Source: Bradyrhizobium guangzhouense (GTDB lineage Bacteria; Pseudomonadota; Alphaproteobacteria; Rhizobiales; Xanthobacteraceae). Taken from it: a stretch of 64,000 bases of DNA. Below the pieces are notes generated by a model. The model saw only the letters and a program-made list of their open reading frames with translations, did not search any database and was not told the origin of the DNA. Shown piece after piece: positions 1 to 64,000 of the stretch (position 1 is the stretch's first letter; each line of letters opens with the position of its first letter). Position numbers and translations under genes: made by a program. Location: NCBI RefSeq assembly GCF_004114955.1, contig NZ_CP030053.1, positions 1,488,001 through 1,552,000 of the forward strand. The letters run 5' to 3'.

Positions 1-1
1 T

Positions 2-364
2 CTCTCGGTCGCGTTCGGAATCGCCGCCGTGCTGGTGGTCTCGGTGATCCAGCGCTCCAAGGACATCGGCATTCTGCGCGCGATGGGGACGTCGCGCAGC
101 CAGATCCTGCGTGTGTTCCTGCTGCAGGGCGGCCTGCTCGGCTTCGTCGGCTCGCTGTTCGGCGCGGCGATGGGCGCATTCGCGCTGGTCTATTGGCACT
201 CGGTCGCGCGCCAGGCCGACGGCACCGAGCTGTTTCCGCTGATCCTGGAGCGGAGCCTGTTCGTCTACACGGCGCTGCTTGCAACCGTCACGGGCCTGCT
301 CGCCGCGATGGCGCCTGCGGTGCGGGCCGCGAAACTCGATCCGGTGGTGGCGATCCGTGGCTAG
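2..364 (+). CDS. ABC transporter permease, FtsX/MacB type (3' part only)
   Basis: The reading frame is open from the first bases, so the gene begins upstream of the window and only its last 120 residues are seen. They contain the typical end of an FtsX/MacB-like permease: the segment [15 protein letters not shown] after a transmembrane helix, two further hydrophobic segments, and the C-terminal [12 protein letters not shown] tail. Such permeases work with a LolD/MacB-like ATPase in lipoprotein release or export of molecules across the envelope. The stop codon overlaps the start of the ATPase gene, so the two are co-translated. The substrate cannot be told from sequence. Confidence 0.85.
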
Positions 365-1040
365 CGAAATCCTCCGCCTCGAGAATGTGTGCAAGGCCTA
401 TAATGTCGGCCTGCCGACCGAAACCGAGGTGCTGCATGGCATCGACCTCGAGCTCGACCATGGCGAGTTCCTGGCGTTGATCGGCCCCTCGGGCTCGGGC
501 AAGAGCACGCTGCTCAACATCGTCGGCCTGCTCGACCAGCCGACGTCGGGCCGGCTGCTGATCAAGGGCCAGGACATCGCCGATCTCGGCGACGCCGAGA
601 TCACCCACCTGCGCGGCCACACCATCGGCTTCGTCTTCCAGTACCATCTCCTGATCTCGGCCTTCACCGCGCGGGAAAATGTCATGATGCCGATGCTGGC
701 CGATCGCGGCTTTGCATCGGCTGATATCGAGGCGCGGGCGGACCGGCTGCTGGCGCAGGTCGGGCTCGAGAAATTCGCCGGCAACCTCGCCAACAACATG
801 TCGGGCGGGCAGCAGCAGCGGGTGGCCGTGGCGCGAGCCTTGGCCATGAGCCCGGACCTCGTGCTTGCGGACGAGCCGACCGGCAATCTCGACACCAAAT
901 CGGCCGACGCCGTGTTCGAGCTGATGCGGCAGGTCAACCGCGACAGCGGCACGAGCTTCCTGCTCGTCACCCATAATATGAGCCTGGCGCGGCGCTGCGA
1001 CCGCATCATCGAAGTGGTTGACGGCCGCATCCGCGCCTAA
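357..1040 (+). CDS. ABC transporter ATP-binding protein, LolD/MacB-like
   Basis: This 227-residue ATPase has a Walker [10 protein letters not shown], a Q-loop (FVFQYHLL), the signature MSGGQQQR, Walker B LVLADEP and the H-loop THN. Size and motif spacing match the LolD/MacB/DevA group that pairs with FtsX-like permeases. I chose the GTG at 357 because it overlaps the end of the permease gene by eight bases and gives an N-terminus starting just before the first beta strand ([11 protein letters not shown]). An in-frame upstream ATG at 279 would extend it into the permease coding sequence and is unlikely. Confidence 0.88.
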
Positions 1041-1292
1041 CGTCGTAGAAGGCGCCCGGTAAGGCGGATTTTTAGGGGATATCAAAGGCTTGGATCGCGC
1101 CTTGGGCCCGAAAAAAGCCCCGTTCTTGCTTGCCTAGAGAGGCTGCTTCCTTTATCCGGTGGGGCTGCCTCGCATGCGAGCGGCCTTGGGCCGGGACTTG
1201 GGCTGGGCGCAGGCATGATCCCGGACAAGCGGGTCCCGGTTTTCCGTTTGGATCGTGCCTTTACAGAGAATTCTTCGAAGGATTACCCGCGA

Positions 1293-2585
1293 ATGGCCAA
1301 TGTTGTCGTCGTCGGCGCCCAGTGGGGCGACGAAGGAAAGGGCAAGATCGTCGACTGGTTGTCGGAGCAGGCGGACATCGTCGCACGCTTCCAGGGCGGC
1401 CATAACGCCGGCCACACGCTGGTCATCAATGGCGAGACTTACAAGCTCGCGCTGTTGCCCTCCGGCGTGCTGCGGCCGTCGAAGCTGGCGGTGATCGGCA
1501 ACGGTGTGGTGTTCGACGCGCAGGCCTTCCTCGACGAGGTGACCAAGCTGCGCGGCCAGGGCGTCGCGGTCGGCCCCGAGAATCTGCGCGTCGCCGAGAA
1601 CGTGACCCTGATCCTGCCGCTGCATCGCGAGCTCGATGCGCTTCGTGAGTCGTCCAATGCGGTGACCGCGATCGGCACCACGCGCCGCGGCATCGGCCCT
1701 GCCTATGAGGACAAGGTTGGCCGCCGCGCGATCCGCCTGATGGACCTCGCCGACCTCAACACGCTGCCGCACAAGATCGATCGCCTCCTGGCGCACCACA
1801 ACGCGCTCCGTCGCGGCCTCAATTTGCCGGAGTTCGACGGCAAGGAGATCCTGAAGGAACTCACCGCGCTGGCCCCGCAGCTGCTGCCTTATGCGGAGAC
1901 CGTCTGGCGTCTGCTCGATGCCGAGCGGCGTGCCGGCAAGCGCATCCTGTTCGAAGGCGCGCAGGGCGCGCTGCTCGACGTCGACCACGGGACCTACCCT
2001 TACGTCACCTCGTCCAACACCGTGGCGGCGCAGGCCGCGACCGGAACGGGCCTCGGCCCGAACGCGGTCGGCTACGTTCTCGGTATCTGCAAGGCCTACA
2101 CGACGCGCGTCGGCCAGGGACCGTTCCCGACCGAGCTCTTGAACGAGATCGGCGAGGAGATCGGCCGCAGAGGTCGCGAGTTCGGGGTCAATACAGGGCG
2201 CAAGCGCCGCTGCGGCTGGTTCGACGCCGTGCTGGTCCGCCAGACCGTGCGGACCTGCGGCATCACGGGCCTCGCGCTGACCAAGCTCGATATTCTCGAC
2301 GGCTTCGACACGATCGAGGTCTGCGTCGGCTACAGGCTCGACGGCAAGGAGATCGATCATTTCCCGGCCGGTGAGGGCGCGCAGGCCCGGGTCGAGCCGA
2401 TCTACGAGACCATCGAGGGCTGGAAGGAGCCGACCGCCAATGCGCGGTCCTGGGCCGACCTGCCGGCCCAGGCCATCAAATATGTCCGCCGGATCGAGGA
2501 ATTGGTGGGGTGCCCGGTCGCACTGCTTTCCACCAGCCCCGAACGCGAGGATACTATCCTGGTGCAAAACCCGTTTGAGGCTTAA
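1293..2585 (+). CDS. purA: Adenylosuccinate synthetase
   Basis: The 430-residue product catalyses GTP-dependent conversion of IMP and aspartate to adenylosuccinate, the first committed step to AMP. The N-terminal P-loop [11 protein letters not shown], the NAGHT segment, the [12 protein letters not shown] loop and the C-terminal nucleotide region are all present, and the length equals the usual family length. The ATG at 1293 puts [18 protein letters not shown] at the N-terminus as expected; earlier in-frame starts add non-conserved residues. It is a single gene with about 250 bases of non-coding DNA upstream. Confidence 0.97.
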
Positions 2586-2622
2586 CGATCTCTTACCAGG
2601 ACGCGGGTATAGTTGAGTTGAA

Positions 2623-4197
2623 ATGGCTGATTACTATCCGCTGATCGCCCGCGCTATTGCCGCCCTGGACCCCAACGCTCCCGGCGAAAGCCGGCGCGCG
2701 CTCTATGAGCGGGCGCGCACGGCGCTGATCGCACAGCTGCGCAGCGTGCAGCCGCCGCTCTCCGAATCCGAGATCACCCGCGAGCGCCTGTCGCTGGAAG
2801 AGGCCGTCCGCAAGGTCGAATCGGAGGCCGCCCAGCGTGCCCGCGAGGCCTCGCGCCCCGGCGGCGGTGCCCGCGCAGGCGGTGGCAGCGGCGATGCGTT
2901 CCGCCGGGCCAGCGCCCGTGCGACTGAAAACAATCCGCCCGCATCCGCTCCGCCTGCCGCGCCGCCGCGCGCGCGTCCGGCCGCTCCGTCGCCGCGTCCG
3001 CCGGTCGGCGGCGACGACCAGGGCGATGCCCCGCGTCCGCCACGCGCCCCGCGTTTCGATGCGCCGCGCCAGCCGGAACCTCCGGCCGGCCGCTCCGCTC
3101 CGCGCCGCCCGCAGGATGGCGGACCGCCGCCACCGGTGCCGTCGGCGCCCGGGGTACGCGGCTTCCGCGACATCACGGCCGACGTCAACGATCTCGGCGG
3201 CGCTGCCGCGCAGGCCAACCGAGCCGCACGCCGCACTTACGCCAACGTGCCTTCGCCCTCGCCGGAATTCGACCGGCTCGAGCCGAGCCTGGAAAACCGC
3301 GCCGCGGAAGCCGACGCGCCTTATTCCTATGACGAGTCGATGGAGGAGGCCGAGCGCTACGCGCCGCAACCTCCGTCGCCGCGTCCACGCATCGCACCCG
3401 ACCGTGACGTCAAGAAGCGCGCCGGCAGGGGCTCGGTGTTCCCGTTCAAGAGCGCGATCGCCATCGGCATCGTGCTGATCCTGGTCGGCGCCGGCATTCT
3501 CTGGGGCAAGCAGCTGGTCCAGACAGCGACCAATCTGTTCAAGCCGTCGCCCACCCAGGTGGTGGAGGCGCCGAAGGATACTTCGCAGCCGCAGATCAAG
3601 CCGAAGATTCCGGATCGCGTCGGCCAGCCCTCGGCGAGCGACCAGCCGGCCGCGCCGGTGGCGCAGAAGGTCGTGCTCTATGACGAGGATCCGTCCGACC
3701 CGAAGGGCAAGCAATATGTCGGCTCGGTGGTGTGGCGGCTGGAGCCGATCAAGGCCTCGGGCAACCAGAAGGCCGACGTCGCCGTGCGCGCCGACATCGA
3801 GATTCCCGATCGCAAGTTCAAGATGACGATGTCGTTCCGCCGCAATACCGACTCGTCGCTGCCGGCGAGCCACACGGCGGAGCTGACCTTCATCCTGCCG
3901 CCGGACTTTCCGAGCGGCAGTGTCTCCAACGTGCCGGGCATCCTGATGAAGTCGAACGAGCAGGCGCGCGGCACGCCGCTCGCAGGGCTCGCGGTCAAGG
4001 TCACCGACGGCTTCTTCCTGGTTGGTCTGTCAAATGTCGACGCCGACCGCAGCCGCAACATCCAGCTCCTGAAGGAGCGTTCCTGGTTCGACGTGCCGCT
4101 GGTCTACGCCAACCAGCGCCGCGCCATCATCGCCATCGAGAAGGGCGCCCCCGGCGAGCGCGCCTTCAACGACGCCTTCGCGCAGTGGGGCGAGTAG
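2623..4197 (+). CDS. Conserved membrane-anchored protein of unknown function
   Basis: I do not recognise a characterised family. The 524-residue protein has an N-terminal helical region (about residues 1-80, starting MADYYPLIARAIAAL). A long Pro/Arg/Ala-rich low-complexity stretch follows (about 80-180). One transmembrane helix lies near residues 276-298 (AIAIGIVLILVGAGILWG), and a C-terminal domain of about 190 residues would be periplasmic. The layout (cytoplasmic helical head, disordered linker, one helix, extracytoplasmic domain) suggests an envelope-linked sensor or scaffold, but this is inference. It follows purA by 37 bases and may share its transcript. Confidence 0.8.
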   Translation: MADYYPLIARAIAALDPNAPGESRRALYERARTALIAQLRSVQPPLSESEITRERLSLEEAVRKVESEAAQRAREASRPGGGARAGGGSGDAFRRASARATENNPPASAPPAAPPRARPAAPSPRPPVGGDDQGDAPRPPRAPRFDAPRQPEPPAGRSAPRRPQDGGPPPPVPSAPGVRGFRDITADVNDLGGAAAQANRAARRTYANVPSPSPEFDRLEPSLENRAAEADAPYSYDESMEEAERYAPQPPSPRPRIAPDRDVKKRAGRGSVFPFKSAIAIGIVLILVGAGILWGKQLVQTATNLFKPSPTQVVEAPKDTSQPQIKPKIPDRVGQPSASDQPAAPVAQKVVLYDEDPSDPKGKQYVGSVVWRLEPIKASGNQKADVAVRADIEIPDRKFKMTMSFRRNTDSSLPASHTAELTFILPPDFPSGSVSNVPGILMKSNEQARGTPLAGLAVKVTDGFFLVGLSNVDADRSRNIQLLKERSWFDVPLVYANQRRAIIAIEKGAPGERAFNDAFAQWGE

Positions 4198-4204
4198 GGC
4201 TTCT

Positions 4205-4333
4205 GTCATTCCGGGGCGCGCGAAGCGCGAACCCGGAATCCATCAAGCAGCACGTGACGTAGGGAAATGGATTCCGGGCTCGACATGTCCGGGCCGCGCT
4301 CCGCGCGGTCCCGTCGCGTCGCCCCGGAATGAC
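4205..4333. repeat. Intergenic palindromic repeat element
   Basis: Perfect 14-base inverted arms (left 4205-4218, right 4320-4333) flank internal dyads such as GCGCGAAGCGCG and two inverted GGATTCCGG-type segments. The element sits between two genes and resembles the short palindromic repeats dispersed in Bradyrhizobium intergenic DNA. Confidence 0.6.
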
Positions 4334-4335
4334 TG

Positions 4336-4611
4336 CTACTGCGCAGCCGCTTCGCGCTTGCGTGACGTTGCGGCGGCGGCCGCTTCGCGGTCCATCACGG
4401 CGCGGCAGCCGGGGCTGACATGCGACTTGTTCCGCACCATGCAGGCGGTGATCCGCGGGATGTCGGGGATTTCACTGGAGCACAGCCGCATCGCATCGTC
4501 CGAGCACATCTGCTGCGCTTCGGGCGAGAAGGCGAGGCCGGGCGACGTCTGGAGGGCGATGGCGGTGGCGGCGAAGGTGAAGAGCGTGGCGATAGTCCGA
4601 TAGCGTGTCAT
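4336..4611 (-). CDS. Small exported cysteine-rich protein (paralogue of the gene at 4925)
   Basis: This 91-residue protein has a Sec-type signal peptide (MTRYRTIATLFTFAATAIAL, cleavage probably after GLAF or nearby). A short mature part has four spaced cysteines in the pattern C-x3-DAMRLC, then a Cys about 13 residues on, then SPGC. The same pattern occurs in the next minus-strand gene at 4925-5170, so the two are diverged paralogues. It resembles the short cysteine-rich repeat of GLG1-like proteins. Function is unknown; periplasmic location is inferred. Confidence 0.7.
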   Translation of the reverse strand: MTRYRTIATLFTFAATAIALQTSPGLAFSPEAQQMCSDDAMRLCSSEIPDIPRITACMVRNKSHVSPGCRAVMDREAAAAATSRKREAAAQ

Positions 4612-4924
4612 GAAAATGCGTCCCCGAGTTGCGCGGATTGGAAACCGCTTGATTGTTGGGACGCCGCACGCGGCTTGATCTGCCGCATGTCACAGCCTTC
4701 ATGCCGGGTGTTCACTCCCGGATGTGGTCGCTCGATTTCCTGATATTCGAATCGAAAAGTGCTGCGCCGCCCGAGCCGAGTATGCGCGATTGCCGTGAAG
4801 CTTCAATGGGAGCCGCGAAGGAATTCGCAGCTGTTGCGCCTCCGTCACGCAAAATGCGGTGCGGGCTCACATGCCGATCTTACGTTCCGATCTTAGGTTC
4901 CGATCTTACGTTCCATGGCTATTC
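4612..4924. other. Intergenic region between the two cysteine-rich genes
   Basis: I see no convincing gene here. It contains three tandem copies of a 13-base unit (4875-4913) and two copies of TTCCATGGCT (4911-4920 and 4930-4939) just before the downstream gene's stop. The promoter of the 4336-4611 gene must also lie in it. Confidence 0.5.
4875..4913. repeat. Three tandem copies of a 13-base unit
   Basis: The unit CGATCTTACGTTC is repeated three times head to tail, the second copy with one mismatch. It lies in the intergenic gap 3' of the minus-strand gene at 4925-5170. Confidence 0.8.
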
Positions 4925-5170
4925 CTACATTCCATGGCTCTCGAACACCTTGCTGCACGATCGCGACAGCCTTGCCCGGTTGGCTTGCAGGCAGCCTTGC
5001 ACCGCACCGTCATTGCCGAGATCCTTGCGGCACAGCCGCGAGGCGTCGCGCGAGCAGGCCCTCTGCTCCTGCGGCGTGCCCATATGGCCTTGTGCGAAGG
5101 CAGGTGCGTTCGACAGGCAACCGAGGGCCGAGAGCGTGATCGTCGCCAGCAACAGCAGTTTACGAGACAT
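4925..5170 (-). CDS. Small exported cysteine-rich protein
   Basis: The 81-residue product starts MSRKLLLLATITLSALGCLS and has a signal sequence. The ALGC segment could be a lipobox, or cleavage may occur after APAFAQ. The mature part has the same cysteine spacing as the paralogue at 4336-4611 (ACSRDASRLC, a Cys about 14 residues later, then SRSC). I chose the ATG at 5170 because the nine residues upstream are not signal-like. An envelope role is likely; the function is unknown. Confidence 0.7.
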   Translation of the reverse strand: MSRKLLLLATITLSALGCLSNAPAFAQGHMGTPQEQRACSRDASRLCRKDLGNDGAVQGCLQANRARLSRSCSKVFESHGM

Positions 5171-5316
5171 CGGCGGCTCCAAATCTGGACGGGGCAATTT
5201 CAGCTCCAGTCTGAACCCGCCGCCTTGCCACTTGTTCCCCCCGGGCAGCCCGCAACCCCGCTATCCAAGGTTCCCGGCTCGCTGCTATAAATGCCTTCTC
5301 GTATCAGGAGTCCTTG

Positions 5317-5742
5317 ATGAAACGCTATCTGGTGTTTGCGCTCGTTGGGCCGTTCGTGGGTGGATTCCTGCTGCTGCTGACGACAACCTACCAGTCCGGC
5401 TACTGGACCGAGGCGCATCTCGGCGAGGTCGGCAAGCTGATCGTCGTGTTCTTCAAGACCCTGCAATACAGCTATCTGTTCGGCTTCCTGCCGTCGTTGA
5501 TGATCGGCGCGATCGACGACATCCTGCTCCATGTCAGGCGGGTTGGGCCGCTGTTGCGGATGCTGCTAGTCGGCCTGCTCGCCTTCGTCCTCGCCGCGTT
5601 CACCTATGGCTCGCGCGGGGCGGATTCGGGCGCGGTGCAGTTCATCCTGTACGGCCTGGTCGGATTCGTGCCCGCGGTTCTGTCATCCTGGCTCGTGCAT
5701 CACTATGTCGAGGAGCCGCGGCCGGCGACGGCGGCAAGCTGA
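5317..5742 (+). CDS. Small integral membrane protein of unknown function
   Basis: The 141-residue protein is strongly hydrophobic with about four predicted transmembrane segments (for example LVFALVGPFVGGFLLLL near the N-terminus). It starts at the ATG at 5317, preceded by a CAGGAG ribosome site at 5305-5310. I recognise no enzymatic motif. Confidence 0.7.
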   Translation: MKRYLVFALVGPFVGGFLLLLTTTYQSGYWTEAHLGEVGKLIVVFFKTLQYSYLFGFLPSLMIGAIDDILLHVRRVGPLLRMLLVGLLAFVLAAFTYGSRGADSGAVQFILYGLVGFVPAVLSSWLVHHYVEEPRPATAAS

Positions 5743-5801
5743 GCGCGACCATCGGACGCGATGCAGCAACCTCTGCTGCGCTCGTGAGTTTCACAACGAC
5801 C

Positions 5802-6392
5802 ATGACCATGCAAGACGACGACATTCTCGCGCCACGCAGGCCCCGTTCCGGGGCGCATGCGCACGCGGATCCTTCGGGCCGTAGGCCCCGCGGTCCGATC
5901 ATCGACCAGGAAGGCCACGAGATCCGGCCCGAATCCCTGGAGCAGGGGTTTCAGGGGTTCCGCTTCGAGTTCGGCCAAAAATTTGGCCAAGGATTTGGCC
6001 AAGAATTTCGCCAAGGATTTCCCAATGGCAATCCCTTCGGCAATCTGACGCGGGAACAACGCGTTGCCCGGCTTGAGGCCATTGCAAAACTGCTCGACGT
6101 CGCCTTCGTGCTGCCCGGCACCAACATCCGCTACGGCATCGACGGGTTGATCGGGCTGATCCCTGTGATCGGCGACATCATCACCACCGCGATCTCGCTG
6201 TGGTTGGTGCGCGAGGCCCGCGCGCTCGGCGCGCCCTGGTACATCACCGCGCGCATGCTCGGCAATGTCGCGGTCGACGGCGTGGTCGGCATCGTGCCGT
6301 TCGCGGGCGATGCCTTCGACGTCATGTTCCGCGCCAACATGCGCAACGTCCGCCTCTTGCGCCGCTGGCTCGACAAGCAGCCGCGGATGTAG
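5802..6392 (+). CDS. DUF4112-type membrane protein
   Basis: The C-terminal part (about residues 95-196) has the pattern of the DUF4112 family: a short helix LDVAFVLPGTNIRYGIDGLI, then GLIPVIGDIITTAIS, and a second copy-like segment VVGIVPFAGDAFDVMFRANMRN. The N-terminal half is polar and contains four near-repeats of Phe-Gly-Gln-X encoded by a 12-base tandem repeat. Starts at 5802 or 5808 are both possible. Function is unknown; it probably inserts in the inner membrane. Confidence 0.75.
   Translation: MTMQDDDILAPRRPRSGAHAHADPSGRRPRGPIIDQEGHEIRPESLEQGFQGFRFEFGQKFGQGFGQEFRQGFPNGNPFGNLTREQRVARLEAIAKLLDVAFVLPGTNIRYGIDGLIGLIPVIGDIITTAISLWLVREARALGAPWYITARMLGNVAVDGVVGIVPFAGDAFDVMFRANMRNVRLLRRWLDKQPRM
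5970..6017 (+). repeat. 12-base tandem repeat inside the DUF4112 gene (FGQX repeats)
   Basis: Four consecutive 12-base units of the type TTTGGCCAAGGA encode FGQK, FGQG, FGQE and FRQG. The copy number may vary between strains. Confidence 0.85.
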
Positions 6393-6435
6393 CGGCGAGG
6401 GCTGAGGGCTCTTGCCGCAAAATCCACCTCAACGT

Positions 6436-6515
6436 CGTCATTGCGAGCGCAGCGAAGCAATCCAGACTGTCCCGGCGGAGGGATTCTGGATTGCTTCGCT
6501 GCGCTCGCCATGACG
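6436..6515. repeat. Long palindromic intergenic repeat
   Basis: Arms of about 30 bases (6436-6465 and 6486-6515), almost perfectly complementary and with the core GCGAGCGCAGCGAAGCAATC, flank a 20-base spacer. This is a typical dispersed palindrome of Bradyrhizobium and relatives. Confidence 0.7.
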
Positions 6516-6537
6516 GGGAGAGGGCGTCGCCCCAACG

Positions 6538-6572
6538 CAAAAAGCGCGATGACCTTTCGGCCATCGCGCTTT
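6538..6572 (-). terminator. Rho-independent terminator for the 6600-6893 gene
   Basis: Arms AAAGCGCGATG and CATCGCGCTTT form a strong hairpin just 3' of the minus-strand gene, followed on that strand by a run of T residues. Confidence 0.75.
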
Positions 6573-6599
6573 CTCCGCACATCGGAGTTTTGCGAAAAC

Positions 6600-6893
6600 T
6601 TACGCCGCGTCGGCGTCGGTCTCGGCGGCCGGGGCCGGCTTGGGGCGGCGCGGCAGCGGGAAGGCTTCGCTCTCGTAGAGCGAGCGGATGCCGTTCTGGT
6701 CGAAACGGGCTTCCTCGACCTGGAGATAGGCGCCGTTCAGCGAATCCGTCGGCAACTGCTCCATCGCGAACTGCACGGCTTCGGCCGCAGTGCCGAACCG
6801 GCGGTAGGTGAAGCCCGCGCGCTTCTTCTTGCGGATGGCGGCGGGGAAGAGCTCGGCGGAAGTGTTGAAGTTGAACGGACGCAGTGGACGCAT
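6600..6893 (-). CDS. Conserved small protein of unknown function
   Basis: The 97-residue product is basic in the middle ([14 protein letters not shown]) and Pro/Ala rich at the C-terminus. It has no signal peptide or membrane segment. The segment [13 protein letters not shown] followed by [14 protein letters not shown] looks like a small alpha/beta fold. The ATG at 6893 was chosen over an upstream in-frame TTG. It has its own terminator, so it is probably monocistronic. Confidence 0.7.
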
Positions 6894-7105
6894 GGTCAAA
6901 GACCTCGTGATCTTCTCTGGGGCTTTAAGCGCGTGGGGTTTGGGAGGGCAGAGGCCGCAATCGAGCGGGCCCGCCGCATGTCATTTTCGACCTCTAATAT
7001 AAGCCGATTTGACAAAATTGCGACCCCTGCGATGGGAGATGATGAATCCACGCATGGCAGGTCCGCTGAAGCGGAAAGCCTAGCTAAATCAATGTCTTAT
7101 ATGGC

Positions 7106-7270
7106 TTATAATTTGCCAAGAAGCAGCAGGACGAGCAGCACCACGAGAACGACGCCGCCGATCCCCATGCCGGAATGGCCCATGCCGTAGCCATAGCCGC
7201 CGATCCGGCCGGACCAGCCGCCCAAGAGATAAATGATCACCAGGATGATCAGGATGGTCCCAAGTGTCAT
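7106..7270 (-). CDS. DUF3309-like small membrane protein
   Basis: The 54-residue protein begins MTLGTILIILVIIYLLGG, has a glycine-rich middle (GRIGGYGYGMGHSGMG) and ends in a second hydrophobic helix. This two-helix, Gly-rich layout fits the short DUF3309 family, which is common and often multicopy in Rhizobiales. The ATG at 7270 is preceded by GGAGGACACC, a strong ribosome site. Confidence 0.75.
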   Translation of the reverse strand: MTLGTILIILVIIYLLGGWSGRIGGYGYGMGHSGMGIGGVVLVVLLVLLLLGKL

Positions 7271-7375
7271 GGTGTCCTCCCTGGCGGCCGCCGGAATGCA
7301 CGCATCGGCTGCACCGCTGGAAGAGAAAAGCACATTGCGGCGCCGGGTTCCATCGGGGAACCCGGCGGTGCAATC

Positions 7376-7795
7376 TTATTTCGGCTCGAGCTTCAGCGCG
7401 GCCGAATTGATGCAGTAGCGCAGGCCGGTCGGCCCCGGTCCGTCGGGGAAGACGTGGCCCAGATGGCCGCTGCATTTGGAGCAGAGCACCTCGGTGCGGA
7501 TCATGCCGTGGCTGATGTCCCGCTCCTCGTCGATATGGCTCTCGACCGCAGGCGCGGTGAAGCTCGGCCAGCCGCAGCCGGAATCGAACTTGGCGTCGGA
7601 CTCGAACAGCTCGTTGCCGCAGCCGGCGCAGACATAGGTGCCGGCACGGTGGTCGTGCTCATATTCGCCGGAGAAGGGACGCTCGGTCGCCTTCTCGCGC
7701 AGCACCGCGTACTGCATCGGCGTCAACTCGCTGCGCCACTGCTCCTCGCTCTTGACGACCTTGTCGTCGGTGGTTTTCGTCCTGGTATCGGGCAT
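7376..7795 (-). CDS. msrB: Peptide methionine-(R)-S-oxide reductase
   Basis: The 139-residue enzyme reduces the R epimer of methionine sulfoxide in proteins. It has the two zinc-binding CxxC pairs (CAGC and CSKC), the family segment GCGWPSF, and the catalytic cysteine in RYCIN near the C-terminus. No signal peptide is seen, so it is probably cytosolic. It lies 30 bases downstream of msrA in the same direction, so the two probably form an operon repairing both epimers. Confidence 0.95.
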
Positions 7796-7825
7796 GGGTC
7801 TCCCGTTTTCCTGATGATCTCGAGA

Positions 7826-8527
7826 TCAGTTGGTGGCCTTGCTGGCGCTGACCAGCGTCGGCTTCTCGATATAGTTATCCGCGAACAGCTTTTTCAGGTT
7901 CTCGACCTTCGGGATGTCGTTGAAGGCGATGTAGGGCTGGTTCGGATGCAGCGTCAGATAATCCTGGTGGTAGGCCTCCGCCGGGTAGAAGCCCTCAAGC
8001 GCACCGACCTTGGTCACGATCGGCTTGCTGAACACCTTGGCGGAGTTGAGCTGGGCGATATAGGCCTCCGCGACCTTCTTCTGCTCGTCGGAGGTGGTGA
8101 AGATCGCCGAGCGATATTGCGTGCCGGTGTCGGGTCCCTGGCGGTTGAGCTGGGTCGGGTCGTGCGCCACCGAGAAGTAGATCTGCAGGATCTTGCCGTA
8201 GGAGATCTTCTTCGGGTCGAACTTGATCTCGACCGACTCGGCATGGCCGGTTCGTCCGGTCGAGACCGTCTCGTAATCCGCCGTCGCCTTGGTGCCGCCG
8301 GCATAGCCGGAGACCGCGTTGACGACACCGGCCGTGTGCTGGAATACGCCCTGCACGCCCCAGAAGCATCCGCCGGCGACCACGGCGGTCTGGATGCCGC
8401 TCGATGGCGCCGCGTCCATGGCAGGGGCGGGGATCACGACGGCGTCTTCCGCGGCCCGGGTCGGTGCGGCAAAGCCGAGCGACAAGGCGGCGGTGGCGGC
8501 GAGCAGGGACAGGACGGAGCGGCGCAT
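7826..8527 (-). CDS. msrA: Peptide methionine-(S)-S-oxide reductase, exported
   Basis: The 233-residue protein carries the MsrA catalytic motif GGCFWG, then the TGRTGHAESVEIKFDP region and the C-terminal EAYHQDYL. A clear Sec signal peptide precedes it (MRRSVLSLLAATAALSLGFAAPTRA). Together with msrB downstream it would repair oxidised methionines, here acting in the periplasm while MsrB appears cytosolic. Confidence 0.95.
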   Translation of the reverse strand: MRRSVLSLLAATAALSLGFAAPTRAAEDAVVIPAPAMDAAPSSGIQTAVVAGGCFWGVQGVFQHTAGVVNAVSGYAGGTKATADYETVSTGRTGHAESVEIKFDPKKISYGKILQIYFSVAHDPTQLNRQGPDTGTQYRSAIFTTSDEQKKVAEAYIAQLNSAKVFSKPIVTKVGALEGFYPAEAYHQDYLTLHPNQPYIAFNDIPKVENLKKLFADNYIEKPTLVSASKATN

Positions 8528-8774
8528 GGCGGATCCTCTTATCAGTAGGCCTGACAGTTTAGGGCGGTTGAGGGCCGGCGAACAGCCTGCCCGGCGTTTT
8601 CAGACACCTCAGATACGGATCGAGCGGGCGATTGTTACAGCCGACGTGACACGAGTCCGTGAAAAAATGCAGCCAACCCCGGCCCGGCTTGGCGGGATCG
8701 GGAACTCCGGGCTAGATGAACCGGCACGATCGCTGATCGACTTAAAATGTGGTGGCTGGAGCTGGTCTGACAAC

Positions 8775-10463
8775 ATGCTGCGCGTCGTCTCCCTGACATC
8801 GGTCATCCTCCTCTCGGGCATCGCCATCGCCGCGGCGGACCCGCAAGCCGGCGACGACCTCGCCACCTGCCGCGACCGCCAGGCCGAGACCCAGGCGCGG
8901 GTGACGGCCTGCGAGAACCTGCTCAACGCCAACCGCGTCGGCGGCAAGGACAAGTCGCTCGCGCTCGTCATTCACGGCAACGCGCTGATCAGCAAGCGCG
9001 ATTACGACCACGCGATCGAGGCGCTGACTTCAGCCATCGAGCTCGATCCGGACAATATCGGCGCCATCAACGTGCGCGGCGTCGCCCACGAGCACAAGGG
9101 GGAAGACGATCTCGCGATGGCCGACTACAACCTCGCCATCCAGAAGCGGCCGAATTTCGGCTTCGCCTACAACAATCGCGGCACCATTCAGCTGCGCCGG
9201 GGCGCGCTGCAGAGCGCGCTCGACGATTTCAACCTGTCGATCAAGTACACGCCGAAATTCCTGCTCGGCTGGACCAACCGCGCCCGTGTACGCACGGTGA
9301 TGAAGGACTATGACGGCGCGATCGCCGATTTCGCCGAGGCCGAGAAGATCGATCCGACCGCGCAGCAGATCGCGGCCAATCGCTGCACCACCTATGGCCT
9401 GATGGGCAAATACGATCTGGCCTTCGCCGATTGCAACGGTCTGATCGAGAAGCAGCCGAAGAACGTCTACGCGATCAACAATCGCGCCGATGTCAGCATG
9501 TTGAAGGGCGATCTCGACGCCGCGCTGAAGGACTACAACACGGTGATCCAGATCAACCCGAACAATGTTCGCGCGCATTCCGGCCGCGGCCAGCTCTACG
9601 AGCGCAAGAAAGACCTCGCCCAGGCCCGCGCCGACTACCGCGCGGCGGCCTATTCGCTGACGAAATTCGACGAGTACGACGTCGCTCGCGCCCGTGCCAT
9701 GGCTCAGGCGCGGCTCGCGGCGCTGACGCCGCAAACTTCAGGAGGCGCGCCCACCGGGCGCCGCGTCGCGCTGGTCGTCGGCAACGGCGCCTACAAGAAC
9801 GTCCACGCGCTGCCCAATCCGCCGCGCGACGCCAAACTGATCGCGGGCGTGCTGCACGATGTCGGCTTCCAGACCGTGATCTCCGTCAGCGATCTGACCC
9901 GCGACAAGTTCTTCGACGCGCTGAAGACCTTTGCCGATGAAGCAGAGAAGGCCGACTGGGCGGTGGTTTATTATGCCGGCCACGGCTTCGAGATCGGCGG
10001 GGTGAACTACCTCGTTCCCGTTGACGCCAAGCTCGCCGTCGACCGGGACGCCGAGACGCAGGCCGTCGCGCTGGAGCAGGTGATCGCCGCCGTCGGCGCG
10101 GCAAGAAAAGTGCGCCTGGTGATCCTGGATGCCTGCCGCGACAATCCGTTCGCGCCGACCATGCAGCACACGCTGTCGCTGAAGCTGGTCGACAAGGGTT
10201 TTTCCAACATCGAGCCCGGCGCCGGCTTCATGGTGGTCTACGCCGCCAAGCACGGCGAGACCGCGATCGACGGCGACAACGGCGCCGACAGCCCGTTCTC
10301 CACCGCGCTCGCCCGCGAGATCAAGGAGCCGAAGGTCGAGATCCGAAAGCTGTTCGACATCGTCCGGGACGACGTCTGGTCCGCCACCAAGCACGTGCAG
10401 CAGCCGTTCACCTACGGCTCGCCGCCGGGCAGGGAGGATTTTTATTTTGTGGCGGGGAAGTGA
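8775..10463 (+). CDS. Exported TPR protein with C-terminal caspase-like (peptidase C14) domain
   Basis: The 562-residue product has a signal peptide (MLRVVSLTSVILLSGIAIAAA) and then about six to seven TPR-like repeats (residues about 60-300; for example KRDYDHAIEALTSAIELDP). From residue about 325 there is a caspase-fold domain beginning GRRVALVVGNGAY. The catalytic dyad is visible: His403 in YYAGHGFE and Cys454 in LDACRDNPF. Such orthocaspase-like proteins are frequent in Bradyrhizobium, and their substrates are mostly unknown. The ATG at 8775 is favoured because it gives the signal peptide. Confidence 0.88.
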   Translation: MLRVVSLTSVILLSGIAIAAADPQAGDDLATCRDRQAETQARVTACENLLNANRVGGKDKSLALVIHGNALISKRDYDHAIEALTSAIELDPDNIGAINVRGVAHEHKGEDDLAMADYNLAIQKRPNFGFAYNNRGTIQLRRGALQSALDDFNLSIKYTPKFLLGWTNRARVRTVMKDYDGAIADFAEAEKIDPTAQQIAANRCTTYGLMGKYDLAFADCNGLIEKQPKNVYAINNRADVSMLKGDLDAALKDYNTVIQINPNNVRAHSGRGQLYERKKDLAQARADYRAAAYSLTKFDEYDVARARAMAQARLAALTPQTSGGAPTGRRVALVVGNGAYKNVHALPNPPRDAKLIAGVLHDVGFQTVISVSDLTRDKFFDALKTFADEAEKADWAVVYYAGHGFEIGGVNYLVPVDAKLAVDRDAETQAVALEQVIAAVGAARKVRLVILDACRDNPFAPTMQHTLSLKLVDKGFSNIEPGAGFMVVYAAKHGETAIDGDNGADSPFSTALAREIKEPKVEIRKLFDIVRDDVWSATKHVQQPFTYGSPPGREDFYFVAGK

Positions 10464-10480
10464 GACATTCTCGGTGCACA

Positions 10481-10566
10481 GGGTGGGTTAGCGAAGCGTA
10501 ACCCACCACTGTCTCTATCCGCGGAAACGGTTTGCGCTTCGCGCAATCCGCGGGGCTAACCCACCC
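10481..10566. repeat. Palindromic intergenic repeat (GGGTGGGTTAG type)
   Basis: Outer arms GGGTGGGTTAG (10481-10491) and CTAACCCACCC (10556-10566) are perfectly complementary, and there is an inner CCGCGGA/TCCGCGG dyad. It lies between two convergent genes and may also serve as a bidirectional terminator. Confidence 0.65.
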
Positions 10567-10581
10567 TAAGGCACCGTAGCT

Positions 10582-11736
10582 TCAAACCACGATACTCAAC
10601 CGCTTCGCCGCGCGCGTGATCCCCGTATACAGCCACCGCTGCCGCGACTCCTGAAACGCGAAACTCTCGTCGAACAGCACCACGTCGTCCCATTGCGAGC
10701 CCTGCGACTTGTGCACGGTCAGCACGTAGCCGTAGTCGAACTCGTCATAGGGCTTGCGCTGCTCCCAGGCGATCTGCTCGACGCCGCCCTCGAAGCAGTC
10801 GGCGCGCACCGAGACCTTTGTCACCTTGTGGCCGAACTCCTCGTCCGGCGACAGCCGCATCGAGAGGATGCGCGATTTCGAGCGCGAGGTGTTGCGCGAC
10901 TTGACGCGCCACAGGCCGCCGTTGAACAGGCCCTTCTTGCGGTTGTTGCGCAGGCAGACCAGCTTGTCGCCCGCGACCGGAAACACGTCCTCGATGTTCT
11001 GCCGCTGCCGCACCCGCATATTGTAGGCGCGCCTGGTGTTGTTGCGGCCGACCAGCACCTGGTCGGCGCCCATGACCCTGTCAGGGTCGAGCTCTTTGCG
11101 CGACACCACCTCGCTCTCGCCGTAACGGCCGATGTCGAGCTCACGACCCTCGCGCACGTCCATCGACATCCGCACGATCGGATCGTCCTGGGCCTGGCGG
11201 TGTACCTCGGTGAGCATCGCATCGGGCTCGGTGTTGGTGAAGAAGCCGCCGCCCTGGATCGGCGGCAATTGCGCGGGATCGCCCAGCACCAGCAGCGGGC
11301 ATTCGAACGACATCAGGTCGCGGCCTAATTCGGCGTCGACCATCGAGCATTCGTCGATGACGATGAGCTTGGCCTTGGACGCCGGCGCGTCGTCCCACAA
11401 TTCGAAGCTCGGCTGCTCCTCGCCGGATTCGCGGGCGCGGTAGATCAGCGAGTGGATGGTGGAGGCCTCGTCGCAGCCCTTGTTGCGCATGACGAGAGCC
11501 GCCTTGCCGGTGAAGGCGGCGAACTTCACCTCGCCGTCGACGCCCTCGGCGATATGCCGCGCCAGCGTGGTCTTGCCGGTGCCGGCAAAGCCGAACAGCC
11601 GAAACACCGGCGGCGTGCCGTTGCGGCCCGGTTTGGCTTTGAGCCAGTCGCCGACGGCCTTGAGCGCGGCATCCTGATGCGGGGTGAAAGTGGCCATATC
11701 TGTCTTGAGGAAGGGCGAAACGATGCGATTCGCCAT
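10582..11736 (-). CDS. RecD-like superfamily 1 DNA helicase / AAA ATPase
   Basis: The 384-residue protein has Walker A GFAGTGKTTLA, motif II VIDECSM, the GDPAQLPPI motif of RecD/Dda helicases, and C-terminal motifs VLTVHKSQGSQWDDVVLFDE and YTGITRA. It is compact compared with RecD2 and lacks a long N-terminal region, nearer to Dda-type 5'-3' helicases. The role is presumably in DNA repair or recombination. The start could be the ATG at 11736 or the one at 11697 (MATFTPHQDAAL); neither has a strong ribosome site. Confidence 0.85.
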   Translation of the reverse strand: MANRIVSPFLKTDMATFTPHQDAALKAVGDWLKAKPGRNGTPPVFRLFGFAGTGKTTLARHIAEGVDGEVKFAAFTGKAALVMRNKGCDEASTIHSLIYRARESGEEQPSFELWDDAPASKAKLIVIDECSMVDAELGRDLMSFECPLLVLGDPAQLPPIQGGGFFTNTEPDAMLTEVHRQAQDDPIVRMSMDVREGRELDIGRYGESEVVSRKELDPDRVMGADQVLVGRNNTRRAYNMRVRQRQNIEDVFPVAGDKLVCLRNNRKKGLFNGGLWRVKSRNTSRSKSRILSMRLSPDEEFGHKVTKVSVRADCFEGGVEQIAWEQRKPYDEFDYGYVLTVHKSQGSQWDDVVLFDESFAFQESRQRWLYTGITRAAKRLSIVV

Positions 11737-11785
11737 CCCCCAAAACTAACCATTCCCCCCGCCGGTTCAAGCCGGGCGGATGGCC

Positions 11786-12427
11786 TTACTGCCAGCCGGG
11801 AACGCCGCGCATGTCGGGCAGATGGTGGGCGATGCCCTTGTGGCAGTCGATGCAGGTCTTCTCGCCGGTGAACAGGAAGCGCTGATGCGCCACCGCGGCG
11901 CGCGGCGATTGTTTCGTGATGTCCATGGAATCGGCGCTGTGGCAGTTGCGGCATTCCAGAGAATCGTTGGCCTTGAAGCGCGCCCATTCGTGTGCGGCGA
12001 GCTCGAGCCGATGGTCCAGAAACTTCTCGCGCGTGTCGATCGTGCCGAAAATCTTGCCCCAGACTTCCTTGGAGGCTTGCATCTTGCGCGCGATCTTGTC
12101 GGTCCAATTGTGCGGCACGTGGCAGTCCGGGCAGGTCGCACGCACGCCGGAGCGGTTGCTGAAGTGGATGGTCGACTTCAGCTCGGCGAAGACGTTGTCC
12201 TTCATCTCATGGCAGCCGGTGCAGAATTTCTCGGTGTTGGTCAGTTCCAGCGCGGTGTTGAAGCCGCCCCAGAAGATCACGCCCGCGGCAAAGCCTGCGA
12301 GCACCAGCGTGCCGAGCGCGAACACCGTGCTCGGCCGCGACAGCACGCCCCACAGCTCGAGCGCGAAATCCCGCGCGCGCGCGATGAAGCCGCGTTTGGC
12401 TTTGGATTCGTCAGCGGTCGTCGTCAT
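11786..12427 (-). CDS. napC: Membrane tetrahaem cytochrome c, quinol dehydrogenase of periplasmic nitrate reductase
   Basis: The 213-residue NapC/NirT protein has one N-terminal transmembrane helix (about 30-55) and four CxxCH haem sites visible as CTGCHE, CPDCHV, CRNCHS and CIDCHK. It takes electrons from membrane quinol and passes them to NapAB in the periplasm. The ATG at 12427 overlaps the napB stop as ATGA, showing translational coupling, and it is the last gene of the operon. Confidence 0.95.
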
Positions 12428-12894
12428 CGCCGGCCACCCGGACTTGCGCGCGACAGCAAGGTGTCGATGTCGGTGAAGTCGTTGCTGACAGGCGGCGTCG
12501 CGGTGTTCTGCGGCACGTGGCATTCGGTGCAGAAGAAACGCCGCGGCGATATCGAGGCCAGGAACTGGCCGTCACGGTCCATGAAATGCGTGATCGAGAC
12601 CATCGGCGCCTGCGATTCCGCCGTGCGCGCCCGCGCGTGGCAGGACAGGCATTTGTTGCCGTTGAGATCGATCTGGTAGCCGTCGATCGTGTGCGGGATC
12701 ACCGGCGGCTGTTCCGGATAGTTGCGCGACTCCCGCTCGGAGGTATTGCGGTTCGGCAGCATCGGCGGCGCCGGTCCCTCGTCGTTGAGCGGGGTCGGGC
12801 CGCGCAGGCCCGACGTCACGGTCTGCGCGGTCAGCGAGCTCGCGCCGGCGGCGATCGCGCAGGCGAGCAGGGCTATGCCAAATCGTTTGATCAT
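12424..12894 (-). CDS. napB: Periplasmic nitrate reductase dihaem cytochrome subunit
   Basis: The 156-residue protein has a signal peptide ([20 protein letters not shown]) and two haem sites (CLSCHA and CTECHV), as expected for NapB, which moves electrons from NapC to NapA. The segments [13 protein letters not shown] and PPRRFF-like [11 protein letters not shown] are typical. The ATG at 12894 overlaps the napA stop codon (ATGA), and the stop overlaps napC in the same way. Confidence 0.95.
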
Positions 12895-15404
12895 GACTGG
12901 GTCACCCGCTCGATGCGCACGGCGCATTTCTTGTAGTCGGTTTGCAGCGAGATCGGATCGGTGGCGTCCAGCGTCACCTTGTTGATCAGCTTGGATTCGT
13001 CGAACCACGGCACGAACACGAGGCCGCGCGGCGGCCGGTCGCGGCCGCGCGTCTCGACACGGGCGCGGATGAAGCCGCGGCGTGAGACGACCCTCACTTC
13101 GTCGCCACGGCGCAGCTTCATGTCCTGCGCGTCATCCGGGTGCATGAAGCAGACGGCTTCCGGAAAAGCCTTGTAGAGCTCGGGCACGCGGCGCGTCATG
13201 GTGCCGGAGTGCCAGTGCTCCAGCACGCGGCCGGTCGAGAGCCAGAACGGATAGTCATTGTCGGGCGATTCCGCAGGCGGCTCGTAAGGCAGTGCGAAGA
13301 TGCGCGCCTTGCCGTCGGGGTAGCCGTAGAACTGCACGTCGGTGCCCTGCTTGACGTAGGGGTCGCTGCCCTCGCGGAAGCGCCATTTCGTTTCCTGGCC
13401 GTTGACGACGGGCCAGCGCAGGCCGCGCTCGCGGTGATAGCTGTCGAACGGCGCGAGGTCATGGCCGTGGCCGCGGCCGAACGAGGCATATTCCTCGAAC
13501 AGGCCCTTGTGCACGTAGAAGCCGAACGCCTTGGACTCGTCGTTGAGGTAGCCCTGCTCGATGTCGGTCACGGGGAATTTGTCGACCTGGCCGTTCTTGT
13601 AGAGCACGTCGAACAGCGTCTTGCCGCGAACCTCCGGCTTCTTGGCGATCAGCTCCTCGGGCCAGACCTCCTCGATCTTGAAGCGCTTTGAAAACTCCAT
13701 GAGTTGCCACAGATCGGATTTGGCTTCGCCCGGCGCCTGGACGAGCTGGTGCCAGAACTGCGTGCGCCGCTCGGCGTTGCCGTAGGCGCCTTCCTTCTCC
13801 ACCCACATCGCGGTCGGCAGGATCAGATCGGCTGCGAGCGCGGTGACGCTCGGATAGGCGTCCGAGACCACGATGAAATTATCGGGGTTGCGGAAGCCGG
13901 GATAAGTTTCTTCGTTGGCGTTCGGGCCGGCTTGCAGATTGTTGTTGACCTGCACCCAATAGGCGTTGATGAGGCCGTCCTTCAGCATCCGGCTTTGCAG
14001 CACGGCGTGCGCGCCGTTCTTGTCGGGAATGGTGCCTTCGGGCAGCAGCCAGAGATGCTCCGCCTTGTCGCGATGCTCCTTGTTGGTCACCACCATGTCG
14101 GCGGGCAGGCGGTGCGAGAAGGTGCCGACCTCGCGCGCGGTGCCGCAGGCCGAAGGCTGGCCCGTCAGCGAGAACGGGCTGTTGCCGGGCGCAGAGATTT
14201 TTCCGGTCAAAAGGTGGATGTTGTAGACGAGGTTGTTGCACCAGACGCCGCGGGTGTGCTGGTTGAAGCCCATGGTCCAGAACGAGACCACTTTCGTCTT
14301 CGGATCGGCGTAGAGCTCGGCGAGCGCCTCCAGCCGGTTCAGCGGCACGCCGGACATTTGCGCCGCCTTCTCCAGCGTGTACTCAGAGACGAACTTGACG
14401 TATTCGTCGTAAGTCATGTCGGTGGAGTCGTTGGCCTTGGCCGCGCCGGTCGCCTTCTTCTGCAGTGGATGTTCCGGCCGCAGCCCATAGCCGATGTCGG
14501 TCTGCCCGCGCCGGAACGTTGTATGCGCGGCGACAAATTCCTTGTTGACGCGGCCGGTCTTGATGATGTGGTTGGCGATGGCGTTGAGCAGATAGAGGTC
14601 GGTCTGCGGCTTGAACACCATGCCGATGTCGGCAAGGTCAAACGAGCGGTGCTCGAAGGTGGAGAGCACGACGACACGGACATGCGGCGCAGACAGCCGC
14701 CGGTCGGCGACGCGCGTCCACAGGATGGGGTGCATCTCCGCCATGTTGGAGCCCCACAGCACGAAGGCATCGGTAGCCTCGATGTCGTCATAGCAGCCGG
14801 ACGGCTCGTCGATGCCGAAGGTGCGCATCATGCCGGCGACGGCGGAGGCCATGCAGTGGCGCGCGTTGGGGTCGATGTTGTTGGTGCGGAAGCCGGCCTT
14901 GTAGAGCTTCGAGGCGGCGTAACCTTCCCAGATCGTCCACTGGCCGGAGCCGAACATGGCCAGACCGTTCGGCCCGCGCTTCTTGAGCGTGTCCTTCCAC
15001 TTCGCTTCCATGATGTCGAAAGCTTCGGTCCAGGTAACAGGCGTGAACTCGCCGTTCTTGTCGTACTTGCCATCGGTCTTGCGCAGCATCGGCTGCGTCA
15101 GCCGGTCGTGGCCGTACATGATCTTGGAGAGGAAATAGCCCTTGACGCAGTTGAGGCCGCGATTGACCTCGGCCTTGATGTCGCCGTGGGTGGCGACGAC
15201 GCGGTTGTCCTTGGTCGCGACCATCACCGAGCAGCCGGTGCCGCAGAAGCGGCAGGCGGCCTTGTCCCATTTCAGTTCGGACGCATCGCGCTCGGCGACG
15301 AGATTGGCGGCGAGCGCAGGGGCCGGCATGCCTGCGGCGGCGGCCGCGATGGCGGCGGCCTCCAGCTTCAGCACTTGGCGGCGGTCGAGCTTTGGCGATG
15401 TCAT
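12891..15404 (-). CDS. napA: Periplasmic nitrate reductase catalytic subunit
   Basis: The 837-residue molybdoenzyme reduces nitrate to nitrite in the periplasm. It starts with a Tat-type signal (LDRRQVLK followed by an Ala-rich stretch) and has the N-terminal [4Fe-4S] ligands CRFCGTGC and NCVKGY. Mo-bis-MGD binding segments follow, including [10 protein letters not shown] with the likely Mo-ligand cysteine, and a C-terminal molydopterin dinucleotide-binding domain. Length matches NapA from Bradyrhizobium. It lies between napD and napB. Confidence 0.97.
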
Positions 15405-15421
15405 GATGGCTCTCCCGGCCT

Positions 15422-15733
15422 TCAGGTTTCGATGGCGTGAAAGACCAGGGCCGCGGAATAGACGTCCCGCAGCGACTGGATGGTGTTGAGCAGGGTGCCG
15501 AGGCTGCCGGCGTCGGGCGCTTCGGTCACGACGACGAGTTTTCCTCTGCTGTCGCGTCCGTGAATCTCGCAGCCGGGAAGCGCGCCGATCTCGGCTTCGA
15601 CCTCAGTGAGGCGCTCGGGACGCGCCTGCACCAGAATGCTGGCGATCTCGCAGCCCGGAGGGGTGACGACGCTGTCGGTGCTGAGCACCCGGCCGGTGAT
15701 CAATGCACGGCGGTTGAGCTTGGCGTGGGCCAT
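15422..15733 (-). CDS. napD: NapD, chaperone binding the NapA Tat signal
   Basis: The 103-residue product has the ferredoxin-like fold pattern of NapD ([29 protein letters not shown] is centred on two strands and a helix) and lies directly before napA. NapD binds the NapA signal peptide and delays export until the cofactor is inserted. I prefer the ATG at 15733; an in-frame TTG at 15763 overlaps the napE stop and would add ten residues. Confidence 0.85.
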
Positions 15734-15759
15734 GATGCCTGTCTTTCGCTTCTCGGGGA

Positions 15760-15945
15760 TCAATGCGGCGAGCTTGGTGGCCCCGGCGGGCCGGCGAACA
15801 TCTGATAGATCCAGACGCCGAGGCCGTAAGAGCCGACCGTTCCGACCGCGAGGACGGGCATCACGATCGCGGTCAGGAACAGGAACGCGAAGATCTCCAT
15901 GCGCTTACGGCGCACGCGCGAGGTCGTGTCGTCAGCGGCCGACAT
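15760..15945 (-). CDS. napE: NapE, small membrane protein of the nap operon
   Basis: The 61-residue protein has a charged N-terminus (RVRRKRME) and one transmembrane helix (IFAFLFLTAIVMPVLAVG) and ends in a Pro/Gly-rich tail, matching NapE. Its role is not firmly known. It is the first gene of napEDABC, the order reported for Bradyrhizobium japonicum. The ATG at 15945 has AGAGAG a few bases upstream. Confidence 0.88.
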   Translation of the reverse strand: MSAADDTTSRVRRKRMEIFAFLFLTAIVMPVLAVGTVGSYGLGVWIYQMFAGPPGPPSSPH

Positions 15946-16032
15946 ATTCGGTCTCTCTGAAATTTTGGGAATCGGGACGGCATCCGGGCCGTTGCCTTGC
16001 TGCATTTTTGATGCAGCAGGGCGGTTGACGCG

Positions 16033-16046
16033 TTGATCTGGATCAA
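16033..16046. promoter_or_regulatory. FNR/FixK2-type binding site upstream of napE
   Basis: The perfectly symmetric TTGATCTGGATCAA matches the FNR/FixK consensus TTGAT-N4-ATCAA. Its centre is about 94 bases from the napE start, which suits activation of napEDABC at low oxygen. In B. japonicum the nap operon is under FixK2 control. Confidence 0.88.
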
Positions 16047-16155
16047 CCGTTCAAGTTGCTGATGTCGCAGCCGCCGCGACCACAAGGGCAATTTTGGATT
16101 GTGCACGCGCGAAGGCGATGCGAAGGTTGAATTGTCGGATGGAGACGGCAGGGTG

Positions 16156-17265
16156 ATGGGGCTGACGGCCATCGATCTCGGGCTTCGCGGCGCAGCCAGC
16201 GGCGTGTTCCTGTTGATCATTCTCGCGGCGCTGTTGCGTCGGGCCACCAGCCAGCAGGCCTTGCTGGGCATGGCCATGTCCGCCGGAGGCGTGTTCTACG
16301 CCATCGCGACTGCCCCGTTCTTTCCCAAATCGTCATGGTGGTGGGTGTTGCCGATCATGTCGGCACAGCCGGCCTTGTTCTGGCTGTGGGCACGTTCGGC
16401 GTTTGACGACGATTTCGTGCTGAGGCGATGGCACGGCGCCCTGTGGCTGGGCATCGTGGCTTTCGGCTTCGCGCTGACGCTGGGTTGGGCTTACTCGCCC
16501 GCTTTGGCCGGAGCCGGCGGTCGAGGCCTGGCATTGCTCAATCTGGCGTTGGCGCTCGCGGCCGCGGTGCAGACGGTCAAGACCTGGCGTGCCGATCTGG
16601 TGGCGCGGCGCCGCCGGCTGCGGCTGGCGATGCTGGCGATCAATGTCGGGCTCATCGTCGTCTTCGCCGGTGCCGGCTTCGCCGCCATTCCTGTCGCCGT
16701 TCCCGGCGCGCCCGGCAGCCTTCCGACCGCGCTCGTCCTGTTCGTGGTGGCCATGATGGCCGGGGTGGGGACTCTCGCCACCCCGCCGGCCGTGCCCGTC
16801 GACGACGTCACGGCGGCGATCGCATCCGGCGAGGCCGGCGGAGCCGACCGCGCTCCGTCGGCTCGGGTCGTGGTTGACCCGCTCCTGTTGCGGCGCCTCG
16901 ACCATCTGATGAGCGTGGAGCGAACCTATCGGCAGGAGGGTCTCGCGATCGGCGCGCTGGCGGCCCGGTTAGGGGTTCCCGAGCATCGGTTGCGCCAGGC
17001 CATCAACGAGGGGCTGGGCTATCGGAACTTCAACGCGTATCTCAACCATTATCGCATCGCGGACGCCAGGCTGGCGCTGTCCGACGTCACGCAACGGGAG
17101 GTCCCGGTGCTGACCATCGCCATGGATGCGGGCTTCCAGTCGATCGGACCTTTCAACCGCGCCTTCAAGGCGGAGACCGGCGTCACTCCGACCGAATTCC
17201 GGCGCGAGGCGCTGAGCCGTCCGGTCATGGCTGACATCGGCGAGCCGCAGCGAGAAATCGGCTAG
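16156..17265 (+). CDS. AraC-family regulator with an N-terminal membrane domain
   Basis: The 369-residue protein has about six or seven hydrophobic segments in its first 230 residues (for example GVFLLIILAALL and TALVLFVVAMMAGVG). The C-terminal part (about 250-369) is an AraC double helix-turn-helix domain, with segments LAARLGVPEHRLRQAI and TIAMDAGFQSIGPFNRAFK. The layout implies a membrane-bound sensor-regulator. It is divergent from napE and shares the 210-base intergenic region that holds the FixK-type box. The ATG at 16156 is preferred to a TTG at 16099. Confidence 0.85.
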   Translation: MGLTAIDLGLRGAASGVFLLIILAALLRRATSQQALLGMAMSAGGVFYAIATAPFFPKSSWWWVLPIMSAQPALFWLWARSAFDDDFVLRRWHGALWLGIVAFGFALTLGWAYSPALAGAGGRGLALLNLALALAAAVQTVKTWRADLVARRRRLRLAMLAINVGLIVVFAGAGFAAIPVAVPGAPGSLPTALVLFVVAMMAGVGTLATPPAVPVDDVTAAIASGEAGGADRAPSARVVVDPLLLRRLDHLMSVERTYRQEGLAIGALAARLGVPEHRLRQAINEGLGYRNFNAYLNHYRIADARLALSDVTQREVPVLTIAMDAGFQSIGPFNRAFKAETGVTPTEFRREALSRPVMADIGEPQREIG

Positions 17266-17471
17266 CCGATTTGCCCGGTGTGTTTCCGCCGATGCGCGCG
17301 AAATGGCATCTGCTTGTCCGCATCACCTTCATCGGCACGGTCTGGATGGCCCGCGCGCGACGAGGCGCATTCTCCCGCAAGGCGGAATTGCGACTGCGTA
17401 GACAGCGCAGCCTCACGCATTAAGATGCCAGCAACAAGAATAAGCGGACAGGAAGAACTGGGAGAGGCGTC

Positions 17472-18677
17472 ATGAAGTTCGGCATCTTCTATGAGCTGCA
17501 ACTGCCGCGACCCTGGGTGGCCGGCGACGAGCTCGCCCTCTATCAAAACGCACTCTCGCAGATGGAGCTCGCCGACCGTCTCGGCTACGATCACGCCTGG
17601 GTGGTCGAGCATCACTTCCTCGAGGAATATTCGCACTCGCCTTCACCTGAGTCGTTCCTCGCCGCCGCGAGCCAGCGCACGAAAAACATCCGGCTCGGCC
17701 ACGGCATCCTTCAGCTCACGACCAACCATCCTGCCCGTGTCGCCGAGCGTGTCGCGGTCCTGGACCTGCTCTCCAATGGCCGCTGCGAATTCGGCATGGG
17801 CGAGAGCGCCTCGATCACCGAGCTGACGCCGTTCGGCCGCGACATGGAGACCAAGAAGGAAGTTTTCGAAGAAGCCGTGCAGGCGATCTTTCCGATGTTC
17901 AAGGACGCGGGCAGCGAGCATCACGGCAAGTATTTCGACATCCCGTTGCGCAATGTGGTGCCGAAGCCGGTGCAAAAACCGCATCCGCCGTTGTGGATGG
18001 CCTGCTCGCAGCTGCCGACCATCGAGCGCGCCGGCCGCCACGGCTTTGGCGCGCTCGGCTTCCAGTTCGTCAGTGCGGATGCCGCGCATGCCTGGGTGCA
18101 CGCCTACTACAACGCCATGACCAAGCGGCTGCACAAGCTCGCCGACTACCAGATCAACCCGAACATGGCGCTGGTGTCGTTCTTCATGTGTGCCAGGACG
18201 GACGAGGAGGCGCGTGCGCGCGCCGACGGCGCCACCTTCTTCCAGTTTGCTCTGCGCTTCTACGGCGCCTCGCAGAACCGCCAGCGGCCGGCGCCCTACA
18301 CGGTCAACATGTGGGACGAATACGTTAAGTGGAAGCGCGACAATCCGGAGGCGCAGGAGGCCGCGCTGCGCGGCGGCCTGATCGGCTCGCCAGAGACGAT
18401 TCGCAGGAAGCTGAAGCGCTTCCAGTCCTCGCATATCGACCAGGTCATCCTGCTCAATCAGGCGGGCAAGAACAGCCACGAGCACATCTGCGAATCGCTC
18501 GAGCTGTTCGGCCGCGAGGTGATGCCGGAATTTCAGAACGATCCCGCTCAGGCCGAATGGAAACGAGGCGTGATGAGCGGCGAGATCAAGCTGGAAGAGA
18601 TCGACACCGAGGCCTTCACGGACCGCTATGGCAAGCTCGCCATCAATGTCGCGCCGGCGAAGGCGGCGGCGGGGTAG
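17472..18677 (+). CDS. LLM-class flavin-dependent oxidoreductase (luciferase-like)
   Basis: The 401-residue protein starts MKFGIFYELQLPRPW and has the bacterial luciferase fold pattern: an early WVVEHHFLEEY segment, RLGHGILQLTTNHPARVAERVAVLD, and GRCEFGMGES. Such enzymes use reduced FMN (F420 in some relatives) to oxygenate small substrates. The substrate is unknown. It stands alone with an AGGCGTC ribosome site. Confidence 0.88.
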   Translation: MKFGIFYELQLPRPWVAGDELALYQNALSQMELADRLGYDHAWVVEHHFLEEYSHSPSPESFLAAASQRTKNIRLGHGILQLTTNHPARVAERVAVLDLLSNGRCEFGMGESASITELTPFGRDMETKKEVFEEAVQAIFPMFKDAGSEHHGKYFDIPLRNVVPKPVQKPHPPLWMACSQLPTIERAGRHGFGALGFQFVSADAAHAWVHAYYNAMTKRLHKLADYQINPNMALVSFFMCARTDEEARARADGATFFQFALRFYGASQNRQRPAPYTVNMWDEYVKWKRDNPEAQEAALRGGLIGSPETIRRKLKRFQSSHIDQVILLNQAGKNSHEHICESLELFGREVMPEFQNDPAQAEWKRGVMSGEIKLEEIDTEAFTDRYGKLAINVAPAKAAAG

Positions 18678-18897
18678 GCGCTCGCGTCCGGCATGCCGTC
18701 GTTGCCGAACATCTTGTCTGGCCTCTGCGACCCCGCGCTCGCAGAGCTCGGCCGATAGGCGCAATGTTTTCCAGATAGTCCGACTGCAACGGCCTTAAGT
18801 TGCCGGTGCTCAACGGCTGGCGAACTGAAATCAGCTCGCGAGCTGGTTTGACCTCTACTGTCCATTCATTTGAAAAAGCGATTTCCGAGGAAATGCG

Positions 18898-19035
18898 ATG
18901 TCCGAGACCATAGACGCCGTATTGTGGTGTGCCGCGCTGGCAACCTGGCTCATGATGTTTTCCGCGATCATCAAGGACGGCGTGATGAAGATCGTGGCCG
19001 GTCTCCGCGACAGACCCGGCAGGCGGGGCAGCTAA
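18898..19035 (+). CDS. Very small membrane protein
   Basis: A 45-codon frame beginning MSETIDAVLWCAALATWL has one hydrophobic helix followed by a basic tail (LRDRPGRRGS). A ribosome site GAGGAA lies six bases before the ATG. I do not recognise a family. It is followed after 70 bases by the dihaem cytochrome gene and could be co-transcribed with it. Confidence 0.5.
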   Translation: MSETIDAVLWCAALATWLMMFSAIIKDGVMKIVAGLRDRPGRRGS

Positions 19036-19105
19036 CTAGCACCTTTCGCCCGCGTCATTCCCGGCATTCCCGTTCCAACCGCATGCATTTGCCTGGGAGG
19101 CAGTT

Positions 19106-20113
19106 TTGGCCTTGTTCAAGAAGCTTTCGTCCTGTGCTTTGGTCCTGCTCGCGATCGTGGTCTTCTTCACGAGTGATGGTCTCTCGGCGGCCGATTCCGG
19201 ACGGTCCGGCGCCGGAGCGTCAGACCAGCCCCCGGCATGGGCCTTCGTGTGGGATCCGAGCGTCCAGGTGCCGGCGCCCGGCGAGACGCCGGTTGCCCTT
19301 CCAGGCAGCAATGCCAGCTTTAGCTGGAAGCAGGCGCGCGATCTCTTCGCCGCGCTCGACTGGCATCCGGAAGCCCACCCAGCGATGCCGGACGTTGTTG
19401 CGAACGGGCGCAAGCCCGACGTTCGCGCTTGCGGATCATGCCATCGCGTCGAGGGCACCGGTGGGCCCGAGAACGCGAGTCTCGCCGGTTTGCCGGTCGC
19501 CTATTTCGTCCAGCAGATCGCCGACTTCAGGAGTGGAGCAAGGCGGATGTCCGGTGCGGAGCGGCCTTCCACGCAGGCCATGTTGGCATCGGCCAAAGGT
19601 CTGACGGATGACGACATCAGGGCTGCGGCAGAGTATTTCGCGAAGCTGGCGCGCAAGCCAGTCATCAAGGTCGTCGAAAGCGACACGATCCCGAAAACCG
19701 GACCCTCGCGCTTGTTCTACGTGAAGAGTCCCGCAGGAGGGACGGAGACGCTCGGCCAGCGCATCGTGGAGATGCCTGACGATGTCGATCGCTTTGAGCT
19801 TCGCGATTCACGAGCGACATTCACCGCCTATGTCCCGGTTGGGAGCGTGGCAAGGGGAGAAGCCCTGGTGAAGACCGGTGGATCGGGCGCGACCAACGCC
19901 TGTGGTCTCTGTCATGGATCGGAGTTGAAAGGCTTCGGCGATGTTCCAGCGATCGCCGGGAGATCTCCGACCTATATCGTGCGCCAGCTCTGGGAATTTC
20001 AGCACGGTAATCGATCGGGAGGCGCAGGCGCACTGATGCAGCAGACCGCCGAGAGGCTGTCGCAGAAGGACATGATCGACATCGCGGCCTATGTGAGCTC
20101 GCTCGATCCGTAA
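19106..20113 (+). CDS. Exported dihaem cytochrome c
   Basis: The 335-residue protein has a signal peptide (LFKKLSSCALVLLAIVVFF) and two cytochrome c class I domains, each with one haem site: CGSCH near residue 110 and CGLCH near 267. Methionine ligands are likely in the segment after each (for example RRMSGAERP). The paired-domain layout recalls cytochrome c4-like or alcohol-dehydrogenase-linked electron carriers. The TTG at 19106 is supported by GGGAGG six bases upstream. No oxidoreductase partner lies next to it. Confidence 0.85.
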   Translation: MALFKKLSSCALVLLAIVVFFTSDGLSAADSGRSGAGASDQPPAWAFVWDPSVQVPAPGETPVALPGSNASFSWKQARDLFAALDWHPEAHPAMPDVVANGRKPDVRACGSCHRVEGTGGPENASLAGLPVAYFVQQIADFRSGARRMSGAERPSTQAMLASAKGLTDDDIRAAAEYFAKLARKPVIKVVESDTIPKTGPSRLFYVKSPAGGTETLGQRIVEMPDDVDRFELRDSRATFTAYVPVGSVARGEALVKTGGSGATNACGLCHGSELKGFGDVPAIAGRSPTYIVRQLWEFQHGNRSGGAGALMQQTAERLSQKDMIDIAAYVSSLDP

Positions 20114-20497
20114 CGCCAGCAGCCGTCGTCGATCGCGGCCAGCAGAGCGCGTTGGATGGCTGGAGCCTTCCCGCTGCGGCGGCACGTCAACCCGCTTCCG
20201 ACGAACATAGGCCGCGCCGAGGTCGCCGCCGGTCGGGATGTTGCCGACATCGAGCAGGCAGCTCGCCGCACCGCATCGTGCTGGGCCTGCTGGTCCGCGC
20301 CGCCCTGAACTGAGGAGGCGGGGGGCGCCGGGTGACCCGCCTTTGACCCAAAGCGGGACACATCCGACGATGGGCGAGGCAGAAAATCTGCTCCGTTCAC
20401 CACATTTAAACCTTAAGATTTTACGAAGGGGACTCACCACAGGCTGCAGGAACATGCGAACAGCCCTCGTACAGAGGCCATCCGTGGACTTCGGGCA
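20114..20497. other. Intergenic region upstream of the SLT transglycosylase gene
   Basis: I see no gene. An AT-richer segment (20401-20430, TTTAAACCTTAAGATTTTACG) precedes the downstream gene and may hold its promoter. Confidence 0.4.
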
Positions 20498-21526
20498 ATG
20501 AAGGTCTGGCAGACCGGCTGCATCGCGGGTGTTATCGCAGCCGTGGGGCTCTATCTGGCCGACGGTAACAAGCCGGCCGCGAACGTGCCGGAGGTCATAC
20601 CCGAAGCGGCAGCAAACATCGCGGCCCCTGCGGACCTGGTGACGCCGGCCTTGTACGCGGAGGCATCCGCCAGGCTTGCAGCAGCGCTTCGGGCAGAACG
20701 AGCGGAGCTCGACGCGGTGACGTCAGCAAGTTCCGCGTCGTTGAACACCGGAGCCGAAATCGCCGATCATCCTGCGGGGCCGAAATTGGCGTCGCTGGGA
20801 GAGGATATCGTGCAATCGCTGCCGCCCGCGCGCGATGCGTCCGACGGTGCTCCCAAAGCGGCGTCGACCCCGGATTTCCGCTATCTGACCTATTACATCT
20901 GGTCCGAAGTGCCGCCCGCCGAGAAGCCGGCAGAGACCGTCTTGCGTGCGTTCAAGGACATCCCGCTCGGAACGCCGGCCGAGGAGATCAAGCGCGTTTC
21001 CGACGCGTTTGGTCTCGATTCCAACTTCATGATGGCGGTTGCCAAGATCGAATCCGGTTTCAATCCCACTCAACGCACCGGGTCGTATATCGGCCTGTTT
21101 CAGCTGAGCAAATATGAGTTCGGCAAGTTCGGCTCCGGGCAGATTCTCAATCCGCGGGACAACGCCGTTGCGGCCGCCTACAAGATCATTACCGAAGGAG
21201 TCCAGTTCGGGTGGATCACGCACCGGACGCCCGACATGAGCGATCTCTACCTGATCCATCAGCAGGGCTGGGAAGGCGCCGCCGAGCATGTCAGCCAGCC
21301 CTCACGCCTCGCCTGGAAGTCGATGTGCGCCACCGGCGAAGGCAAGGAGAAGGGCGAGAGGTGGTGCAAACGCGCGATCTGGGGCAACGCACTGCCGGCA
21401 TTCAAGCGCACCTGGAAATCCGTGGACAACGTGACGTCAGAGGCGTTCGTCGGCATGTGGCGCGGCCGGGTCGCCGAATTCTATACGAAATATGTCACGA
21501 CCGCCGCCGCGGCGGCAAACCAGTAA
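20498..21526 (+). CDS. Lytic transglycosylase, SLT domain
   Basis: The 342-residue protein has an N-terminal membrane anchor or signal (GCIAGVIAAVGLYLADG), a long low-complexity Ala/Glu-rich linker, and a C-terminal SLT-type lysozyme-like domain. The catalytic Glu lies in MMAVAKIESGFNP, with SYIGLFQLSKYEF and NPRDNAVAAAYKI following, which are the usual SLT motifs. It would cleave peptidoglycan in the periplasm. The linker suggests a tethered enzyme. Confidence 0.88.
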   Translation: MKVWQTGCIAGVIAAVGLYLADGNKPAANVPEVIPEAAANIAAPADLVTPALYAEASARLAAALRAERAELDAVTSASSASLNTGAEIADHPAGPKLASLGEDIVQSLPPARDASDGAPKAASTPDFRYLTYYIWSEVPPAEKPAETVLRAFKDIPLGTPAEEIKRVSDAFGLDSNFMMAVAKIESGFNPTQRTGSYIGLFQLSKYEFGKFGSGQILNPRDNAVAAAYKIITEGVQFGWITHRTPDMSDLYLIHQQGWEGAAEHVSQPSRLAWKSMCATGEGKEKGERWCKRAIWGNALPAFKRTWKSVDNVTSEAFVGMWRGRVAEFYTKYVTTAAAAANQ

Positions 21527-21588
21527 TTCCGTCGTCGGCGGGGTCGCCGCGTTGTCCGTCAATATACGTGACACCGGTAGGTCGGCGA

Positions 21589-22533
21589 CTACACCTTCGT
21601 TTGTTCCGGCTTGGGTAATGGGGAGACGCGCTTGGCAAACTGGCGTCCCGGATAGTGTCGGCCGCAATAGGCGACGAGCGCTTCGATAAAGGACTCGGCA
21701 TAGGGAGCCAGAAAGCGCTGCGGATCCCAAGCCACCGCGGTCCATCGCCCGATCGAGGCGCCCCTGTGAATGAGCGGAAAGGCCCGCACGCCGGTGGACG
21801 GGATCTGGACATTCGACGGCACGATGGCGACATCGTTCCCGCCTTTCGCCAGGGCGAGCAGCGTGTGAGGCGCGGCACTTTCGAGGATCACGCGCGGCCG
21901 GATATGTGCGACGTTGCAGGCGGCATCGAACCAGCCGCGAGATGCGAAGTCCCGCCGCAAGAGCAGCAACGACTCATCGGCGAGTTCGGCAATCTCCAGC
22001 TTCCGCCTGCTTGCCAGGCTATGCCGCGGCGAAACCGCAGCAAGCATGTGAACGGGGGCCAGCAATCGGCGGTGATAGCCGTCGTCGGCGGCCGGAATGA
22101 TCGCGAGGTGAACGTCGCCGCGCTGCAGCCGATCCGGAACGCGAGCACCGCCGTCCTCGATCAACTCGATGACGACGGAGGGGTGCTTGCGTCTGAACGT
22201 GGGGAGGAAATTGGCCAGCACCGTCTCTATATGTTGGGTGCTGCAGCCGACCCGCAGCGCGCCGGCCTTGCCCGTTCGCAGCGCGCGCGCACGCTCGCCG
22301 AACGATTCGGCGTCCTGCAGGAGACGGCGACCGCGCCGTAGCAGATCTTCGCCCTCCGACGTCAGCTTGATCCCGCGGCCGACGCGATCGAACAAGGGAA
22401 TCCCGAGTTCCGCCTCCAGCGCCTGGATTTGCCGCGAGGCGGCCGGCTGGCTCAGATGCAAATGTTGTTGCGCGGCGGCAAAGCCGCCTGCCTCGGCAAC
22501 GACGACGAATGTGCGCAGTTGTCGAAGGTCCAT
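21589..22533 (-). CDS. LysR-family transcriptional regulator
   Basis: The 314-residue protein has the N-terminal winged helix MDLRQLRTFVVVAEAGGF and QPAASRQIQALEAELG, then the LysR effector domain. The ATG at 22533 places the HTH at the very N-terminus. It is divergent from the cupin-type dioxygenase-like gene at 22644, 110 bases away, and probably controls it. Confidence 0.9.
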   Translation of the reverse strand: MDLRQLRTFVVVAEAGGFAAAQQHLHLSQPAASRQIQALEAELGIPLFDRVGRGIKLTSEGEDLLRRGRRLLQDAESFGERARALRTGKAGALRVGCSTQHIETVLANFLPTFRRKHPSVVIELIEDGGARVPDRLQRGDVHLAIIPAADDGYHRRLLAPVHMLAAVSPRHSLASRRKLEIAELADESLLLLRRDFASRGWFDAACNVAHIRPRVILESAAPHTLLALAKGGNDVAIVPSNVQIPSTGVRAFPLIHRGASIGRWTAVAWDPQRFLAPYAESFIEALVAYCGRHYPGRQFAKRVSPLPKPEQTKV

Positions 22534-22643
22534 TTCAATGCATCCATTGCATCGATACCACGATGATAAATGCATTGGACACATTGAGCAAGTCGCGACA
22601 TCCTCGAGGCCGCCAAGCCGAAATGTGTCGAAAGGGTATCGCG

Positions 22644-23216
22644 ATGTTTGACACCGAGCGTTTCGTTGCCGACTGCCGCGCGGCATTCGCGGCGGACCCG
22701 TCTCACCGGGCCATTCACGAGGTCGTTGCCCGCGCGATGTCCGAACCGGCCGCGGTCTTCAAGGGACTGGGCGAGCCGACGCGCCCCGAAAGCCGCGCGC
22801 TCTTTCACTCCGAGACGCTGACCATTTTGAACGTGGTTTGGCCTCCCGGCTATATCGTGCCGCCTCACGATCATCACATGTGGGCCGTGATCGGCGTCTA
22901 TGCGGGCCGGGAGGACAACGTGTTCTGGCGGCGCATTCCGGGCGAGCCAAGCAGGATCGAGGCCGCCGGCGCCAAGGCCTTGCGCGCGCGCGATACCGTG
23001 CCGCTCGGCACCGACATCATCCATTCGGTGATCAATCCGATCGATCGGTTGAGCGGTGCAATCCACGTCTACGGCGGCGATTTCTTTGCCGCGGAGCGGA
23101 GCAAATGGGACTCGTTGACGCTCGAAGAGGGCCGCTCCGACCGCGAAGAAGCGCGCCGCAACTTCGAACGGGCAAGTGCGCGCTACGAAGCAAGCCTGCG
23201 CGAGGCCGGCGGCTGA
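22644..23216 (+). CDS. Cupin-fold protein, cysteine dioxygenase-like
   Basis: The 190-residue product has the cupin metal motif in WPPGYIVPPHDHHMWAVIGVY and a second histidine motif in GTDIIHSVINP, as seen in thiol dioxygenase-like proteins. The likely metal is iron. Substrate unknown. The ATG at 22644 is preceded by AAAGGG. Its expression is probably set by the divergent LysR gene. Confidence 0.75.
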   Translation: MFDTERFVADCRAAFAADPSHRAIHEVVARAMSEPAAVFKGLGEPTRPESRALFHSETLTILNVVWPPGYIVPPHDHHMWAVIGVYAGREDNVFWRRIPGEPSRIEAAGAKALRARDTVPLGTDIIHSVINPIDRLSGAIHVYGGDFFAAERSKWDSLTLEEGRSDREEARRNFERASARYEASLREAGG

Positions 23217-23280
23217 CTGATGCGCGTCGTCGCGCCGTCGTCCTCGCCCTGGAGCGGATCGGGCTGACGCACCGCCAGCC

Positions 23281-23514
23281 CTACTGCGTCGTTCTGTTGC
23301 TGCTGAAGATGAAGGCCGCCTGAAACAGGCTCCCGCCATCGGTTCGCACCTCGACTGCAACGTCTTGCCGCTCATCCAGGCTCGCGAGATCGCGCGCCAG
23401 GCCTGCCAGCGTCTCGGCTGCTTCCACTTCAGCGTCACGCTGTGTTGGGAACTCCAGCCCTTCCTCGTCGGGATAGAGCCCGGTGCTGTCCCTGATGTCG
23501 AAATAATAGCGCAT
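23281..23514 (-). CDS. DUF6894-like small protein
   Basis: The 77-residue protein starts MRYYFDIRDSTGLYPDEEG and continues with an AEVEAAETLAGLARDL helix, the layout of a small family common and multicopy in Bradyrhizobium. Function unknown. The ATG at 23514 has AGAGGG upstream. Confidence 0.72.
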   Translation of the reverse strand: MRYYFDIRDSTGLYPDEEGLEFPTQRDAEVEAAETLAGLARDLASLDERQDVAVEVRTDGGSLFQAAFIFSSNRTTQ

Positions 23515-23649
23515 CACCGCATCACCCTCTGATGTGGCCCTGCTTCAACACCAGCGTCGACAGGCGGTTCCTGATCGACGAGGGTGCCACCAAGCGCAAT
23601 GCGAGGCTATAGGGACAGTGCAACTGCCGCTTCAGGACATCAGAGCTCT

Positions 23650-23925
23650 CTAGCTCGCGGACCCCGAAACCTGAGGAAGGGGTGGCTTGCGTTCGGGAAG
23701 CTTCTTCTTCGGAGGCGCCGGCAACAAGCCTTCCCTGATCGCCTGCTTGCGGGCGAGCTTGCGGGCCCGCCTGACGGCTTCGGACTTCTCGCGCGCCTTT
23801 CTCTCGGAAGGCTTCTCATAGGCGCGCCGCTGCTTCATTTCGCGGAAAACGCCTTCCCGCTGCATCTTCTTCTTCAGGACACGAAGCGCCTGGTCGACAT
23901 TGTTGTCGCGGACAAGAACCTGCAT
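23650..23925 (-). CDS. rpsU: 30S ribosomal protein S21
   Basis: The 91-residue protein begins [20 protein letters not shown] and continues with [21 protein letters not shown], the typical S21 sequence, then a basic C-terminal extension common in alphaproteobacteria. GAGGAG lies before the ATG at 23925. It is divergent from cspA, so both may respond to cold or growth shifts. Bradyrhizobium carries several rpsU copies. Confidence 0.93.
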
Positions 23926-24207
23926 TGAAACTCCTCGTTGGGCTGCGAAATGGAGCGATCCTGCACGCAGCCGGTTGCGCAGGAGACTCGTGACGAATGG
24001 GAGAATGAGAGCGACCGCGCATGTCTTCGCCGGTCTCGAACGCGCAGGTTTGCGCGTCACGGCGATGCGGTTCAGTGGTAACGACGTGACCACCGCCGCG
24101 CGGCCAAGTCAATCGATAAAGGGCTTTCGCGCCTGCCGGCGCTGCGTCTGGAACTGGTCCGCGCGCAGCGTCAAAACCGCAGGATTGAAAACAAATTGGC
24201 GCCTTCC

Positions 24208-24235
24208 TTGTAAAAGCAGGAATATTGTGTATATT
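24208..24235 (+). promoter_or_regulatory. Sigma-70-type promoter for cspA
   Basis: TTGTAA (24208-24213) and TATATT (24230-24235) are separated by 16 bases. A start a few bases downstream would give a leader of about 120 bases before the cspA ATG, matching the long leaders of cold-shock mRNAs. Confidence 0.55.
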
Positions 24236-24363
24236 CGTTCTATTCGATTAGCCGCTGTGCCTTGTTGAACGCGCCCGCGGGCTCCTTTTCCAAAGACATC
24301 GACGAAGTTGAAACGACCGCGTGATTGTCGCGCGGCACGCGCTTTCGCGCTTTGGAGAAGAAC

Positions 24364-24573
24364 ATGACGACAGGTACCGTGAAGTGGTTTAACGGCCAAA
24401 AGGGTTTTGGATTCATCCAGCCGGACGATGGCGGCAACGATGTGTTCGTTCACATCAGCGCGGTCGAACGCGCCGGCCTTGCGGGTCTCGCCGAGGGCCA
24501 GAAGGTGAATTTCGAAGCCAAGACCGACAAGATGCGGGGCAAGGTCAGCGCAGAGAACCTCTCGCTGGCATGA
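24364..24573 (+). CDS. cspA: Cold shock protein, CspA family
   Basis: The 69-residue OB-fold protein has RNP1 KGFGFIQ and RNP2 VFVHISAV with flanking [10 protein letters not shown], all typical. It binds single-stranded RNA and melts mRNA structure in the cold. The ATG at 24364 follows GGAGAAGAAC. A hairpin terminator follows at 24617-24646. Confidence 0.95.
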
Positions 24574-24616
24574 TCTCGTAGCGCCGTTTCACGGATGTAC
24601 TGAAACGGCTGTGATG

Positions 24617-24646
24617 CCCGCTCGATCCCCGGATTGAGCGGGTTTT
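24617..24646 (+). terminator. Rho-independent terminator of cspA
   Basis: Arms CCCGCTC-GATCC and GGATT-GAGCGGG form a stem followed by TTTT on the plus strand. Confidence 0.7.
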
Positions 24647-24669
24647 GCGCATTGCATACGGGGTGAACG

Positions 24670-24912
24670 ATGAGCGCAAGGAAATCGGTTGTACCGTCGC
24701 CCGAAGCAATTGCGCGCTCGCATCGTCAGCGTCTGGCCGCCGAAGAGGGCGCGCGGGCGATCGCGGACGTCGAACGGCAGGGTGTCGAGGTTCGCAAGAA
24801 CATGGCGCGATTGCGCGAGCTGCGCGAGGCCAAGGAAGCCGCTGACGCCGTCATTGCAGAAACGTTGCCCGCGCCGGCACCCAAGAAGCGCGCAAGGAAA
24901 TGGCCCAAATAG
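24670..24912 (+). CDS. Small basic helical protein of unknown function
   Basis: The 80-residue protein is mostly helical and charged (HRQRLAAEEGARAIADVERQG) with a lysine-rich C-terminus (KKRARKWPK). No known motif. It lies 97 bases after cspA, past its terminator. It may bind nucleic acid, but this is only a guess. Confidence 0.55.
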   Translation: MSARKSVVPSPEAIARSHRQRLAAEEGARAIADVERQGVEVRKNMARLRELREAKEAADAVIAETLPAPAPKKRARKWPK

Positions 24913-24921
24913 CCCGCTTCA

Positions 24922-25164
24922 ATGATCGTCAACGGCCGGAGTGCTGATGTGCCCAGAGCAAAGTCGGACGGTAGTGGAACCATCACCTTTACGCTCGCGC
25001 TCGGTGCAGCGCGGCAGTTGTGCAGACTTACGACGACGTTTCAGACCGACAAGCAGGCCTTCAGCTATCTCCACAAATATCGCACCGAGTTCGAACGGAT
25101 CGCGCGGGCGCGCCTCGCTTCCGGGGAGCTCGAGGACGGCGTCGTCGTTCTCTCGATGCTCTAG
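24922..25164 (+). CDS. Small protein of unknown function
   Basis: The 80-residue protein begins MIVNGRSADVPRAKSDGSG and contains TFTLALGAARQLCRL and a helix QAFSYLHKYRTEFERIARARL. I see no motif. It starts nine bases after the preceding gene and is probably co-transcribed with it. Confidence 0.5.
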   Translation: MIVNGRSADVPRAKSDGSGTITFTLALGAARQLCRLTTTFQTDKQAFSYLHKYRTEFERIARARLASGELEDGVVVLSML

Positions 25165-25193
25165 AGCGTGGCTGAGGCGCTCTCGAAAAAGCG

Positions 25194-25376
25194 CTATTTG
25201 GAAGCCCCTTTTGCGCTGGCTTCCCTCGCCAGACGCTCCGCTTTCAGGCGCTCGCGATTTTCCTGAAAGGATTGCTCCGCTTTCGCGTAGTCGGTCAGGG
25301 GCTTGGCTTTGTCCGTCGCCTTGAAAGCATTGTTGGCTTCCCGCAGATGGCGGGCATTCGCGTCTGTTCTGATCAT
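25194..25376 (-). CDS. Small helical protein of unknown function
   Basis: A 60-residue charged helical protein (MIRTDANARHLREANNAF, ending in KAERLAREASAKGASK). GGAGGG precedes the ATG at 25376, and that ATG overlaps the stop of the upstream gene (ATGA), so the two genes are translationally coupled. Confidence 0.55.
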   Translation of the reverse strand: MIRTDANARHLREANNAFKATDKAKPLTDYAKAEQSFQENRERLKAERLAREASAKGASK

Positions 25377-25618
25377 GGTCCCTCCACGAGCTCGAGTATT
25401 CTCGGCCTGACCGCCGGCATCTCGGCGACCTGCGCCCGGTAGTTTGAGATCGCCCTGTTCGCGAGCATGAGCTTTCTTCGCTCGCCCTTGCGTAGCTGCT
25501 GCTCGATCGAATCCAGAATGATGTCTGCCGATTCCGCCGCGCCTCTCAACTCGCCGGACTTCTCCAGAAAGCTCCAGGCGATGTCGAACGACTCTTCGAG
25601 CGCGCTGACAAGTGTCAT
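25373..25618 (-). CDS. Small protein of unknown function
   Basis: The 81-residue protein starts MTLVSALEESFDIAWSFLEK and is predicted all-helical. No motif recognised. It is the first gene of a two-gene unit with 25194-25376. Confidence 0.5.
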   Translation of the reverse strand: MTLVSALEESFDIAWSFLEKSGELRGAAESADIILDSIEQQLRKGERRKLMLANRAISNYRAQVAEMPAVRPRILELVEGP

Positions 25619-25925
25619 GGTCGTCAACTCCGCTGCCGGACGCCTGTTCCTCACCCTCATGACAGGGACTCGCGACACTTGGGGCCGGCCCGCACCAACC
25701 GTCACGTCGGCGGCGGCTCGATCCGGCTTCGACGCCGGTCGAGTTCAGAGGAAGCTTGCACCGGGAATGTATTCGTAGGCTCCCACCAGCGGCGCATGCA
25801 CATCGTGCTGCGGTTGTGATACGATCATACGTAATCGATGACTTGAGCCTGTAAGGGGTGATCGGCCCGCAAATGGGCCGTCGCGCGAGGCCGCGATGCG
25901 GAACCAAGCAAGAAGGAATCATTCG
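25619..25925. other. Intergenic region with divergent promoters
   Basis: No gene is apparent. It separates a minus-strand and a plus-strand unit and must carry both promoters. The AT-richer stretch 25818-25840 (GATACGATCATACGTAATCG) may hold the promoter of the isomerase gene. Confidence 0.4.
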
Positions 25926-26981
25926 ATGAAGATGATCAAGGGACCGGCAATTTTCCTCGCTCAGTTCGCATCCGACACGGCGCCGTTCAACTCCTTCGAT
26001 TCGATCTGCAAATGGGCCGCAGCGCTGGGCTACGAGGGCGTCCAGATTCCGAGCTGGGATGGGCGACTGTTCGACGTCAAGAAGGCGGCGGAGTCGCAAG
26101 GTTACGCCGACGAGGTCAAGGGTATCGCCGCCAGTCACGGGCTTTCGATCACGGAGCTGTCGACCCATCTCCAGGGCCAGCTCGTCGCGGTGCATCCGGC
26201 CTATGATGCCGTGTTCGACGGCTTCGCCGTGCCCGAAGTGCGCGGCAATCCGAAGGCGCGCACCGAATGGGCCGTCGACCAGGTCAAGTCGGCGATCCGC
26301 GCGTCAAAGCGCCTTGGGCTCACCGCGCACGCGACCTTCTCGGGCGCGCTCGCCTGGCCCTACATCTATCCCTGGCCACAACGCCCACAAGGCCTGGTCG
26401 AGGAGGCCTTCGACGAGCTCGCGAGGCGATGGCGGCCGATCCTCGACGAGGCCGACGCGCACGGCGTCGATCTCGCCTACGAGATTCACCCCGGCGAAGA
26501 TCTCCACGACGGCGTCTCCTACGAGATGTTCCTCGAAAGGGTGAACAACCATCGCCGCGCGAACCTGCTCTACGATCCCTCGCACTTCGTGCTGCAGCAG
26601 CTCGACTATCTCGACTACATCGACATCTATCACGAGCGCATCAAGGCCTTTCACGTCAAGGACGCCGAGTTCAACCCGACCGGGAGGCAGGGCGTCTATG
26701 GCGGCTTCCAGAGCTGGGCGAACCGGGCCGGCCGCTTCCGCTCGCCGGGGGACGGGCAGATCGATTTCGGCGCGATATTCTCCAAGCTGACGCAGTATGA
26801 TTACGGCAGCTGGGCGGTGCTGGAATGGGAATGCGCGCTGAAGCACCCCGAGGACGGCGCGCGCGAAGGTGCCGAGTTCATCAGGAACCACATCATCCGC
26901 GTCACCGAAAAGGCCTTCGACGATTTCGCCGGCGCCGGCACCGACGTCGCGATGGTCCGCAAGATGCTTGGCATCTCCTAG
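25926..26981 (+). CDS. Sugar phosphate isomerase/epimerase, AP endonuclease 2-type TIM barrel
   Basis: The 351-residue protein has the xylose-isomerase-like barrel pattern, with metal-binding segments IHPGEDLHD, YDPSHFVLQQLDYL, FHVKDAEF and VLEWECAL. It is followed by a Gfo/Idh/MocA dehydrogenase, a pairing typical of inositol or 3-keto-sugar catabolic sets, which supports a role in sugar conversion. The ATG at 25926 is preceded by AAGGAATC. Confidence 0.85.
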   Translation: MKMIKGPAIFLAQFASDTAPFNSFDSICKWAAALGYEGVQIPSWDGRLFDVKKAAESQGYADEVKGIAASHGLSITELSTHLQGQLVAVHPAYDAVFDGFAVPEVRGNPKARTEWAVDQVKSAIRASKRLGLTAHATFSGALAWPYIYPWPQRPQGLVEEAFDELARRWRPILDEADAHGVDLAYEIHPGEDLHDGVSYEMFLERVNNHRRANLLYDPSHFVLQQLDYLDYIDIYHERIKAFHVKDAEFNPTGRQGVYGGFQSWANRAGRFRSPGDGQIDFGAIFSKLTQYDYGSWAVLEWECALKHPEDGAREGAEFIRNHIIRVTEKAFDDFAGAGTDVAMVRKMLGIS

Positions 26982-27029
26982 AGCATGATCCGGAAAAGTG
27001 TGAAGCGGTTTTCCGAAAAGATCATGCTC
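26981..27029. repeat. GAGCATGATCCGGAAAA palindrome family
   Basis: Arms GAGCATGATC (26981-26990) and GATCATGCTC (27020-27029) are perfectly complementary, with inner CGGAAAA/TTTTCCG. It begins at the last base of the isomerase stop codon. This is a well-known dispersed palindrome in Rhizobiales. A second short dyad (27043-27082) follows. Confidence 0.75.
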
Positions 27030-27095
27030 AAACAAAGAGCTAAAGTGCGATGACGATTCAATCCAATCTCATCGCGCTTTAGAGCGAGGCAGCAG

Positions 27096-28274
27096 ATGGC
27101 AATCGAGGCAGGCAACGAGACCGCGGGTCACCGCCGTATCCGGCTCGGCATGGTCGGCGGCGGGCAAGGGGCTTTCATCGGCGCGGTGCATCGCATCGCC
27201 TTCAGGATCGATGACCAGTTCGAGCTGGTGGCCGGTGCGCTCGCATCGGATCCCGCCCGCGCCAAGGCTTCGGCAAAGGAGCTCGGGATCGCGGCGGACC
27301 GCGCCTATGGCAGCTTCGAGGAGATGGCGAGAGCGGAAGCCGCCCGGCCTGACGGCATCGAGGCGGTCTCGATCGTCACCCCCAATCACATGCATGCGCC
27401 GGTGGCAAAGGCCTTCCTCCAAGCCGGCATCCATGTGATCTGCGACAAGCCGTTGACCACCAGCGTCGCCGAGGCCGAGGAATTGGCGGCGCTGGTGCAG
27501 ACGACCGGCAAGGTCTTCGTCGTCACGCATAATTATGCGGGCTATCCGATGATCCGCCAGGCCCGCGCCATGGTGGCATCAGGCGATCTCGGCGAGATCA
27601 GGCTGGTCCAGGCCGAATATCTGCAGGACTGGTTGACGGAGCGGCTGGAGGCGACGGGCCAGAAGCAGGCGGCGTGGCGCACCGATCCGGCCCGCTCCGG
27701 CGCCGGCGGCTGCATCGGCGACATCGGCACCCATGCCTATCATCTCGCCTGCTTCGTCAGCGGGCTCGAGCTCGACCAGTTGCTCGCCCAGCTCTCGACC
27801 TTCGTGCCGGGCCGGCTGCTCGACGACGACGTCCAGATCCTTCTGAGGTGGAAGGGCGGCGCCAAGGGCATGCTTTGGGCGAGCCAGGTCGCGGTCGGCA
27901 ATGAGAACGGATTGAAGCTGCGCGTCCACGGCACCAAGGGTGGCCTGGAATGGGCGCAGTCCGATCCGAACTATCTCTGGTTCACGCCCTACGGCCAGCC
28001 GAAACAATTGCTGACCCGCGGCGGCGCCGGTGCGCTGCCGGAGGCTGGCCGTGTCAGCCGCATCCCGTCAGGTCATCCCGAAGGCTATCTCGAAGGATTT
28101 GCGACCATCTATGCCGAAGCCGCGCGCGCAATTCGCGCCGTCACATCGGGCGTCAAACCCGATCCGGCGGTGGTCTACCCGACGGTGCATGACGGGCTCG
28201 CCGGCATGAAGTTCATCGACGCCGCGGTGAGATCATCGGCGGCGAATGGCGCCTGGGTCCGCGTCGGCGGATGA
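27096..28274 (+). CDS. Gfo/Idh/MocA-family NAD(P)-dependent oxidoreductase
   Basis: The 392-residue protein has the N-terminal Rossmann motif RLGMVGGGQGAFIG, the EKP-like segment CDKPLTTS and IGDIGTHAYHLACF with the catalytic histidine. Members oxidise sugars or inositols. It follows the isomerase gene in the same direction, 114 bases away with a palindrome between, and likely acts in the same pathway. Confidence 0.9.
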   Translation: MAIEAGNETAGHRRIRLGMVGGGQGAFIGAVHRIAFRIDDQFELVAGALASDPARAKASAKELGIAADRAYGSFEEMARAEAARPDGIEAVSIVTPNHMHAPVAKAFLQAGIHVICDKPLTTSVAEAEELAALVQTTGKVFVVTHNYAGYPMIRQARAMVASGDLGEIRLVQAEYLQDWLTERLEATGQKQAAWRTDPARSGAGGCIGDIGTHAYHLACFVSGLELDQLLAQLSTFVPGRLLDDDVQILLRWKGGAKGMLWASQVAVGNENGLKLRVHGTKGGLEWAQSDPNYLWFTPYGQPKQLLTRGGAGALPEAGRVSRIPSGHPEGYLEGFATIYAEAARAIRAVTSGVKPDPAVVYPTVHDGLAGMKFIDAAVRSSAANGAWVRVGG

Positions 28275-28381
28275 ACTCCGCGTTCGAGTCTGCTGTTGGC
28301 CGTAGCTGACCTGTTGTGCCGTCGGTCGATAAGCCAGCCTTTGACTCAATTCGGACCTGGACGGGCGCCACTGCGGTTCGA

Positions 28382-29602
28382 CTACGGAAGTCCCTTTGTC
28401 GCCGTGAAGGGATTGAACCCCTGCTCTGCAAGAGCAGCCCACGCAGCAGCGCCGAGATGTGGCAATCGGAAATAGAGGCGTGGCTTGGCCGGATCGGTGT
28501 CCAGCATGAACCCGGTCGGTAGCGCCCGGACATCCGTGGCATAGAACCCGCCATCCGGCGACCTCTGGGATTCGATGACTGCGATCAACGATTTTGCCTC
28601 TGCAGTCCTGCCGAGCAATTTCAACAGGAGCGCCATCTGGCTCGTCCCTTCGGTCCACACACCATCCCGGTCCTCCCCGTAAGAAAAGCCTTCGTCGACT
28701 CTCATTCGCTGTTCGGCGGTCGTAACGGCCGATGCAAATGTCCTGGCTGCTCCGGGGAGCGCCGTCAGCGGCCAGACTTGCGCATCAAGGGCTAAAATCG
28801 GATTGCGCGTGACGCCGTCTTCGGCGGTGCCTGCGGCGAAGCAGCCGCATGCCGGATCCCACATCGTATCCACGAAGCGTTCAGCAGCTGTTGCCATGTC
28901 ACGCCAGCGCGAATCGCCTGTGCGGGTTGCAAGAATGCCGAACGCGGCGGCAAGGTCAGTATTGTGTTCGGTCGATTTCCATGTCCGTAACTCGGGCGTC
29001 GGTTCGTGCCCAAACGTACCGCCCGTGAAACCGCCGGTCCCACGCCCGTCGGCCCATTGCGCGACCCAGGAGCCAAGCCGCGCTGCACCATCGCGGAATC
29101 GAGAGCCGGTGTTCGCATCGTCAATCGACAGCAACGCCAACATGGCCCATGCCATGTTACCGACGTCGCTGCCGACCTGATATCGATCCTCCAGCCATTT
29201 GTTCTGCGTGTTGTCCCACCACCCCGGAAGTTTGACAGGGCCATTCGCCACCACGCCCGCGGCGTAAGCATTCCGGAGCCGTCCATCACGCCAGGTCCGG
29301 TCGTTGTCGATGGCCCAGAGAATCGCCGCGCCGATCCGACGTGCTTTGTCTTGCTCACCACAACCGATCAATGCGATGGCGGCCACCGCATTGTCATAAA
29401 GGTATGCGGCGCCATGGAGAGGCCCCGAGTCCACGGTCGGATAGCTGGGCAAGAACAACGGCCCTGGCGGTGCCTTGTCGATCAGACCGGCGAGGTAACC
29501 GCACGCCGACGCTTCTGCCGTCGCCGGAGCCGGTCGTGGAGTGGTGACCGCAATGATCATGCAAGTCGTTAGGATCCATACGAAGGATGCTATTCGGGAC
29601 AC
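28382..29602 (-). CDS. Exported (alpha/alpha)6-barrel-like protein
   Basis: The 406-residue protein has a signal peptide (MSRIASFVWILTTCMIIAVT) and repeated helical hairpins with aromatic residues (for example YLYDNAVAAIALI, VGNMAWAMLALL, NTDLAAAFGILATRTGD). This recalls six-hairpin glycosidase or terpenoid-cyclase folds. I see no certain catalytic pair. A carbohydrate-active role is possible but unproven. Confidence 0.7.
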   Translation of the reverse strand: MSRIASFVWILTTCMIIAVTTPRPAPATAEASACGYLAGLIDKAPPGPLFLPSYPTVDSGPLHGAAYLYDNAVAAIALIGCGEQDKARRIGAAILWAIDNDRTWRDGRLRNAYAAGVVANGPVKLPGWWDNTQNKWLEDRYQVGSDVGNMAWAMLALLSIDDANTGSRFRDGAARLGSWVAQWADGRGTGGFTGGTFGHEPTPELRTWKSTEHNTDLAAAFGILATRTGDSRWRDMATAAERFVDTMWDPACGCFAAGTAEDGVTRNPILALDAQVWPLTALPGAARTFASAVTTAEQRMRVDEGFSYGEDRDGVWTEGTSQMALLLKLLGRTAEAKSLIAVIESQRSPDGGFYATDVRALPTGFMLDTDPAKPRLYFRLPHLGAAAWAALAEQGFNPFTATKGLP

Positions 29603-29632
29603 TGGTCGTTCTCCGGGTGGGCGAAGGCGCGG

Positions 29633-30064
29633 TTACCTCGTCCCCAAATCCTCCGCGAACCGCAGCAGGTAACCATCGGGGTCTTGGACCAGGAATTGCC
29701 TGTTGCCACGCTCCTCACCTGCGATCCGATACCATGCGTCGTGACACTCTCTGAAGAGAGCCCATTTGTGCTGCTTCAGTGCATCGAGAAGAGGGGCGAC
29801 GGAGCCGACGAAGATTTGAAAATTGATCCCGCGTCCCAACGGCCGCTCGAGAGGCCCGGTTTCCCAATTGCCATTTCTCTGATTGAGCATGACCTGTGCT
29901 CCCTGTAGCTCGATGTACATGAAGAGATTCTCAGGCCTTTGATAGGCAATCTGGAAGCCAAGTATATCGCACCAAAAACTCTTGCTGCGTTCCAATTCAA
30001 ATACGTCAAGTTCGGGTACAAGCCGACCAAAGCCGCCGCTAGGCAATCTATCCATTGTTCCCAT
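29633..30064 (-). CDS. VOC-superfamily protein (glyoxalase / bleomycin-resistance type)
   Basis: The 143-residue product has the two-repeat VOC fold: VPELDVFELERSKSFWCDILGF in the first half and QFLVQDPDGYLLRFAEDL at the end, the latter being the classic C-terminal bleomycin-resistance signature. It could bind a drug or a small metabolite. The ATG at 30064 is preferred, with GGAGGA about eleven bases upstream; 30055 is also possible. Confidence 0.82.
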   Translation of the reverse strand: MGTMDRLPSGGFGRLVPELDVFELERSKSFWCDILGFQIAYQRPENLFMYIELQGAQVMLNQRNGNWETGPLERPLGRGINFQIFVGSVAPLLDALKQHKWALFRECHDAWYRIAGEERGNRQFLVQDPDGYLLRFAEDLGTR

Positions 30065-30462
30065 GGCTCGGCAGTCCTCCACGCTCTTGATTCAGCGAAC
30101 CGCGGCAGGGCGCGATGCAGCTCTGGTGGGGGGCTATTATCACGGATCCTCTGCGATAGCTTCCGGCATGAGGGTGACGACCTCCCTGGCTGTCCGAGCA
30201 TTCGCTGATGAGTGCAAAGCAGAAGCCGCGGCCTCTTCGCTTCAATCGGGAAGCTTGGGTGGCATGCCGGCTAGCTGGGCCGGTCTGCAACTACGGCTTT
30301 CGGTGGCAGAGCGGGTCGCCGGTCCAAGCTCCTACCTTAGTGGCCTGGTTTGAGAATCCCCCTGGCCGCTTTTGGAATGTGACGCCCCTCACGGTTCTGG
30401 TGCGAGCCAACAGGCATACTCGCTCCGAATTCACGGCCAAACGCCGAGCAAGGAGCCGGACC
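30065..30462. other. Intergenic region, divergent
   Basis: No reliable gene. It lies between the VOC gene (minus) and a small peptide gene (plus) and should hold both promoters. Confidence 0.4.
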
Positions 30463-30639
30463 ATGGTGAGCAGCAGCAATCGCGAACTGAACTCCGCCGA
30501 ATTGGCGAATGTGAGTGGCGGCGGCATCAAAGGGGCCGTTGAGGGGGTGTGCCGTAAAGAACCAACATCTGGCGGTCAGAACGCTCCGGCCCAAATGTTT
30601 CAACAGATCTTGCAGCAACTTACCCCAAGCCAAGGTTGA
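30463..30639 (+). CDS. Small peptide with a double-glycine (bacteriocin-type) leader
   Basis: The 58-residue product starts MVSSSNRELNSAELANVSGG. The ELxxxELxxVSGG pattern is that of a leader cut by C39-type peptidase transporters during export of class II bacteriocins and microcins. The mature part would be about 37 residues after the GG, with one Cys and a Gln/Pro-rich tail (FQQILQQLTPSQG). A strong ribosome site (AAGGAG) precedes the ATG. No peptidase-transporter or immunity gene is adjacent. Confidence 0.65.
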   Translation: MVSSSNRELNSAELANVSGGGIKGAVEGVCRKEPTSGGQNAPAQMFQQILQQLTPSQG

Positions 30640-30769
30640 GCACGGCGGCGCCTCAGTCGGCGGCCTCTTTCACTCTATTCTAGGAATAGTTGCCATCGTC
30701 GTCTCACCCGAACCCGACGCCTCTACAAGAGAGACCAGTCCCATCGTCGGCACCTCGCATGTTCCTGCA

Positions 30770-32503
30770 TCATTGCGAGGATTTCGAACCGATCGGTTCG
30801 AGCGAGGTCTTGTCGAATCGCAGCTGCTTGACGCGGCCGTCGTCGATCAACATTGCATTGCACCTGTTATCGTCGGCACACACAAACTTCAGGTTTCCGA
30901 TCGGAAAGCGCGCCGAGAACGCGTCAACCCCGTCAGGCTGCAGACCGAGGTCTCCCCGTGGGGTGTGCACCATCAGCACGTCCTCGCGAACGAACACGTT
31001 ATAGATGACGCCGAGTTCTGCGCTGTAGTAGTGCCCCTCATACGCTTTGAGCCGGTCTGCGGTAGGCTTGCTGATCGTGATCCGCTTCAGAGCAAGATTG
31101 GCGCCGTTCTGGTGCAGGACCGCGCTCTGAGCCGCTCCGCCTTGTGCGACTTTGTCGAAGACGATTTCGGCGACAACGACCCTCAGGCGGAAGGCGGTGT
31201 CGGATACCGCGTACATTGGAAACGATGGCTGGCCGGTCGCGCGTGCGACGAGATGGTCATTGTCTTTGCTGATGGAAATGATGAACCCCGGTCTGAGTTC
31301 ATAGTCGCCCACGTAGGCATCGAGGATCTTGGGGTCGACCGTGACTTCCGGCTTGTCGTCAAGGGCCGGCTTGTCGGGCGCAGGCTTGAGCAACTGCTTG
31401 AGATAGATGTCGGCGATTCCAAATGAAAGCGCCGTCGGGTTCAGGTCTCCCGCGTTTGCCAGGACCACGACCGAGAAATGCTGATCCGGGAATCTGAGAA
31501 TATTGGTCCGGTAGGCGGCATCGCCGCCGGCATGCTCGACGGTCCTGAGTCCGCGATACTTTCCGATGGAGAGGCCCGATGCGTAATTGACATCCCTGCC
31601 GTTGTTGAGCTTGCCCTTCTGCTGCATATCGCCGAGAAGCATCTCGCCGCCGACGTCTCCGGTGTAGAAGTTCTCGTCCCAGCGCGCCAAGTCGCCGACC
31701 GTGGAAAACAGGCTTGAAGGTCCGACCGTCGAATAGGTGAGCGCAACGTATTGGTATTTGCCGTCCGGCTGCCGGGCGTAGGAATAGGCCCGGTCCTTGA
31801 CGATCGTGCCGTATTTGTCCTGGAAGTGTGTGTGCGACATGCCGAGAGGTTCGAAGATGCGCTCCTTCGCGAACTCCGGCAGCGCTTTGCCGGAAACCTG
31901 CTTCACGACCATCGCGAGCAACGTGTAACCGCTGTTGCTGTAGAGGAACTGGTCGCCCGGCGCGAAGTTCAACTCGGTTTGTCGAAACAGCAGGTGCGCA
32001 ATATCGTCGTCCGTGATCTCGTCGTCCAGCCGCCACCCCGCGAGCGCCAGAAGATTCCACTGGTCGCGAACGCCGCTGGTGTGGTGAAGCAGTTGGCGAA
32101 TCGTTATCGGCTTGCCGAAGTCGTGCAGCTTCGGAACATATTTGCGAACATCGTCGTCCAGAGACAGTTTTCCGTCGTGAGCGAGCAGATGGATCGCGAA
32201 GGCAGTGAACTGCTTGGAGACCGATGCCAGGTGGAATACCGTCGATGGCGTATTGGGCACGCCATACTCCAGATTGGCTGCGCCATAACCATGGCTGTAA
32301 ATGATCTTGCCGTCTTGAAGGACGGCGATGACAGCGCCGGGTGAGTTCGGTTCAGCCCATTGAGCGAATAGCTGATCGACGGCCCGCTCCATGGACACAT
32401 TGCTTGATATCGTGGAGGACGAGGGAGCCGGTTGGGCGACGACGACGGCAGGTGTTGAAAGATACAGCGCCGCAAAGACCGCCGTGACAATCCTGAAGAG
32501 CAT
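30770..32503 (-). CDS. Exported serine hydrolase, beta-lactamase/class C-like, with C-terminal extension
   Basis: The 577-residue protein has a signal peptide (MLFRIVTAVFAALYLSTPAVV) and a beta-lactamase/transpeptidase fold. The SxxK catalytic pair is in HLASVSKQF, the Tyr motif in YSNSGYTLL and the third motif in VEHAGGDAAY. About 200 residues follow as beta-rich repeats, as in several D-aminopeptidase or esterase members. Substrate unknown; acts in the periplasm. Confidence 0.88.
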   Translation of the reverse strand: MLFRIVTAVFAALYLSTPAVVVAQPAPSSSTISSNVSMERAVDQLFAQWAEPNSPGAVIAVLQDGKIIYSHGYGAANLEYGVPNTPSTVFHLASVSKQFTAFAIHLLAHDGKLSLDDDVRKYVPKLHDFGKPITIRQLLHHTSGVRDQWNLLALAGWRLDDEITDDDIAHLLFRQTELNFAPGDQFLYSNSGYTLLAMVVKQVSGKALPEFAKERIFEPLGMSHTHFQDKYGTIVKDRAYSYARQPDGKYQYVALTYSTVGPSSLFSTVGDLARWDENFYTGDVGGEMLLGDMQQKGKLNNGRDVNYASGLSIGKYRGLRTVEHAGGDAAYRTNILRFPDQHFSVVVLANAGDLNPTALSFGIADIYLKQLLKPAPDKPALDDKPEVTVDPKILDAYVGDYELRPGFIISISKDNDHLVARATGQPSFPMYAVSDTAFRLRVVVAEIVFDKVAQGGAAQSAVLHQNGANLALKRITISKPTADRLKAYEGHYYSAELGVIYNVFVREDVLMVHTPRGDLGLQPDGVDAFSARFPIGNLKFVCADDNRCNAMLIDDGRVKQLRFDKTSLEPIGSKSSQ

Positions 32504-32830
32504 GACGAGTTTCCTGATTGACGCTCAGAGTCTTCGCGGCATCAACGCGGCGATCAGAGTGCGGCAATGTTGGATATTGGTGCGCAGCTGAAGGGCCTCT
32601 CGACCATGACCATTTCAGTTCATTGCAGCACGGCGGATGCCGTTCCGTTCGACGATTATGGATGGATTTGCCGCAAAAACAACCATAAGTAGAGATCACG
32701 GATTCGTTCGATTCTCGGCCGACGGTAGCTCGGGGCGCCTCGATACGTCTGTCCCTATCGTTGGGGACAGACGCCGCCGCCGGATTTCGCTAGTCTGGCC
32801 TGGACCACTCGACAATCCAGGGAGCCCGCC
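32504..32830. other. Intergenic region, divergent
   Basis: It separates the serine hydrolase (minus) from the P450 (plus). It holds a perfect inverted repeat at 32747-32772 but no gene. Confidence 0.4.
32747..32772. promoter_or_regulatory. Perfect 9-base inverted repeat upstream of the P450 gene
   Basis: Arms GTCTGTCCC (32747-32755) and GGGACAGAC (32764-32772) are separated by eight bases and lie about 58 bases before the P450 start. The geometry fits a regulator operator (for example TetR type), although a leader hairpin is also possible. Confidence 0.55.
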
Positions 32831-34000
32831 TTGAGCACCGCGCCGCGCGTCGACATCGACCCCAAAGAATTCTGGGCCGATCCCTATCCGATGCTGGCAA
32901 AAATGCGGAAGGAGGCACCGATCGCCTTGGTGCCGCAGCTTGGCTCGACATTGCTGACCAGCCGCGACGACATCTCGATCTCCGAGAAGCAGATTGATGT
33001 ATTCTCCTCGCACCAGCCCGCCGGCCTGATGAACCGGCTGATGGGGCACAACATGATGCGCAAGGATGGCGAGGCGCATCAAATCGAGCGCCGCGCGATG
33101 TTTCCGACGGTGTCGCCGAAGACGGTGAAGGCGCACTGGACCGCGCTGTTCCAGGCCCATGCCGACCGCATTCTCGATCGTCTCGCCATCGGAAGCCGGA
33201 TCGATTTCATGCGCGATTTCGCGCTGCCGTTCTCCGGCGAGTGCCTGAAGTCGATCACAGGCCTCACCAATATCGGCTTTGCCGACATGGACGCCTGGTC
33301 GCAGGGCATGATCGAGGGCATCGCCAATTACGGCGGCGATCCCGCCGTGGAGGCGCGCTGCCATGCTGCGACGTCGGGCATCGATGCGGCGATCGACGAC
33401 ATCCTGCCGGTCATGCGGAAAAATCCGGATCAAAGCATTCTCGGCGTCCTGCTCGCCTCCGGCATGCCGATGGAAAGCGTGCGCGCCAACGTGAAACTCG
33501 CGATCTCGGGCGGCCAGAACGAGCCGCGCAAGGCGATTGCCGGCACGGTGTGGGCGCTGCTGACGCATCCCGCGCAGTTCGACCTCGTGCGCAAAGGCGA
33601 GGTGACGTGGCTGCAGGCGTTCGAGGAATATGCCCGCTGGATCTCGCCGATCGGCATGTCGCCGCGGCGCATCGCCAAGCCGTGGAGCATCCGCGACGTC
33701 TCGTTCGAGACGGACGACCGCGTGTTCCTGATGTTCGGCTCCGCCAATCGCGACGAGAAGCATTTCGAGCGCGCCGACGCGTTCGACGTGCGGCGTGACA
33801 CCTCGAAGAGCGTGGCCTTCGGCGCCGGTCCGCATTTCTGCGCCGGCGCCTTCGCCTCCCGCGCCATGATCGCCGACGTCGCGCTGCCGACAGTGTTCGC
33901 GCGTGCAAGCCGAATAGAGCTCGCCGACGACGAGCCGGTGCGGATCGGCGGCTGGGCGTTTCGGGGCCTGCAGAATCTGCCGGTGCGATGGGAGCGGTAG
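32831..34000 (+). CDS. Cytochrome P450
   Basis: The 389-residue protein has the haem loop FGAGPHFCAG with the axial Cys near residue 337 and the ExxR motif in EEYARW. The I-helix segment is ISGGQNEPRKAI, where the usual Thr of the AGxxT oxygen-binding motif is missing. Class I bacterial P450s use a separate ferredoxin and reductase, not seen next to it. The TTG at 32831 is supported by GGAGCC upstream and the MSTAPRVDIDP N-terminus. Confidence 0.92.
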   Translation: MSTAPRVDIDPKEFWADPYPMLAKMRKEAPIALVPQLGSTLLTSRDDISISEKQIDVFSSHQPAGLMNRLMGHNMMRKDGEAHQIERRAMFPTVSPKTVKAHWTALFQAHADRILDRLAIGSRIDFMRDFALPFSGECLKSITGLTNIGFADMDAWSQGMIEGIANYGGDPAVEARCHAATSGIDAAIDDILPVMRKNPDQSILGVLLASGMPMESVRANVKLAISGGQNEPRKAIAGTVWALLTHPAQFDLVRKGEVTWLQAFEEYARWISPIGMSPRRIAKPWSIRDVSFETDDRVFLMFGSANRDEKHFERADAFDVRRDTSKSVAFGAGPHFCAGAFASRAMIADVALPTVFARASRIELADDEPVRIGGWAFRGLQNLPVRWER

Positions 34001-34436
34001 CCGCGGGAGCCTATACGCCGCCAACGGATTGTGCGCGCATCTCGTCATACGCTCGGTGTCATCGCCCGGCTTGACCGGGCGATCCAGTACTCCAAGACAT
34101 TTGTGGTTGCATCGATGGGCCGCGACGTACTGGATTCTCCGCCTACGCGGGGAATGACAGCGGCGGTGATGGCAGGAGCGTCGCGCCTCGGCGGACCCAC
34201 ATCGCCACGATGCCATCCTACCCCTGTTTTGCCCGACGGGTCAACAAAAATTCGGATAATACGCATTCTCCGTTTTTGCACGCCCCGCCTACTGTGCATG
34301 GGGTTGTTTTCGCCTTTTCGAGCTGGCCGGCCGCCAAGGTTGGATCCTGAGCCATCTTTTGTCGGCGGACGATCGTACCTAAATAGAGGGACCCCGCTCC
34401 GGGGACCATGCCAATGATGTAGTGCCCCGCGATCTC
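34001..34436. other. Intergenic region with one palindromic repeat
   Basis: Apart from the repeat at 34058-34158 I see no gene. The part after about 34240 is AT-richer and precedes the flavin reductase gene. Confidence 0.45.
34058..34158. repeat. Palindromic intergenic repeat (CGCCCGGCTTGACCGGGCG type)
   Basis: Contains GCCCGGCTTGACCGGGC and a CCAGTAC/GTACTGG inverted pair, ending in GGGGAATGAC. The outer arms (starting GTCAT and ending ATGAC) close the element. Typical of dispersed Bradyrhizobium repeats. Confidence 0.65.
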
Positions 34437-34994
34437 ATGACCGAAATTCCCGTCTCGTCCGCCGATTTCCGCGGCGCCATGCGCCACCTCACCGGCGGCG
34501 TCAGTATCATCACCGCCGGGCGGGGCAAGGACATCACCGGCATGACGGTGACCTCGGTGACCTCGTTCTCGGTCGATCCGCCGACGCTGCTGGTCAGCAT
34601 CAACCGCGACGCCTCGTCCTTCCCGCTGATCCGGCGCTACGGCGCCTTCGGCGTGAACATTCTCGCGGCCGACCAGCTCGACATCGCCGAGCGTTTCGCC
34701 GGCAAGGGTGGACTGAAGGGGGCCGATCGGTTTGCAGGCGCCCAATGGGTCACGTCGGTCTCCGGCGTGCCGCTCCTGGTCGGCGCATTGTCATCCATCG
34801 ATTGCGAGGTCGAGGACATCATCGAGCGTCATTCGCACGGCATCGTCATCGGTCGCGTCAGGGATGTCAGGAATTTGACGCGCAACGCCGCGCTCGCCTA
34901 TTGGCACGGCCAGTATGTGGCGATCGACCACGAGGAGAACGCAGCCCGGCTCGTGGACGTCAGCGTCCCCGGCCGTCACGTCCACGCCAGGTAA
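34437..34994 (+). CDS. Flavin reductase (FMN-binding split-barrel, HpaC-like)
   Basis: The 185-residue protein has the flavin reductase pattern FRGAMRHLTGGVSIITAG, GMTVTSVTSFSVDPPTLLVSIN and a C-terminal ALAYWHGQY. Such enzymes supply reduced flavin to two-component monooxygenases; no partner lies next to it. The ATG at 34437 is preferred to a GTG at 34422. Confidence 0.88.
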   Translation: MTEIPVSSADFRGAMRHLTGGVSIITAGRGKDITGMTVTSVTSFSVDPPTLLVSINRDASSFPLIRRYGAFGVNILAADQLDIAERFAGKGGLKGADRFAGAQWVTSVSGVPLLVGALSSIDCEVEDIIERHSHGIVIGRVRDVRNLTRNAALAYWHGQYVAIDHEENAARLVDVSVPGRHVHAR

Positions 34995-35007
34995 GGAAGC
35001 CGAACGA

Positions 35008-35391
35008 CTAGATCGTCAGCACGGTCAGCGTGGCCGGCGTATCGATGATGACCTTGCTGTTGCGGACGCTTTGCCAGACCGCCGTGACTGGCTGCGGTGT
35101 CTGCACCAGGGGTACGCCGACGACGAGCGTGGTGGGGATGCGCCCGGTGGATTGCGGCTGAGCCTCGTTGTAGGTGAAGGTCGCCGTCACGGCCTGCACG
35201 GTATTGCCGACCTGGATGCCGAAAGTCCCGCCTGGGAAATCATTGCCCTGCGCATAGGGGTTCGGGACGTTGAGGATGACGATCGCGGTGATGCCGACGC
35301 CGCCGGGAAGGGTGACGGTCAGGCCTGGAATGGCCGACCACGAGCCTGAGCTGGTCGAGTGAGTCCCGCTGCTTTGCGCATAGAGAGTCAT
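35008..35391 (-). CDS. Beta-rich protein of unknown function
   Basis: The 127-residue protein is Thr/Ser/Val rich and appears all-beta (GLTVTLPGGVGITAIVILNVPNPY split over two strands). It has no signal peptide, Cys or known motif. It could be a small jelly-roll or fibre-like domain. Confidence 0.55.
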   Translation of the reverse strand: MTLYAQSSGTHSTSSGSWSAIPGLTVTLPGGVGITAIVILNVPNPYAQGNDFPGGTFGIQVGNTVQAVTATFTYNEAQPQSTGRIPTTLVVGVPLVQTPQPVTAVWQSVRNSKVIIDTPATLTVLTI

Positions 35392-35576
35392 GAAGTCGTC
35401 CTCCCGTTGTTTGAGCGATCATAGCAACAACAGGTTGCGCGCGGCAATCGATTTTGCCCGCGTTGCGTGTGAAGAGTGCGTGACGCCGCGGTGCGGCAGA
35501 AGGTCTGGCCGGTGGCAATTTGCCTGGTCGCGGCCTACAAGGCCTCGTCGGAGTGGGAGTGGCTCCGCCTTTTGCA

Positions 35577-35972
35577 ATGTGGTGCCAGGATTTGATCAAG
35601 CGTCTTGCAGTCTGGGCCTTCTACGCCGTCGGCGTGCTGGCGATCGCCTATCTCGCGCTCTACGCCTATGCCAGGTTTCGCGGTCAGCCGTTCGTGCCTG
35701 GCGATCCCATCCACATTTTCCGCAAGCCCGACGCGCCGAGTTATTCGTGGCGCATGCATCAGCCCTTCAGAATTGCCAGCGCCAGCGTCTGCGCGCGCGG
35801 CACGATGCTGTCGAGCTCGAGATATTCCTCCGGCGAATGGGCCAGACCGCCGACCGGTCCGACGCCGCAGATCGTCGGCGTCCCCACTGCGGCGGTGAAG
35901 CCGGAATCGGCGCAGCCGCCGGAGAACTCGCCTTGCAACGTGGTGAGCCCGGCTTGCCTCGCCGCAGCCTGA
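35577..35972 (+). CDS. Possible small membrane protein whose 3' part overlaps the M20 peptidase gene
   Basis: A 131-residue frame starts MWCQDLIKRLAVWAFYAVGV with one good transmembrane helix. The first 60 residues look protein-like (ending HIFRKPDAPSYSW), but the last 70 lie antisense to the peptidase gene and look like a shadow translation. It may be a truncated gene whose original end was lost. No clear ribosome site is seen. Confidence 0.35.
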   Translation: MWCQDLIKRLAVWAFYAVGVLAIAYLALYAYARFRGQPFVPGDPIHIFRKPDAPSYSWRMHQPFRIASASVCARGTMLSSSRYSSGEWARPPTGPTPQIVGVPTAAVKPESAQPPENSPCNVVSPACLAAA

Positions 35973-36907
35973 TAATCTTCGAACAGCGCCTTCGAGCTCT
36001 CGCTCTGCACGACAGGCACGAACTCGCCCTTGATGGTCAGCGTCGCGCTGGTGCCTGGCACGTAAGGCGTCGCAATGATGCGTTCGATCTCGGCCGTGAC
36101 GATGGCGCGATCCCTGGGATCGACATAGCGCATGTCGATCTGGCCCTCGGCATAAGGCGCCGTCGTGTTGACGGACTGGCCGCCCGAGATGAGACCGACA
36201 TTGAGCGTGATCCCCTTGGTGAGGTCGGTCAGCGCGTGGATCTGCGTGATCTTGTGCGCGAGCTCGCCGATCGCGCTGATGCCCGCGGCGAAGTTGGCGC
36301 CGGAATGCGCGGCCTTGCCGGTGATGGCCATATGCATGAAGATGCCGCCCTTGCGGCTGGTGACGACATTACCCGTGGGGCGGCCCGGCTCGGAGTTGAA
36401 CACCGCGCGCGCGGAGCGCCCCTCGCGTTCGATCACGGGCCGCGAGGAGGGCGAGCCGATCTCCTCGTCCGAGGTGATCAGCAACTTGATCGGATGCGGG
36501 TTGCCGCCGAATTTGTGGAAGGCGGTGGCCACGAAGATGTTCATGACGACGCCGGCCTTCATGTCGGCAACGCCGGGTCCATAGGCGCGCTTGTCCCTGA
36601 TCGTGAAGGGGCGCTTTCCGGCCTCGCCCTTGCCGAACACGGTGTCGCGATGTCCCATCAACAGCACCGGCTTCTCGTTGCTGCCGGGTTTGGCCACCTC
36701 GGCATGGATGGCATCGCCGAAGCTGTCGTGGCTCTCGCGCCGGAACGGAATGCCGTGCTCGGCAAAATGCCGCTCGAACCGCGCACCGACCGCATCGACG
36801 CCTTCCTTGTCGTAGGATCCGGAATCGATGTTCACGACATCGCGCAACAGATCGATCATCGCCTGCCGCTGCGACGCCAGCCATTCCGTGATTTGCGCTT
36901 CAGACAT
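35759..36907 (-). CDS. M20-family metallopeptidase, glutamate carboxypeptidase-like
   Basis: The 382-residue enzyme has the M20 zinc ligands in GHRDTVF, GVADMKAG and SDEEIGS and a later LAHSPEEYLEL histidine, plus a dimerisation domain (residues about 175-290). It resembles carboxypeptidase G2, which removes C-terminal glutamate. No signal peptide is seen, so a cytosolic dipeptidase or acyl-amino-acid hydrolase role is likely. Confidence 0.9.
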   Translation of the reverse strand: MSEAQITEWLASQRQAMIDLLRDVVNIDSGSYDKEGVDAVGARFERHFAEHGIPFRRESHDSFGDAIHAEVAKPGSNEKPVLLMGHRDTVFGKGEAGKRPFTIRDKRAYGPGVADMKAGVVMNIFVATAFHKFGGNPHPIKLLITSDEEIGSPSSRPVIEREGRSARAVFNSEPGRPTGNVVTSRKGGIFMHMAITGKAAHSGANFAAGISAIGELAHKITQIHALTDLTKGITLNVGLISGGQSVNTTAPYAEGQIDMRYVDPRDRAIVTAEIERIIATPYVPGTSATLTIKGEFVPVVQSESSKALFEDYQAAARQAGLTTLQGEFSGGCADSGFTAAVGTPTICGVGPVGGLAHSPEEYLELDSIVPRAQTLALAILKG

Positions 36908-37000
36908 GTGGTTCCTCGCGTGTTCTCGCGAGCGGTTATAGGGGCTCGCGCGGCAATGACCTAGTCGCGAGATGCGGTGCGGCCATGTCCACCCAAGAGA

Positions 37001-37028
37001 AAATGCCCGGGACCGGGCCCGGGCATTT
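37001..37028 (-). terminator. Hairpin terminator after flbD
   Basis: AAATGCCCGGG (37001-37011) and CCCGGGCATTT (37018-37028) form a perfect stem just 3' of flbD, with a TTTTCTCTT tail on the minus strand. Confidence 0.65.
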
Positions 37029-37051
37029 GCAGTCTCAGTTGGCGTGAAGTC

Positions 37052-38437
37052 CTACGCCCCGATCATCGGCATACGCGGATATTCGCCCGGCGTACCAGCC
37101 GGCGTGATCGGGATGCCGCCGTCGGCATATTCGTTGAGCTTGTTGCGCAGCGTGCGGATCGAGATGCCCAGGATGTTGGCGGCATGGGTCCGGTTGCCGA
37201 GGCAGTGCTTGAGCGTCTCCAGGATCAAATCGCGCTCGACGTCGGCAACGGTGCGGCCGACCAGCGCGCGCGTCACCTGCTCGGCGGCCATGGTGGCATG
37301 CGCCACGGCGGGCGGCGTCTTGGCGAGGTCGAGGCGGTCGCCGTCCGGGGTGAGGATCGCATCGGGGCCGATCTCGTCGCCCTGTGCCATCAGCACCGCA
37401 CGGTGCATGGTATTTTCCAGCTCGCGAACGTTGCCCTGCCAGCGGTTGGTGGAGAGCACGCGTTTGGCTTCGGCCGAGATGGGGCGCATCGGCACGCCGT
37501 TGGCTTCGGCGTACTTCTTCACGAAATGCTGGGCGAGCTCCATGATATCGGCAGGGCGCTCGCGCAGCGGCGGGATCTTCAGGTTGACGACGTTGAGGCG
37601 GAACAGCAGGTCCTCGCGGAACGTGCCTTCGCGCACGGCGTCCGCGAGGTTGCGGTTCGAGGTCGCAATGATGCGGATGTCCACCGGCACCGGCTTGGTA
37701 CCGCCGACGCGGTCGATCACGCGCTCCTGGATGGCGCGAAGCAGCTTCGATTGCAGGCGGACGTCCATCTCGGAGATTTCGTCCAGCAGCAGCGTGCCGC
37801 CGGTCGCCTCCTCGAACTTGCCGATGCGGCGGGCGATCGCGCCGGTGAAGGCACCTTTCTCGTGGCCGAACAGCTCGGATTCCAGCAGATGCTCGGGGAT
37901 CGCGGCGCAGTTGATCGAGATGAACGGACGCTTGGCGCGGGCCGAGCGGGTGTGGACGTAGCGGGCCAGCACTTCCTTGCCCGTGCCGGATTCGCCGGTG
38001 ATCATCACCGAGGCGTCGGAGCCTGCGATCTGCTGTGCGAGCTTGATGACGCGTGCCATCGCCTCGTCGCGGTAGACCAGCTCGCGGGAATCGTTGGCGA
38101 CCGCGGCGAGCACGGCTGCGATCAGCTCAGGATCCGGCGGCAGCGGGATGTATTCCTTGGCGCCGGCGTGGATCGCGGCGACCGCGGCGCGGGCGTCGTT
38201 GGTGATGCCGCAGGCGACGATCGGAGCGTGGATATGCTCGGCCTCGAGCCGCATCACGAGGTCGCGGATGTCGAGGGCGACGTCAACCAGCAGGAGATCT
38301 GCGCCCTTGCCGCCGCGCAGCACGCGCATCGCCTGCTCGTGATCCTCGGCATGGGTCACGGTGGCGCCGTTCTCCATCGCGATCTTGGTGGCGGTGGTGA
38401 GCTGGCCCTTCAATGTGCCAACGATGAGAAGCCGCAT
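37052..38437 (-). CDS. flbD: Sigma-54-dependent flagellar regulator
   Basis: The 461-residue protein has an N-terminal receiver-like domain (1-120), an AAA+ sigma-54 interaction domain (about 125-360: GESGTGKE, GAFTGA, LLLDEISEMD) and a Fis-type HTH (GNRTHAANILGISIRTLRNKLNEY). It activates late flagellar genes at sigma-54 promoters. The receiver domain lacks the usual N-terminal acidic pair (starts RLLIVGTLKG) though the Asp in LLLVDVA is kept. As in Caulobacter, it ends the fliF-fliG-fliH-fliN operon. Confidence 0.93.
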   Translation of the reverse strand: MRLLIVGTLKGQLTTATKIAMENGATVTHAEDHEQAMRVLRGGKGADLLLVDVALDIRDLVMRLEAEHIHAPIVACGITNDARAAVAAIHAGAKEYIPLPPDPELIAAVLAAVANDSRELVYRDEAMARVIKLAQQIAGSDASVMITGESGTGKEVLARYVHTRSARAKRPFISINCAAIPEHLLESELFGHEKGAFTGAIARRIGKFEEATGGTLLLDEISEMDVRLQSKLLRAIQERVIDRVGGTKPVPVDIRIIATSNRNLADAVREGTFREDLLFRLNVVNLKIPPLRERPADIMELAQHFVKKYAEANGVPMRPISAEAKRVLSTNRWQGNVRELENTMHRAVLMAQGDEIGPDAILTPDGDRLDLAKTPPAVAHATMAAEQVTRALVGRTVADVERDLILETLKHCLGNRTHAANILGISIRTLRNKLNEYADGGIPITPAGTPGEYPRMPMIGA

Positions 38438-38491
38438 GTCAGTCTCCTGTCCGTCTGTTCGCGCCGTTGCGCGTCATTCCTTTTGCGAGCC

Positions 38492-38842
38492 TTAGCCGCG
38501 TTCGGTCTTGATGATTTCCGTCATGGTCACGCCGAGCTTGTCCTCGACGAGGACCACTTCGCCGCGGGCTACCAGCTTGTTGTTGACGTAGATGTCGATG
38601 GCCTCGCCGACGCGGCGGTCGAGCTCGAGCACGGTGCCGGGGCCGAGCTTCAAGAGCTCGCCGACATCCATCTTGGAGCGGCCGAGCACCGCCGAGACCT
38701 GCACCGGCACGTCGAAGACGGCCTCGAGGTCGGCGGCGACGCGCGCCGCATATTCGTCCTCGTTGTAGCTGACGTCGGTGCCTGATGGCGGCAACGGGCC
38801 GTTGAGATCGGGCAGCGGGACCTGTCCGTCGGTGTCGCTCAT
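38492..38842 (-). CDS. fliN: Flagellar motor switch protein FliN
   Basis: The 116-residue protein has the SpoA/FliN domain at residues about 40-112 (VPVQVSAVLGRSKMDVGELL and NNKLVARGEVVLVEDKLGV). It forms part of the cytoplasmic C-ring with FliG and FliM. It lies three bases after fliH. Confidence 0.95.
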   Translation of the reverse strand: MSDTDGQVPLPDLNGPLPPSGTDVSYNEDEYAARVAADLEAVFDVPVQVSAVLGRSKMDVGELLKLGPGTVLELDRRVGEAIDIYVNNKLVARGEVVLVEDKLGVTMTEIIKTERG

Positions 38843-38845
38843 GGC

Positions 38846-39466
38846 TTAGTTCCCCTTGCGGGACGCGATATAGCGTCCGACCATGTCGTCGATCTTGGAT
38901 GCGATGGCGCTGCGTTCCAGCACCACGCCGCCATCGGCCCATTCGATCCGGCAGTCGCCGGTGGCGATTTCGGGCTCGGCCAGGATTACCAGCCGGCCTT
39001 CGAAGCCGCTCTGCTTGGCGAGCCGCTCGATCTTCTCGCGCGCGCTGTCGTAGAGCGCGTCGTTGATGCGGACGACGAGATGCGGCGTCGCGACCAGGTG
39101 CGAGAAGCAGTCCTTGACCAGCGCCATGATCTCGCCGAGCGGCTCGGCAGCGACCAGATCGGCGCACAGCTTGCGCGCCACCGCGACCGCAACGTCGACC
39201 GCCTCGGTCTCCATCTTGCTCTCGATGTTGCCGATCCCTGCGGCGATGCCCCGGATCGCGATGTTGATCTCTTCCATGGCGAGCGCGACGCGGCGGTCGC
39301 TCTCCGCCTTGGCCTCGCGCTGGCCCGCCGCAAAGCCGTCCTGATAGGCGCGCGCTTCTGCTTCCGCGACCTTTTGCGCGATCTCGGCCGCGGTGGCGGC
39401 CTTTTCGCGCGTCCGGTCGGGCGCGGCGAAGTCGGTATCGAACAGGAATTTGGCCGGGGCGCCCAT
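38846..39466 (-). CDS. fliH: Flagellar assembly protein FliH (FlbE)
   Basis: The 206-residue protein has an Ala/Glu-rich N-terminal coiled coil (AYQDGFAAGQREAKAE) and a C-terminal FliH domain (HLVVRINDALYDSA, ATGDCRIEWADGGV). FliH regulates the export ATPase FliI. Its start overlaps the last base of fliG. In Caulobacter the gene in this position is flbE. Confidence 0.88.
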   Translation of the reverse strand: MGAPAKFLFDTDFAAPDRTREKAATAAEIAQKVAEAEARAYQDGFAAGQREAKAESDRRVALAMEEINIAIRGIAAGIGNIESKMETEAVDVAVAVARKLCADLVAAEPLGEIMALVKDCFSHLVATPHLVVRINDALYDSAREKIERLAKQSGFEGRLVILAEPEIATGDCRIEWADGGVVLERSAIASKIDDMVGRYIASRKGN

Positions 39467-40557
39467 CAGTACACCAGCTCGTCGTCAGCGCGGTTCTTGG
39501 TCAGCATGATCTCGCCCTTGGCGGCGAGGTCCTTGGCGAGATTGACCAGCAGCGCCTGGGCCTCGTCGACGTCGCGCAGGCGGACCGGGCCCATCGCCGC
39601 CATGTCGTCCTGCAGCATCTTGGCCGCGCGCGAAGACATGTTGCCGAAGAAGAAGTTGCGGACGTCCTCGTTGGCGCTCTTCAGCGCCACGCCGAGCTTG
39701 TCCTTGTCGACGTTGCGCATCAACGTCTGGGCCGAGCCGGAATCGAGCTTCACGAGGTCGTCGAAGGTGAACATCAGCGCCTTGATGCGCTCGGCGGATT
39801 CGCGGTTGTCCTCTTCCAGCGAGGTGATGAAGCGGGTTTCGGTCTGGCGATCGAAATTGTTGAAGATTTCCGCCATCACCTCGTGGGCGTCGCGGCGGCG
39901 GGTCTGCGACAGATTGGACATGAACTCGGTGCGCAGCGTCTTCTCCACGCTCTCGATCACTTCCTTCTGCACCGCTTCCATCTTCAGCATGCGGTTGATG
40001 ACGTCGAGCGCGAGTTCTTCCGGCAGGATGCCGAGCACGCGCGCGGCGTGCTCCGGTTTCAGCTTCGACAACACCACCGCGATGGTCTGCGGATATTCGT
40101 TCTTGAGGTAGTTGGCGAGGACCTCTTCCTGCACGTTGGAGAGCTTCTCCCACATGTTGCGGCCGGCGGGGCCGCGAATTTCGTCCATGATGCCGTTGAC
40201 ACGTTCCGGCGCCAGATATTGCTGCAGCAGGCGCTCGGTGGCGTCGAAATTGCCCATCAGCGCACCGGAAGCCGACATGCGCGAGACGAATTCGAGCAGC
40301 ATGTCCTCGACGGTATCGACCTCGACGGTGCCGAGCGTCGACATTTCCAGCGAGAGCTGGCGCACCTCGTCGTCGTCGAGCAGCGACCAGATCTTGCCGC
40401 CATACTGTTCGCCGAGCGCGAGCATCAGGATCGCAGCGCGCTTCGGCCCCGCAACCACCTCCGTCTTGGCGCCTGAGCGATTGCCGGCTCGCTGGCCGAG
40501 CGTCGAGATCACGCTGGTGATGTCGTTCGAATTGGCGTTTTGCAGGGAAGCGGCCAT
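39466..40557 (-). CDS. fliG: Flagellar motor switch protein FliG
   Basis: The 363-residue protein has the FliG N, middle and C domains: [31 protein letters not shown], and the torque-forming C-terminal [12 protein letters not shown] and [16 protein letters not shown] segments. It links the C-ring to FliF and the stator. It is the second gene of the operon, 17 bases after fliF. Confidence 0.95.
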
Positions 40558-40574
40558 GTCAGTTCACTTCTCGA

Positions 40575-42188
40575 TCATTTCGCGGGTTCGGTCAGCCACT
40601 GACGGATAATGGCGACGGTTTCGTTGGGATTGCGTTCGGCGAGCTCGCCGACGCGATGAACGGACTGGGCGTGGACCTGGCCCTGAATGGTCGCGACGTC
40701 GATCGCGCTGGCGGTGCCGCTCGGCAGCAGCGGCTGTCCGGCGGCCGGTGCGGCCTCTTCGGACGCCGCGGGGCCCGCAAGGACGCCGCTGATGGCGGCG
40801 GCGACCTCGTCGGAGGCGAGGATGCGCTTCACCAGCGGACGGATCACCATGAACATCACGACCAGGCCGAGCAGCATCATCACGCCGAGCTCGACGAAAT
40901 ACATGATGTCGTCCTTGGTGAACTGCAGCATGCCCAGGAAGCCGCTTGGTTCGGTGATCGGGGTGGTGGAGGGAGCGTCGGCAAAACGCAGATTGACGAC
41001 CTCGACCTGGTCGCCGCGCTTCTGATCGAAGCCGATCGCCGAGCGCACCAGGGTGGCGATGCGGTCGAGCTGCTCCTTGGTGCGGTCCTGATAGGCGAGC
41101 TCGCCCTTGTCGTTCTTGGTGTAGATGCCGTCGACCAGCACCGCGACCGAGATGCGGTTGACCCTTCCGGCCTCGGTCACCTCGGTCTTGGTGGTGCGGG
41201 AGATCTCGTAATTGTTGGTCTCTTCGCTCTTCTTGCTCTGGTCCTTCGCCGCCGCGCCGCCGTTTTGCTGCTGGCCGGGGAGCTCGTTGTTGACCGTGAC
41301 CTGGCCGTTGTTGTCGGCGGTCATGCTCTGCTCTTCGCGGGTCTGGGTCGAGCGCAGCACGCGGCCTTCGGGATCGAACTTGTCCGAGGTCTGGGTGATC
41401 TTGTTGAAGTCGAAATCGGCGGAGAGCTGGACGCGTGCGCGGCCGGAGCCGACCACGGAGGAGACGATGTCCTCGACCTCCTTGCGCAACCGCTTTTCAA
41501 AGGCGATGCGCCGGTCGTCGCCTGCGGCCTGCTCCGGATCGGTCTGGGCACCGTCGGCGAGCAGCTGGCCGGCCTCATCCACGATCGAGACCCGCTGCGG
41601 CTTCAGCCCGTTGACGGCGGAGGCGACCAGGTGGCGGATGGCGCGGATCTGCTGGGCTTCGAGCGAGCCGCGGACCCGCACCACGATCGAGGCCGACGGC
41701 TCCGGCGCCTCGCGCGCGAACAGCGGGCGCTCGGGCAGCACCAGATGGACGCGGGCGGCCTGGATCCGGTCGATGGCGCGGATGGTGCGGGCGAGCTCGC
41801 CCTCCAGCGCGCGCAGATGATTGATGTTCTGGACGAAAGAAGTGGTGCCGAGCGCGTCCGACTTGTCGAAGACCTCGTATCCGACGCCGCCGCCCTTGGG
41901 CAGGCCGCCCTCGGCGAGCTTCATGCGCAGGCGGGTGACCTTATCCTTGGGCACCATGATGATGCTGCCGTCATTGCGCAGCTCATACTGGATGCCCTGG
42001 CGGTCCAGGTCTTTGATAATGCTGGAGGAATCCTCCATGCTGAGGTCGGTGAACAGCGTCGTCATCTGCGGTGTGGTGACGCGCATGATGACGAAGGCAA
42101 AGAAGCCGATGAGCGCGGCGGTGACCGCGATCATCGCCCCAAACCGGGCGGCACCGATACCCTTTAAGAAGTCCGCAAGCCCTTGCAA
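40575..42188 (-). CDS. fliF: Flagellar MS-ring protein FliF
   Basis: The 537-residue protein has a transmembrane helix near residues 20-40, the ring-building motif region VPKDKVTRLRMKLAEGGLP, the ARVHLVLPERPLF segment, a polar linker, and a second transmembrane helix near 430-455 (YFVELGVMMLLGLVVMFMV). The C-terminal end contacts FliG (NPNETVAIIRQWL). It opens the fliF-fliG-fliH-fliN-flbD operon. Confidence 0.96.
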   Translation of the reverse strand: MQGLADFLKGIGAARFGAMIAVTAALIGFFAFVIMRVTTPQMTTLFTDLSMEDSSSIIKDLDRQGIQYELRNDGSIIMVPKDKVTRLRMKLAEGGLPKGGGVGYEVFDKSDALGTTSFVQNINHLRALEGELARTIRAIDRIQAARVHLVLPERPLFAREAPEPSASIVVRVRGSLEAQQIRAIRHLVASAVNGLKPQRVSIVDEAGQLLADGAQTDPEQAAGDDRRIAFEKRLRKEVEDIVSSVVGSGRARVQLSADFDFNKITQTSDKFDPEGRVLRSTQTREEQSMTADNNGQVTVNNELPGQQQNGGAAAKDQSKKSEETNNYEISRTTKTEVTEAGRVNRISVAVLVDGIYTKNDKGELAYQDRTKEQLDRIATLVRSAIGFDQKRGDQVEVVNLRFADAPSTTPITEPSGFLGMLQFTKDDIMYFVELGVMMLLGLVVMFMVIRPLVKRILASDEVAAAISGVLAGPAASEEAAPAAGQPLLPSGTASAIDVATIQGQVHAQSVHRVGELAERNPNETVAIIRQWLTEPAK

Positions 42189-42235
42189 GCAACCGCCCCG
42201 ACAGATTCGGCTGCTTTCACTGGAAAGGCCGACTG

Positions 42236-42248
42236 GGCAATTATTGCC
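42236..42248. promoter_or_regulatory. Palindrome GGCAATTATTGCC upstream of fliF
   Basis: A perfect 6-1-6 palindrome lies 48 bases before the fliF start. A nearby TTAA-N6-TTAA (42270-42283) is close to, but one base shorter than, a CtrA box. Either could be an operator for fliF. Confidence 0.4.
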
Positions 42249-42318
42249 TAGGTGATGGTTTCCATATGGTTAACGAAGGTTAAGGGCTCGGACAAAAGTC
42301 GCCCCAAAAGCAAACATG

Positions 42319-42353
42319 AAAAAAATCGGCCTCGCGTGGCGAAGCCGATTTTC
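42319..42353 (-). terminator. Rho-independent terminator of sciP
   Basis: Stem AAATCGGC/GCCGATTT (42323-42330 and 42344-42351) on the minus strand is followed by a run of T. It lies 28 bases after the sciP stop. Confidence 0.8.
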
Positions 42354-42380
42354 GTCAAAAGCAGCAGATTTCCGGATCGC

Positions 42381-42656
42381 TTACTGGCGATATTGCTGGA
42401 TGCGGGTGGTGCGAAGACCCGCCAGACCGTGCTGGTCGATGGAAAACTGCCAGGAGAGGAATTCGTCGACCGTCAGGGTATAACGGCTGCAGGCCTCCTC
42501 GAGCGAGAGAAGTCCGCCACGAACCGCGGCAACGACTTCGGCCTTGCGTCGGATGACCCAGCGTTTGGTGCCGGGTGCGGGCAGATCTGCAATCGTCAGC
42601 GGACTGCCGTCCGGCCCGATGACGTATTTTACCCTCGGGCGATGGGGTTCTGTCAT
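42381..42656 (-). CDS. sciP: SciP-like (DUF1153) inhibitor of CtrA
   Basis: The 91-residue protein has the DUF1153 helix-turn-helix pattern (KRWVIRRKAEVVAAVRGGLL, SLEEACSRYTLTVDEFLSW), the same as Caulobacter SciP, which binds CtrA and blocks transcription at CtrA promoters. The ATG at 42656 gives the family length. Its position between flagellar operons and a CtrA-type box upstream fit a role in the cell cycle/flagellum circuit. Confidence 0.88.
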   Translation of the reverse strand: MTEPHRPRVKYVIGPDGSPLTIADLPAPGTKRWVIRRKAEVVAAVRGGLLSLEEACSRYTLTVDEFLSWQFSIDQHGLAGLRTTRIQQYRQ

Positions 42657-43036
42657 GGCGTACTCACAAACTCTCAACCACTGAACTCACGCCGTAACCC
42701 TACGCGTGCCGGCTTAAAAATCCGCTAAGCCTAAGGCTTCAATACAATTCTCGTTGAATCCGGCTGGAACGAAACCGGCCCGGCGGGCTGAGAGCACGCT
42801 TTCAGCCGGCCGAGCGGGGGTGTTCGTAAATACTTTACTAACGAACGCGGGGCCTGCGTTGACGTCGCAAGGCCCTCAACAGTCGTCCGGGCGAAAACCA
42901 GGACCCTTTACCCCAGAGAGTAGTTTGGCGAAGACTCGGGGTTGAGTGTTCGCCTCAAAACGACGTTCGGTGGCTATGGGTCCTGTCTTTCGTCAGGACG
43001 ACACCGAGTCTGTGGAAGCGCTATTCCGTCTCAACC
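42657..43036. other. Intergenic region between sciP and flgD
   Basis: No gene is seen. It contains the CtrA-like box and an imperfect dyad GTTCGTAAATAC-TTTACTAACGAAC (about 42832-42856), which may be an operator or terminator-like structure. Confidence 0.45.
42714..42728. promoter_or_regulatory. CtrA-like box upstream of sciP
   Basis: TTAA-AAATCCG-CTAA has the TTAA-N7-TTAA geometry of a CtrA site with one mismatch, and lies about 60 bases before the sciP start. In Caulobacter CtrA activates sciP. Confidence 0.5.
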
Positions 43037-43762
43037 TCAACTGCCGCTGCTGCTGCTCGTCGCCACCACGCTCTTCACTTGGCTCAGCGTGTAGCTGTTG
43101 CCGTCGATGGTGAGCAGCGGCGGCGATTGGGTCAGGTCGACGGAACTCACCGTGCCTTGCACCTGCGCGGCGACGCCGACGGGATTGCCCGAGGCGTCCT
43201 TGCCGGTCGCCGTGATCGTGTACTTGCCGTCGGGCCATTGCGTGCCGTCATTGCCCTGGCCGTTCCAGGTGAAGGGAATGTCGCTGCCTTGGCCCGCAGT
43301 ATATTGGCCGTTGAACACGGTCTGGCCGGTGGAATTGGCGATGGAGATACTGACCGTGGCGCTGGAGGGCACGTTGAGGTGCCAGGTTGCCGAGGACTGC
43401 GACATCGTCGCGGTGGTGCCGTCGACCACCGCGGTCTTGCCGACGTAATCCAGCGCCTGCGTCGCCTGCGTGGTCTGCTGCAAGGTGACGAGCTGCGATA
43501 GCGAGTCGTTGGTCTTGAGCTGTTGTTCGACGCCGGCGAACTGCACAAGCTGCTGGGTGAACTGGTTGGTGTCGAGCGGATCGAGCGGGTTCTGGTTCTG
43601 CAGCTGCGTGGTCAGCAGCGTCAGGAAGGTCTGGAAATTGCCGGCAAGCGTCGCGCCCGTGGACGAGCTCAGGCTGGAGCTCGAGGAGGACGACGACGAT
43701 GACGATGTCGGCGTCGTACCGGAGACGACAGAAGGTGCGGTGGTGGCATTCGTGGTGGTCAT
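43037..43762 (-). CDS. flgD: Flagellar hook capping protein FlgD
   Basis: The 241-residue protein has the FlgD N-terminal motif NFQTFLTLLTTQLQNQNPLD and DTNQFTQQLVQFAGVEQQL, then an Ig-like FlgD domain (FTWNGQGNDGTQWPDGKYT). A poly-Ser run is near residues 20-35. FlgD caps the growing hook. The ATG at 43762 was chosen over upstream in-frame codons. It follows fliK by 13 bases. Confidence 0.93.
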   Translation of the reverse strand: MTTTNATTAPSVVSGTTPTSSSSSSSSSSSLSSSTGATLAGNFQTFLTLLTTQLQNQNPLDPLDTNQFTQQLVQFAGVEQQLKTNDSLSQLVTLQQTTQATQALDYVGKTAVVDGTTATMSQSSATWHLNVPSSATVSISIANSTGQTVFNGQYTAGQGSDIPFTWNGQGNDGTQWPDGKYTITATGKDASGNPVGVAAQVQGTVSSVDLTQSPPLLTIDGNSYTLSQVKSVVATSSSSGS

Positions 43763-43775
43763 TGCCTGATACTCC

Positions 43776-45404
43776 TCACACTCTGATATCGACGCCGCTG
43801 CTCGATCCGAGCATGCGGCCATAGCTGCTTCTGACCGGCGGGCTTGCGGCCTGATCGTCCTCGCTGATGATCAGGCGGCGCGAATTGCTGCCATTGTCGT
43901 TGTTCTGACCGGCGTTCTGGCCCGATGAGTTCTGGTCGCGCAGGCTGAAGGACAGGCCGTTGCTGCCGGTCTTGAGACCGGCATCGTCGAGCGCGCGCTG
44001 CAATTGCGGCGCGTCCTGCCGCAGCATCTGCAGCGTCTCCGGCTTCTCGACGGTGAGATGCGAGGTGACCTGGCCGTTGCGGTCGACATTGATGCGGACG
44101 TCGATACGGCCGAGATCGACCGGATCGAGGCTGATATCGAAGCGGGTTTTGCCGGCGCGCGCGGCAGCGGCGATCTCGACCGGAATGCCGCTGATCGGCA
44201 CGGCATTCGGATTGGCCGCGGTCGCGGTGAGCGTCGCGGTGGAGGCGGTGGCCGTCGATGTCGTTGTGGTCAGCGGCGCCTGCACGGCGTTCGCGGCCTG
44301 CGTGCTGGCGTCGGTGGTCGCGGCGGCGACGGCTTGCGTGTCGGCATGCGCGTGTGTGACGGGCGCGACCGGCGTGGCATCGGCGGTGCGATTGGCCGCG
44401 TCGGCCTTCGCATCGGTCGTTGCCGCGTCAGTCTGCGGCTTCGGGCCTTGCGGATGCGCGGCCGCGTTGATGGCCGCGGTCGTCGCTGTCGCGGGATTTT
44501 GTGCCGTGGTCGCGCTCTGCGTGGTCTTGGTCGGATCCTGGCCGATATTGGAGACGTCGGTCTGGGCTTGCGCGGTCGCGACCGCCTTGAACGAGGCCTT
44601 CGGCGTGCCCTGGTCGACCGCGGTGACCTGCGCGGCATTTGCCGTGACATCGGTTGCGGTGCCGTCGGTGTTCGCAACAGCCACATCGGTGAGCGCGGCC
44701 TTGGCGTCGGTGGTCTTGCCATCGCCGGTCTTGGCGGACTTGCCTGACGCGTCCGTCTTGGTGCCCGATATCTGCGCCGTGGTCGAGGCGCTGGCGGCGA
44801 TGCCGGCAGCTGCAATCGTCAGCGGCGACGAGGCGGTGCTTGCCGCCTGGCTCGCCGCTGCATTCGGATCGACCGGCACCACGGGCGCGGCAACGGGAAC
44901 GGCGGTCGGATCAGGCGTCGCGGCTGGCGTTGCGGTCTGCGCCGCGGCCGAGGTGTCGACTGCGGCGGCGAGGCCATCGGTGCTGTCGGTCTTGGCGTCC
45001 TTGGTGTCGCCCGCCTTGGTGTCGGAGGCGTCGGTCTTGTCCTTGGATTTCCCATCAGCCTTTGCCGGTGCGGTCGGCGTATCGCTAGCGGTCGTCGTTG
45101 CCTGGGAATCCGTGACGTCGCTCGGCTTGCCCTGCGAGGACTGGTCGGTCGAGGAGCTGTTATTGCTCCGGTCCGACGAGGCGGAGGACGACGACGATGA
45201 TGATGTGGATGAGGAGTCACTTCGCCGCGGCGCGTTGTCCTGGCTCGAGGACGGGGCGCTGTTGCTGATCGCCTGGGTGTTGCTGTCGACCAGATCGCCA
45301 AAGGAGGAACTCGTCGTCTGATCCTTGGTCTGCGGCCGGGCAGGCTTTGCTTGCGCGCTGGAGACCTGCGCACTTGCCGCTACGTCTGATGTACTACCGA
45401 CCAC
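43776..45404 (-). CDS. fliK: Flagellar hook-length control protein FliK
   Basis: The 542-residue protein is mostly Ala/Thr/Asp/Ser low-complexity sequence (residues about 15-390), as in FliK. The conserved C-terminal domain (about 415-510) has ISLDPVDLGRIDVRINVDR and HLTVEKPETLQMLRQDAPQL. It measures hook length and switches export specificity. Adjacency to flgD supports the call. Confidence 0.9.
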   Translation of the reverse strand: MVGSTSDVAASAQVSSAQAKPARPQTKDQTTSSSFGDLVDSNTQAISNSAPSSSQDNAPRRSDSSSTSSSSSSSASSDRSNNSSSTDQSSQGKPSDVTDSQATTTASDTPTAPAKADGKSKDKTDASDTKAGDTKDAKTDSTDGLAAAVDTSAAAQTATPAATPDPTAVPVAAPVVPVDPNAAASQAASTASSPLTIAAAGIAASASTTAQISGTKTDASGKSAKTGDGKTTDAKAALTDVAVANTDGTATDVTANAAQVTAVDQGTPKASFKAVATAQAQTDVSNIGQDPTKTTQSATTAQNPATATTAAINAAAHPQGPKPQTDAATTDAKADAANRTADATPVAPVTHAHADTQAVAAATTDASTQAANAVQAPLTTTTSTATASTATLTATAANPNAVPISGIPVEIAAAARAGKTRFDISLDPVDLGRIDVRINVDRNGQVTSHLTVEKPETLQMLRQDAPQLQRALDDAGLKTGSNGLSFSLRDQNSSGQNAGQNNDNGSNSRRLIISEDDQAASPPVRSSYGRMLGSSSGVDIRV

Positions 45405-45766
45405 AGGCGACCCCTCGAAAACATCTTCGGGTCAGGAGGTCAGCAAGGAGCGGGCCAATCGCGTGAGATGACAAATTAGATAGTGAAATCAATCTATTGC
45501 TGGATTGACCCAGCCGTCGCTACCCCGCCTGCGGCCCCGTCATTTCTGCCGCCCCGGCAAGAATTGCCTGAAAGCTTGCGGCGGGCATGATTGCTTCACC
45601 GGAATGCCGCCTATATTAAAGGGTGCTCTCAGCCGCTTTCGACCGGGCCAGCCAGCGCCCCCGAGGGAACCAAGGGGTTCCCGGGGACTGTTGACGTCCC
45701 GGTCCCAGCGACCGGGAAGTGCAACAGGAATCGCGGGAAACGCCGCCGTCACGTCAGCTTAGGCCC
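45405..45766. other. Intergenic region, divergent between fliK and mnmA
   Basis: No gene. It contains a GC-rich inverted pair (about 45655-45720: CCCCGAGGGAACC, GGTTCCCGGGG, then CCCGGTC-CCAGC-GACCGGG), probably a small repeat or a leader structure before mnmA. Confidence 0.5.
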
Positions 45767-46948
45767 ATGCTCAACAGTCTGGATCTCGAAGGCCGTCCTG
45801 AGGATACCAGGGTCGTCGTTGCCATGTCGGGCGGCGTCGACTCCTCGACGACGGCTGCGCTGCTCAAGGCCGAGGGCTACGACGTCGTCGGCATCACGCT
45901 GCAGCTCTACGACCATGGCGCGGCGACCCATCGCAAGGGCGCCTGCTGTGCCGGCCAGGACATCCACGACGCCCGCGACGTCGCGGCCAAGCTCGGCATT
46001 CCTCATTACGTGCTCGACTATGAGGACCGCTTTCGCGAGTCGGTCATCGACAACTTTGCCGATTCTTACGCGCTCGGCGAGACACCGGTGCCGTGCATCG
46101 AGTGCAACCGATCAGTCAAATTCCGCGACTTGCTGAAGACCGCGCGCGAGCTCGGCGCCCAGGCGCTCGCGACCGGCCATTATGTCGCCTCGCGCCGCCG
46201 CGACGACGGCTCGCGTGCGCTGGTCTGCGCGGCAGATAGCGATCGCGACCAGAGCTACTTCCTGTTCGCCACAACGCAGGAGCAGCTCGACTTCCTGCGC
46301 TTCCCGCTCGGCGACATGACCAAGCCCGAGACGCGCGAGCTCGCGCGCCGCTTCGGTCTGTCCGTCGCCGACAAGCACGACAGCCAGGACATCTGCTTCG
46401 TGCCCACGGGGCGCTACACCGACATCATCACGCGCCTGCGCCCGAACGCGATGGATCCCGGCGACATCGTCGATCTCGACGGCCGCGTGCTCGGCCAGCA
46501 CAACGGCATCGCCAATTTCACCATCGGCCAGCGCCGCGGCCTCGGCATCGCGGCCGCCGCGCCGCTCTACGTGGTGCGGCTCGATGCCGCGGGTCGCCGC
46601 GTCGTCGTCGGCCCGCGCGAGGCGCTGAAGATGCACCGCATCACCTTGCGCGACGTCAATTGGATCGGCGGCGGCGATATCGACAGCGCCATCGGAGCCG
46701 GCCTTGAGCTTTTCGTCCGCGTGCGCTCGACCCGCAGCCCCCAGCCGGCGTGGCTGCGCGGTGCAAACGGCCATTACGAGGTCGAGCTCGTCGCCGGCGA
46801 AGAGGGCGTCTCGCCCGGCCAGGCCTGCGTGTTCTACGACGCAGCCGGCGGGCAGGCGCGCGTGCTCGGCGGCGGCTTCATTCAGAGCGCTGCCGCGAAA
46901 GTCGGCGCCGCCACATCGCGCCCGCTCGCGGAGGCCGTGCGCGGCTAA
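45767..46948 (+). CDS. mnmA: tRNA-specific 2-thiouridylase
   Basis: The 393-residue enzyme adds the 2-thio group to the wobble uridine of Lys, Glu and Gln tRNAs. It has the PP-loop SGGVDSS, the catalytic Cys in [15 protein letters not shown], the second Cys in [10 protein letters not shown] and a C-terminal beta-barrel. The ATG at 45767 gives [13 protein letters not shown], a few residues before the PP-loop. Confidence 0.95.
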
Positions 46949-46993
46949 TCATGACGAGATTGGATCGCACTCTCGCGACGCCGGAAGTGCGCT

Positions 46994-47111
46994 CCCTCTC
47001 CCGCTTGCGGGAGAGGGTTGGGGAGAGGGTAGTTCCGCAATGGGGTAGTCCCGGTGCGGAGAGAGCCCTCACCCGCGCCTGCGGCGCGACCTCTCCCGCA
47101 CGCGGGAGAGG
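46994..47111. repeat. Two hairpin repeats of the CTCTCCCGC family
   Basis: CCCTCTCCCGCTTGCGGGAGAGGG (46994-47017, interrupted here) and CCTCTCCCGC/GCGGGAGAGG (47090-47111) are hairpins of the same family, typical intergenic repeats of Bradyrhizobium. Confidence 0.65.
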
Positions 47112-47192
47112 CGCTAGACCGGGGTCGGGGCGAAAACCGACATCGCCAATGACGATCAGGTTTCAGTAGAATATCAGGCAGGGCAGGGGGGC

Positions 47193-47831
47193 ATGGCAGC
47201 AGACATCTCGCGGGCCGGGGTCGAAAAGGCCTATGGCCGTTGGGCGCCGGTCTATGATCTCGTCTTCGGCAAGGTGTTCGACGCCGGCCGGCAGTCGACC
47301 ATCGCCGAGGCCGACCGCATCGGCGGCCGCATCCTCGATGTCGGCGTCGGCACCGGTCTCTCGCTCTCCGACTATTCGCGCACCACGAAGATCTGCGGCG
47401 TCGACATTTCCGAGCCGATGCTGCGCAAGGCGCAACAGCGCGTCCGGAGCCTGCGCCTCTCCAATGTCGAAGTGCTCTCGGTGATGGATGCGAAGAACCT
47501 CGCGTTTCCCGACGCCTCCTTCGACGCGGTGGTCGCGCAATATGTCATCACCGCCGTGCCCGATCCCGAAGGCACGCTCGACGAATTCGTGCGCGTGCTC
47601 AAGCCCGGTGGCGAGCTGATCCTGGTCAACCACATCGGCGCCGAAAAGGGCCTGCGCAAACTCTCCGAGCTCGCCTTTGCGCCCTTGGCGCGCCGCCTCG
47701 GCTGGCGTCCGGAATTCCCGTGGCAGCGCCTGGTGAATTGGGCCGCCAAACATGGCGGCGTCACGCTCGCCGAGCGCCGCCCCATGCCGCCGATGGGCCA
47801 TTTCTCGCTGATCCGCTACCACAAATCGTAA
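47193..47831 (+). CDS. pmtA: Phosphatidylethanolamine N-methyltransferase
   Basis: The 212-residue SAM-dependent enzyme has motif I ILDVGVGTGLSLS and the PmtA segments AYGRWAPVYDLVFGKVF and VFDAGRQSTI. It methylates phosphatidylethanolamine toward phosphatidylcholine, as in rhizobia. The ATG at 47193 was preferred. Bradyrhizobium has several such genes; this copy stands alone. Confidence 0.88.
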   Translation: MAADISRAGVEKAYGRWAPVYDLVFGKVFDAGRQSTIAEADRIGGRILDVGVGTGLSLSDYSRTTKICGVDISEPMLRKAQQRVRSLRLSNVEVLSVMDAKNLAFPDASFDAVVAQYVITAVPDPEGTLDEFVRVLKPGGELILVNHIGAEKGLRKLSELAFAPLARRLGWRPEFPWQRLVNWAAKHGGVTLAERRPMPPMGHFSLIRYHKS

Positions 47832-47876
47832 CCTTCACAGGCGGAACACCGGCCCTCGCTCGCGCGTTTCCCTTCC

Positions 47877-48239
47877 ATGCGCACGACATCGAACATCATT
47901 CTGGCCAGCCTCGTAATCGCAGCCTCTGCGCCAGCGATTGCGCAGGCGCCGCCCGCCCCGGCGACGCCGCCGCAAGCGACCGCGCCGCCATCCCCGCAAC
48001 ACATCGCCGACTGCGCCCCGCAAGACCGCCCGAACCGCGCCACCGCGCCTGACGGCACCACCACGGGCCAAGCCCGGGAACCGCTCGGCGATCGTCTGGC
48101 GAAATCCGACGGCGTGCTCTGCCCGCCCGCCGGCGTCGACCCCGAAATGCACGCCCCGGCGCCAAGCACTGACGGCAACATGCCCGTCATCCCGCCCCCC
48201 GGCAGCCCCGGTGGCGATCCCAATGTGAAGCCGAAATAG
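47877..48239 (+). CDS. Small exported Pro/Ala-rich protein
   Basis: The 120-residue protein has a signal peptide (MRTTSNIILASLVIAASAPAIA) and a Pro/Ala-rich, disordered mature part with two Cys. No motif recognised. It starts 45 bases after pmtA and may be co-transcribed. Confidence 0.65.
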   Translation: MRTTSNIILASLVIAASAPAIAQAPPAPATPPQATAPPSPQHIADCAPQDRPNRATAPDGTTTGQAREPLGDRLAKSDGVLCPPAGVDPEMHAPAPSTDGNMPVIPPPGSPGGDPNVKPK

Positions 48240-48268
48240 CCGAGTTCTCGCGCCCCGGGCCTCCTGCG

Positions 48269-48327
48269 CCTCTCCCCGTCGGGAGAGGCCGAAATCCGCG
48301 CCAAGCGCGAATTTCGGGTGAGGGGCC
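48269..48327. repeat. CCTCTCCCC intergenic palindrome
   Basis: CCTCTCCCCGTCGGGAGAGG is followed by GAAATCCGCG-CCAAGC-GCGAATTTC and GTGAGGGG, the same class as the element at 46994-47111. Confidence 0.6.
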
Positions 48328-48488
48328 TGGTCACGAGTCCGGCGCCTGAAAAGGCCAATTTTCCCGCGGACTTGTCCCGCCGAAGCCTTGGCGAAGGCGG
48401 AAGCTTTTCGGATTGACTTCCCGCCGCCCCCTTCTTTATATGCCGCGCGTTCGCGAGATCGGCCGTAGCAGGCCTCCGCGATCCCTGT

Positions 48489-48565
48489 GGCGGGGTAGCT
48501 CAGCTGGTTAGAGCACGGGAATCATAATCCTGGGGTCGGGGGTTCGAGTCCCTCCCCCGCTACCA
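48489..48565 (+). tRNA. tRNA-Met (anticodon CAT)
   Basis: The 77-base gene folds into a complete cloverleaf. The acceptor stem is GGCGGGG paired with CCCCGCT, the D-arm GCTC-AGCTGGTTA-GAGC, and the anticodon stem CGGGA/TCCTG with loop ATCATAA (anticodon CAT). The T-arm is GGGGG-TTCGAGT-CCCTC, and an encoded CCA end is present. The paired first base argues for an elongator tRNA rather than an initiator; tRNA-Ile2 cannot be excluded by eye. Confidence 0.93.
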
Positions 48566-48597
48566 ATCATCCCTCCAAGTTCCCATTTGATAGCTTG

Positions 48598-49932
48598 ATG
48601 GTCTCGGCCGAGCCTGACGTAGGGCACCGGGTCTGTTTGAATGGCGCGTCGGCTCTGACGTTGACGCGCGTACGCGCCGCAAGGGGGCGTGGGGCGACAT
48701 GGTCGAAGCCCTGCCGAACGAAGTCGAAGTCATCGCGCTGTTCGTCGACGACATCGCGTCGTCGAGAGCTTCTACTACGCACTGATCAAATCCGGAGCGA
48801 ACCGATTCCCCAGCTCATATTCGGCCTGGCCTATCTGCTGATCCTGATCCGCTTTCTCTGGCCGCTGCAGTTGCCGCTCTCGATCAAGATCGTGGCGGCG
48901 GCGCTCATCCTGGTCGCATTGCAGTTTCACCGGTGGAGCAAGCTCTCGTCGGGCTCGGTGTTCTCTCCGGAGTTTCCACGTCCGGTGGTCGCTCTCTTCA
49001 ACTGGGCGTTCGGCGCGATCGTCCTGCTGGCATTGCTGCAATTGCTGCTCGATGCCGGACTCCTGGTCGCAATGCTGATCCACGGCGGCATCGTGAGCGC
49101 GCCCGATGGCATCAGATACGGACTGGCGGGGCTGGCTGCCGTCGCAGCCGCAATCGGCGTGCATCAGGCGATGCGGATTCCGCCGCTGAAAGACGTGGAA
49201 GTCGGTATCCGCGGGCTTCCGCGGCAATTCGACGGATACACAATTCTGCAATTGACCGATCTCCACATCAGCCGGCTGTTTCCCGCGTCATGGGCGCGCG
49301 CCGTCGTCGAGCGATCGAACAAGCTCGGCGTCGATTTGATCGCGATCACGGGGGATCTGATTGACGGCACTCTCGATGCGCGGCGCGCCGACGTCGAGCC
49401 ATTGCGAGACTTGAAGGCGACCGACGGCGTCTACGTGATCTCGGGCAATCATGAGTACATTTTTGGCTACAGAACCTGGATCGCGCGCTTCGCCGAATTG
49501 GGGCTGCTGTCGCTCGAAAACAGCAGCGTCGTTCTCGATCGCGACGGCGGCAAGCTGGCTGTCGCCGGCATCACCGACCGGGCGTCGCGCCACGGAGGGC
49601 AGCATCCTGTCCGAGATCTTGCTGCCGTCCTAGAAGGCCTCCCCAACGGCGCCCCCGTCATCCTGCTCGATCACCAGCCGAGCGACGCGCGACACGCAGC
49701 CAGGCTCGGCGTGGCTCTGCAATTGTCCGGACACACCCACGGCGGATTGATTCTCGGGATCGACCGCCTGGCCGCACGCGCCAACGCCGGCTTTGTATCG
49801 GGTCGTTACGACGTCGATGGGATGACGCTTTATGTGAACAACGGCACCGCGCTTTGGCCCGGCTTTGCGCTGCGGCTCGGTCGCCCCTCCGAGTTGACCC
49901 GGATCACGCTGCGCCCAGCGGGCGCGATCTGA
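48598..49932 (+). CDS. Membrane-anchored metallophosphoesterase (calcineurin-like)
   Basis: The reading frame gives up to 444 residues, but the true N-terminus is unclear. Homology-like sequence begins near 48803 (QLIFGLAYLLILIRFLWPL), and the first 65 residues run through the VOC remnant in another frame. After two to four membrane segments comes the phosphoesterase domain with DLHISRL, GDLIDGT, SGNHEYIFG, DHQPS and SGHTHGG motifs. It resembles YkuE-like enzymes, with the active site facing the periplasm. The 5' end may have been rearranged. Confidence 0.75.
   Translation: MVSAEPDVGHRVCLNGASALTLTRVRAARGRGATWSKPCRTKSKSSRCSSTTSRRRELLLRTDQIRSEPIPQLIFGLAYLLILIRFLWPLQLPLSIKIVAAALILVALQFHRWSKLSSGSVFSPEFPRPVVALFNWAFGAIVLLALLQLLLDAGLLVAMLIHGGIVSAPDGIRYGLAGLAAVAAAIGVHQAMRIPPLKDVEVGIRGLPRQFDGYTILQLTDLHISRLFPASWARAVVERSNKLGVDLIAITGDLIDGTLDARRADVEPLRDLKATDGVYVISGNHEYIFGYRTWIARFAELGLLSLENSSVVLDRDGGKLAVAGITDRASRHGGQHPVRDLAAVLEGLPNGAPVILLDHQPSDARHAARLGVALQLSGHTHGGLILGIDRLAARANAGFVSGRYDVDGMTLYVNNGTALWPGFALRLGRPSELTRITLRPAGAI
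48699..48785 (+). pseudogene. Possible remnant of a VOC/glyoxalase gene
   Basis: A short frame MVEALPNEVEVIALFVDDIASS is followed, after a one-base frameshift, by ESFYYALIKSG. Together these look like the N-terminus of a VOC protein that was broken. The remnant ends where the metallophosphoesterase coding sequence begins. Confidence 0.35.
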
Positions 49933-50167
49933 CCGTATACGGTCGGCCACCGCGTTCTCGGTTCGTCGGGCAAAACACCCGGCAAAGCTCGGGCAAGCGG
50001 AGCCGCGAGAACGAGAATGTCCGTGTGCTATGTCGATGGTGCGAAAACTGCCTGAGGCTAGCAAACTATCTTAATGTCAATTGTTCCAGTGGAACTAGCT
50101 CGCGAGCAACGTCGATCGGGTGCGGGGAGCGCCCGGCGAGCAATTCGCGCCGCAGGGCTCGCGGAAA

Positions 50168-50380
50168 TTACCGGTCTGGCGCGCGTTGGTCGCGGAGACT
50201 TGCCGGCCGCATATCGACCCAGACCTGCTCAACGTAAGCAAGACATTCCTCCTTGCTGCCCGTTTTCGGGGCGAGCTGCCAGCCTTGCGGCACTTCGCGC
50301 CCGAGCGGCCAGATCGAATACTGTTCCTCGCCGTTGACGACGACCTGGTAGTGGCCGTCCTGGTTCTCTTGCCTGTTCAC
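50168..50380 (-). CDS. MbtH-like protein
   Basis: The 70-residue protein has the MbtH pattern [13 protein letters not shown], and [18 protein letters not shown]. MbtH proteins bind and activate NRPS adenylation domains. I chose the GTG at 50380 because GAGGAG lies about seven bases upstream and it gives the usual length; a TTG at 50398 is the alternative. It is the last gene after the NRPS on the minus strand. Confidence 0.92.
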
Positions 50381-50471
50381 CGGGTTCTCCTCGTTCAATT
50401 GCCTGGTTCGGATACAGGAGATTCAGAAGCGAATATTGCGGGCGGGCCGGGTTCGCCCGGACGGCGGTCCT

Positions 50472-53400
50472 TCAATTGAGGCTGTGCGCGGCCTCCTCTG
50501 GTGTTTGCTCGAGCTTCGCGAGCAGGCGATCGATTTGATCGTCCCCGCGTTTCTCCATCATGGATTCGACGGTCGCCTGCGCCAGCGCTTCGACCGTGGG
50601 ATTATCGAACATGAGGCGGACGGGCAGTTCGGCCCCAAACTCATCTCTGATCCGGGAAATGACGCGAGTGGCCAACAACGAATGCCCTCCCAGCTCAAAG
50701 AAGTTGTCCTTGATGCCAACGCTCGGCACCTGAAGGATGTCACTCCACAGGCGCACCAGCGCAATTTCCACCGGCGTCCTCGGCACTTCGCCGGCGGTGG
50801 AATGGGACGCTTCCTCTTGCGGGTCGGGCAGGTTGTTGCGGCTCAGCTTCCCACTCGGCGTAAGCGGCAGCGATCCCACAATGACATATGTCGCCGGAAT
50901 CATTTGCTCGGGCAAAATGGCGCGAAGATGCGCCCGGAGGTCTTCCGTCGACACAGGCGATTCCGGATCGGCCTGGATGTAGCCGAACAGACGAAGCTCG
51001 CCGCGGCTTTCGCGGGCAACCACAACGGCTTCGCGGACCGACGGGTGCGTCCGTAGGGCAACTTCGATCTCGCCGAGTTCGACCCGGAAGCCACGAATCT
51101 TGACCTGCTGGTCCGACCGTCCGAGGAACTGAAGCTCTCCGTTCGACAGAAAGCGCGCGCGGTCGCCTGTTCTATACAGTCGTCCTCCTTTCGTGCTTTG
51201 CCCATCCGGGACGAAGCGCTCGGCCGTCAGGGCGGGCCGTTCCAGATAGCCATGCGCCAGAGCAGAACCGCCAATGCAAAGCTCGCCCGGAATACCGATC
51301 GGGCAAAGCTGTCCATGCGAGTCGAGGATCTGGATCACCGTATTGGGGAGCACCCGGCCGATCGACGGGCGCGCCGGCCAGTCGCTTGCCGCGCCGGTCA
51401 GCGCGAGTTCGGTCACGACGTGAGACTCGGTCGGTCCGTATTGATTGTACAGATTCGCGCTCAACCGAGTGATCATCGCAGCTATCTGTGGCGTGATCTG
51501 TAGTTGTTCGCCGGCCGTGACAATCTCTGTCAACGAATGGGGAAGGACCGCCGCATGTCGAGCGTGCTCTGCCAGTTGCTGGAGCGCGACATAAGGAAGG
51601 AAGAGTCGACGCACGTTTTCCTGATGCAGCAATTTCCATAGAGCGGGCGGATCCCTGCGCTGCTCCTCTGTTATGAGGACGAGCGTTCCGCCGGCGCCCA
51701 ACGTCGAGAATATTTCCTGGAACGAGACGTCGAAACTCAAGGAAGCGAATTGCAAAGTTGGCGCCGCTGTCGGCAGCGCGGACCGGGCGATTTGCCAACG
51801 GATCAGTGATGCGAGCGGACCATGCGGCATCGCTACGCCTTTCGGTCTGCCCGTCGACCCGGATGTATAAATGACATAAGCGAGGCTGCCGGCCGTAGCG
51901 GATACGGCCGGATTGTCGTCAGCGAGAACAGCGGGTTCAAGGTCATCGATGGCGAGCAGCACGCCGGTCGCTTCCGACAATTCGCTGCGCCGCGCACTTT
52001 GCGTCAGCATCAATGCGACACGCGCATCTGCAGCCATGTAGGCAATGCGCTCTTTGGGGTAGGAAGGATCGATCGGAACATAGGCCGCTCCAGCCTTCAG
52101 CGTTGCGATAAGGGCGACGATCATATCCACCCCACGCTCGATGCAGATCGCCACGCGAGAGCCCGGTCCGATGCCAAGCCCGATCAGACGGTGCGCCAGA
52201 GCATTGGCGCGGCAGTTGAGTTCCTTGTAGGTGGTTTTTTCCTCTCCTGCGACAAGCGCGACTTCGTCCGGCAAGAGCGCCGCCTGCTTCTCAAACAGCA
52301 CGTGGCTAATTTCCGGTTGGATCGGATCTTCGGTGTCGTTCCAGTCCGCGAGGGCTGCCGTCTCGGCCGGCAGAAGCATCGGCAGCGACCATATCGGACG
52401 ATCCGGCTCGTTCATCGCCGCGGTGACCAAAGCGCCATAGTGTCCCGCAAAGCGCGCGACCGTAGACCGATCGAACAGATCTGAATTGTATTCGATTCCG
52501 GCGCGAAGGTCGCTCGACGATTCCGACAAGAACATCGTCAGATCGAATTTGGATATGCCGGCGCTCAGCGACAGGGTATCTTCATCGAGCAGGCCGTCGG
52601 CTGCCATGGGTCGGCCCATGTTCTGCAAGGCAATCATGACCTGGAAGAGCGGATTGTAAGAGAGATTTCTGCTCGGCTGGATCTCCTCGACCAGCCTCTC
52701 GAAAGGAATGCCCTGGTGTGCGAAGGCGCCCATCGTCACATCGCGCACCTCCGAAACCAGGGCACGGAAAGTGGAGTTTGCCGAAAATTGGGTGCGGAGT
52801 ACGAGCGTGTTCACAATAAAACCGATCAACCCTTCGAGTTCGGGGCGCACCCGGTTGGCAATCGGAGAACCCACCACCAGGTCTTCACGACCAGTATAGC
52901 GATAGAGAAGGACATAAAACGCTGACAGCAAAGTCGTAAAAAGGGTTACTTGCTCCTGCTCGGAGAAAGTCTTGACGCTCTTGAGGAGCGATGGCGGCAG
53001 GGTGAACGTGTACAAGCCTCCGGTGAAGGTTTGCATCGCCGGCCGCGGTCTGTCCGACGGCAATTCGAGCAGTGGGGGTGCACCCTGGAGTTTGTCTTTC
53101 CAGTAGCTGACGTCGCGCTGCAGCACCGGGCCGGACAAGTATCGACGCTGCCAGGAAGCGAAGTCCGCATACTGGATCGGGAGATCGGGCAACGATGGAG
53201 GCCTCCGGCTACGCCGGGCCTCGTAGAGTGCGACAAGCTCTCGGGATATGATGTCCATCGACCAACCATCCGCGGCAATGTGGTGGATGGTTAGAAGGAA
53301 TAGATTGTCATTGTTGTGCAGACGTATGAGTTCTGCCCGCAAGACCGGTCCGTGCTTCAGGTCGAACGGCATCCGTGTCTGCCGCGTGGTCAGGCGTTGC

Positions 53401-56400
53401 ATCTCGAGTTTCTTGGTTTGCTCGGGCATGTTGCGAAGGTCGTGAACGGGCATCTTGATTTGGAGAGACGGTGCGATCACCTGCACTGGCTCGTCCGCGA
53501 CCGTGTCAAAGGTCGTGCGCAGCGTTTCGTGGCGCACGATGAGGTCGTTGAGGGCGCCTTCGAGCGCTGCCACGTCGAGCGCTGCGAAGCGCACCGGCAT
53601 GGCGATGTTGTAGACGGCGCTGTGCGGATCGAACTGGTCCAGGAACCAGAGGCGCTGCTGCGCAAATGACAACGGGATCGGCCGATCCCTGGCAATTCGG
53701 GGGATCGTGGAGACCTGTGGCTGAGGATCTGAACCGACCAGCGGCTTGATGATTGCCGCCAGTTGCTCGATCGTCGGCGCTTCGAACAGGCGCTGGAGTG
53801 GCACGTCGATCTGCAAGTTATCGCTTATCCGCGCGATGATTTGTGTGGCGATCAGAGAATGGCCGCCAAGCCGAAAGAAATTGTCCCGGATTCCGACCAC
53901 GTCGGTGTGGAGGACGTCCATCCAGATCTGTGTCAAGTAAATTTCGAGATTGTCGCGCGGCGCGAGATATTCTTCGATGCCGGAAATTGGGGCGTCCAGG
54001 CGCGCGACGATTTCTGCCAACGCACGCCGGTCGATGTCGCCTTTGCGGTCATAAGGGATCTCTCGCCTAAGTTCGAACGTCGAGGGCATCAGCCGCGCCG
54101 GTATCCGTTCAGCCAGGAAGCTCTGCAGCTCCGATACCGGAACGTCCCGAGACAGCTTTAGAAATGCAACTACCCCCCGGTCATGCAAGCCCTGGCGGGT
54201 TCGTGCCGCAACGGCCGCTGCCTCCACTGCCGGATGTTCGCGAAGAGCAGCCTCGATCTCGACGAAGTAGGTCTTCAAATGGCCCGTTAGCAGAGCATCT
54301 TCCATATCGCCATGCAGGACGAACTGCCCGTTCTCGAGCCGAGCAAAATCATCGGTCCGATAGCCTGGCTCGGGGTGGGACAAATCGGGATTTTGTACAT
54401 AGATATGTCCAGGCACGCGTCCCGGCACGGGCTCGAGGTCGCGTCCCAGAAGGTTGATTCGGACGCCGGCAGCCGGAATTCCAAGCGGAATGACCGCTGC
54501 ATCTGGCTTGAGAAGCGCGAGCGGTTGAATCAAATAAAAGCCACCCGCGGCCGGGTCACCCGACACCATATGAATCCGCCCGATGAGCTCGGGCGTGAGC
54601 GCTTCCTGAAGCTGGCCCCAATCCAATCCGCGTTCGGTAGAAAGCACGAGCCGGACACTTCGCAAGGACCGCGGAAATTCCCGGACCAACCGCTCCAGAT
54701 CCGCCAGAGCGAGGGACAGGACGGTAACCGAGGAGTCATGCAGCAGCGTTGCAAAGCGCCGCGAGCGAAACGACAATTCGGGCGGCACAAATACGATTGC
54801 CGCTCCGGCGGCCAGCGCACCGAAGATTTCGTACCGCCCGCAATCGGAGCCGATCTTGGAAAGATGGGCGACGCGATCCTCCGGCGACAGGCGAAGGAAA
54901 CGGTCACATCCAGCGCGGCTGAGCATCCGATGGCTGAGGTGCACAGTGGTCATTTTGGCTGTGCCGTCAACCTGGGCAAGCATCATTGCGGGCGAGTCGA
55001 GCGTTACGGAGTTTGCGAGTTCATCGTCCGGGCGGGTCGCCGAATCTGCCCAAACCTCGTCAAAGCGGACGACCTCTCCCCCGAATTGTCGGAAGCACGG
55101 CTCGGTAGCTTCGTCTACGATCACCAATGCCGGCCGAAGCGCCGTCAAGATGCGCTCCGCCCGATCGGAGTTCAGCGGGAGCCCGCCTGGTGCCAAGATG
55201 TCGGCCGGATCGATCGGAGCCCAGACCAAACCCGCCTTCAGGATCGCCAAGATGAGCGCGAGCCCTCCCGATCCGGACCTGGAAGCGACCGCGACGGTGC
55301 TGCCGGCGCTCAGCTTCCCGAGGAAAGACGTGCGCGCGATCCGGTTCGCCCGCTGGTTCAGCTCGAAATAGGTGCACGTACCATTGGGATCGATGGTGGC
55401 AAGGGCTGTCGGTGAGCGTGCCGCATGGGCGGCGATGCGGGCTCCCAGGACTTCCGTCGGCACCGCCGCTGTTTCCGGGGCATCGGCCGAATCCGCGGTT
55501 TTGATGACCTCGTCGGGCATCCATATGGAGAGGCGCGACAGCGTTTCGCGAGGATTCTCAACAATTCTGTGCAGCAACGCTATGTAGCGCTCGATCATGA
55601 CCTCGGCGGTCGATTCATCGAAAAGGTCGGTGTTAAATTCGAGAGCTCCTTGTGCACCGGCTCCGGTATCGAGCACCGACATCGTCAAGTCGAACTTGGC
55701 AGTACCGTTGCCGACCGCGCCAGCCTGGATCTGGGATCCCAACGGCTGGATGGGAGCTGCGCTGCGGTCGACCGCTCCGATGTTTTGGACCCCGAACAGG
55801 ATCTGGAAAAATGGATTGCGGCTCAAATCTCGGTCGAGCTGAAGTTCGTCGACCAACTTCTCGAACGGCATGTCCTGATTGCTATAGGCTTCCAGCGCCA
55901 CGTCACGCTCGCGCACAAGCAACTCGACAAAGGTCGGATCGCCCGAGAGATCCGTCCGCAAGACCAGCGTGTTGACAAAGAAGCCGATCAACCCTTCAAG
56001 CTCCGAACGGGTCCGGTTGGCGATAGGCGATCCGACGGCGATGTCGGTTTCCCCACTCAAACGGTGGAGCAACACCTTGAACGCGGCGAGCAGCGTCATG
56101 AACAGCGAGGCGCGGCTGGCGTTGCCGAGCGTCTTGAGCGCTTCGCACAGCTTCTGGTCCAGCGTAAAGACGCGGACCGACCCGTTACTGGTCTGCACGG
56201 ACGGTCTGCGACGATCGGTGGGGAGATTGAGCACGGACCGCAGGCCGGAGAGCTGCTTGCGCCAGTAACCGAGCTGCTTTTGCAGAAGCTCGCCGCGGAA
56301 CCACTCTGCCTGCCATACCGCGAAGTCCGGGTATTGAACCGTCAGTTCCGGCAACGGCGAGGGGCTCCTGCGCAAGAATGCCACATATATTGTCGTCAAT

Positions 56401-56924
56401 TCCCGATTGAGCACCGACATCGACCAACCATCGGAGACGATGTGATGCATCACCAGCATCAGAAAGCTCTGGTTGGAATTGAGGTGCACCAGCGAAGCAT
56501 ATAGCAATGGTCCTGTTCTAAGATCGAACGGCCGTCGGCTTTCCGCATAGATGAAGCGGCTCAGAGCCTCCTCCCGGGCCGCCCCGGAACGCGAACGCAG
56601 ATCGACGATGGCGAGCTTGAGCTTCAAGGAAGGCTTGACGACCTGTGCGGGTTGGCCGTCGACCACCTCGAATGTCGTCCTCAAGGCTTCGTGCCGCCGT
56701 ACGATTTCATTTATGGTTCGTTCGAGAACCGCCACGTCGACGCGGCCATACAGCGGGACCGATGTCGCAATATTGTACGCGGGATTACCCGGTTGAAATC
56801 GGTCGAGAATCCACAACCGGGATTGCGCAAAGGACAGAGGACGAGCACGCCGCTCGCCATTCTTGACGAACTGGGACGCGGAGCCGTTCGGTTGATTTGG
56901 TGCCTGAGAGATCGTGGACAACAC
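50472..56924 (-). CDS. Two-module non-ribosomal peptide synthetase, C-A*-T-C-A-T
   Basis: The 2150-residue protein reads, in order: condensation domain (about 28-460, HHIVSDG at 160-166); a degenerate adenylation domain (about 480-990); carrier domain (Ser near 1020 in FFRLGGHSLIA); second condensation domain (about 1085-1520, HHIAADG); complete adenylation domain (about 1540-2035: YTSGSTGRPKG, YNQYGPTES, YRTGDRARF, SGKLSRNNL); and a second carrier (FFELGGHSLLA). There is no thioesterase at the end. In the first A domain the P-loop, YGPTE and the catalytic A10 lysine are gone (GDIDRR for GKxDR). By eye the second A domain reads DVQVVAQVV, near proline-type codes; tentative. A start at GTG 56924 or TTG 56921 is possible. 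Confidence 0.93.
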   Translation of the reverse strand: MLSTISQAPNQPNGSASQFVKNGERRARPLSFAQSRLWILDRFQPGNPAYNIATSVPLYGRVDVAVLERTINEIVRRHEALRTTFEVVDGQPAQVVKPSLKLKLAIVDLRSRSGAAREEALSRFIYAESRRPFDLRTGPLLYASLVHLNSNQSFLMLVMHHIVSDGWSMSVLNRELTTIYVAFLRRSPSPLPELTVQYPDFAVWQAEWFRGELLQKQLGYWRKQLSGLRSVLNLPTDRRRPSVQTSNGSVRVFTLDQKLCEALKTLGNASRASLFMTLLAAFKVLLHRLSGETDIAVGSPIANRTRSELEGLIGFFVNTLVLRTDLSGDPTFVELLVRERDVALEAYSNQDMPFEKLVDELQLDRDLSRNPFFQILFGVQNIGAVDRSAAPIQPLGSQIQAGAVGNGTAKFDLTMSVLDTGAGAQGALEFNTDLFDESTAEVMIERYIALLHRIVENPRETLSRLSIWMPDEVIKTADSADAPETAAVPTEVLGARIAAHAARSPTALATIDPNGTCTYFELNQRANRIARTSFLGKLSAGSTVAVASRSGSGGLALILAILKAGLVWAPIDPADILAPGGLPLNSDRAERILTALRPALVIVDEATEPCFRQFGGEVVRFDEVWADSATRPDDELANSVTLDSPAMMLAQVDGTAKMTTVHLSHRMLSRAGCDRFLRLSPEDRVAHLSKIGSDCGRYEIFGALAAGAAIVFVPPELSFRSRRFATLLHDSSVTVLSLALADLERLVREFPRSLRSVRLVLSTERGLDWGQLQEALTPELIGRIHMVSGDPAAGGFYLIQPLALLKPDAAVIPLGIPAAGVRINLLGRDLEPVPGRVPGHIYVQNPDLSHPEPGYRTDDFARLENGQFVLHGDMEDALLTGHLKTYFVEIEAALREHPAVEAAAVAARTRQGLHDRGVVAFLKLSRDVPVSELQSFLAERIPARLMPSTFELRREIPYDRKGDIDRRALAEIVARLDAPISGIEEYLAPRDNLEIYLTQIWMDVLHTDVVGIRDNFFRLGGHSLIATQIIARISDNLQIDVPLQRLFEAPTIEQLAAIIKPLVGSDPQPQVSTIPRIARDRPIPLSFAQQRLWFLDQFDPHSAVYNIAMPVRFAALDVAALEGALNDLIVRHETLRTTFDTVADEPVQVIAPSLQIKMPVHDLRNMPEQTKKLEMQRLTTRQTRMPFDLKHGPVLRAELIRLHNNDNLFLLTIHHIAADGWSMDIISRELVALYEARRSRRPPSLPDLPIQYADFASWQRRYLSGPVLQRDVSYWKDKLQGAPPLLELPSDRPRPAMQTFTGGLYTFTLPPSLLKSVKTFSEQEQVTLFTTLLSAFYVLLYRYTGREDLVVGSPIANRVRPELEGLIGFIVNTLVLRTQFSANSTFRALVSEVRDVTMGAFAHQGIPFERLVEEIQPSRNLSYNPLFQVMIALQNMGRPMAADGLLDEDTLSLSAGISKFDLTMFLSESSSDLRAGIEYNSDLFDRSTVARFAGHYGALVTAAMNEPDRPIWSLPMLLPAETAALADWNDTEDPIQPEISHVLFEKQAALLPDEVALVAGEEKTTYKELNCRANALAHRLIGLGIGPGSRVAICIERGVDMIVALIATLKAGAAYVPIDPSYPKERIAYMAADARVALMLTQSARRSELSEATGVLLAIDDLEPAVLADDNPAVSATAGSLAYVIYTSGSTGRPKGVAMPHGPLASLIRWQIARSALPTAAPTLQFASLSFDVSFQEIFSTLGAGGTLVLITEEQRRDPPALWKLLHQENVRRLFLPYVALQQLAEHARHAAVLPHSLTEIVTAGEQLQITPQIAAMITRLSANLYNQYGPTESHVVTELALTGAASDWPARPSIGRVLPNTVIQILDSHGQLCPIGIPGELCIGGSALAHGYLERPALTAERFVPDGQSTKGGRLYRTGDRARFLSNGELQFLGRSDQQVKIRGFRVELGEIEVALRTHPSVREAVVVARESRGELRLFGYIQADPESPVSTEDLRAHLRAILPEQMIPATYVIVGSLPLTPSGKLSRNNLPDPQEEASHSTAGEVPRTPVEIALVRLWSDILQVPSVGIKDNFFELGGHSLLATRVISRIRDEFGAELPVRLMFDNPTVEALAQATVESMMEKRGDDQIDRLLAKLEQTPEEAAHSLN

Positions 56925-57030
56925 TGCACCTCCACTTTTGCGGGAAATCCCGACGACTGAACCTAGCCCGTGCCGCTGTCATCGAGGCCATCGCCGTCCG
57001 GCGAGGCACCCGATCTTTTGTCTTCCCGGC

Positions 57031-58974
57031 TCATTTACCGGCCTGGAGCAACCCGGCCGTGTCAGCCGACTTGCTCACATAGGCGGGATCCAGCGAAGGC
57101 ATGTGTCCATCGCTACGCTCGGGCATGCCATCACCGGAGACAAACCATTCAATCATGCGTGCCACGACATCAGCTCGATCATAGAGAAAGTAATGCGTCG
57201 CTCCCGGAGCCTGCAGCAGACGCGCACGTGGAAATAACCCGCTCGCCCATTCCGAAGCTTTGGGCGCCGCGACACGGTCGTACTCCGATGCGAAAAACAG
57301 GATCGGGACGTCGATTTGGCCCGCGACTTCGTTAACATCGTAGTGCCAGAAATCGATCATCTGACGCGCAAATCTGATCGTTGTGCTCGCGTCGCGAAAC
57401 GGCCGTAGCACCGGCATTCTCAGGTCACGGTTCATCGCGCCGAGAACAGCCTCCGACTCGTCTGTTTCCGTCATCAGGTCCAAGCCGGCCTCAGTCGCAC
57501 CCGAGGTTAGTGAAGCCGCTATGTACGAGGCCGTCGACGGTCTTTGTTCCAGCTCGCTGAAAATGGCCTCAAACTCGGTTTCAAACGGCGTATCAAAATT
57601 GGGCGAGCTCTCGAGACACTTCACCTGCATATTCAGGAACGTCATGGAGAGCACCCGCCCCGGGTGGCGCAGAGCGAATTCCGCCGCGATCTTAGGGCCG
57701 GTGCACCATCCGACCAGATGGACGCGAGTCACCGACTCCCGCTCGAGGATTGACGCTAGTTCGGCAACATGATCGAGAAGCGAGAGCTGGGATTCCGACT
57801 CCTCGAGCCCGCGCGGATCCCAACTCAGAACCCGAAACCGCGGGCGTAGATGGGCTATCAGCCGAGACCATGGTTTCGGTCCCTGGCCTAGGGCGTTGAG
57901 CAGCACAATCGCCTCTCCGTCGCTGCTCGTAGAACTATGGGAAAGCTCTCGCTCGCCGCTATGCGTCGTTCGGGTCTCCGGAGGCTTCGAGGCGTGAGAA
58001 ACGAGCGCACTATGTTCGGACAATTGCGTCTGATGTGCCGATTTCGCCAAATCATCGAACTCGGCGGGACCCAGACCAGGTTGAGCAGACCTCATGCCTG
58101 CGGCGTTGTAGGCATGTTCGATCACCTCGCGGTTCGGTTGCCCCAGGTGTTCGGCGAAATTCATCAACCGTCGATCAAACAGCGCGTCGATGGCGGTTAG
58201 CCGCGGAGAGAACAGTTCCTTGGCGTCCAATGCCAGCAGGCTTACGCCGTAAATGTTGCCGACCCGCTCGAGAAAATCCTCCCCCGACAGGCTCTCCGCC
58301 CCCGCGACAACGTAGTTGCCGCCCTCTGTCCGATCAGCAATCGCCATGATGATTGCTGCTGCTTGCTCGGTTCTCAGAACATTGACCCGGGCGGTCGGCG
58401 CAATCAGGCACCGGAGCCCTCGGTATTCGAATAGATCATCAGCCCGTTCATCGATTTCCGTCTTGAGATCAAACAAGGTGGACAGGAAATGAAGGACGCC
58501 TTCTTGCGCGATATCGTCGGGAGGAGCGATATCAAGCGTCAGCGTCGTTCGGAACGACCGCGTCACGGGGAAATCCATCGGGACCGGATTGCGATCGACG
58601 ACCGACGCGCCTCGCGGCATAATCCAGCGCCAACGCTGGCCGCCGCAATAAGGTGTCGTAACCACATTCAGCGCGCCGATAGGGGTAGCCCGAACGGTTT
58701 CGAGCAGCGATCCGGCAATGGACTCTCCACTCGAGGCGAAGTGCCATACGTCCGCGCCGGCAGCGTTCTCCAATGAGGAGAGGGGCTCCATCTGTCCCGC
58801 TCCAGCCCTTGGCTCTCGGCGGAGCGAAATTCGCCGCACCAAGGACTCGAAGCGCGCGTACGCCACCGGTGGCGCCAAGACGCTTACTTGCTGGGAACGC
58901 GACAACCGCTCGGCGGCGATGAAGGCCGCCAACAGGCCAGGCGTCCCAGTGAAGACAGCACTCTCTTGCGACAT
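57031..58974 (-). CDS. Fusion of a thioester-reductase/SDR-like domain and an alpha/beta hydrolase with a Cys nucleophile
   Basis: The 647-residue protein has an N-terminal extended-SDR-like part (about 1-310, FTGTPGLLAAF in place of the usual GxxGxxG, later NYVVAGAESLSG), a polar linker, and an alpha/beta hydrolase (about 350-620). The nucleophile elbow is GWCTG with Cys424 instead of Ser. The acid is likely in FFASEYDRV and the histidine in GATHYFLYD. It lies 106 bases upstream of the NRPS, which lacks its own release domain, so it may release, reduce or cyclise the product. The SDR motif is degenerate. Confidence 0.7.
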   Translation of the reverse strand: MSQESAVFTGTPGLLAAFIAAERLSRSQQVSVLAPPVAYARFESLVRRISLRREPRAGAGQMEPLSSLENAAGADVWHFASSGESIAGSLLETVRATPIGALNVVTTPYCGGQRWRWIMPRGASVVDRNPVPMDFPVTRSFRTTLTLDIAPPDDIAQEGVLHFLSTLFDLKTEIDERADDLFEYRGLRCLIAPTARVNVLRTEQAAAIIMAIADRTEGGNYVVAGAESLSGEDFLERVGNIYGVSLLALDAKELFSPRLTAIDALFDRRLMNFAEHLGQPNREVIEHAYNAAGMRSAQPGLGPAEFDDLAKSAHQTQLSEHSALVSHASKPPETRTTHSGERELSHSSTSSDGEAIVLLNALGQGPKPWSRLIAHLRPRFRVLSWDPRGLEESESQLSLLDHVAELASILERESVTRVHLVGWCTGPKIAAEFALRHPGRVLSMTFLNMQVKCLESSPNFDTPFETEFEAIFSELEQRPSTASYIAASLTSGATEAGLDLMTETDESEAVLGAMNRDLRMPVLRPFRDASTTIRFARQMIDFWHYDVNEVAGQIDVPILFFASEYDRVAAPKASEWASGLFPRARLLQAPGATHYFLYDRADVVARMIEWFVSGDGMPERSDGHMPSLDPAYVSKSADTAGLLQAGK

Positions 58975-59012
58975 GCCGAGGTACCCGTAACGTCATCCGC
59001 CCTGGCGGAGCA

Positions 59013-59486
59013 TCAAGCGGCAGCTCCAGGTGCCCCGCCCGGGGGTGAGAAGGGATCGCTGGCAGCGGGTGCGCTAGGAGAAACCGGCCCCACCAAGTTC
59101 ATCGCCGTCGTTGAAACGGACAGCAGGCTTTGGCCCAAGTTTCTCACATCCGTAAAACCGAGGTCATTGATGTCGCTCTCGGCTATCAGCTGTTTCAATG
59201 CGGCCTTGTACTTGTCATACGCCTCGGCATATTGCTGCGGCAGCGTCGGATTGCTGTAGAGCGATTGTACCTTCTGTTGATATTCATCTTGCGCGACGCG
59301 GAACTGCTCTGGCTGTTGGCTCTGATAGGCCCTCTCGATCCCGCGTTCGAATTCGGTCTGGATGTTGCGGCACTGGCTTTGCGAGTCCGCCCAGGCATCA
59401 GCCACATCCCGGAAATATCTCTCGTGGATCAACTGCAGCTGCCTGTACACCGGCTCGTTTGATTTGTCTTGGTTTGTCATCGTCAT
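59013..59486 (-). CDS. Helical protein of unknown function in the NRPS cluster
   Basis: I do not recognise a family. The 157-residue protein is predicted helical for residues about 10-115 (QLIHERYFRDVADAWADSQ, IERAYQSQQPEQFRVAQDEY) and ends in a Pro/Ala/Gly-rich tail. No Cys besides one, no signal peptide. GGGAGG lies before the ATG at 59486. It is the first gene before the SDR-hydrolase and NRPS, probably in the same operon. Confidence 0.6.
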   Translation of the reverse strand: MTMTNQDKSNEPVYRQLQLIHERYFRDVADAWADSQSQCRNIQTEFERGIERAYQSQQPEQFRVAQDEYQQKVQSLYSNPTLPQQYAEAYDKYKAALKQLIAESDINDLGFTDVRNLGQSLLSVSTTAMNLVGPVSPSAPAASDPFSPPGGAPGAAA

Positions 59487-60354
59487 AGGAGCCTCCCTAC
59501 GTTCGGTTGGATTGGGTCATTTACGATAGCGCCACGCGCGGTCTCCTGGTTGCGCCTAAAATACCGGTGCACCATGTTCGTGCTTAGCGTCGATCCAAAA
59601 AAAGATCTCGAGTGCCTGGCATCGTTTGCCATCCCTTGGTCTTCCGATGCACGCCATGATCCGTTCGACCGATAAGATCGCGATGGTGGCGTGCCGGTGG
59701 TGGCAAGCTTGTTCGGAATGTTTCTGTTCTTGCTGACGCTTTCCGCTGAAAGCGGACATCAACTGTCGGCAGGTCGAAGTCGTGATCGTCGAAAATGTCG
59801 AGATCATTAGAGGATGTGACGCTGGCAAATTCGTCATGCCGCCCGGGCAATGGATCGCCAGACGGATGAGCGGTCAGCTCGGCGACTGCCGACGCCTCGC
59901 CAGGGTTGGTGGACGATCGAACCAAAGCGCGCTTGCCTTTCTGCTCTGGGCATCGACCCGACGGACGGCCAGAACACTAAAAACAATATGCTTCCGGACA
60001 GGCTCTCTCCCTGATCTCCCACGCACTTCGGATTGTTACCAGCTTGATCAAAGATGCGCGGTCTTACGGGTGGTCAGCGATCTCCGAGCGAGTTCAAATA
60101 TTGTTCCACGGCTAACAATCTCGCTGCTCACCCAGAGATTGTATTACCACATTCTATACGCTTCCGTGAATGAAATTTGCGCCAGCTAATCAAAAGATCG
60201 GAAGGCAGGCGTCGTCTTGGTTCGCCTTCGCCCATGAGACCGGCGCGCGACCGCGCTCTCTTGCGATTGCTTCAGGACTACAAAAATAAGGACCCGATCA
60301 ATGGGTTATTGATTGGTCACAGACTACGCCATATGGCCTGCGCGAAGACTTCTC
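59487..60354. other. Long intergenic region inside the cluster
   Basis: I found no convincing gene in 868 bases on either strand. Its composition is less GC-rich than most of the window, especially 59960-60190. Promoters for the minus-strand NRPS unit should lie near 59490-59600. It could hold a decayed gene. Confidence 0.45.
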
Positions 60355-60588
60355 TCACTGCTCCTTGGCAGCAGAGGCTTCGTGATCCGTTCGCTGCGTC
60401 ATCTGCTGCCTGAGGCTCAGCGGGCGCATGTCAGTCCAGACTTGCTCGACATAGGCAAGGCACTCCTCCTTCGAGCCGACCTTGCCCGCGTCGCGCCAAC
60501 CGAGCGGCAGATTGTCGCGGTCGGCCGGCCAAATCGAATACTGCTCTTCATGATTGATCACGACTTTCATTTGTCCGTCATCAGGCAT
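60355..60588 (-). CDS. Second MbtH-like protein
   Basis: The 77-residue protein has [18 protein letters not shown] and [18 protein letters not shown], clearly MbtH and a close paralogue of the gene at 50168. The ATG at 60588 is preceded by GAGAG. It sits between the NRPS unit and the divergent N-hydroxylase gene. Two MbtH copies in one cluster suggest either duplication or a second A domain outside this window. Confidence 0.9.
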
Positions 60589-60999
60589 GTCAGCTCTCTC
60601 GTAAAACGTTCGGCGCAAAATCACGATTCCGATCACCGGATACTTTCACAACAACTGAAAGTAGGATATTGTTAGAAGAAGAAACTAGGAATAGTATCAA
60701 AGTCCACTCCTCCTCTTTATGAGGCTCGTGGAAATCTTAGACGCCGGTTTCTGAATTTGAGCGGTGTTGCGGGCACGTCGATAATTGCCCCGTTGAGGCT
60801 TGCGTACATAGCGAAATACATCGAGGGAGGGACAGATTGGAATCTCCCATTGATACTGCGAGGGCGTCGATAGCCATTGATATCGACGGCAACCACGAAG
60901 TGTTCGGATCACCGGCCGAGGCTACATCCGACCGGTGCGCGCTATTCGTCAAACCACAAGTTCATAACGGGATTTGGCCCTTATCACCGAGAGAGCGCC
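60589..60999. other. Divergent promoter region between MbtH and the N-hydroxylase
   Basis: No gene is supported. The region is AT-richer than its surroundings (60600-60760) and separates the minus-strand MbtH from the plus-strand hydrazine-type genes, so it should carry both promoters. No clear regulator site was found by eye. Confidence 0.45.
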
Positions 61000-62301
61000 A
61001 TGATCTATCAGTGTGTCGGCGTCGGCATCGGACCGTCGAACCTAAGTCTTGCCTCGCTTCTCTATCCGTATAAGGGCGTGCTCAGCGCCTTCTTCGACCG
61101 AAAGCCGGAATTCGCGTGGCATGACGGGATGTATTTCCCTGGCGCGAAGCTGCAGGTCGCGTTGTTCAAAGATTTGGTTACGCTGTCGGACCCGACAAAT
61201 CCCTTCTCGTTTATTTCTTACCTGCATGCCGAGGGTAAGATTCATCATTTTCTCAATGCTCGATTCGAGGCGGTGCCGCGGCGTGAGTTCCGGAACTATC
61301 TGAAATGGGCGAGCGATTCGAACGAGAACGTTCATTTCGGTGAAGAGGTCACGCAGATCCGGTTCGACGGGCACTTTGTCGTAGAAACAGACAAGCGCTG
61401 TATCCGTGCCGAGAACATTGCCGTCGGCGTCGGCACAGAGGCCCATATTCCGAGCTTCGCCCGAAACCATATCGGCCCAACACAATTCCATGTCAGCGAA
61501 TATGGCGCCAAGGCCAAGTCGCTCAAGGCGAAGCGCGTCGCCATCGTCGGCGGCGGTCAGTCCGGCGCCGAAGCGTTTCTCGACGCAATCTCCTGCGACC
61601 ACGACCTGCTGCCGAAGCAGGTCACCTGGATATCGCGCCGCGAGAATTTCCTGCCATTGGACGATTCTCCTTTCGTCAACGACTATTTCATGCCGAGCTT
61701 TTCCGATTACTTTTTCGGTCAGGATGCCGAGTTCAAGAGGGCGTTCCTCGAACGGAACGTTCTGGCGAGCGATGGCATCTCGGAAAAGACACTCCGGGAA
61801 ATCTATCAGCGACTCTACGAGCTCCGCTTTATCGAGGATTGCGGCAATGTGTCCGTGCTGATGCCTGGCCGAACGGTCGAGCAGGTCTGGCACGATGGTC
61901 GGCAATGGGGCCTGGCCGTGACCCATGATGCGACCAAATCGGAAGAGGAGCCTGTCTACGCCGACATCGTCATATGGGCGACCGGCTTCCGCAGTGCCCG
62001 CATGCCGTTTCTCGATCCGCTCGTGTCGCGCCTTGAATACGAAGACGTCGAGGTTCGCATCGACACCAATTTTGCGGCGGTCTGGGACGGTCCGGCCAAT
62101 CGGCGCATCTTCATGCTGAACGCCGCGCGGCGGCAACGCGGGTTGGCTGAACCCAATCTCAGCCTGATCGCCTGGCGCAGCCAATGCGTGATTGAGGCGA
62201 TGCTGAGCGGGGTAAGCTGCACGCGCGCAGCCCAGAAGCAGTCCTTCATGACCTGGCAGCCGATCAATGCTTGGTCCGAGCGCCAGCACCGCGCGGTGTG
62301 A
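61000..62301 (+). CDS. L-lysine/L-ornithine N-monooxygenase (IucD/LucD type)
   Basis: The 433-residue flavoenzyme has the FAD motif GVGIGPSNLSLA at residues about 7-18, the family segment WHDGMYFPGAKLQVALFKDLVTL (read over residues about 40-62), the NADPH motif VGGGQSGAEAFLDA, and ATGFR near the C-terminus. It N-hydroxylates the side-chain amine of lysine or ornithine. In siderophore systems the product is a hydroxamate precursor; beside a cupin-MetRS gene it more likely feeds N-N bond formation. The ATG at 61000 fits the FAD motif at the N-terminus. Confidence 0.92.
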   Translation: MIYQCVGVGIGPSNLSLASLLYPYKGVLSAFFDRKPEFAWHDGMYFPGAKLQVALFKDLVTLSDPTNPFSFISYLHAEGKIHHFLNARFEAVPRREFRNYLKWASDSNENVHFGEEVTQIRFDGHFVVETDKRCIRAENIAVGVGTEAHIPSFARNHIGPTQFHVSEYGAKAKSLKAKRVAIVGGGQSGAEAFLDAISCDHDLLPKQVTWISRRENFLPLDDSPFVNDYFMPSFSDYFFGQDAEFKRAFLERNVLASDGISEKTLREIYQRLYELRFIEDCGNVSVLMPGRTVEQVWHDGRQWGLAVTHDATKSEEEPVYADIVIWATGFRSARMPFLDPLVSRLEYEDVEVRIDTNFAAVWDGPANRRIFMLNAARRQRGLAEPNLSLIAWRSQCVIEAMLSGVSCTRAAQKQSFMTWQPINAWSERQHRAV

Positions 62302-62311
62302 GGGGGCGGCC

Positions 62312-63352
62312 ATGCGCGAACGGGTGGTCGTTGCGGGCGCGGGGATTATCGGCTCCGTCATCGTTCGACAGATCTTGGCCGAGCGACCCGGCACGGAAAT
62401 CATCGCGATCGACCGGGACTTGGTCGGCTCAGGCGCGTCACGGCGTTCTGCTGGGCTACATTTTCCGGTTGGCCGGACCGAGCGCGTACGCGCCATGACC
62501 GAGATGAGCGAGCGCTACTATCAAGCGCTCGCAGCCCGCGATCCCAGCCTGCCGATCTATCCAGTAGCAATGCATGCGGTGGCCTTCGGCACGGCTGCCG
62601 AGGCAGCATGGCGCAATTTCATCAAAGCGGGGCCGATCGAAACATCGCCGCCAGCCTGTCGACGGGTGGCGATGGGGCAACCGGTCGGCGCTTCGGTCTG
62701 GTCGGTCCCAGGTTGCCACTACACCGATGTCGCGACCCTGGCAGGTCGTCTTGTTCGAGAATTTCGGTCCGCGATCTCGCTCCTTGAAGGCGTCGCCGTC
62801 GCAAATATCCGAGAGGAGGCAGGCGCCGCCGTACTGGTGCTCTCGACCGGCGAGACGTTGAGGGCGGACCGATTGATCCTGGCGCCGGGCCCGTGGGTGA
62901 ATGCGCCGGCATGGCGTGCGCTGGTCGCGCCGCTCGGCATCCGGATCAAGAAAATCATCGCCCTCCATCTGGATGCTCCGGTGGAGAAGGCTGATGCTGC
63001 GGTCGTGTTCCCGGAGGAGGACGCTTTCCTGCTGCCGCTGCAGCATCGTGGCCATTGGCTTTTCAGTTATACGTGCCTCGATTGGGATGTCGATCCGGAC
63101 GCGCCGCAGCCTGGTGTAAGTCGACAGAATCTCGATGAGGCGCAAGCGGTGCTTCGACGTTACGCACCGGAGCTGGTCGAGAAATTGCGGTCCGGCCGTG
63201 TGTTCTGCGACGCGTATAGCCCGAGTCGGGAACCGATTGTCGCCAGGGTCGGCGCAAGCGGCCGGATCATTTTCGCCGGCGCTGCAAACGGATCCGGCTA
63301 TCGTCTGGCACCGGCCATCGCTGCCGAGACGTTGCGGCTGCTCGACGACTGA
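62312..63352 (+). CDS. DAO-family FAD-dependent amine/amino-acid oxidase
   Basis: The 346-residue protein has the Rossmann motif VVVAGAGIIGSVIVRQIL, then SGASRRSAGLHFP and the C-terminal FAD region IFAGAANGSGYRLAPA, typical of glycine oxidase/D-amino-acid oxidase relatives. In hydrazine pathways a DAO-like enzyme oxidises the N-N-linked lysine adduct and frees a hydrazino acid. AGGGGG lies before the ATG at 62312, ten bases after the N-hydroxylase stop, so the genes are co-transcribed. Confidence 0.88.
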   Translation: MRERVVVAGAGIIGSVIVRQILAERPGTEIIAIDRDLVGSGASRRSAGLHFPVGRTERVRAMTEMSERYYQALAARDPSLPIYPVAMHAVAFGTAAEAAWRNFIKAGPIETSPPACRRVAMGQPVGASVWSVPGCHYTDVATLAGRLVREFRSAISLLEGVAVANIREEAGAAVLVLSTGETLRADRLILAPGPWVNAPAWRALVAPLGIRIKKIIALHLDAPVEKADAAVVFPEEDAFLLPLQHRGHWLFSYTCLDWDVDPDAPQPGVSRQNLDEAQAVLRRYAPELVEKLRSGRVFCDAYSPSREPIVARVGASGRIIFAGAANGSGYRLAPAIAAETLRLLDD

Positions 63353-63377
63353 TCACTCGGCCCGAGGAACGCACGCT

Positions 63378-64000
63378 ATGAAGATTACAACCTTGGACGA
63401 AAGCGCCTACTCCGCCGCGTTCGGCATCGAGATGGCCCCGGTTGGTAGCCTTGCCGGCCCAGGCGGAGCCGCAAGTTTCGGGCGCGTCTTGCCGGGAGGT
63501 GAGACAACACCGCACCAGCATGACGAAGCCGAGGCATTCGTCATACTCAAGGGCGCGGGCGAGCTGGTCGTCGACAACGTCATCCACGGCGTCGGCCCGG
63601 GCTCGGTCGCCGTATTCGAGCCCTTTGAAACACACACGTTGCGGAATTCGGGCGGCGTGCCGCTGGAGTTCTTGGACCTCTATGGCCGCGATCCAGCCCG
63701 CGCGGCCGAAGCGGCCAAGAAGACCGGCAAGGAGCGCTTTGCCGATCGGCCTGTCTTCGTCTTTTCGACGCCGCCCACGCCAAATGGCGACCTTCATCTG
63801 GGGCATCTCTCCGGCCCCTATCTCGGCGCCGACGTCTTCGTCCGCTTCCAACGCATGAACGGGGTCGCAGCCTATCACCTCACCGGCAGCGACGATTTCC
63901 AAAGCTACGTGGTCGCCCGCGCCAACCAGGAAAACACCGACCCTCCACGCGTCGCCGCGCATTATGCCTCGGAAATTCGCGCGACGCTTTCTCTCATCGA
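63378..64000 (+). CDS. Cupin-methionyl-tRNA-synthetase-like fusion, N-N bond-forming type (5' part)
   Basis: The frame is open from the ATG at 63378 to the window edge (207 residues seen). Residues about 25-110 are a cupin: TTPHQHDEAEAFVILKG and the later EPFETHTLRN carry the metal-binding histidines. From about 130 comes a class I aminoacyl-tRNA synthetase catalytic start of the MetRS type: STPPTPNGDLHLGHLSGPY with HLGH as the HIGH motif, then VFVRFQRMNG and LTGSDDFQSY. This didomain order is that of Spb40/Tri28-type enzymes, which couple N6-hydroxylysine to an amino acid through an N-N bond. It starts 25 bases after the DAO gene. Confidence 0.85.
   Translation, partial: MKITTLDESAYSAAFGIEMAPVGSLAGPGGAASFGRVLPGGETTPHQHDEAEAFVILKGAGELVVDNVIHGVGPGSVAVFEPFETHTLRNSGGVPLEFLDLYGRDPARAAEAAKKTGKERFADRPVFVFSTPPTPNGDLHLGHLSGPYLGADVFVRFQRMNGVAAYHLTGSDDFQSYVVARANQENTDPPRVAAHYASEIRATLSLI

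Follow-up and report, generated by a model that had tools for sequence, protein, structure and literature searches.

What would a hydrazine-forming gene set make in an alphaproteobacterium, next to an MbtH gene and an NRPS? The question arose from a first-pass annotation of a 64,000-nucleotide stretch of the Bradyrhizobium guangzhouense genome (the window), which had read three consecutive genes as a hydrazine biosynthesis cassette. Judged by gene content, the operon opened by this trio would be an azaserine core, which largely answers that question. We consider it probable that the region from 50,472 to about 78,046 combines this azaserine-type set with an NRPS operon, giving a diazoacetate ester of serine that is likely extended to a short peptide.

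Results

The trio and the MbtH gene of the first-pass annotation were recovered by Pfam searches. An MbtH-like protein (60355-60636, minus strand; PF03621, 2e-19) shares 74% identity with its counterpart in the S. meliloti cluster. On the plus strand there follow an AzsL/Spb38-type lysine N6-hydroxylase (about 61000-62301; PF13434, 314 bits), an AzsM/Spb39-type DAO-fold flavin oxidase (about 62312-63352; PF01266, 92 bits) and an AzsN/Spb40-type cupin and MetRS-like hydrazine synthetase (63378-65414; Cupin_2 3.6e-13, tRNA-synt_1g 1.3e-60). Identities to the Streptomyces fragilis proteins AzsL, AzsM and AzsN were 50%, 49% and 58%, and those to S. meliloti SM11 were 82%, 82% and 86%, respectively. 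The best NCBIfam model for the hydroxylase, a histamine N-monooxygenase, scored 239 bits against a cut-off of 700 bits. AzsL/M/N have been tied to Spb38/39/40 and Tri26/27/28 (PMC10445470).

The synthetase gene is cut by the window edge at 64000, and its second half was found intact in the host genome. The full protein has a HIGH-like HLGH and a KMSKS-like KFSTS motif, together with H46, H48, E52 and H86 at the zinc-ligand positions of the cupin HxHxxxE...H pattern (the PyrN ligands as given in an excerpt of PMC8664883). In an alignment of 82 rows, some of which represent one genome twice, H48, E52, H86 and KFSTS were invariant (82/82), the letters of HLGH were kept in 80-82 rows and the H46 position was His in 74. 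A true MetRS was rejected, the score of 245 bits lying below the 587-bit cut-off and under every NCBIfam MetRS cut-off listed. Catalytic residues, gene order (the synthetase is encoded together with the hydroxylase and the DAO-type oxidase) and homology to AzsL/M/N thus bear out the hydrazine-synthetase reading, as does the KMSKS-like half of the third gene beyond 64 kb. The enzyme is predicted to couple N6-hydroxylysine and glycine through an ATP-dependent N-N bond formation, and the flavin oxidase to release hydrazinoacetate. Members of the Spb40, PyrN and Tri28 family are likewise cupin-MetRS didomains with zinc and ATP-site residues; we noted no difference in the synthetase itself, the glycine specificity here being a prediction. 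The carrier is encoded by a separate gene overlapping that of the synthetase, and is fused behind the synthetase in SM11 and Caulobacter; the split could be an assembly slip. Among 265 genomes of the same genus, a close synthetase was found in the host only.

The operon that begins with the trio runs past the window edge to about 78046, a further 14 kb or so that the first-pass annotation missed because the window ends at 64000. It had not recognised the setting as that of a characterised pathway. The genes downstream of the window do not support this view, as they match the S. fragilis azaserine cluster. Ten genes matched AzsL, M, N, O, P, S, T, D, E and F at 42-60% identity and one matched AzsQ at 38%, in a comparison with the azs cluster that covered these eleven together with AzsG and AzsB. 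These eleven counterparts are contiguous and have no internal stops. The HAA-to-hydrazone set (S, P, Q, T and F) and the transferase D are all represented (38-60% identity), with the GNAT 60% identical to AzsS. An apparent 400-aa gene (L008:12311-13513, plus strand) belonged to no family and was rejected in favour of the antisense KAS III.

Ester formation by AzsO needs D193, D198, N414 and N447 (PMC10445470), and the Cy-A-CP NRPS of the host has all four matching positions. Across 50 aligned rows (host included, several genomes present twice) these positions read D/D/N/N in 37, D/D/N/D in 11 and D/D/T/N in two. The A-domain pocket, DLFNLSLVW, is identical to that of AzsO (DLWNMSLIW) at 6/9 positions. 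The host locus resembles azs of S. fragilis (PMC10445470) and aza of Glycomyces harbinensis in its eleven counterparts, its Cy residues and a similar A pocket. It differs from azs in its separate AzsN carrier, in the attached MbtH/NRPS/Cys-hydrolase operon and in two genes that we did not find in the host genome: the AzsG P450 (at 1e-40, 47/47 candidates scored) and the AzsB thioesterase (at 1e-12, 20/20 candidates scored). No P450 motif was found in the three stretches around the locus (L007, L008 and L009), and the closest P450 family match is some 17 kb distant from the NRPS and 27 kb distant from the trio.

The divergent operon spans 50,472-60,636. Apart from the MbtH gene it encodes, all on the minus strand, a 2150-aa NRPS (50472-56924; by Pfam, C-A-T-C-A-T with a degenerate first A domain), an alpha/beta-hydrolase with a Cys nucleophile (W-C-T) as candidate release enzyme (57031-58974; Pfam, alignment and fold search) and a conserved 157-aa protein (59013-59486; 71% identity in the S. 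meliloti cluster) without a match in Pfam and NCBIfam searches. The first A domain lacks motifs A3, A5 and A8, as does that of the SM11 NRPS, while the second is intact with the pocket DVQFVAQVV; the whole protein is 79% identical to the NRPS of S. meliloti pSmeSM11b. The Cys hydrolase (74% identity in S. meliloti) has an alpha/beta-hydrolase fold, its best 50 fold matches being hydrolases of about 260-440 residues, and an N-terminal part that looks Rossmann-like by eye. Its Cys, Asp and His were invariant in the 25 rows aligned (36 found).

Plasmid pSmeSM11b of Sinorhizobium meliloti SM11 (NC_010865.1) carries the same two divergent operons, with 71-90% identity for shared proteins and 57% for the carrier domain. 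Differences from the host are an additional NRPS of 1112 aa, a phosphopantetheinyl transferase, the fusion of synthetase and carrier, and the location on a plasmid that is predicted to be conjugative. A literature search found no characterisation of this locus. The synthetase, the HDO (the AzsE counterpart, see below) and the Cys hydrolase occurred together on 6/6 Sinorhizobium plasmids, near-copies of one another; on three of them a GHSLG hydrolase is encoded within 8-11 kb of the HDO, and on the remaining three the distance is about 64 kb. The MbtH/NRPS neighbours had been noted as unusual, and they proved to be conserved with the core on the S. meliloti plasmids. Among the open-access literature matches listed, we found no characterised pathway that combines a hydrazine/azaserine core with an MbtH/NRPS operon.

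Since Sinorhizobium plasmids keep the divergent operon together with the core, its position points to a putative peptide product. The main alternative, to which we give roughly one chance in five, is that free azaserine (O-diazoacetyl-serine) is the product of the core and that the MbtH/NRPS operon is an unrelated neighbour making a second peptide. The match of the core to eleven azs genes is consistent with this, and the link between the operons is not universal: a Caulobacter relative (core 59-89% identical to the host) showed no Cys-hydrolase homologue at 1e-8 and no clear NRPS counterpart in a draft genome whose contig ends beside the core, and the NRPS operon was not seen in the 7.6 kb upstream of the core in Bradyrhizobium U87765. 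It was also missing from 264/265 genomes of the same genus (four candidates scored per genome). A search for an empty insertion site found none; its two flanking genes matched patchily (4 and 5 of 31 relatives, host included), and in different genomes. Against a bystander operon, however, the S. meliloti plasmid keeps both operons, for which reason we gave up this reading as first choice, and elsewhere the Cys-hydrolase and HDO matches apparently had six contigs in common, paired by size. Nor does free azaserine fit well with a genome in which AzsB was not found at 1e-12, so that release would need another hydrolase. An azaserine-like peptide is thus the likely product of the host, as far as gene content can indicate.

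The AzsE counterpart was modelled with an HDO (haem-oxygenase-like diiron) fold with conserved carboxylate/His ligand candidates. A sequence search against solved structures gave no match at E 1, but a fold search matched the model to the N-oxygenases HrmI, RohS and SznF, and diiron-dependent N-oxidation is predicted. HDO was present in 36/41 genomes searched. Among 37 HDO-bearing genomes, an AzsG-type P450 was found in 29 and none was seen in eight (one undecided); all 29 AzsG-bearing genomes also carry AzsE. Mapped on a tree of the HDO, the P450 switches between presence and absence 3-4 times or more. Because 8/37 HDO genomes show no AzsG and every AzsG genome has AzsE, we regard AzsE as the likely diazo former. 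In the host azaserine's usual P450 gene is missing, so the predicted iron-dependent oxygenase would form the diazo group. HDO had been proposed for this role in PMC13274452, which calls the step unresolved, and according to PMC13061610 the azaserine diazo step must use an enzyme family other than Dob3.

Clusters lacking the P450 may have a product that is not a diazo compound. In particular, the end product may retain the hydrazone, with HDO performing another N- or C-oxidation; we think this improbable, at about half the weight of free azaserine. Neither PMC13061610 nor PMC13274452 proves which enzyme forms the diazo group of azaserine, AzsG occurs in each of the three azaserine makers that have been published (S. 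fragilis, G. harbinensis and S. noursei), and the ability to form a diazo group could have been lost from P450-free clusters. Furthermore, two Xenorhabdus genomes have an AzsO-type serine NRPS with neither HDO nor AzsG found, so HDO is not universal. On the other hand, HDO was retained in 8/10 AzsG-free genomes searched and in 6/27 loci without a full AzsO match, its modelled fold is that of an N-oxygenase, and in the sister nitroglycine pathway HDO NngH was reported to be essential and NngJ not (PMC13274452).

That pathway, nng of Streptomyces noursei, shares the HAA-hydrazone-serine core, and HDO is reported essential for its product (PMC13274452). An N-nitroglycine-like nitramine, for which HDO and a hydrolase acting as NngA would oxidise and free the hydrazone unit, is very unlikely here. 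The host has both an HDO and an alpha/beta hydrolase, the latter 30% identical over 117 aa to the likely S. noursei NngA. But nng has two P450s, NngJ and NngS, of which the second is needed for NNG (PMC13274452), and in the host locus no P450 motif was found in L007-L009, the nearest P450 family match being 17 kb from the NRPS.

Siderophore clusters commonly contain lysine N-hydroxylases and NRPSs with MbtH, and a desferrioxamine-pathway enzyme is among the solved structures matching the hydroxylase, but a hydroxamate siderophore role for the trio was rejected as extremely unlikely, contradicted by a gene content in which a cupin-MetRS synthetase and a hydrazone set follow the hydroxylase, with the GNAT 60% identical to AzsS and the hydroxylase 50% identical to AzsL.

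Discussion

For the azaserine-type peptide that we favour, homology to characterised enzymes suggests the following route. The hydroxylase would form N6-hydroxylysine, which the cupin-MetRS synthetase would join to glycine as an O-acyl ester rearranged to an N-N bond, and the flavin oxidase would cleave off hydrazinoacetate. The GNAT would succinylate this unit and the ligase load it on the small carrier, where removal of the succinate by the C45 enzyme would be followed by oxidation to the hydrazone by the acyl-CoA dehydrogenase. After transfer to a second carrier by KAS III, the Cy-A-CP NRPS would esterify the hydrazone unit onto serine. The later steps are more tentative: HDO, the sole core oxidase without another role, may convert the hydrazone to the diazo group with no P450 involved, the MbtH-assisted NRPS with its dead first A domain may add at least one residue, and product release may fall not to AzsB but to the Cys-nucleophile hydrolase, or else to the GHSLG hydrolase despite its distance from the HDO on three plasmids.

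The dob pathway of Nocardia ninae (PMC13061610) has the same kind of hydrazone module, and there a diiron enzyme oxidises the hydrazone to the diazo compound. The two systems, likened here by description, differ in that dob uses a PKS and the ferritin-like Dob3, whereas the host has a predicted serine NRPS together with an enzyme of the HDO fold.

A broader proposal, which we offer tentatively and hold to be somewhat short of an even chance, is a rhizobial P450-free azaserine pathway, located partly on predicted conjugative plasmids, in which the diazo group is made by a tandem HDO-fold enzyme alone and the dead-A1 NRPS and Cys-type hydrolase build the resulting amino acid into a peptide. Such a peptide would be a masked glutamine antimetabolite and could serve competition between rhizobia. 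A natural azaserine-type cluster without a P450, with HDO as the one core oxidase lacking a role, would allow a direct test of where the diazo group comes from. In addition, it extends pathways of the diazo-warhead type to rhizobia and to plasmids of Sinorhizobium. The strain behind one such plasmid was reportedly dominant in a field release (Stiens 2007).

The hydrazine trio opens an azaserine-type gene set

The first-pass annotation had placed a lysine N-hydroxylase, a DAO-type flavin oxidase and a cupin-MetRS (methionyl-tRNA synthetase-like) hydrazine synthetase beside an MbtH gene, and Pfam domain matches were found for all four. The synthetase gene crosses the edge of the window (positions 1488001-1552000 of one contig; the host genome is 8.1 Mb in two contigs). 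In the genome copy it ends at 65414 in continued window numbering, with the cupin and MetRS-like halves both there. Zinc-ligand positions (as defined for PyrN in PMC8664883), HIGH-like and KMSKS-like positions are kept in an 82-row alignment, and NCBIfam scores lie far under true-MetRS cut-offs, which bears out the proposed distinction from true MetRS.

The synthetase is followed by a carrier protein (65411-65731; PF00550, 21.9 bits against a cut-off of 20.8), a Cy-A-CP NRPS (65728-69087; a TubC-like docking match stays below threshold), an AMP ligase (69089-70600), a second carrier (70597-70851), a GNAT protein (70853-71482), a C45 hydrolase (71479-72513), a KAS III on the minus strand (72557-73471), an iron-containing redox enzyme of the haem-oxygenase-like diiron type (HDO, 73526-75838), an acyl-CoA dehydrogenase (about 75896-77062) and a minus-strand alpha/beta hydrolase (GHSLG hydrolase, 77141-78046). 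Synthetase and carrier form a single protein in Sinorhizobium meliloti SM11 and Caulobacter; the host has them as separate genes with a 4-base overlap, parted by a stop codon and a change of frame. The Bradyrhizobium U87765 synthetase likewise stops early; the host split may be an assembly slip.

In content and order we observed counterparts of AzsL-M-N-O-P-Q-S-T-D-E-F, 11 of the 21 azaserine cluster genes given in PMC10445470. Identities to the S. fragilis record named there (NZ_BEVZ01000003.1) were L 50, M 49, N 58, O 48, P 54, Q 38, S 60, T 55, D 42, E 47 and F 51%. According to the same paper, mutation at four Cy residues of AzsO stopped ester formation; the host Cy domain has all four. 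Across 50 aligned rows (the host included, several genomes entered twice) these positions were D/D/N/N in 37, D/D/N/D in 11 and D/D/T/N in 2. The A pocket is DLFNLSLVW in the host versus DLWNMSLIW in AzsO. Because of the azs counterparts, the kept Cy residues and the similar A pocket, the chemistry outlined in PMC10445470 (from hydrazinoacetate through a carrier-bound hydrazone to a serine ester) is likely to operate in the host too, each reaction and the diazo group being predicted from sequence.

Distribution of the candidate diazo formers

Two candidate diazo formers for azaserine are named in PMC10445470, AzsE (an HDO) and the P450 AzsG. PMC13274452 proposes the HDO for this step and reports that in nitroglycine formation the HDO NngH and the P450 NngS were essential and NngJ was not (He and co-workers). 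The S. noursei P450 between the F and L counterparts (positions 6376-7431 of locus L020) is 55% identical to AzsG, and from gene order we take it for NngJ. In PMC13061610, the ferritin-like Dob3 oxidises a hydrazone and the aza cluster is described as having no such enzyme.

HDO was searched for in 41 genomes, those of 43 loci less L011 and L045; the 43 had been chosen from 80, mainly for an AzsO-type NRPS. It was present in 36; the five genomes where the search did not find it are two of Chromobacterium, two of Xenorhabdus and a Xanthobacteraceae MAG. AzsG was present in 29 of the 39 genomes searched, the host being among those searched. Each AzsG gene lay on the HDO contig, no more than 4 kb from HDO, and all 29 AzsG-bearing genomes had HDO. 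AzsG was not found in eight of the 37 HDO-bearing genomes (the 36 and the host): the host, Caulobacter CCUG 60055, Micromonospora HNM0581, a Streptosporangiaceae MAG, an Actinomycetota MAG, Actinomadura rudentiformis, A. spongiicola and Actinophytocola xinjiangensis. In the last five, 48 of 51-96 AzsG candidates were scored, and their cluster regions were therefore read directly; neither an AzsG match at 1e-4 nor a P450 motif turned up in them, or in the host and Caulobacter regions. The Micromonospora region held one P450 motif, in a frame ~8 kb upstream of the core. In the Streptosporangiaceae MAG, HDO ends a 7-kb contig exactly where the P450 would follow, making AzsG absence there ambiguous.

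A quick HDO tree of 43 rows, 42 of them scored (30 with P450, 12 without; six states read within ~10 kb only), requires four changes of P450 state, at least three forced by well-supported branches. Genome counts and these changes together show that the P450 has been gained or lost repeatedly among HDO-bearing clusters, and it was never seen without HDO. Among 27 loci lacking a full AzsO match, six also had HDO, and two of these six had AzsG. The observed distribution favours HDO as the diazo former, as comparative support rather than proof. Two Xenorhabdus genomes (loci L044 and L060) have an AzsO-type NRPS and hydrazone genes, and whole-genome searches found neither HDO nor AzsG; a hydrazone end point or another oxidase is possible there.

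The attached MbtH/NRPS operon

The opposite strand carries an NRPS of C-A-T-C-A-T layout, a protein whose Rossmann-like N-terminal part is followed by an alpha/beta-hydrolase domain, an unknown protein and MbtH. In host and SM11 alike the first A domain has lost motifs A3, A5 and A8, and is therefore probably dead. The second is intact, and its pocket (DVQFVAQVV in the host, DVQFIAQVV in SM11) is presumably nearest to proline-type codes, a predicted specificity. In the hydrolase Cys takes the place of the usual Ser nucleophile; this Cys, an Asp and a His do not vary over the 25 rows aligned. Since no AzsB-like thioesterase was found at 1e-12 in the host or Caulobacter genome, a neighbouring hydrolase, this Cys hydrolase or the GHSLG hydrolase, is likely to be the release enzyme. 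A peptide product would have a parallel in alazopeptin, whose peptide contains the diazo amino acid DON; here both the peptide and the role it would play are predicted.

We had at first viewed the operon as a bystander, as the host alone among 265 same-genus genomes showed the Cys hydrolase (four candidates scored per genome), and it was not found in the Caulobacter relative, whose NRPS-type matches were the AzsO homologue plus two of lower score. This view was dropped after matches in a plasmid collection, where the synthetase search gave 28 records, six of them Sinorhizobium at 86%. Plasmid pSmeSM11b of SM11 has the same genes in the same divergent order, with identities to the host of 79% (NRPS), 74% (hydrolase), 71% (unknown protein), 74% (MbtH), 79-90% (core genes) and 57% (carrier domain). 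HDO, Cys hydrolase and GHSLG hydrolase are each on all six Sinorhizobium records, which count as about one event because they are near-copies of one another. On three of these plasmids the GHSLG hydrolase lies 8-11 kb from HDO; on the remaining three the distance is about 64 kb.

Comparing the Cys-hydrolase list (36 proteins) with the HDO list (best 120 of 305) gave six contigs equal in size, including those of the host, Bradyrhizobium USDA 4508 and Sphingopyxis kveilinensis; we infer that these are the same contigs, on which both genes co-occur, and this adds support for a link between operon and core. Four of the six (55252, 35031, 39343 and 3470982) recur in the GHSLG-hydrolase list (25 proteins), which among the matches listed shares three more with the HDO list (25222, 12106, 9701) and also two with the Cys-hydrolase list (282864, 83726). 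Evidence against such a link comes from a large Caulobacteraceae HDO group (P0045, 141 contigs), which had no equal-sized contig in the Cys-hydrolase list, the longest contigs only being compared.

In the annotation of S. meliloti pMl3, the NRPS and acyl-CoA dehydrogenase are in pieces and KAS III is shortened, with an IS6 transposase adjoining; either decay or sequencing error would account for the broken genes. A tRNA-Met gene (48489-48565), 1.9 kb beyond the NRPS end in the host, is a possible landing site; flanking genes were sought in 31 relatives and no empty insertion site was established. The NRPS is ~17 kb and the trio ~27 kb away from a P450 fragment match (33620-33853, in a 423-aa frame); apparently flagellar genes, judged by eye, lie in between.

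Rarity and related loci

At 1e-60, with four candidates scored per genome, the synthetase query matched three of the 265 same-genus genomes: the host, a second at 47% identity and a third at 37% across its MetRS part. Close HDO relatives occur in Bradyrhizobium outside this set (90% in USDA 4508), and the nearest named cluster proteins, 85-90% identical, are labelled Bradyrhizobium. No published report of azaserine in rhizobia was found among the matches listed. PMC13061610 describes 129 such clusters mined in Actinobacteria and Proteobacteria, which may already include the rhizobial type.

A more distant synthetase, 47% identical in both, was seen at same-genus locus L137 and on a Mesorhizobium 131-3-5 plasmid. 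On the plasmid it is accompanied by genes for a lysine N-hydroxylase and a member of the phytanoyl-CoA dioxygenase family, and nif-linked and ACC deaminase genes are close by. The trio (synthetase 57-62%) also occurs at Xanthobacteraceae MAG, Chromobacterium and Ramlibacter loci; the stretches read there show no full AzsO-type NRPS, and these loci apparently belong to other hydrazine pathways. NRPS genes near AzsG-free cores in one Micromonospora and two actinobacterial MAGs hint at peptide forms wider than rhizobia. In the Actinomadura and Actinophytocola clusters the MetRS-like half is close (55-58%), the hydroxylase (38-39%) and oxidase (27-31%) are more distant, and two of the three have a separate cupin-like stretch (29-30%).
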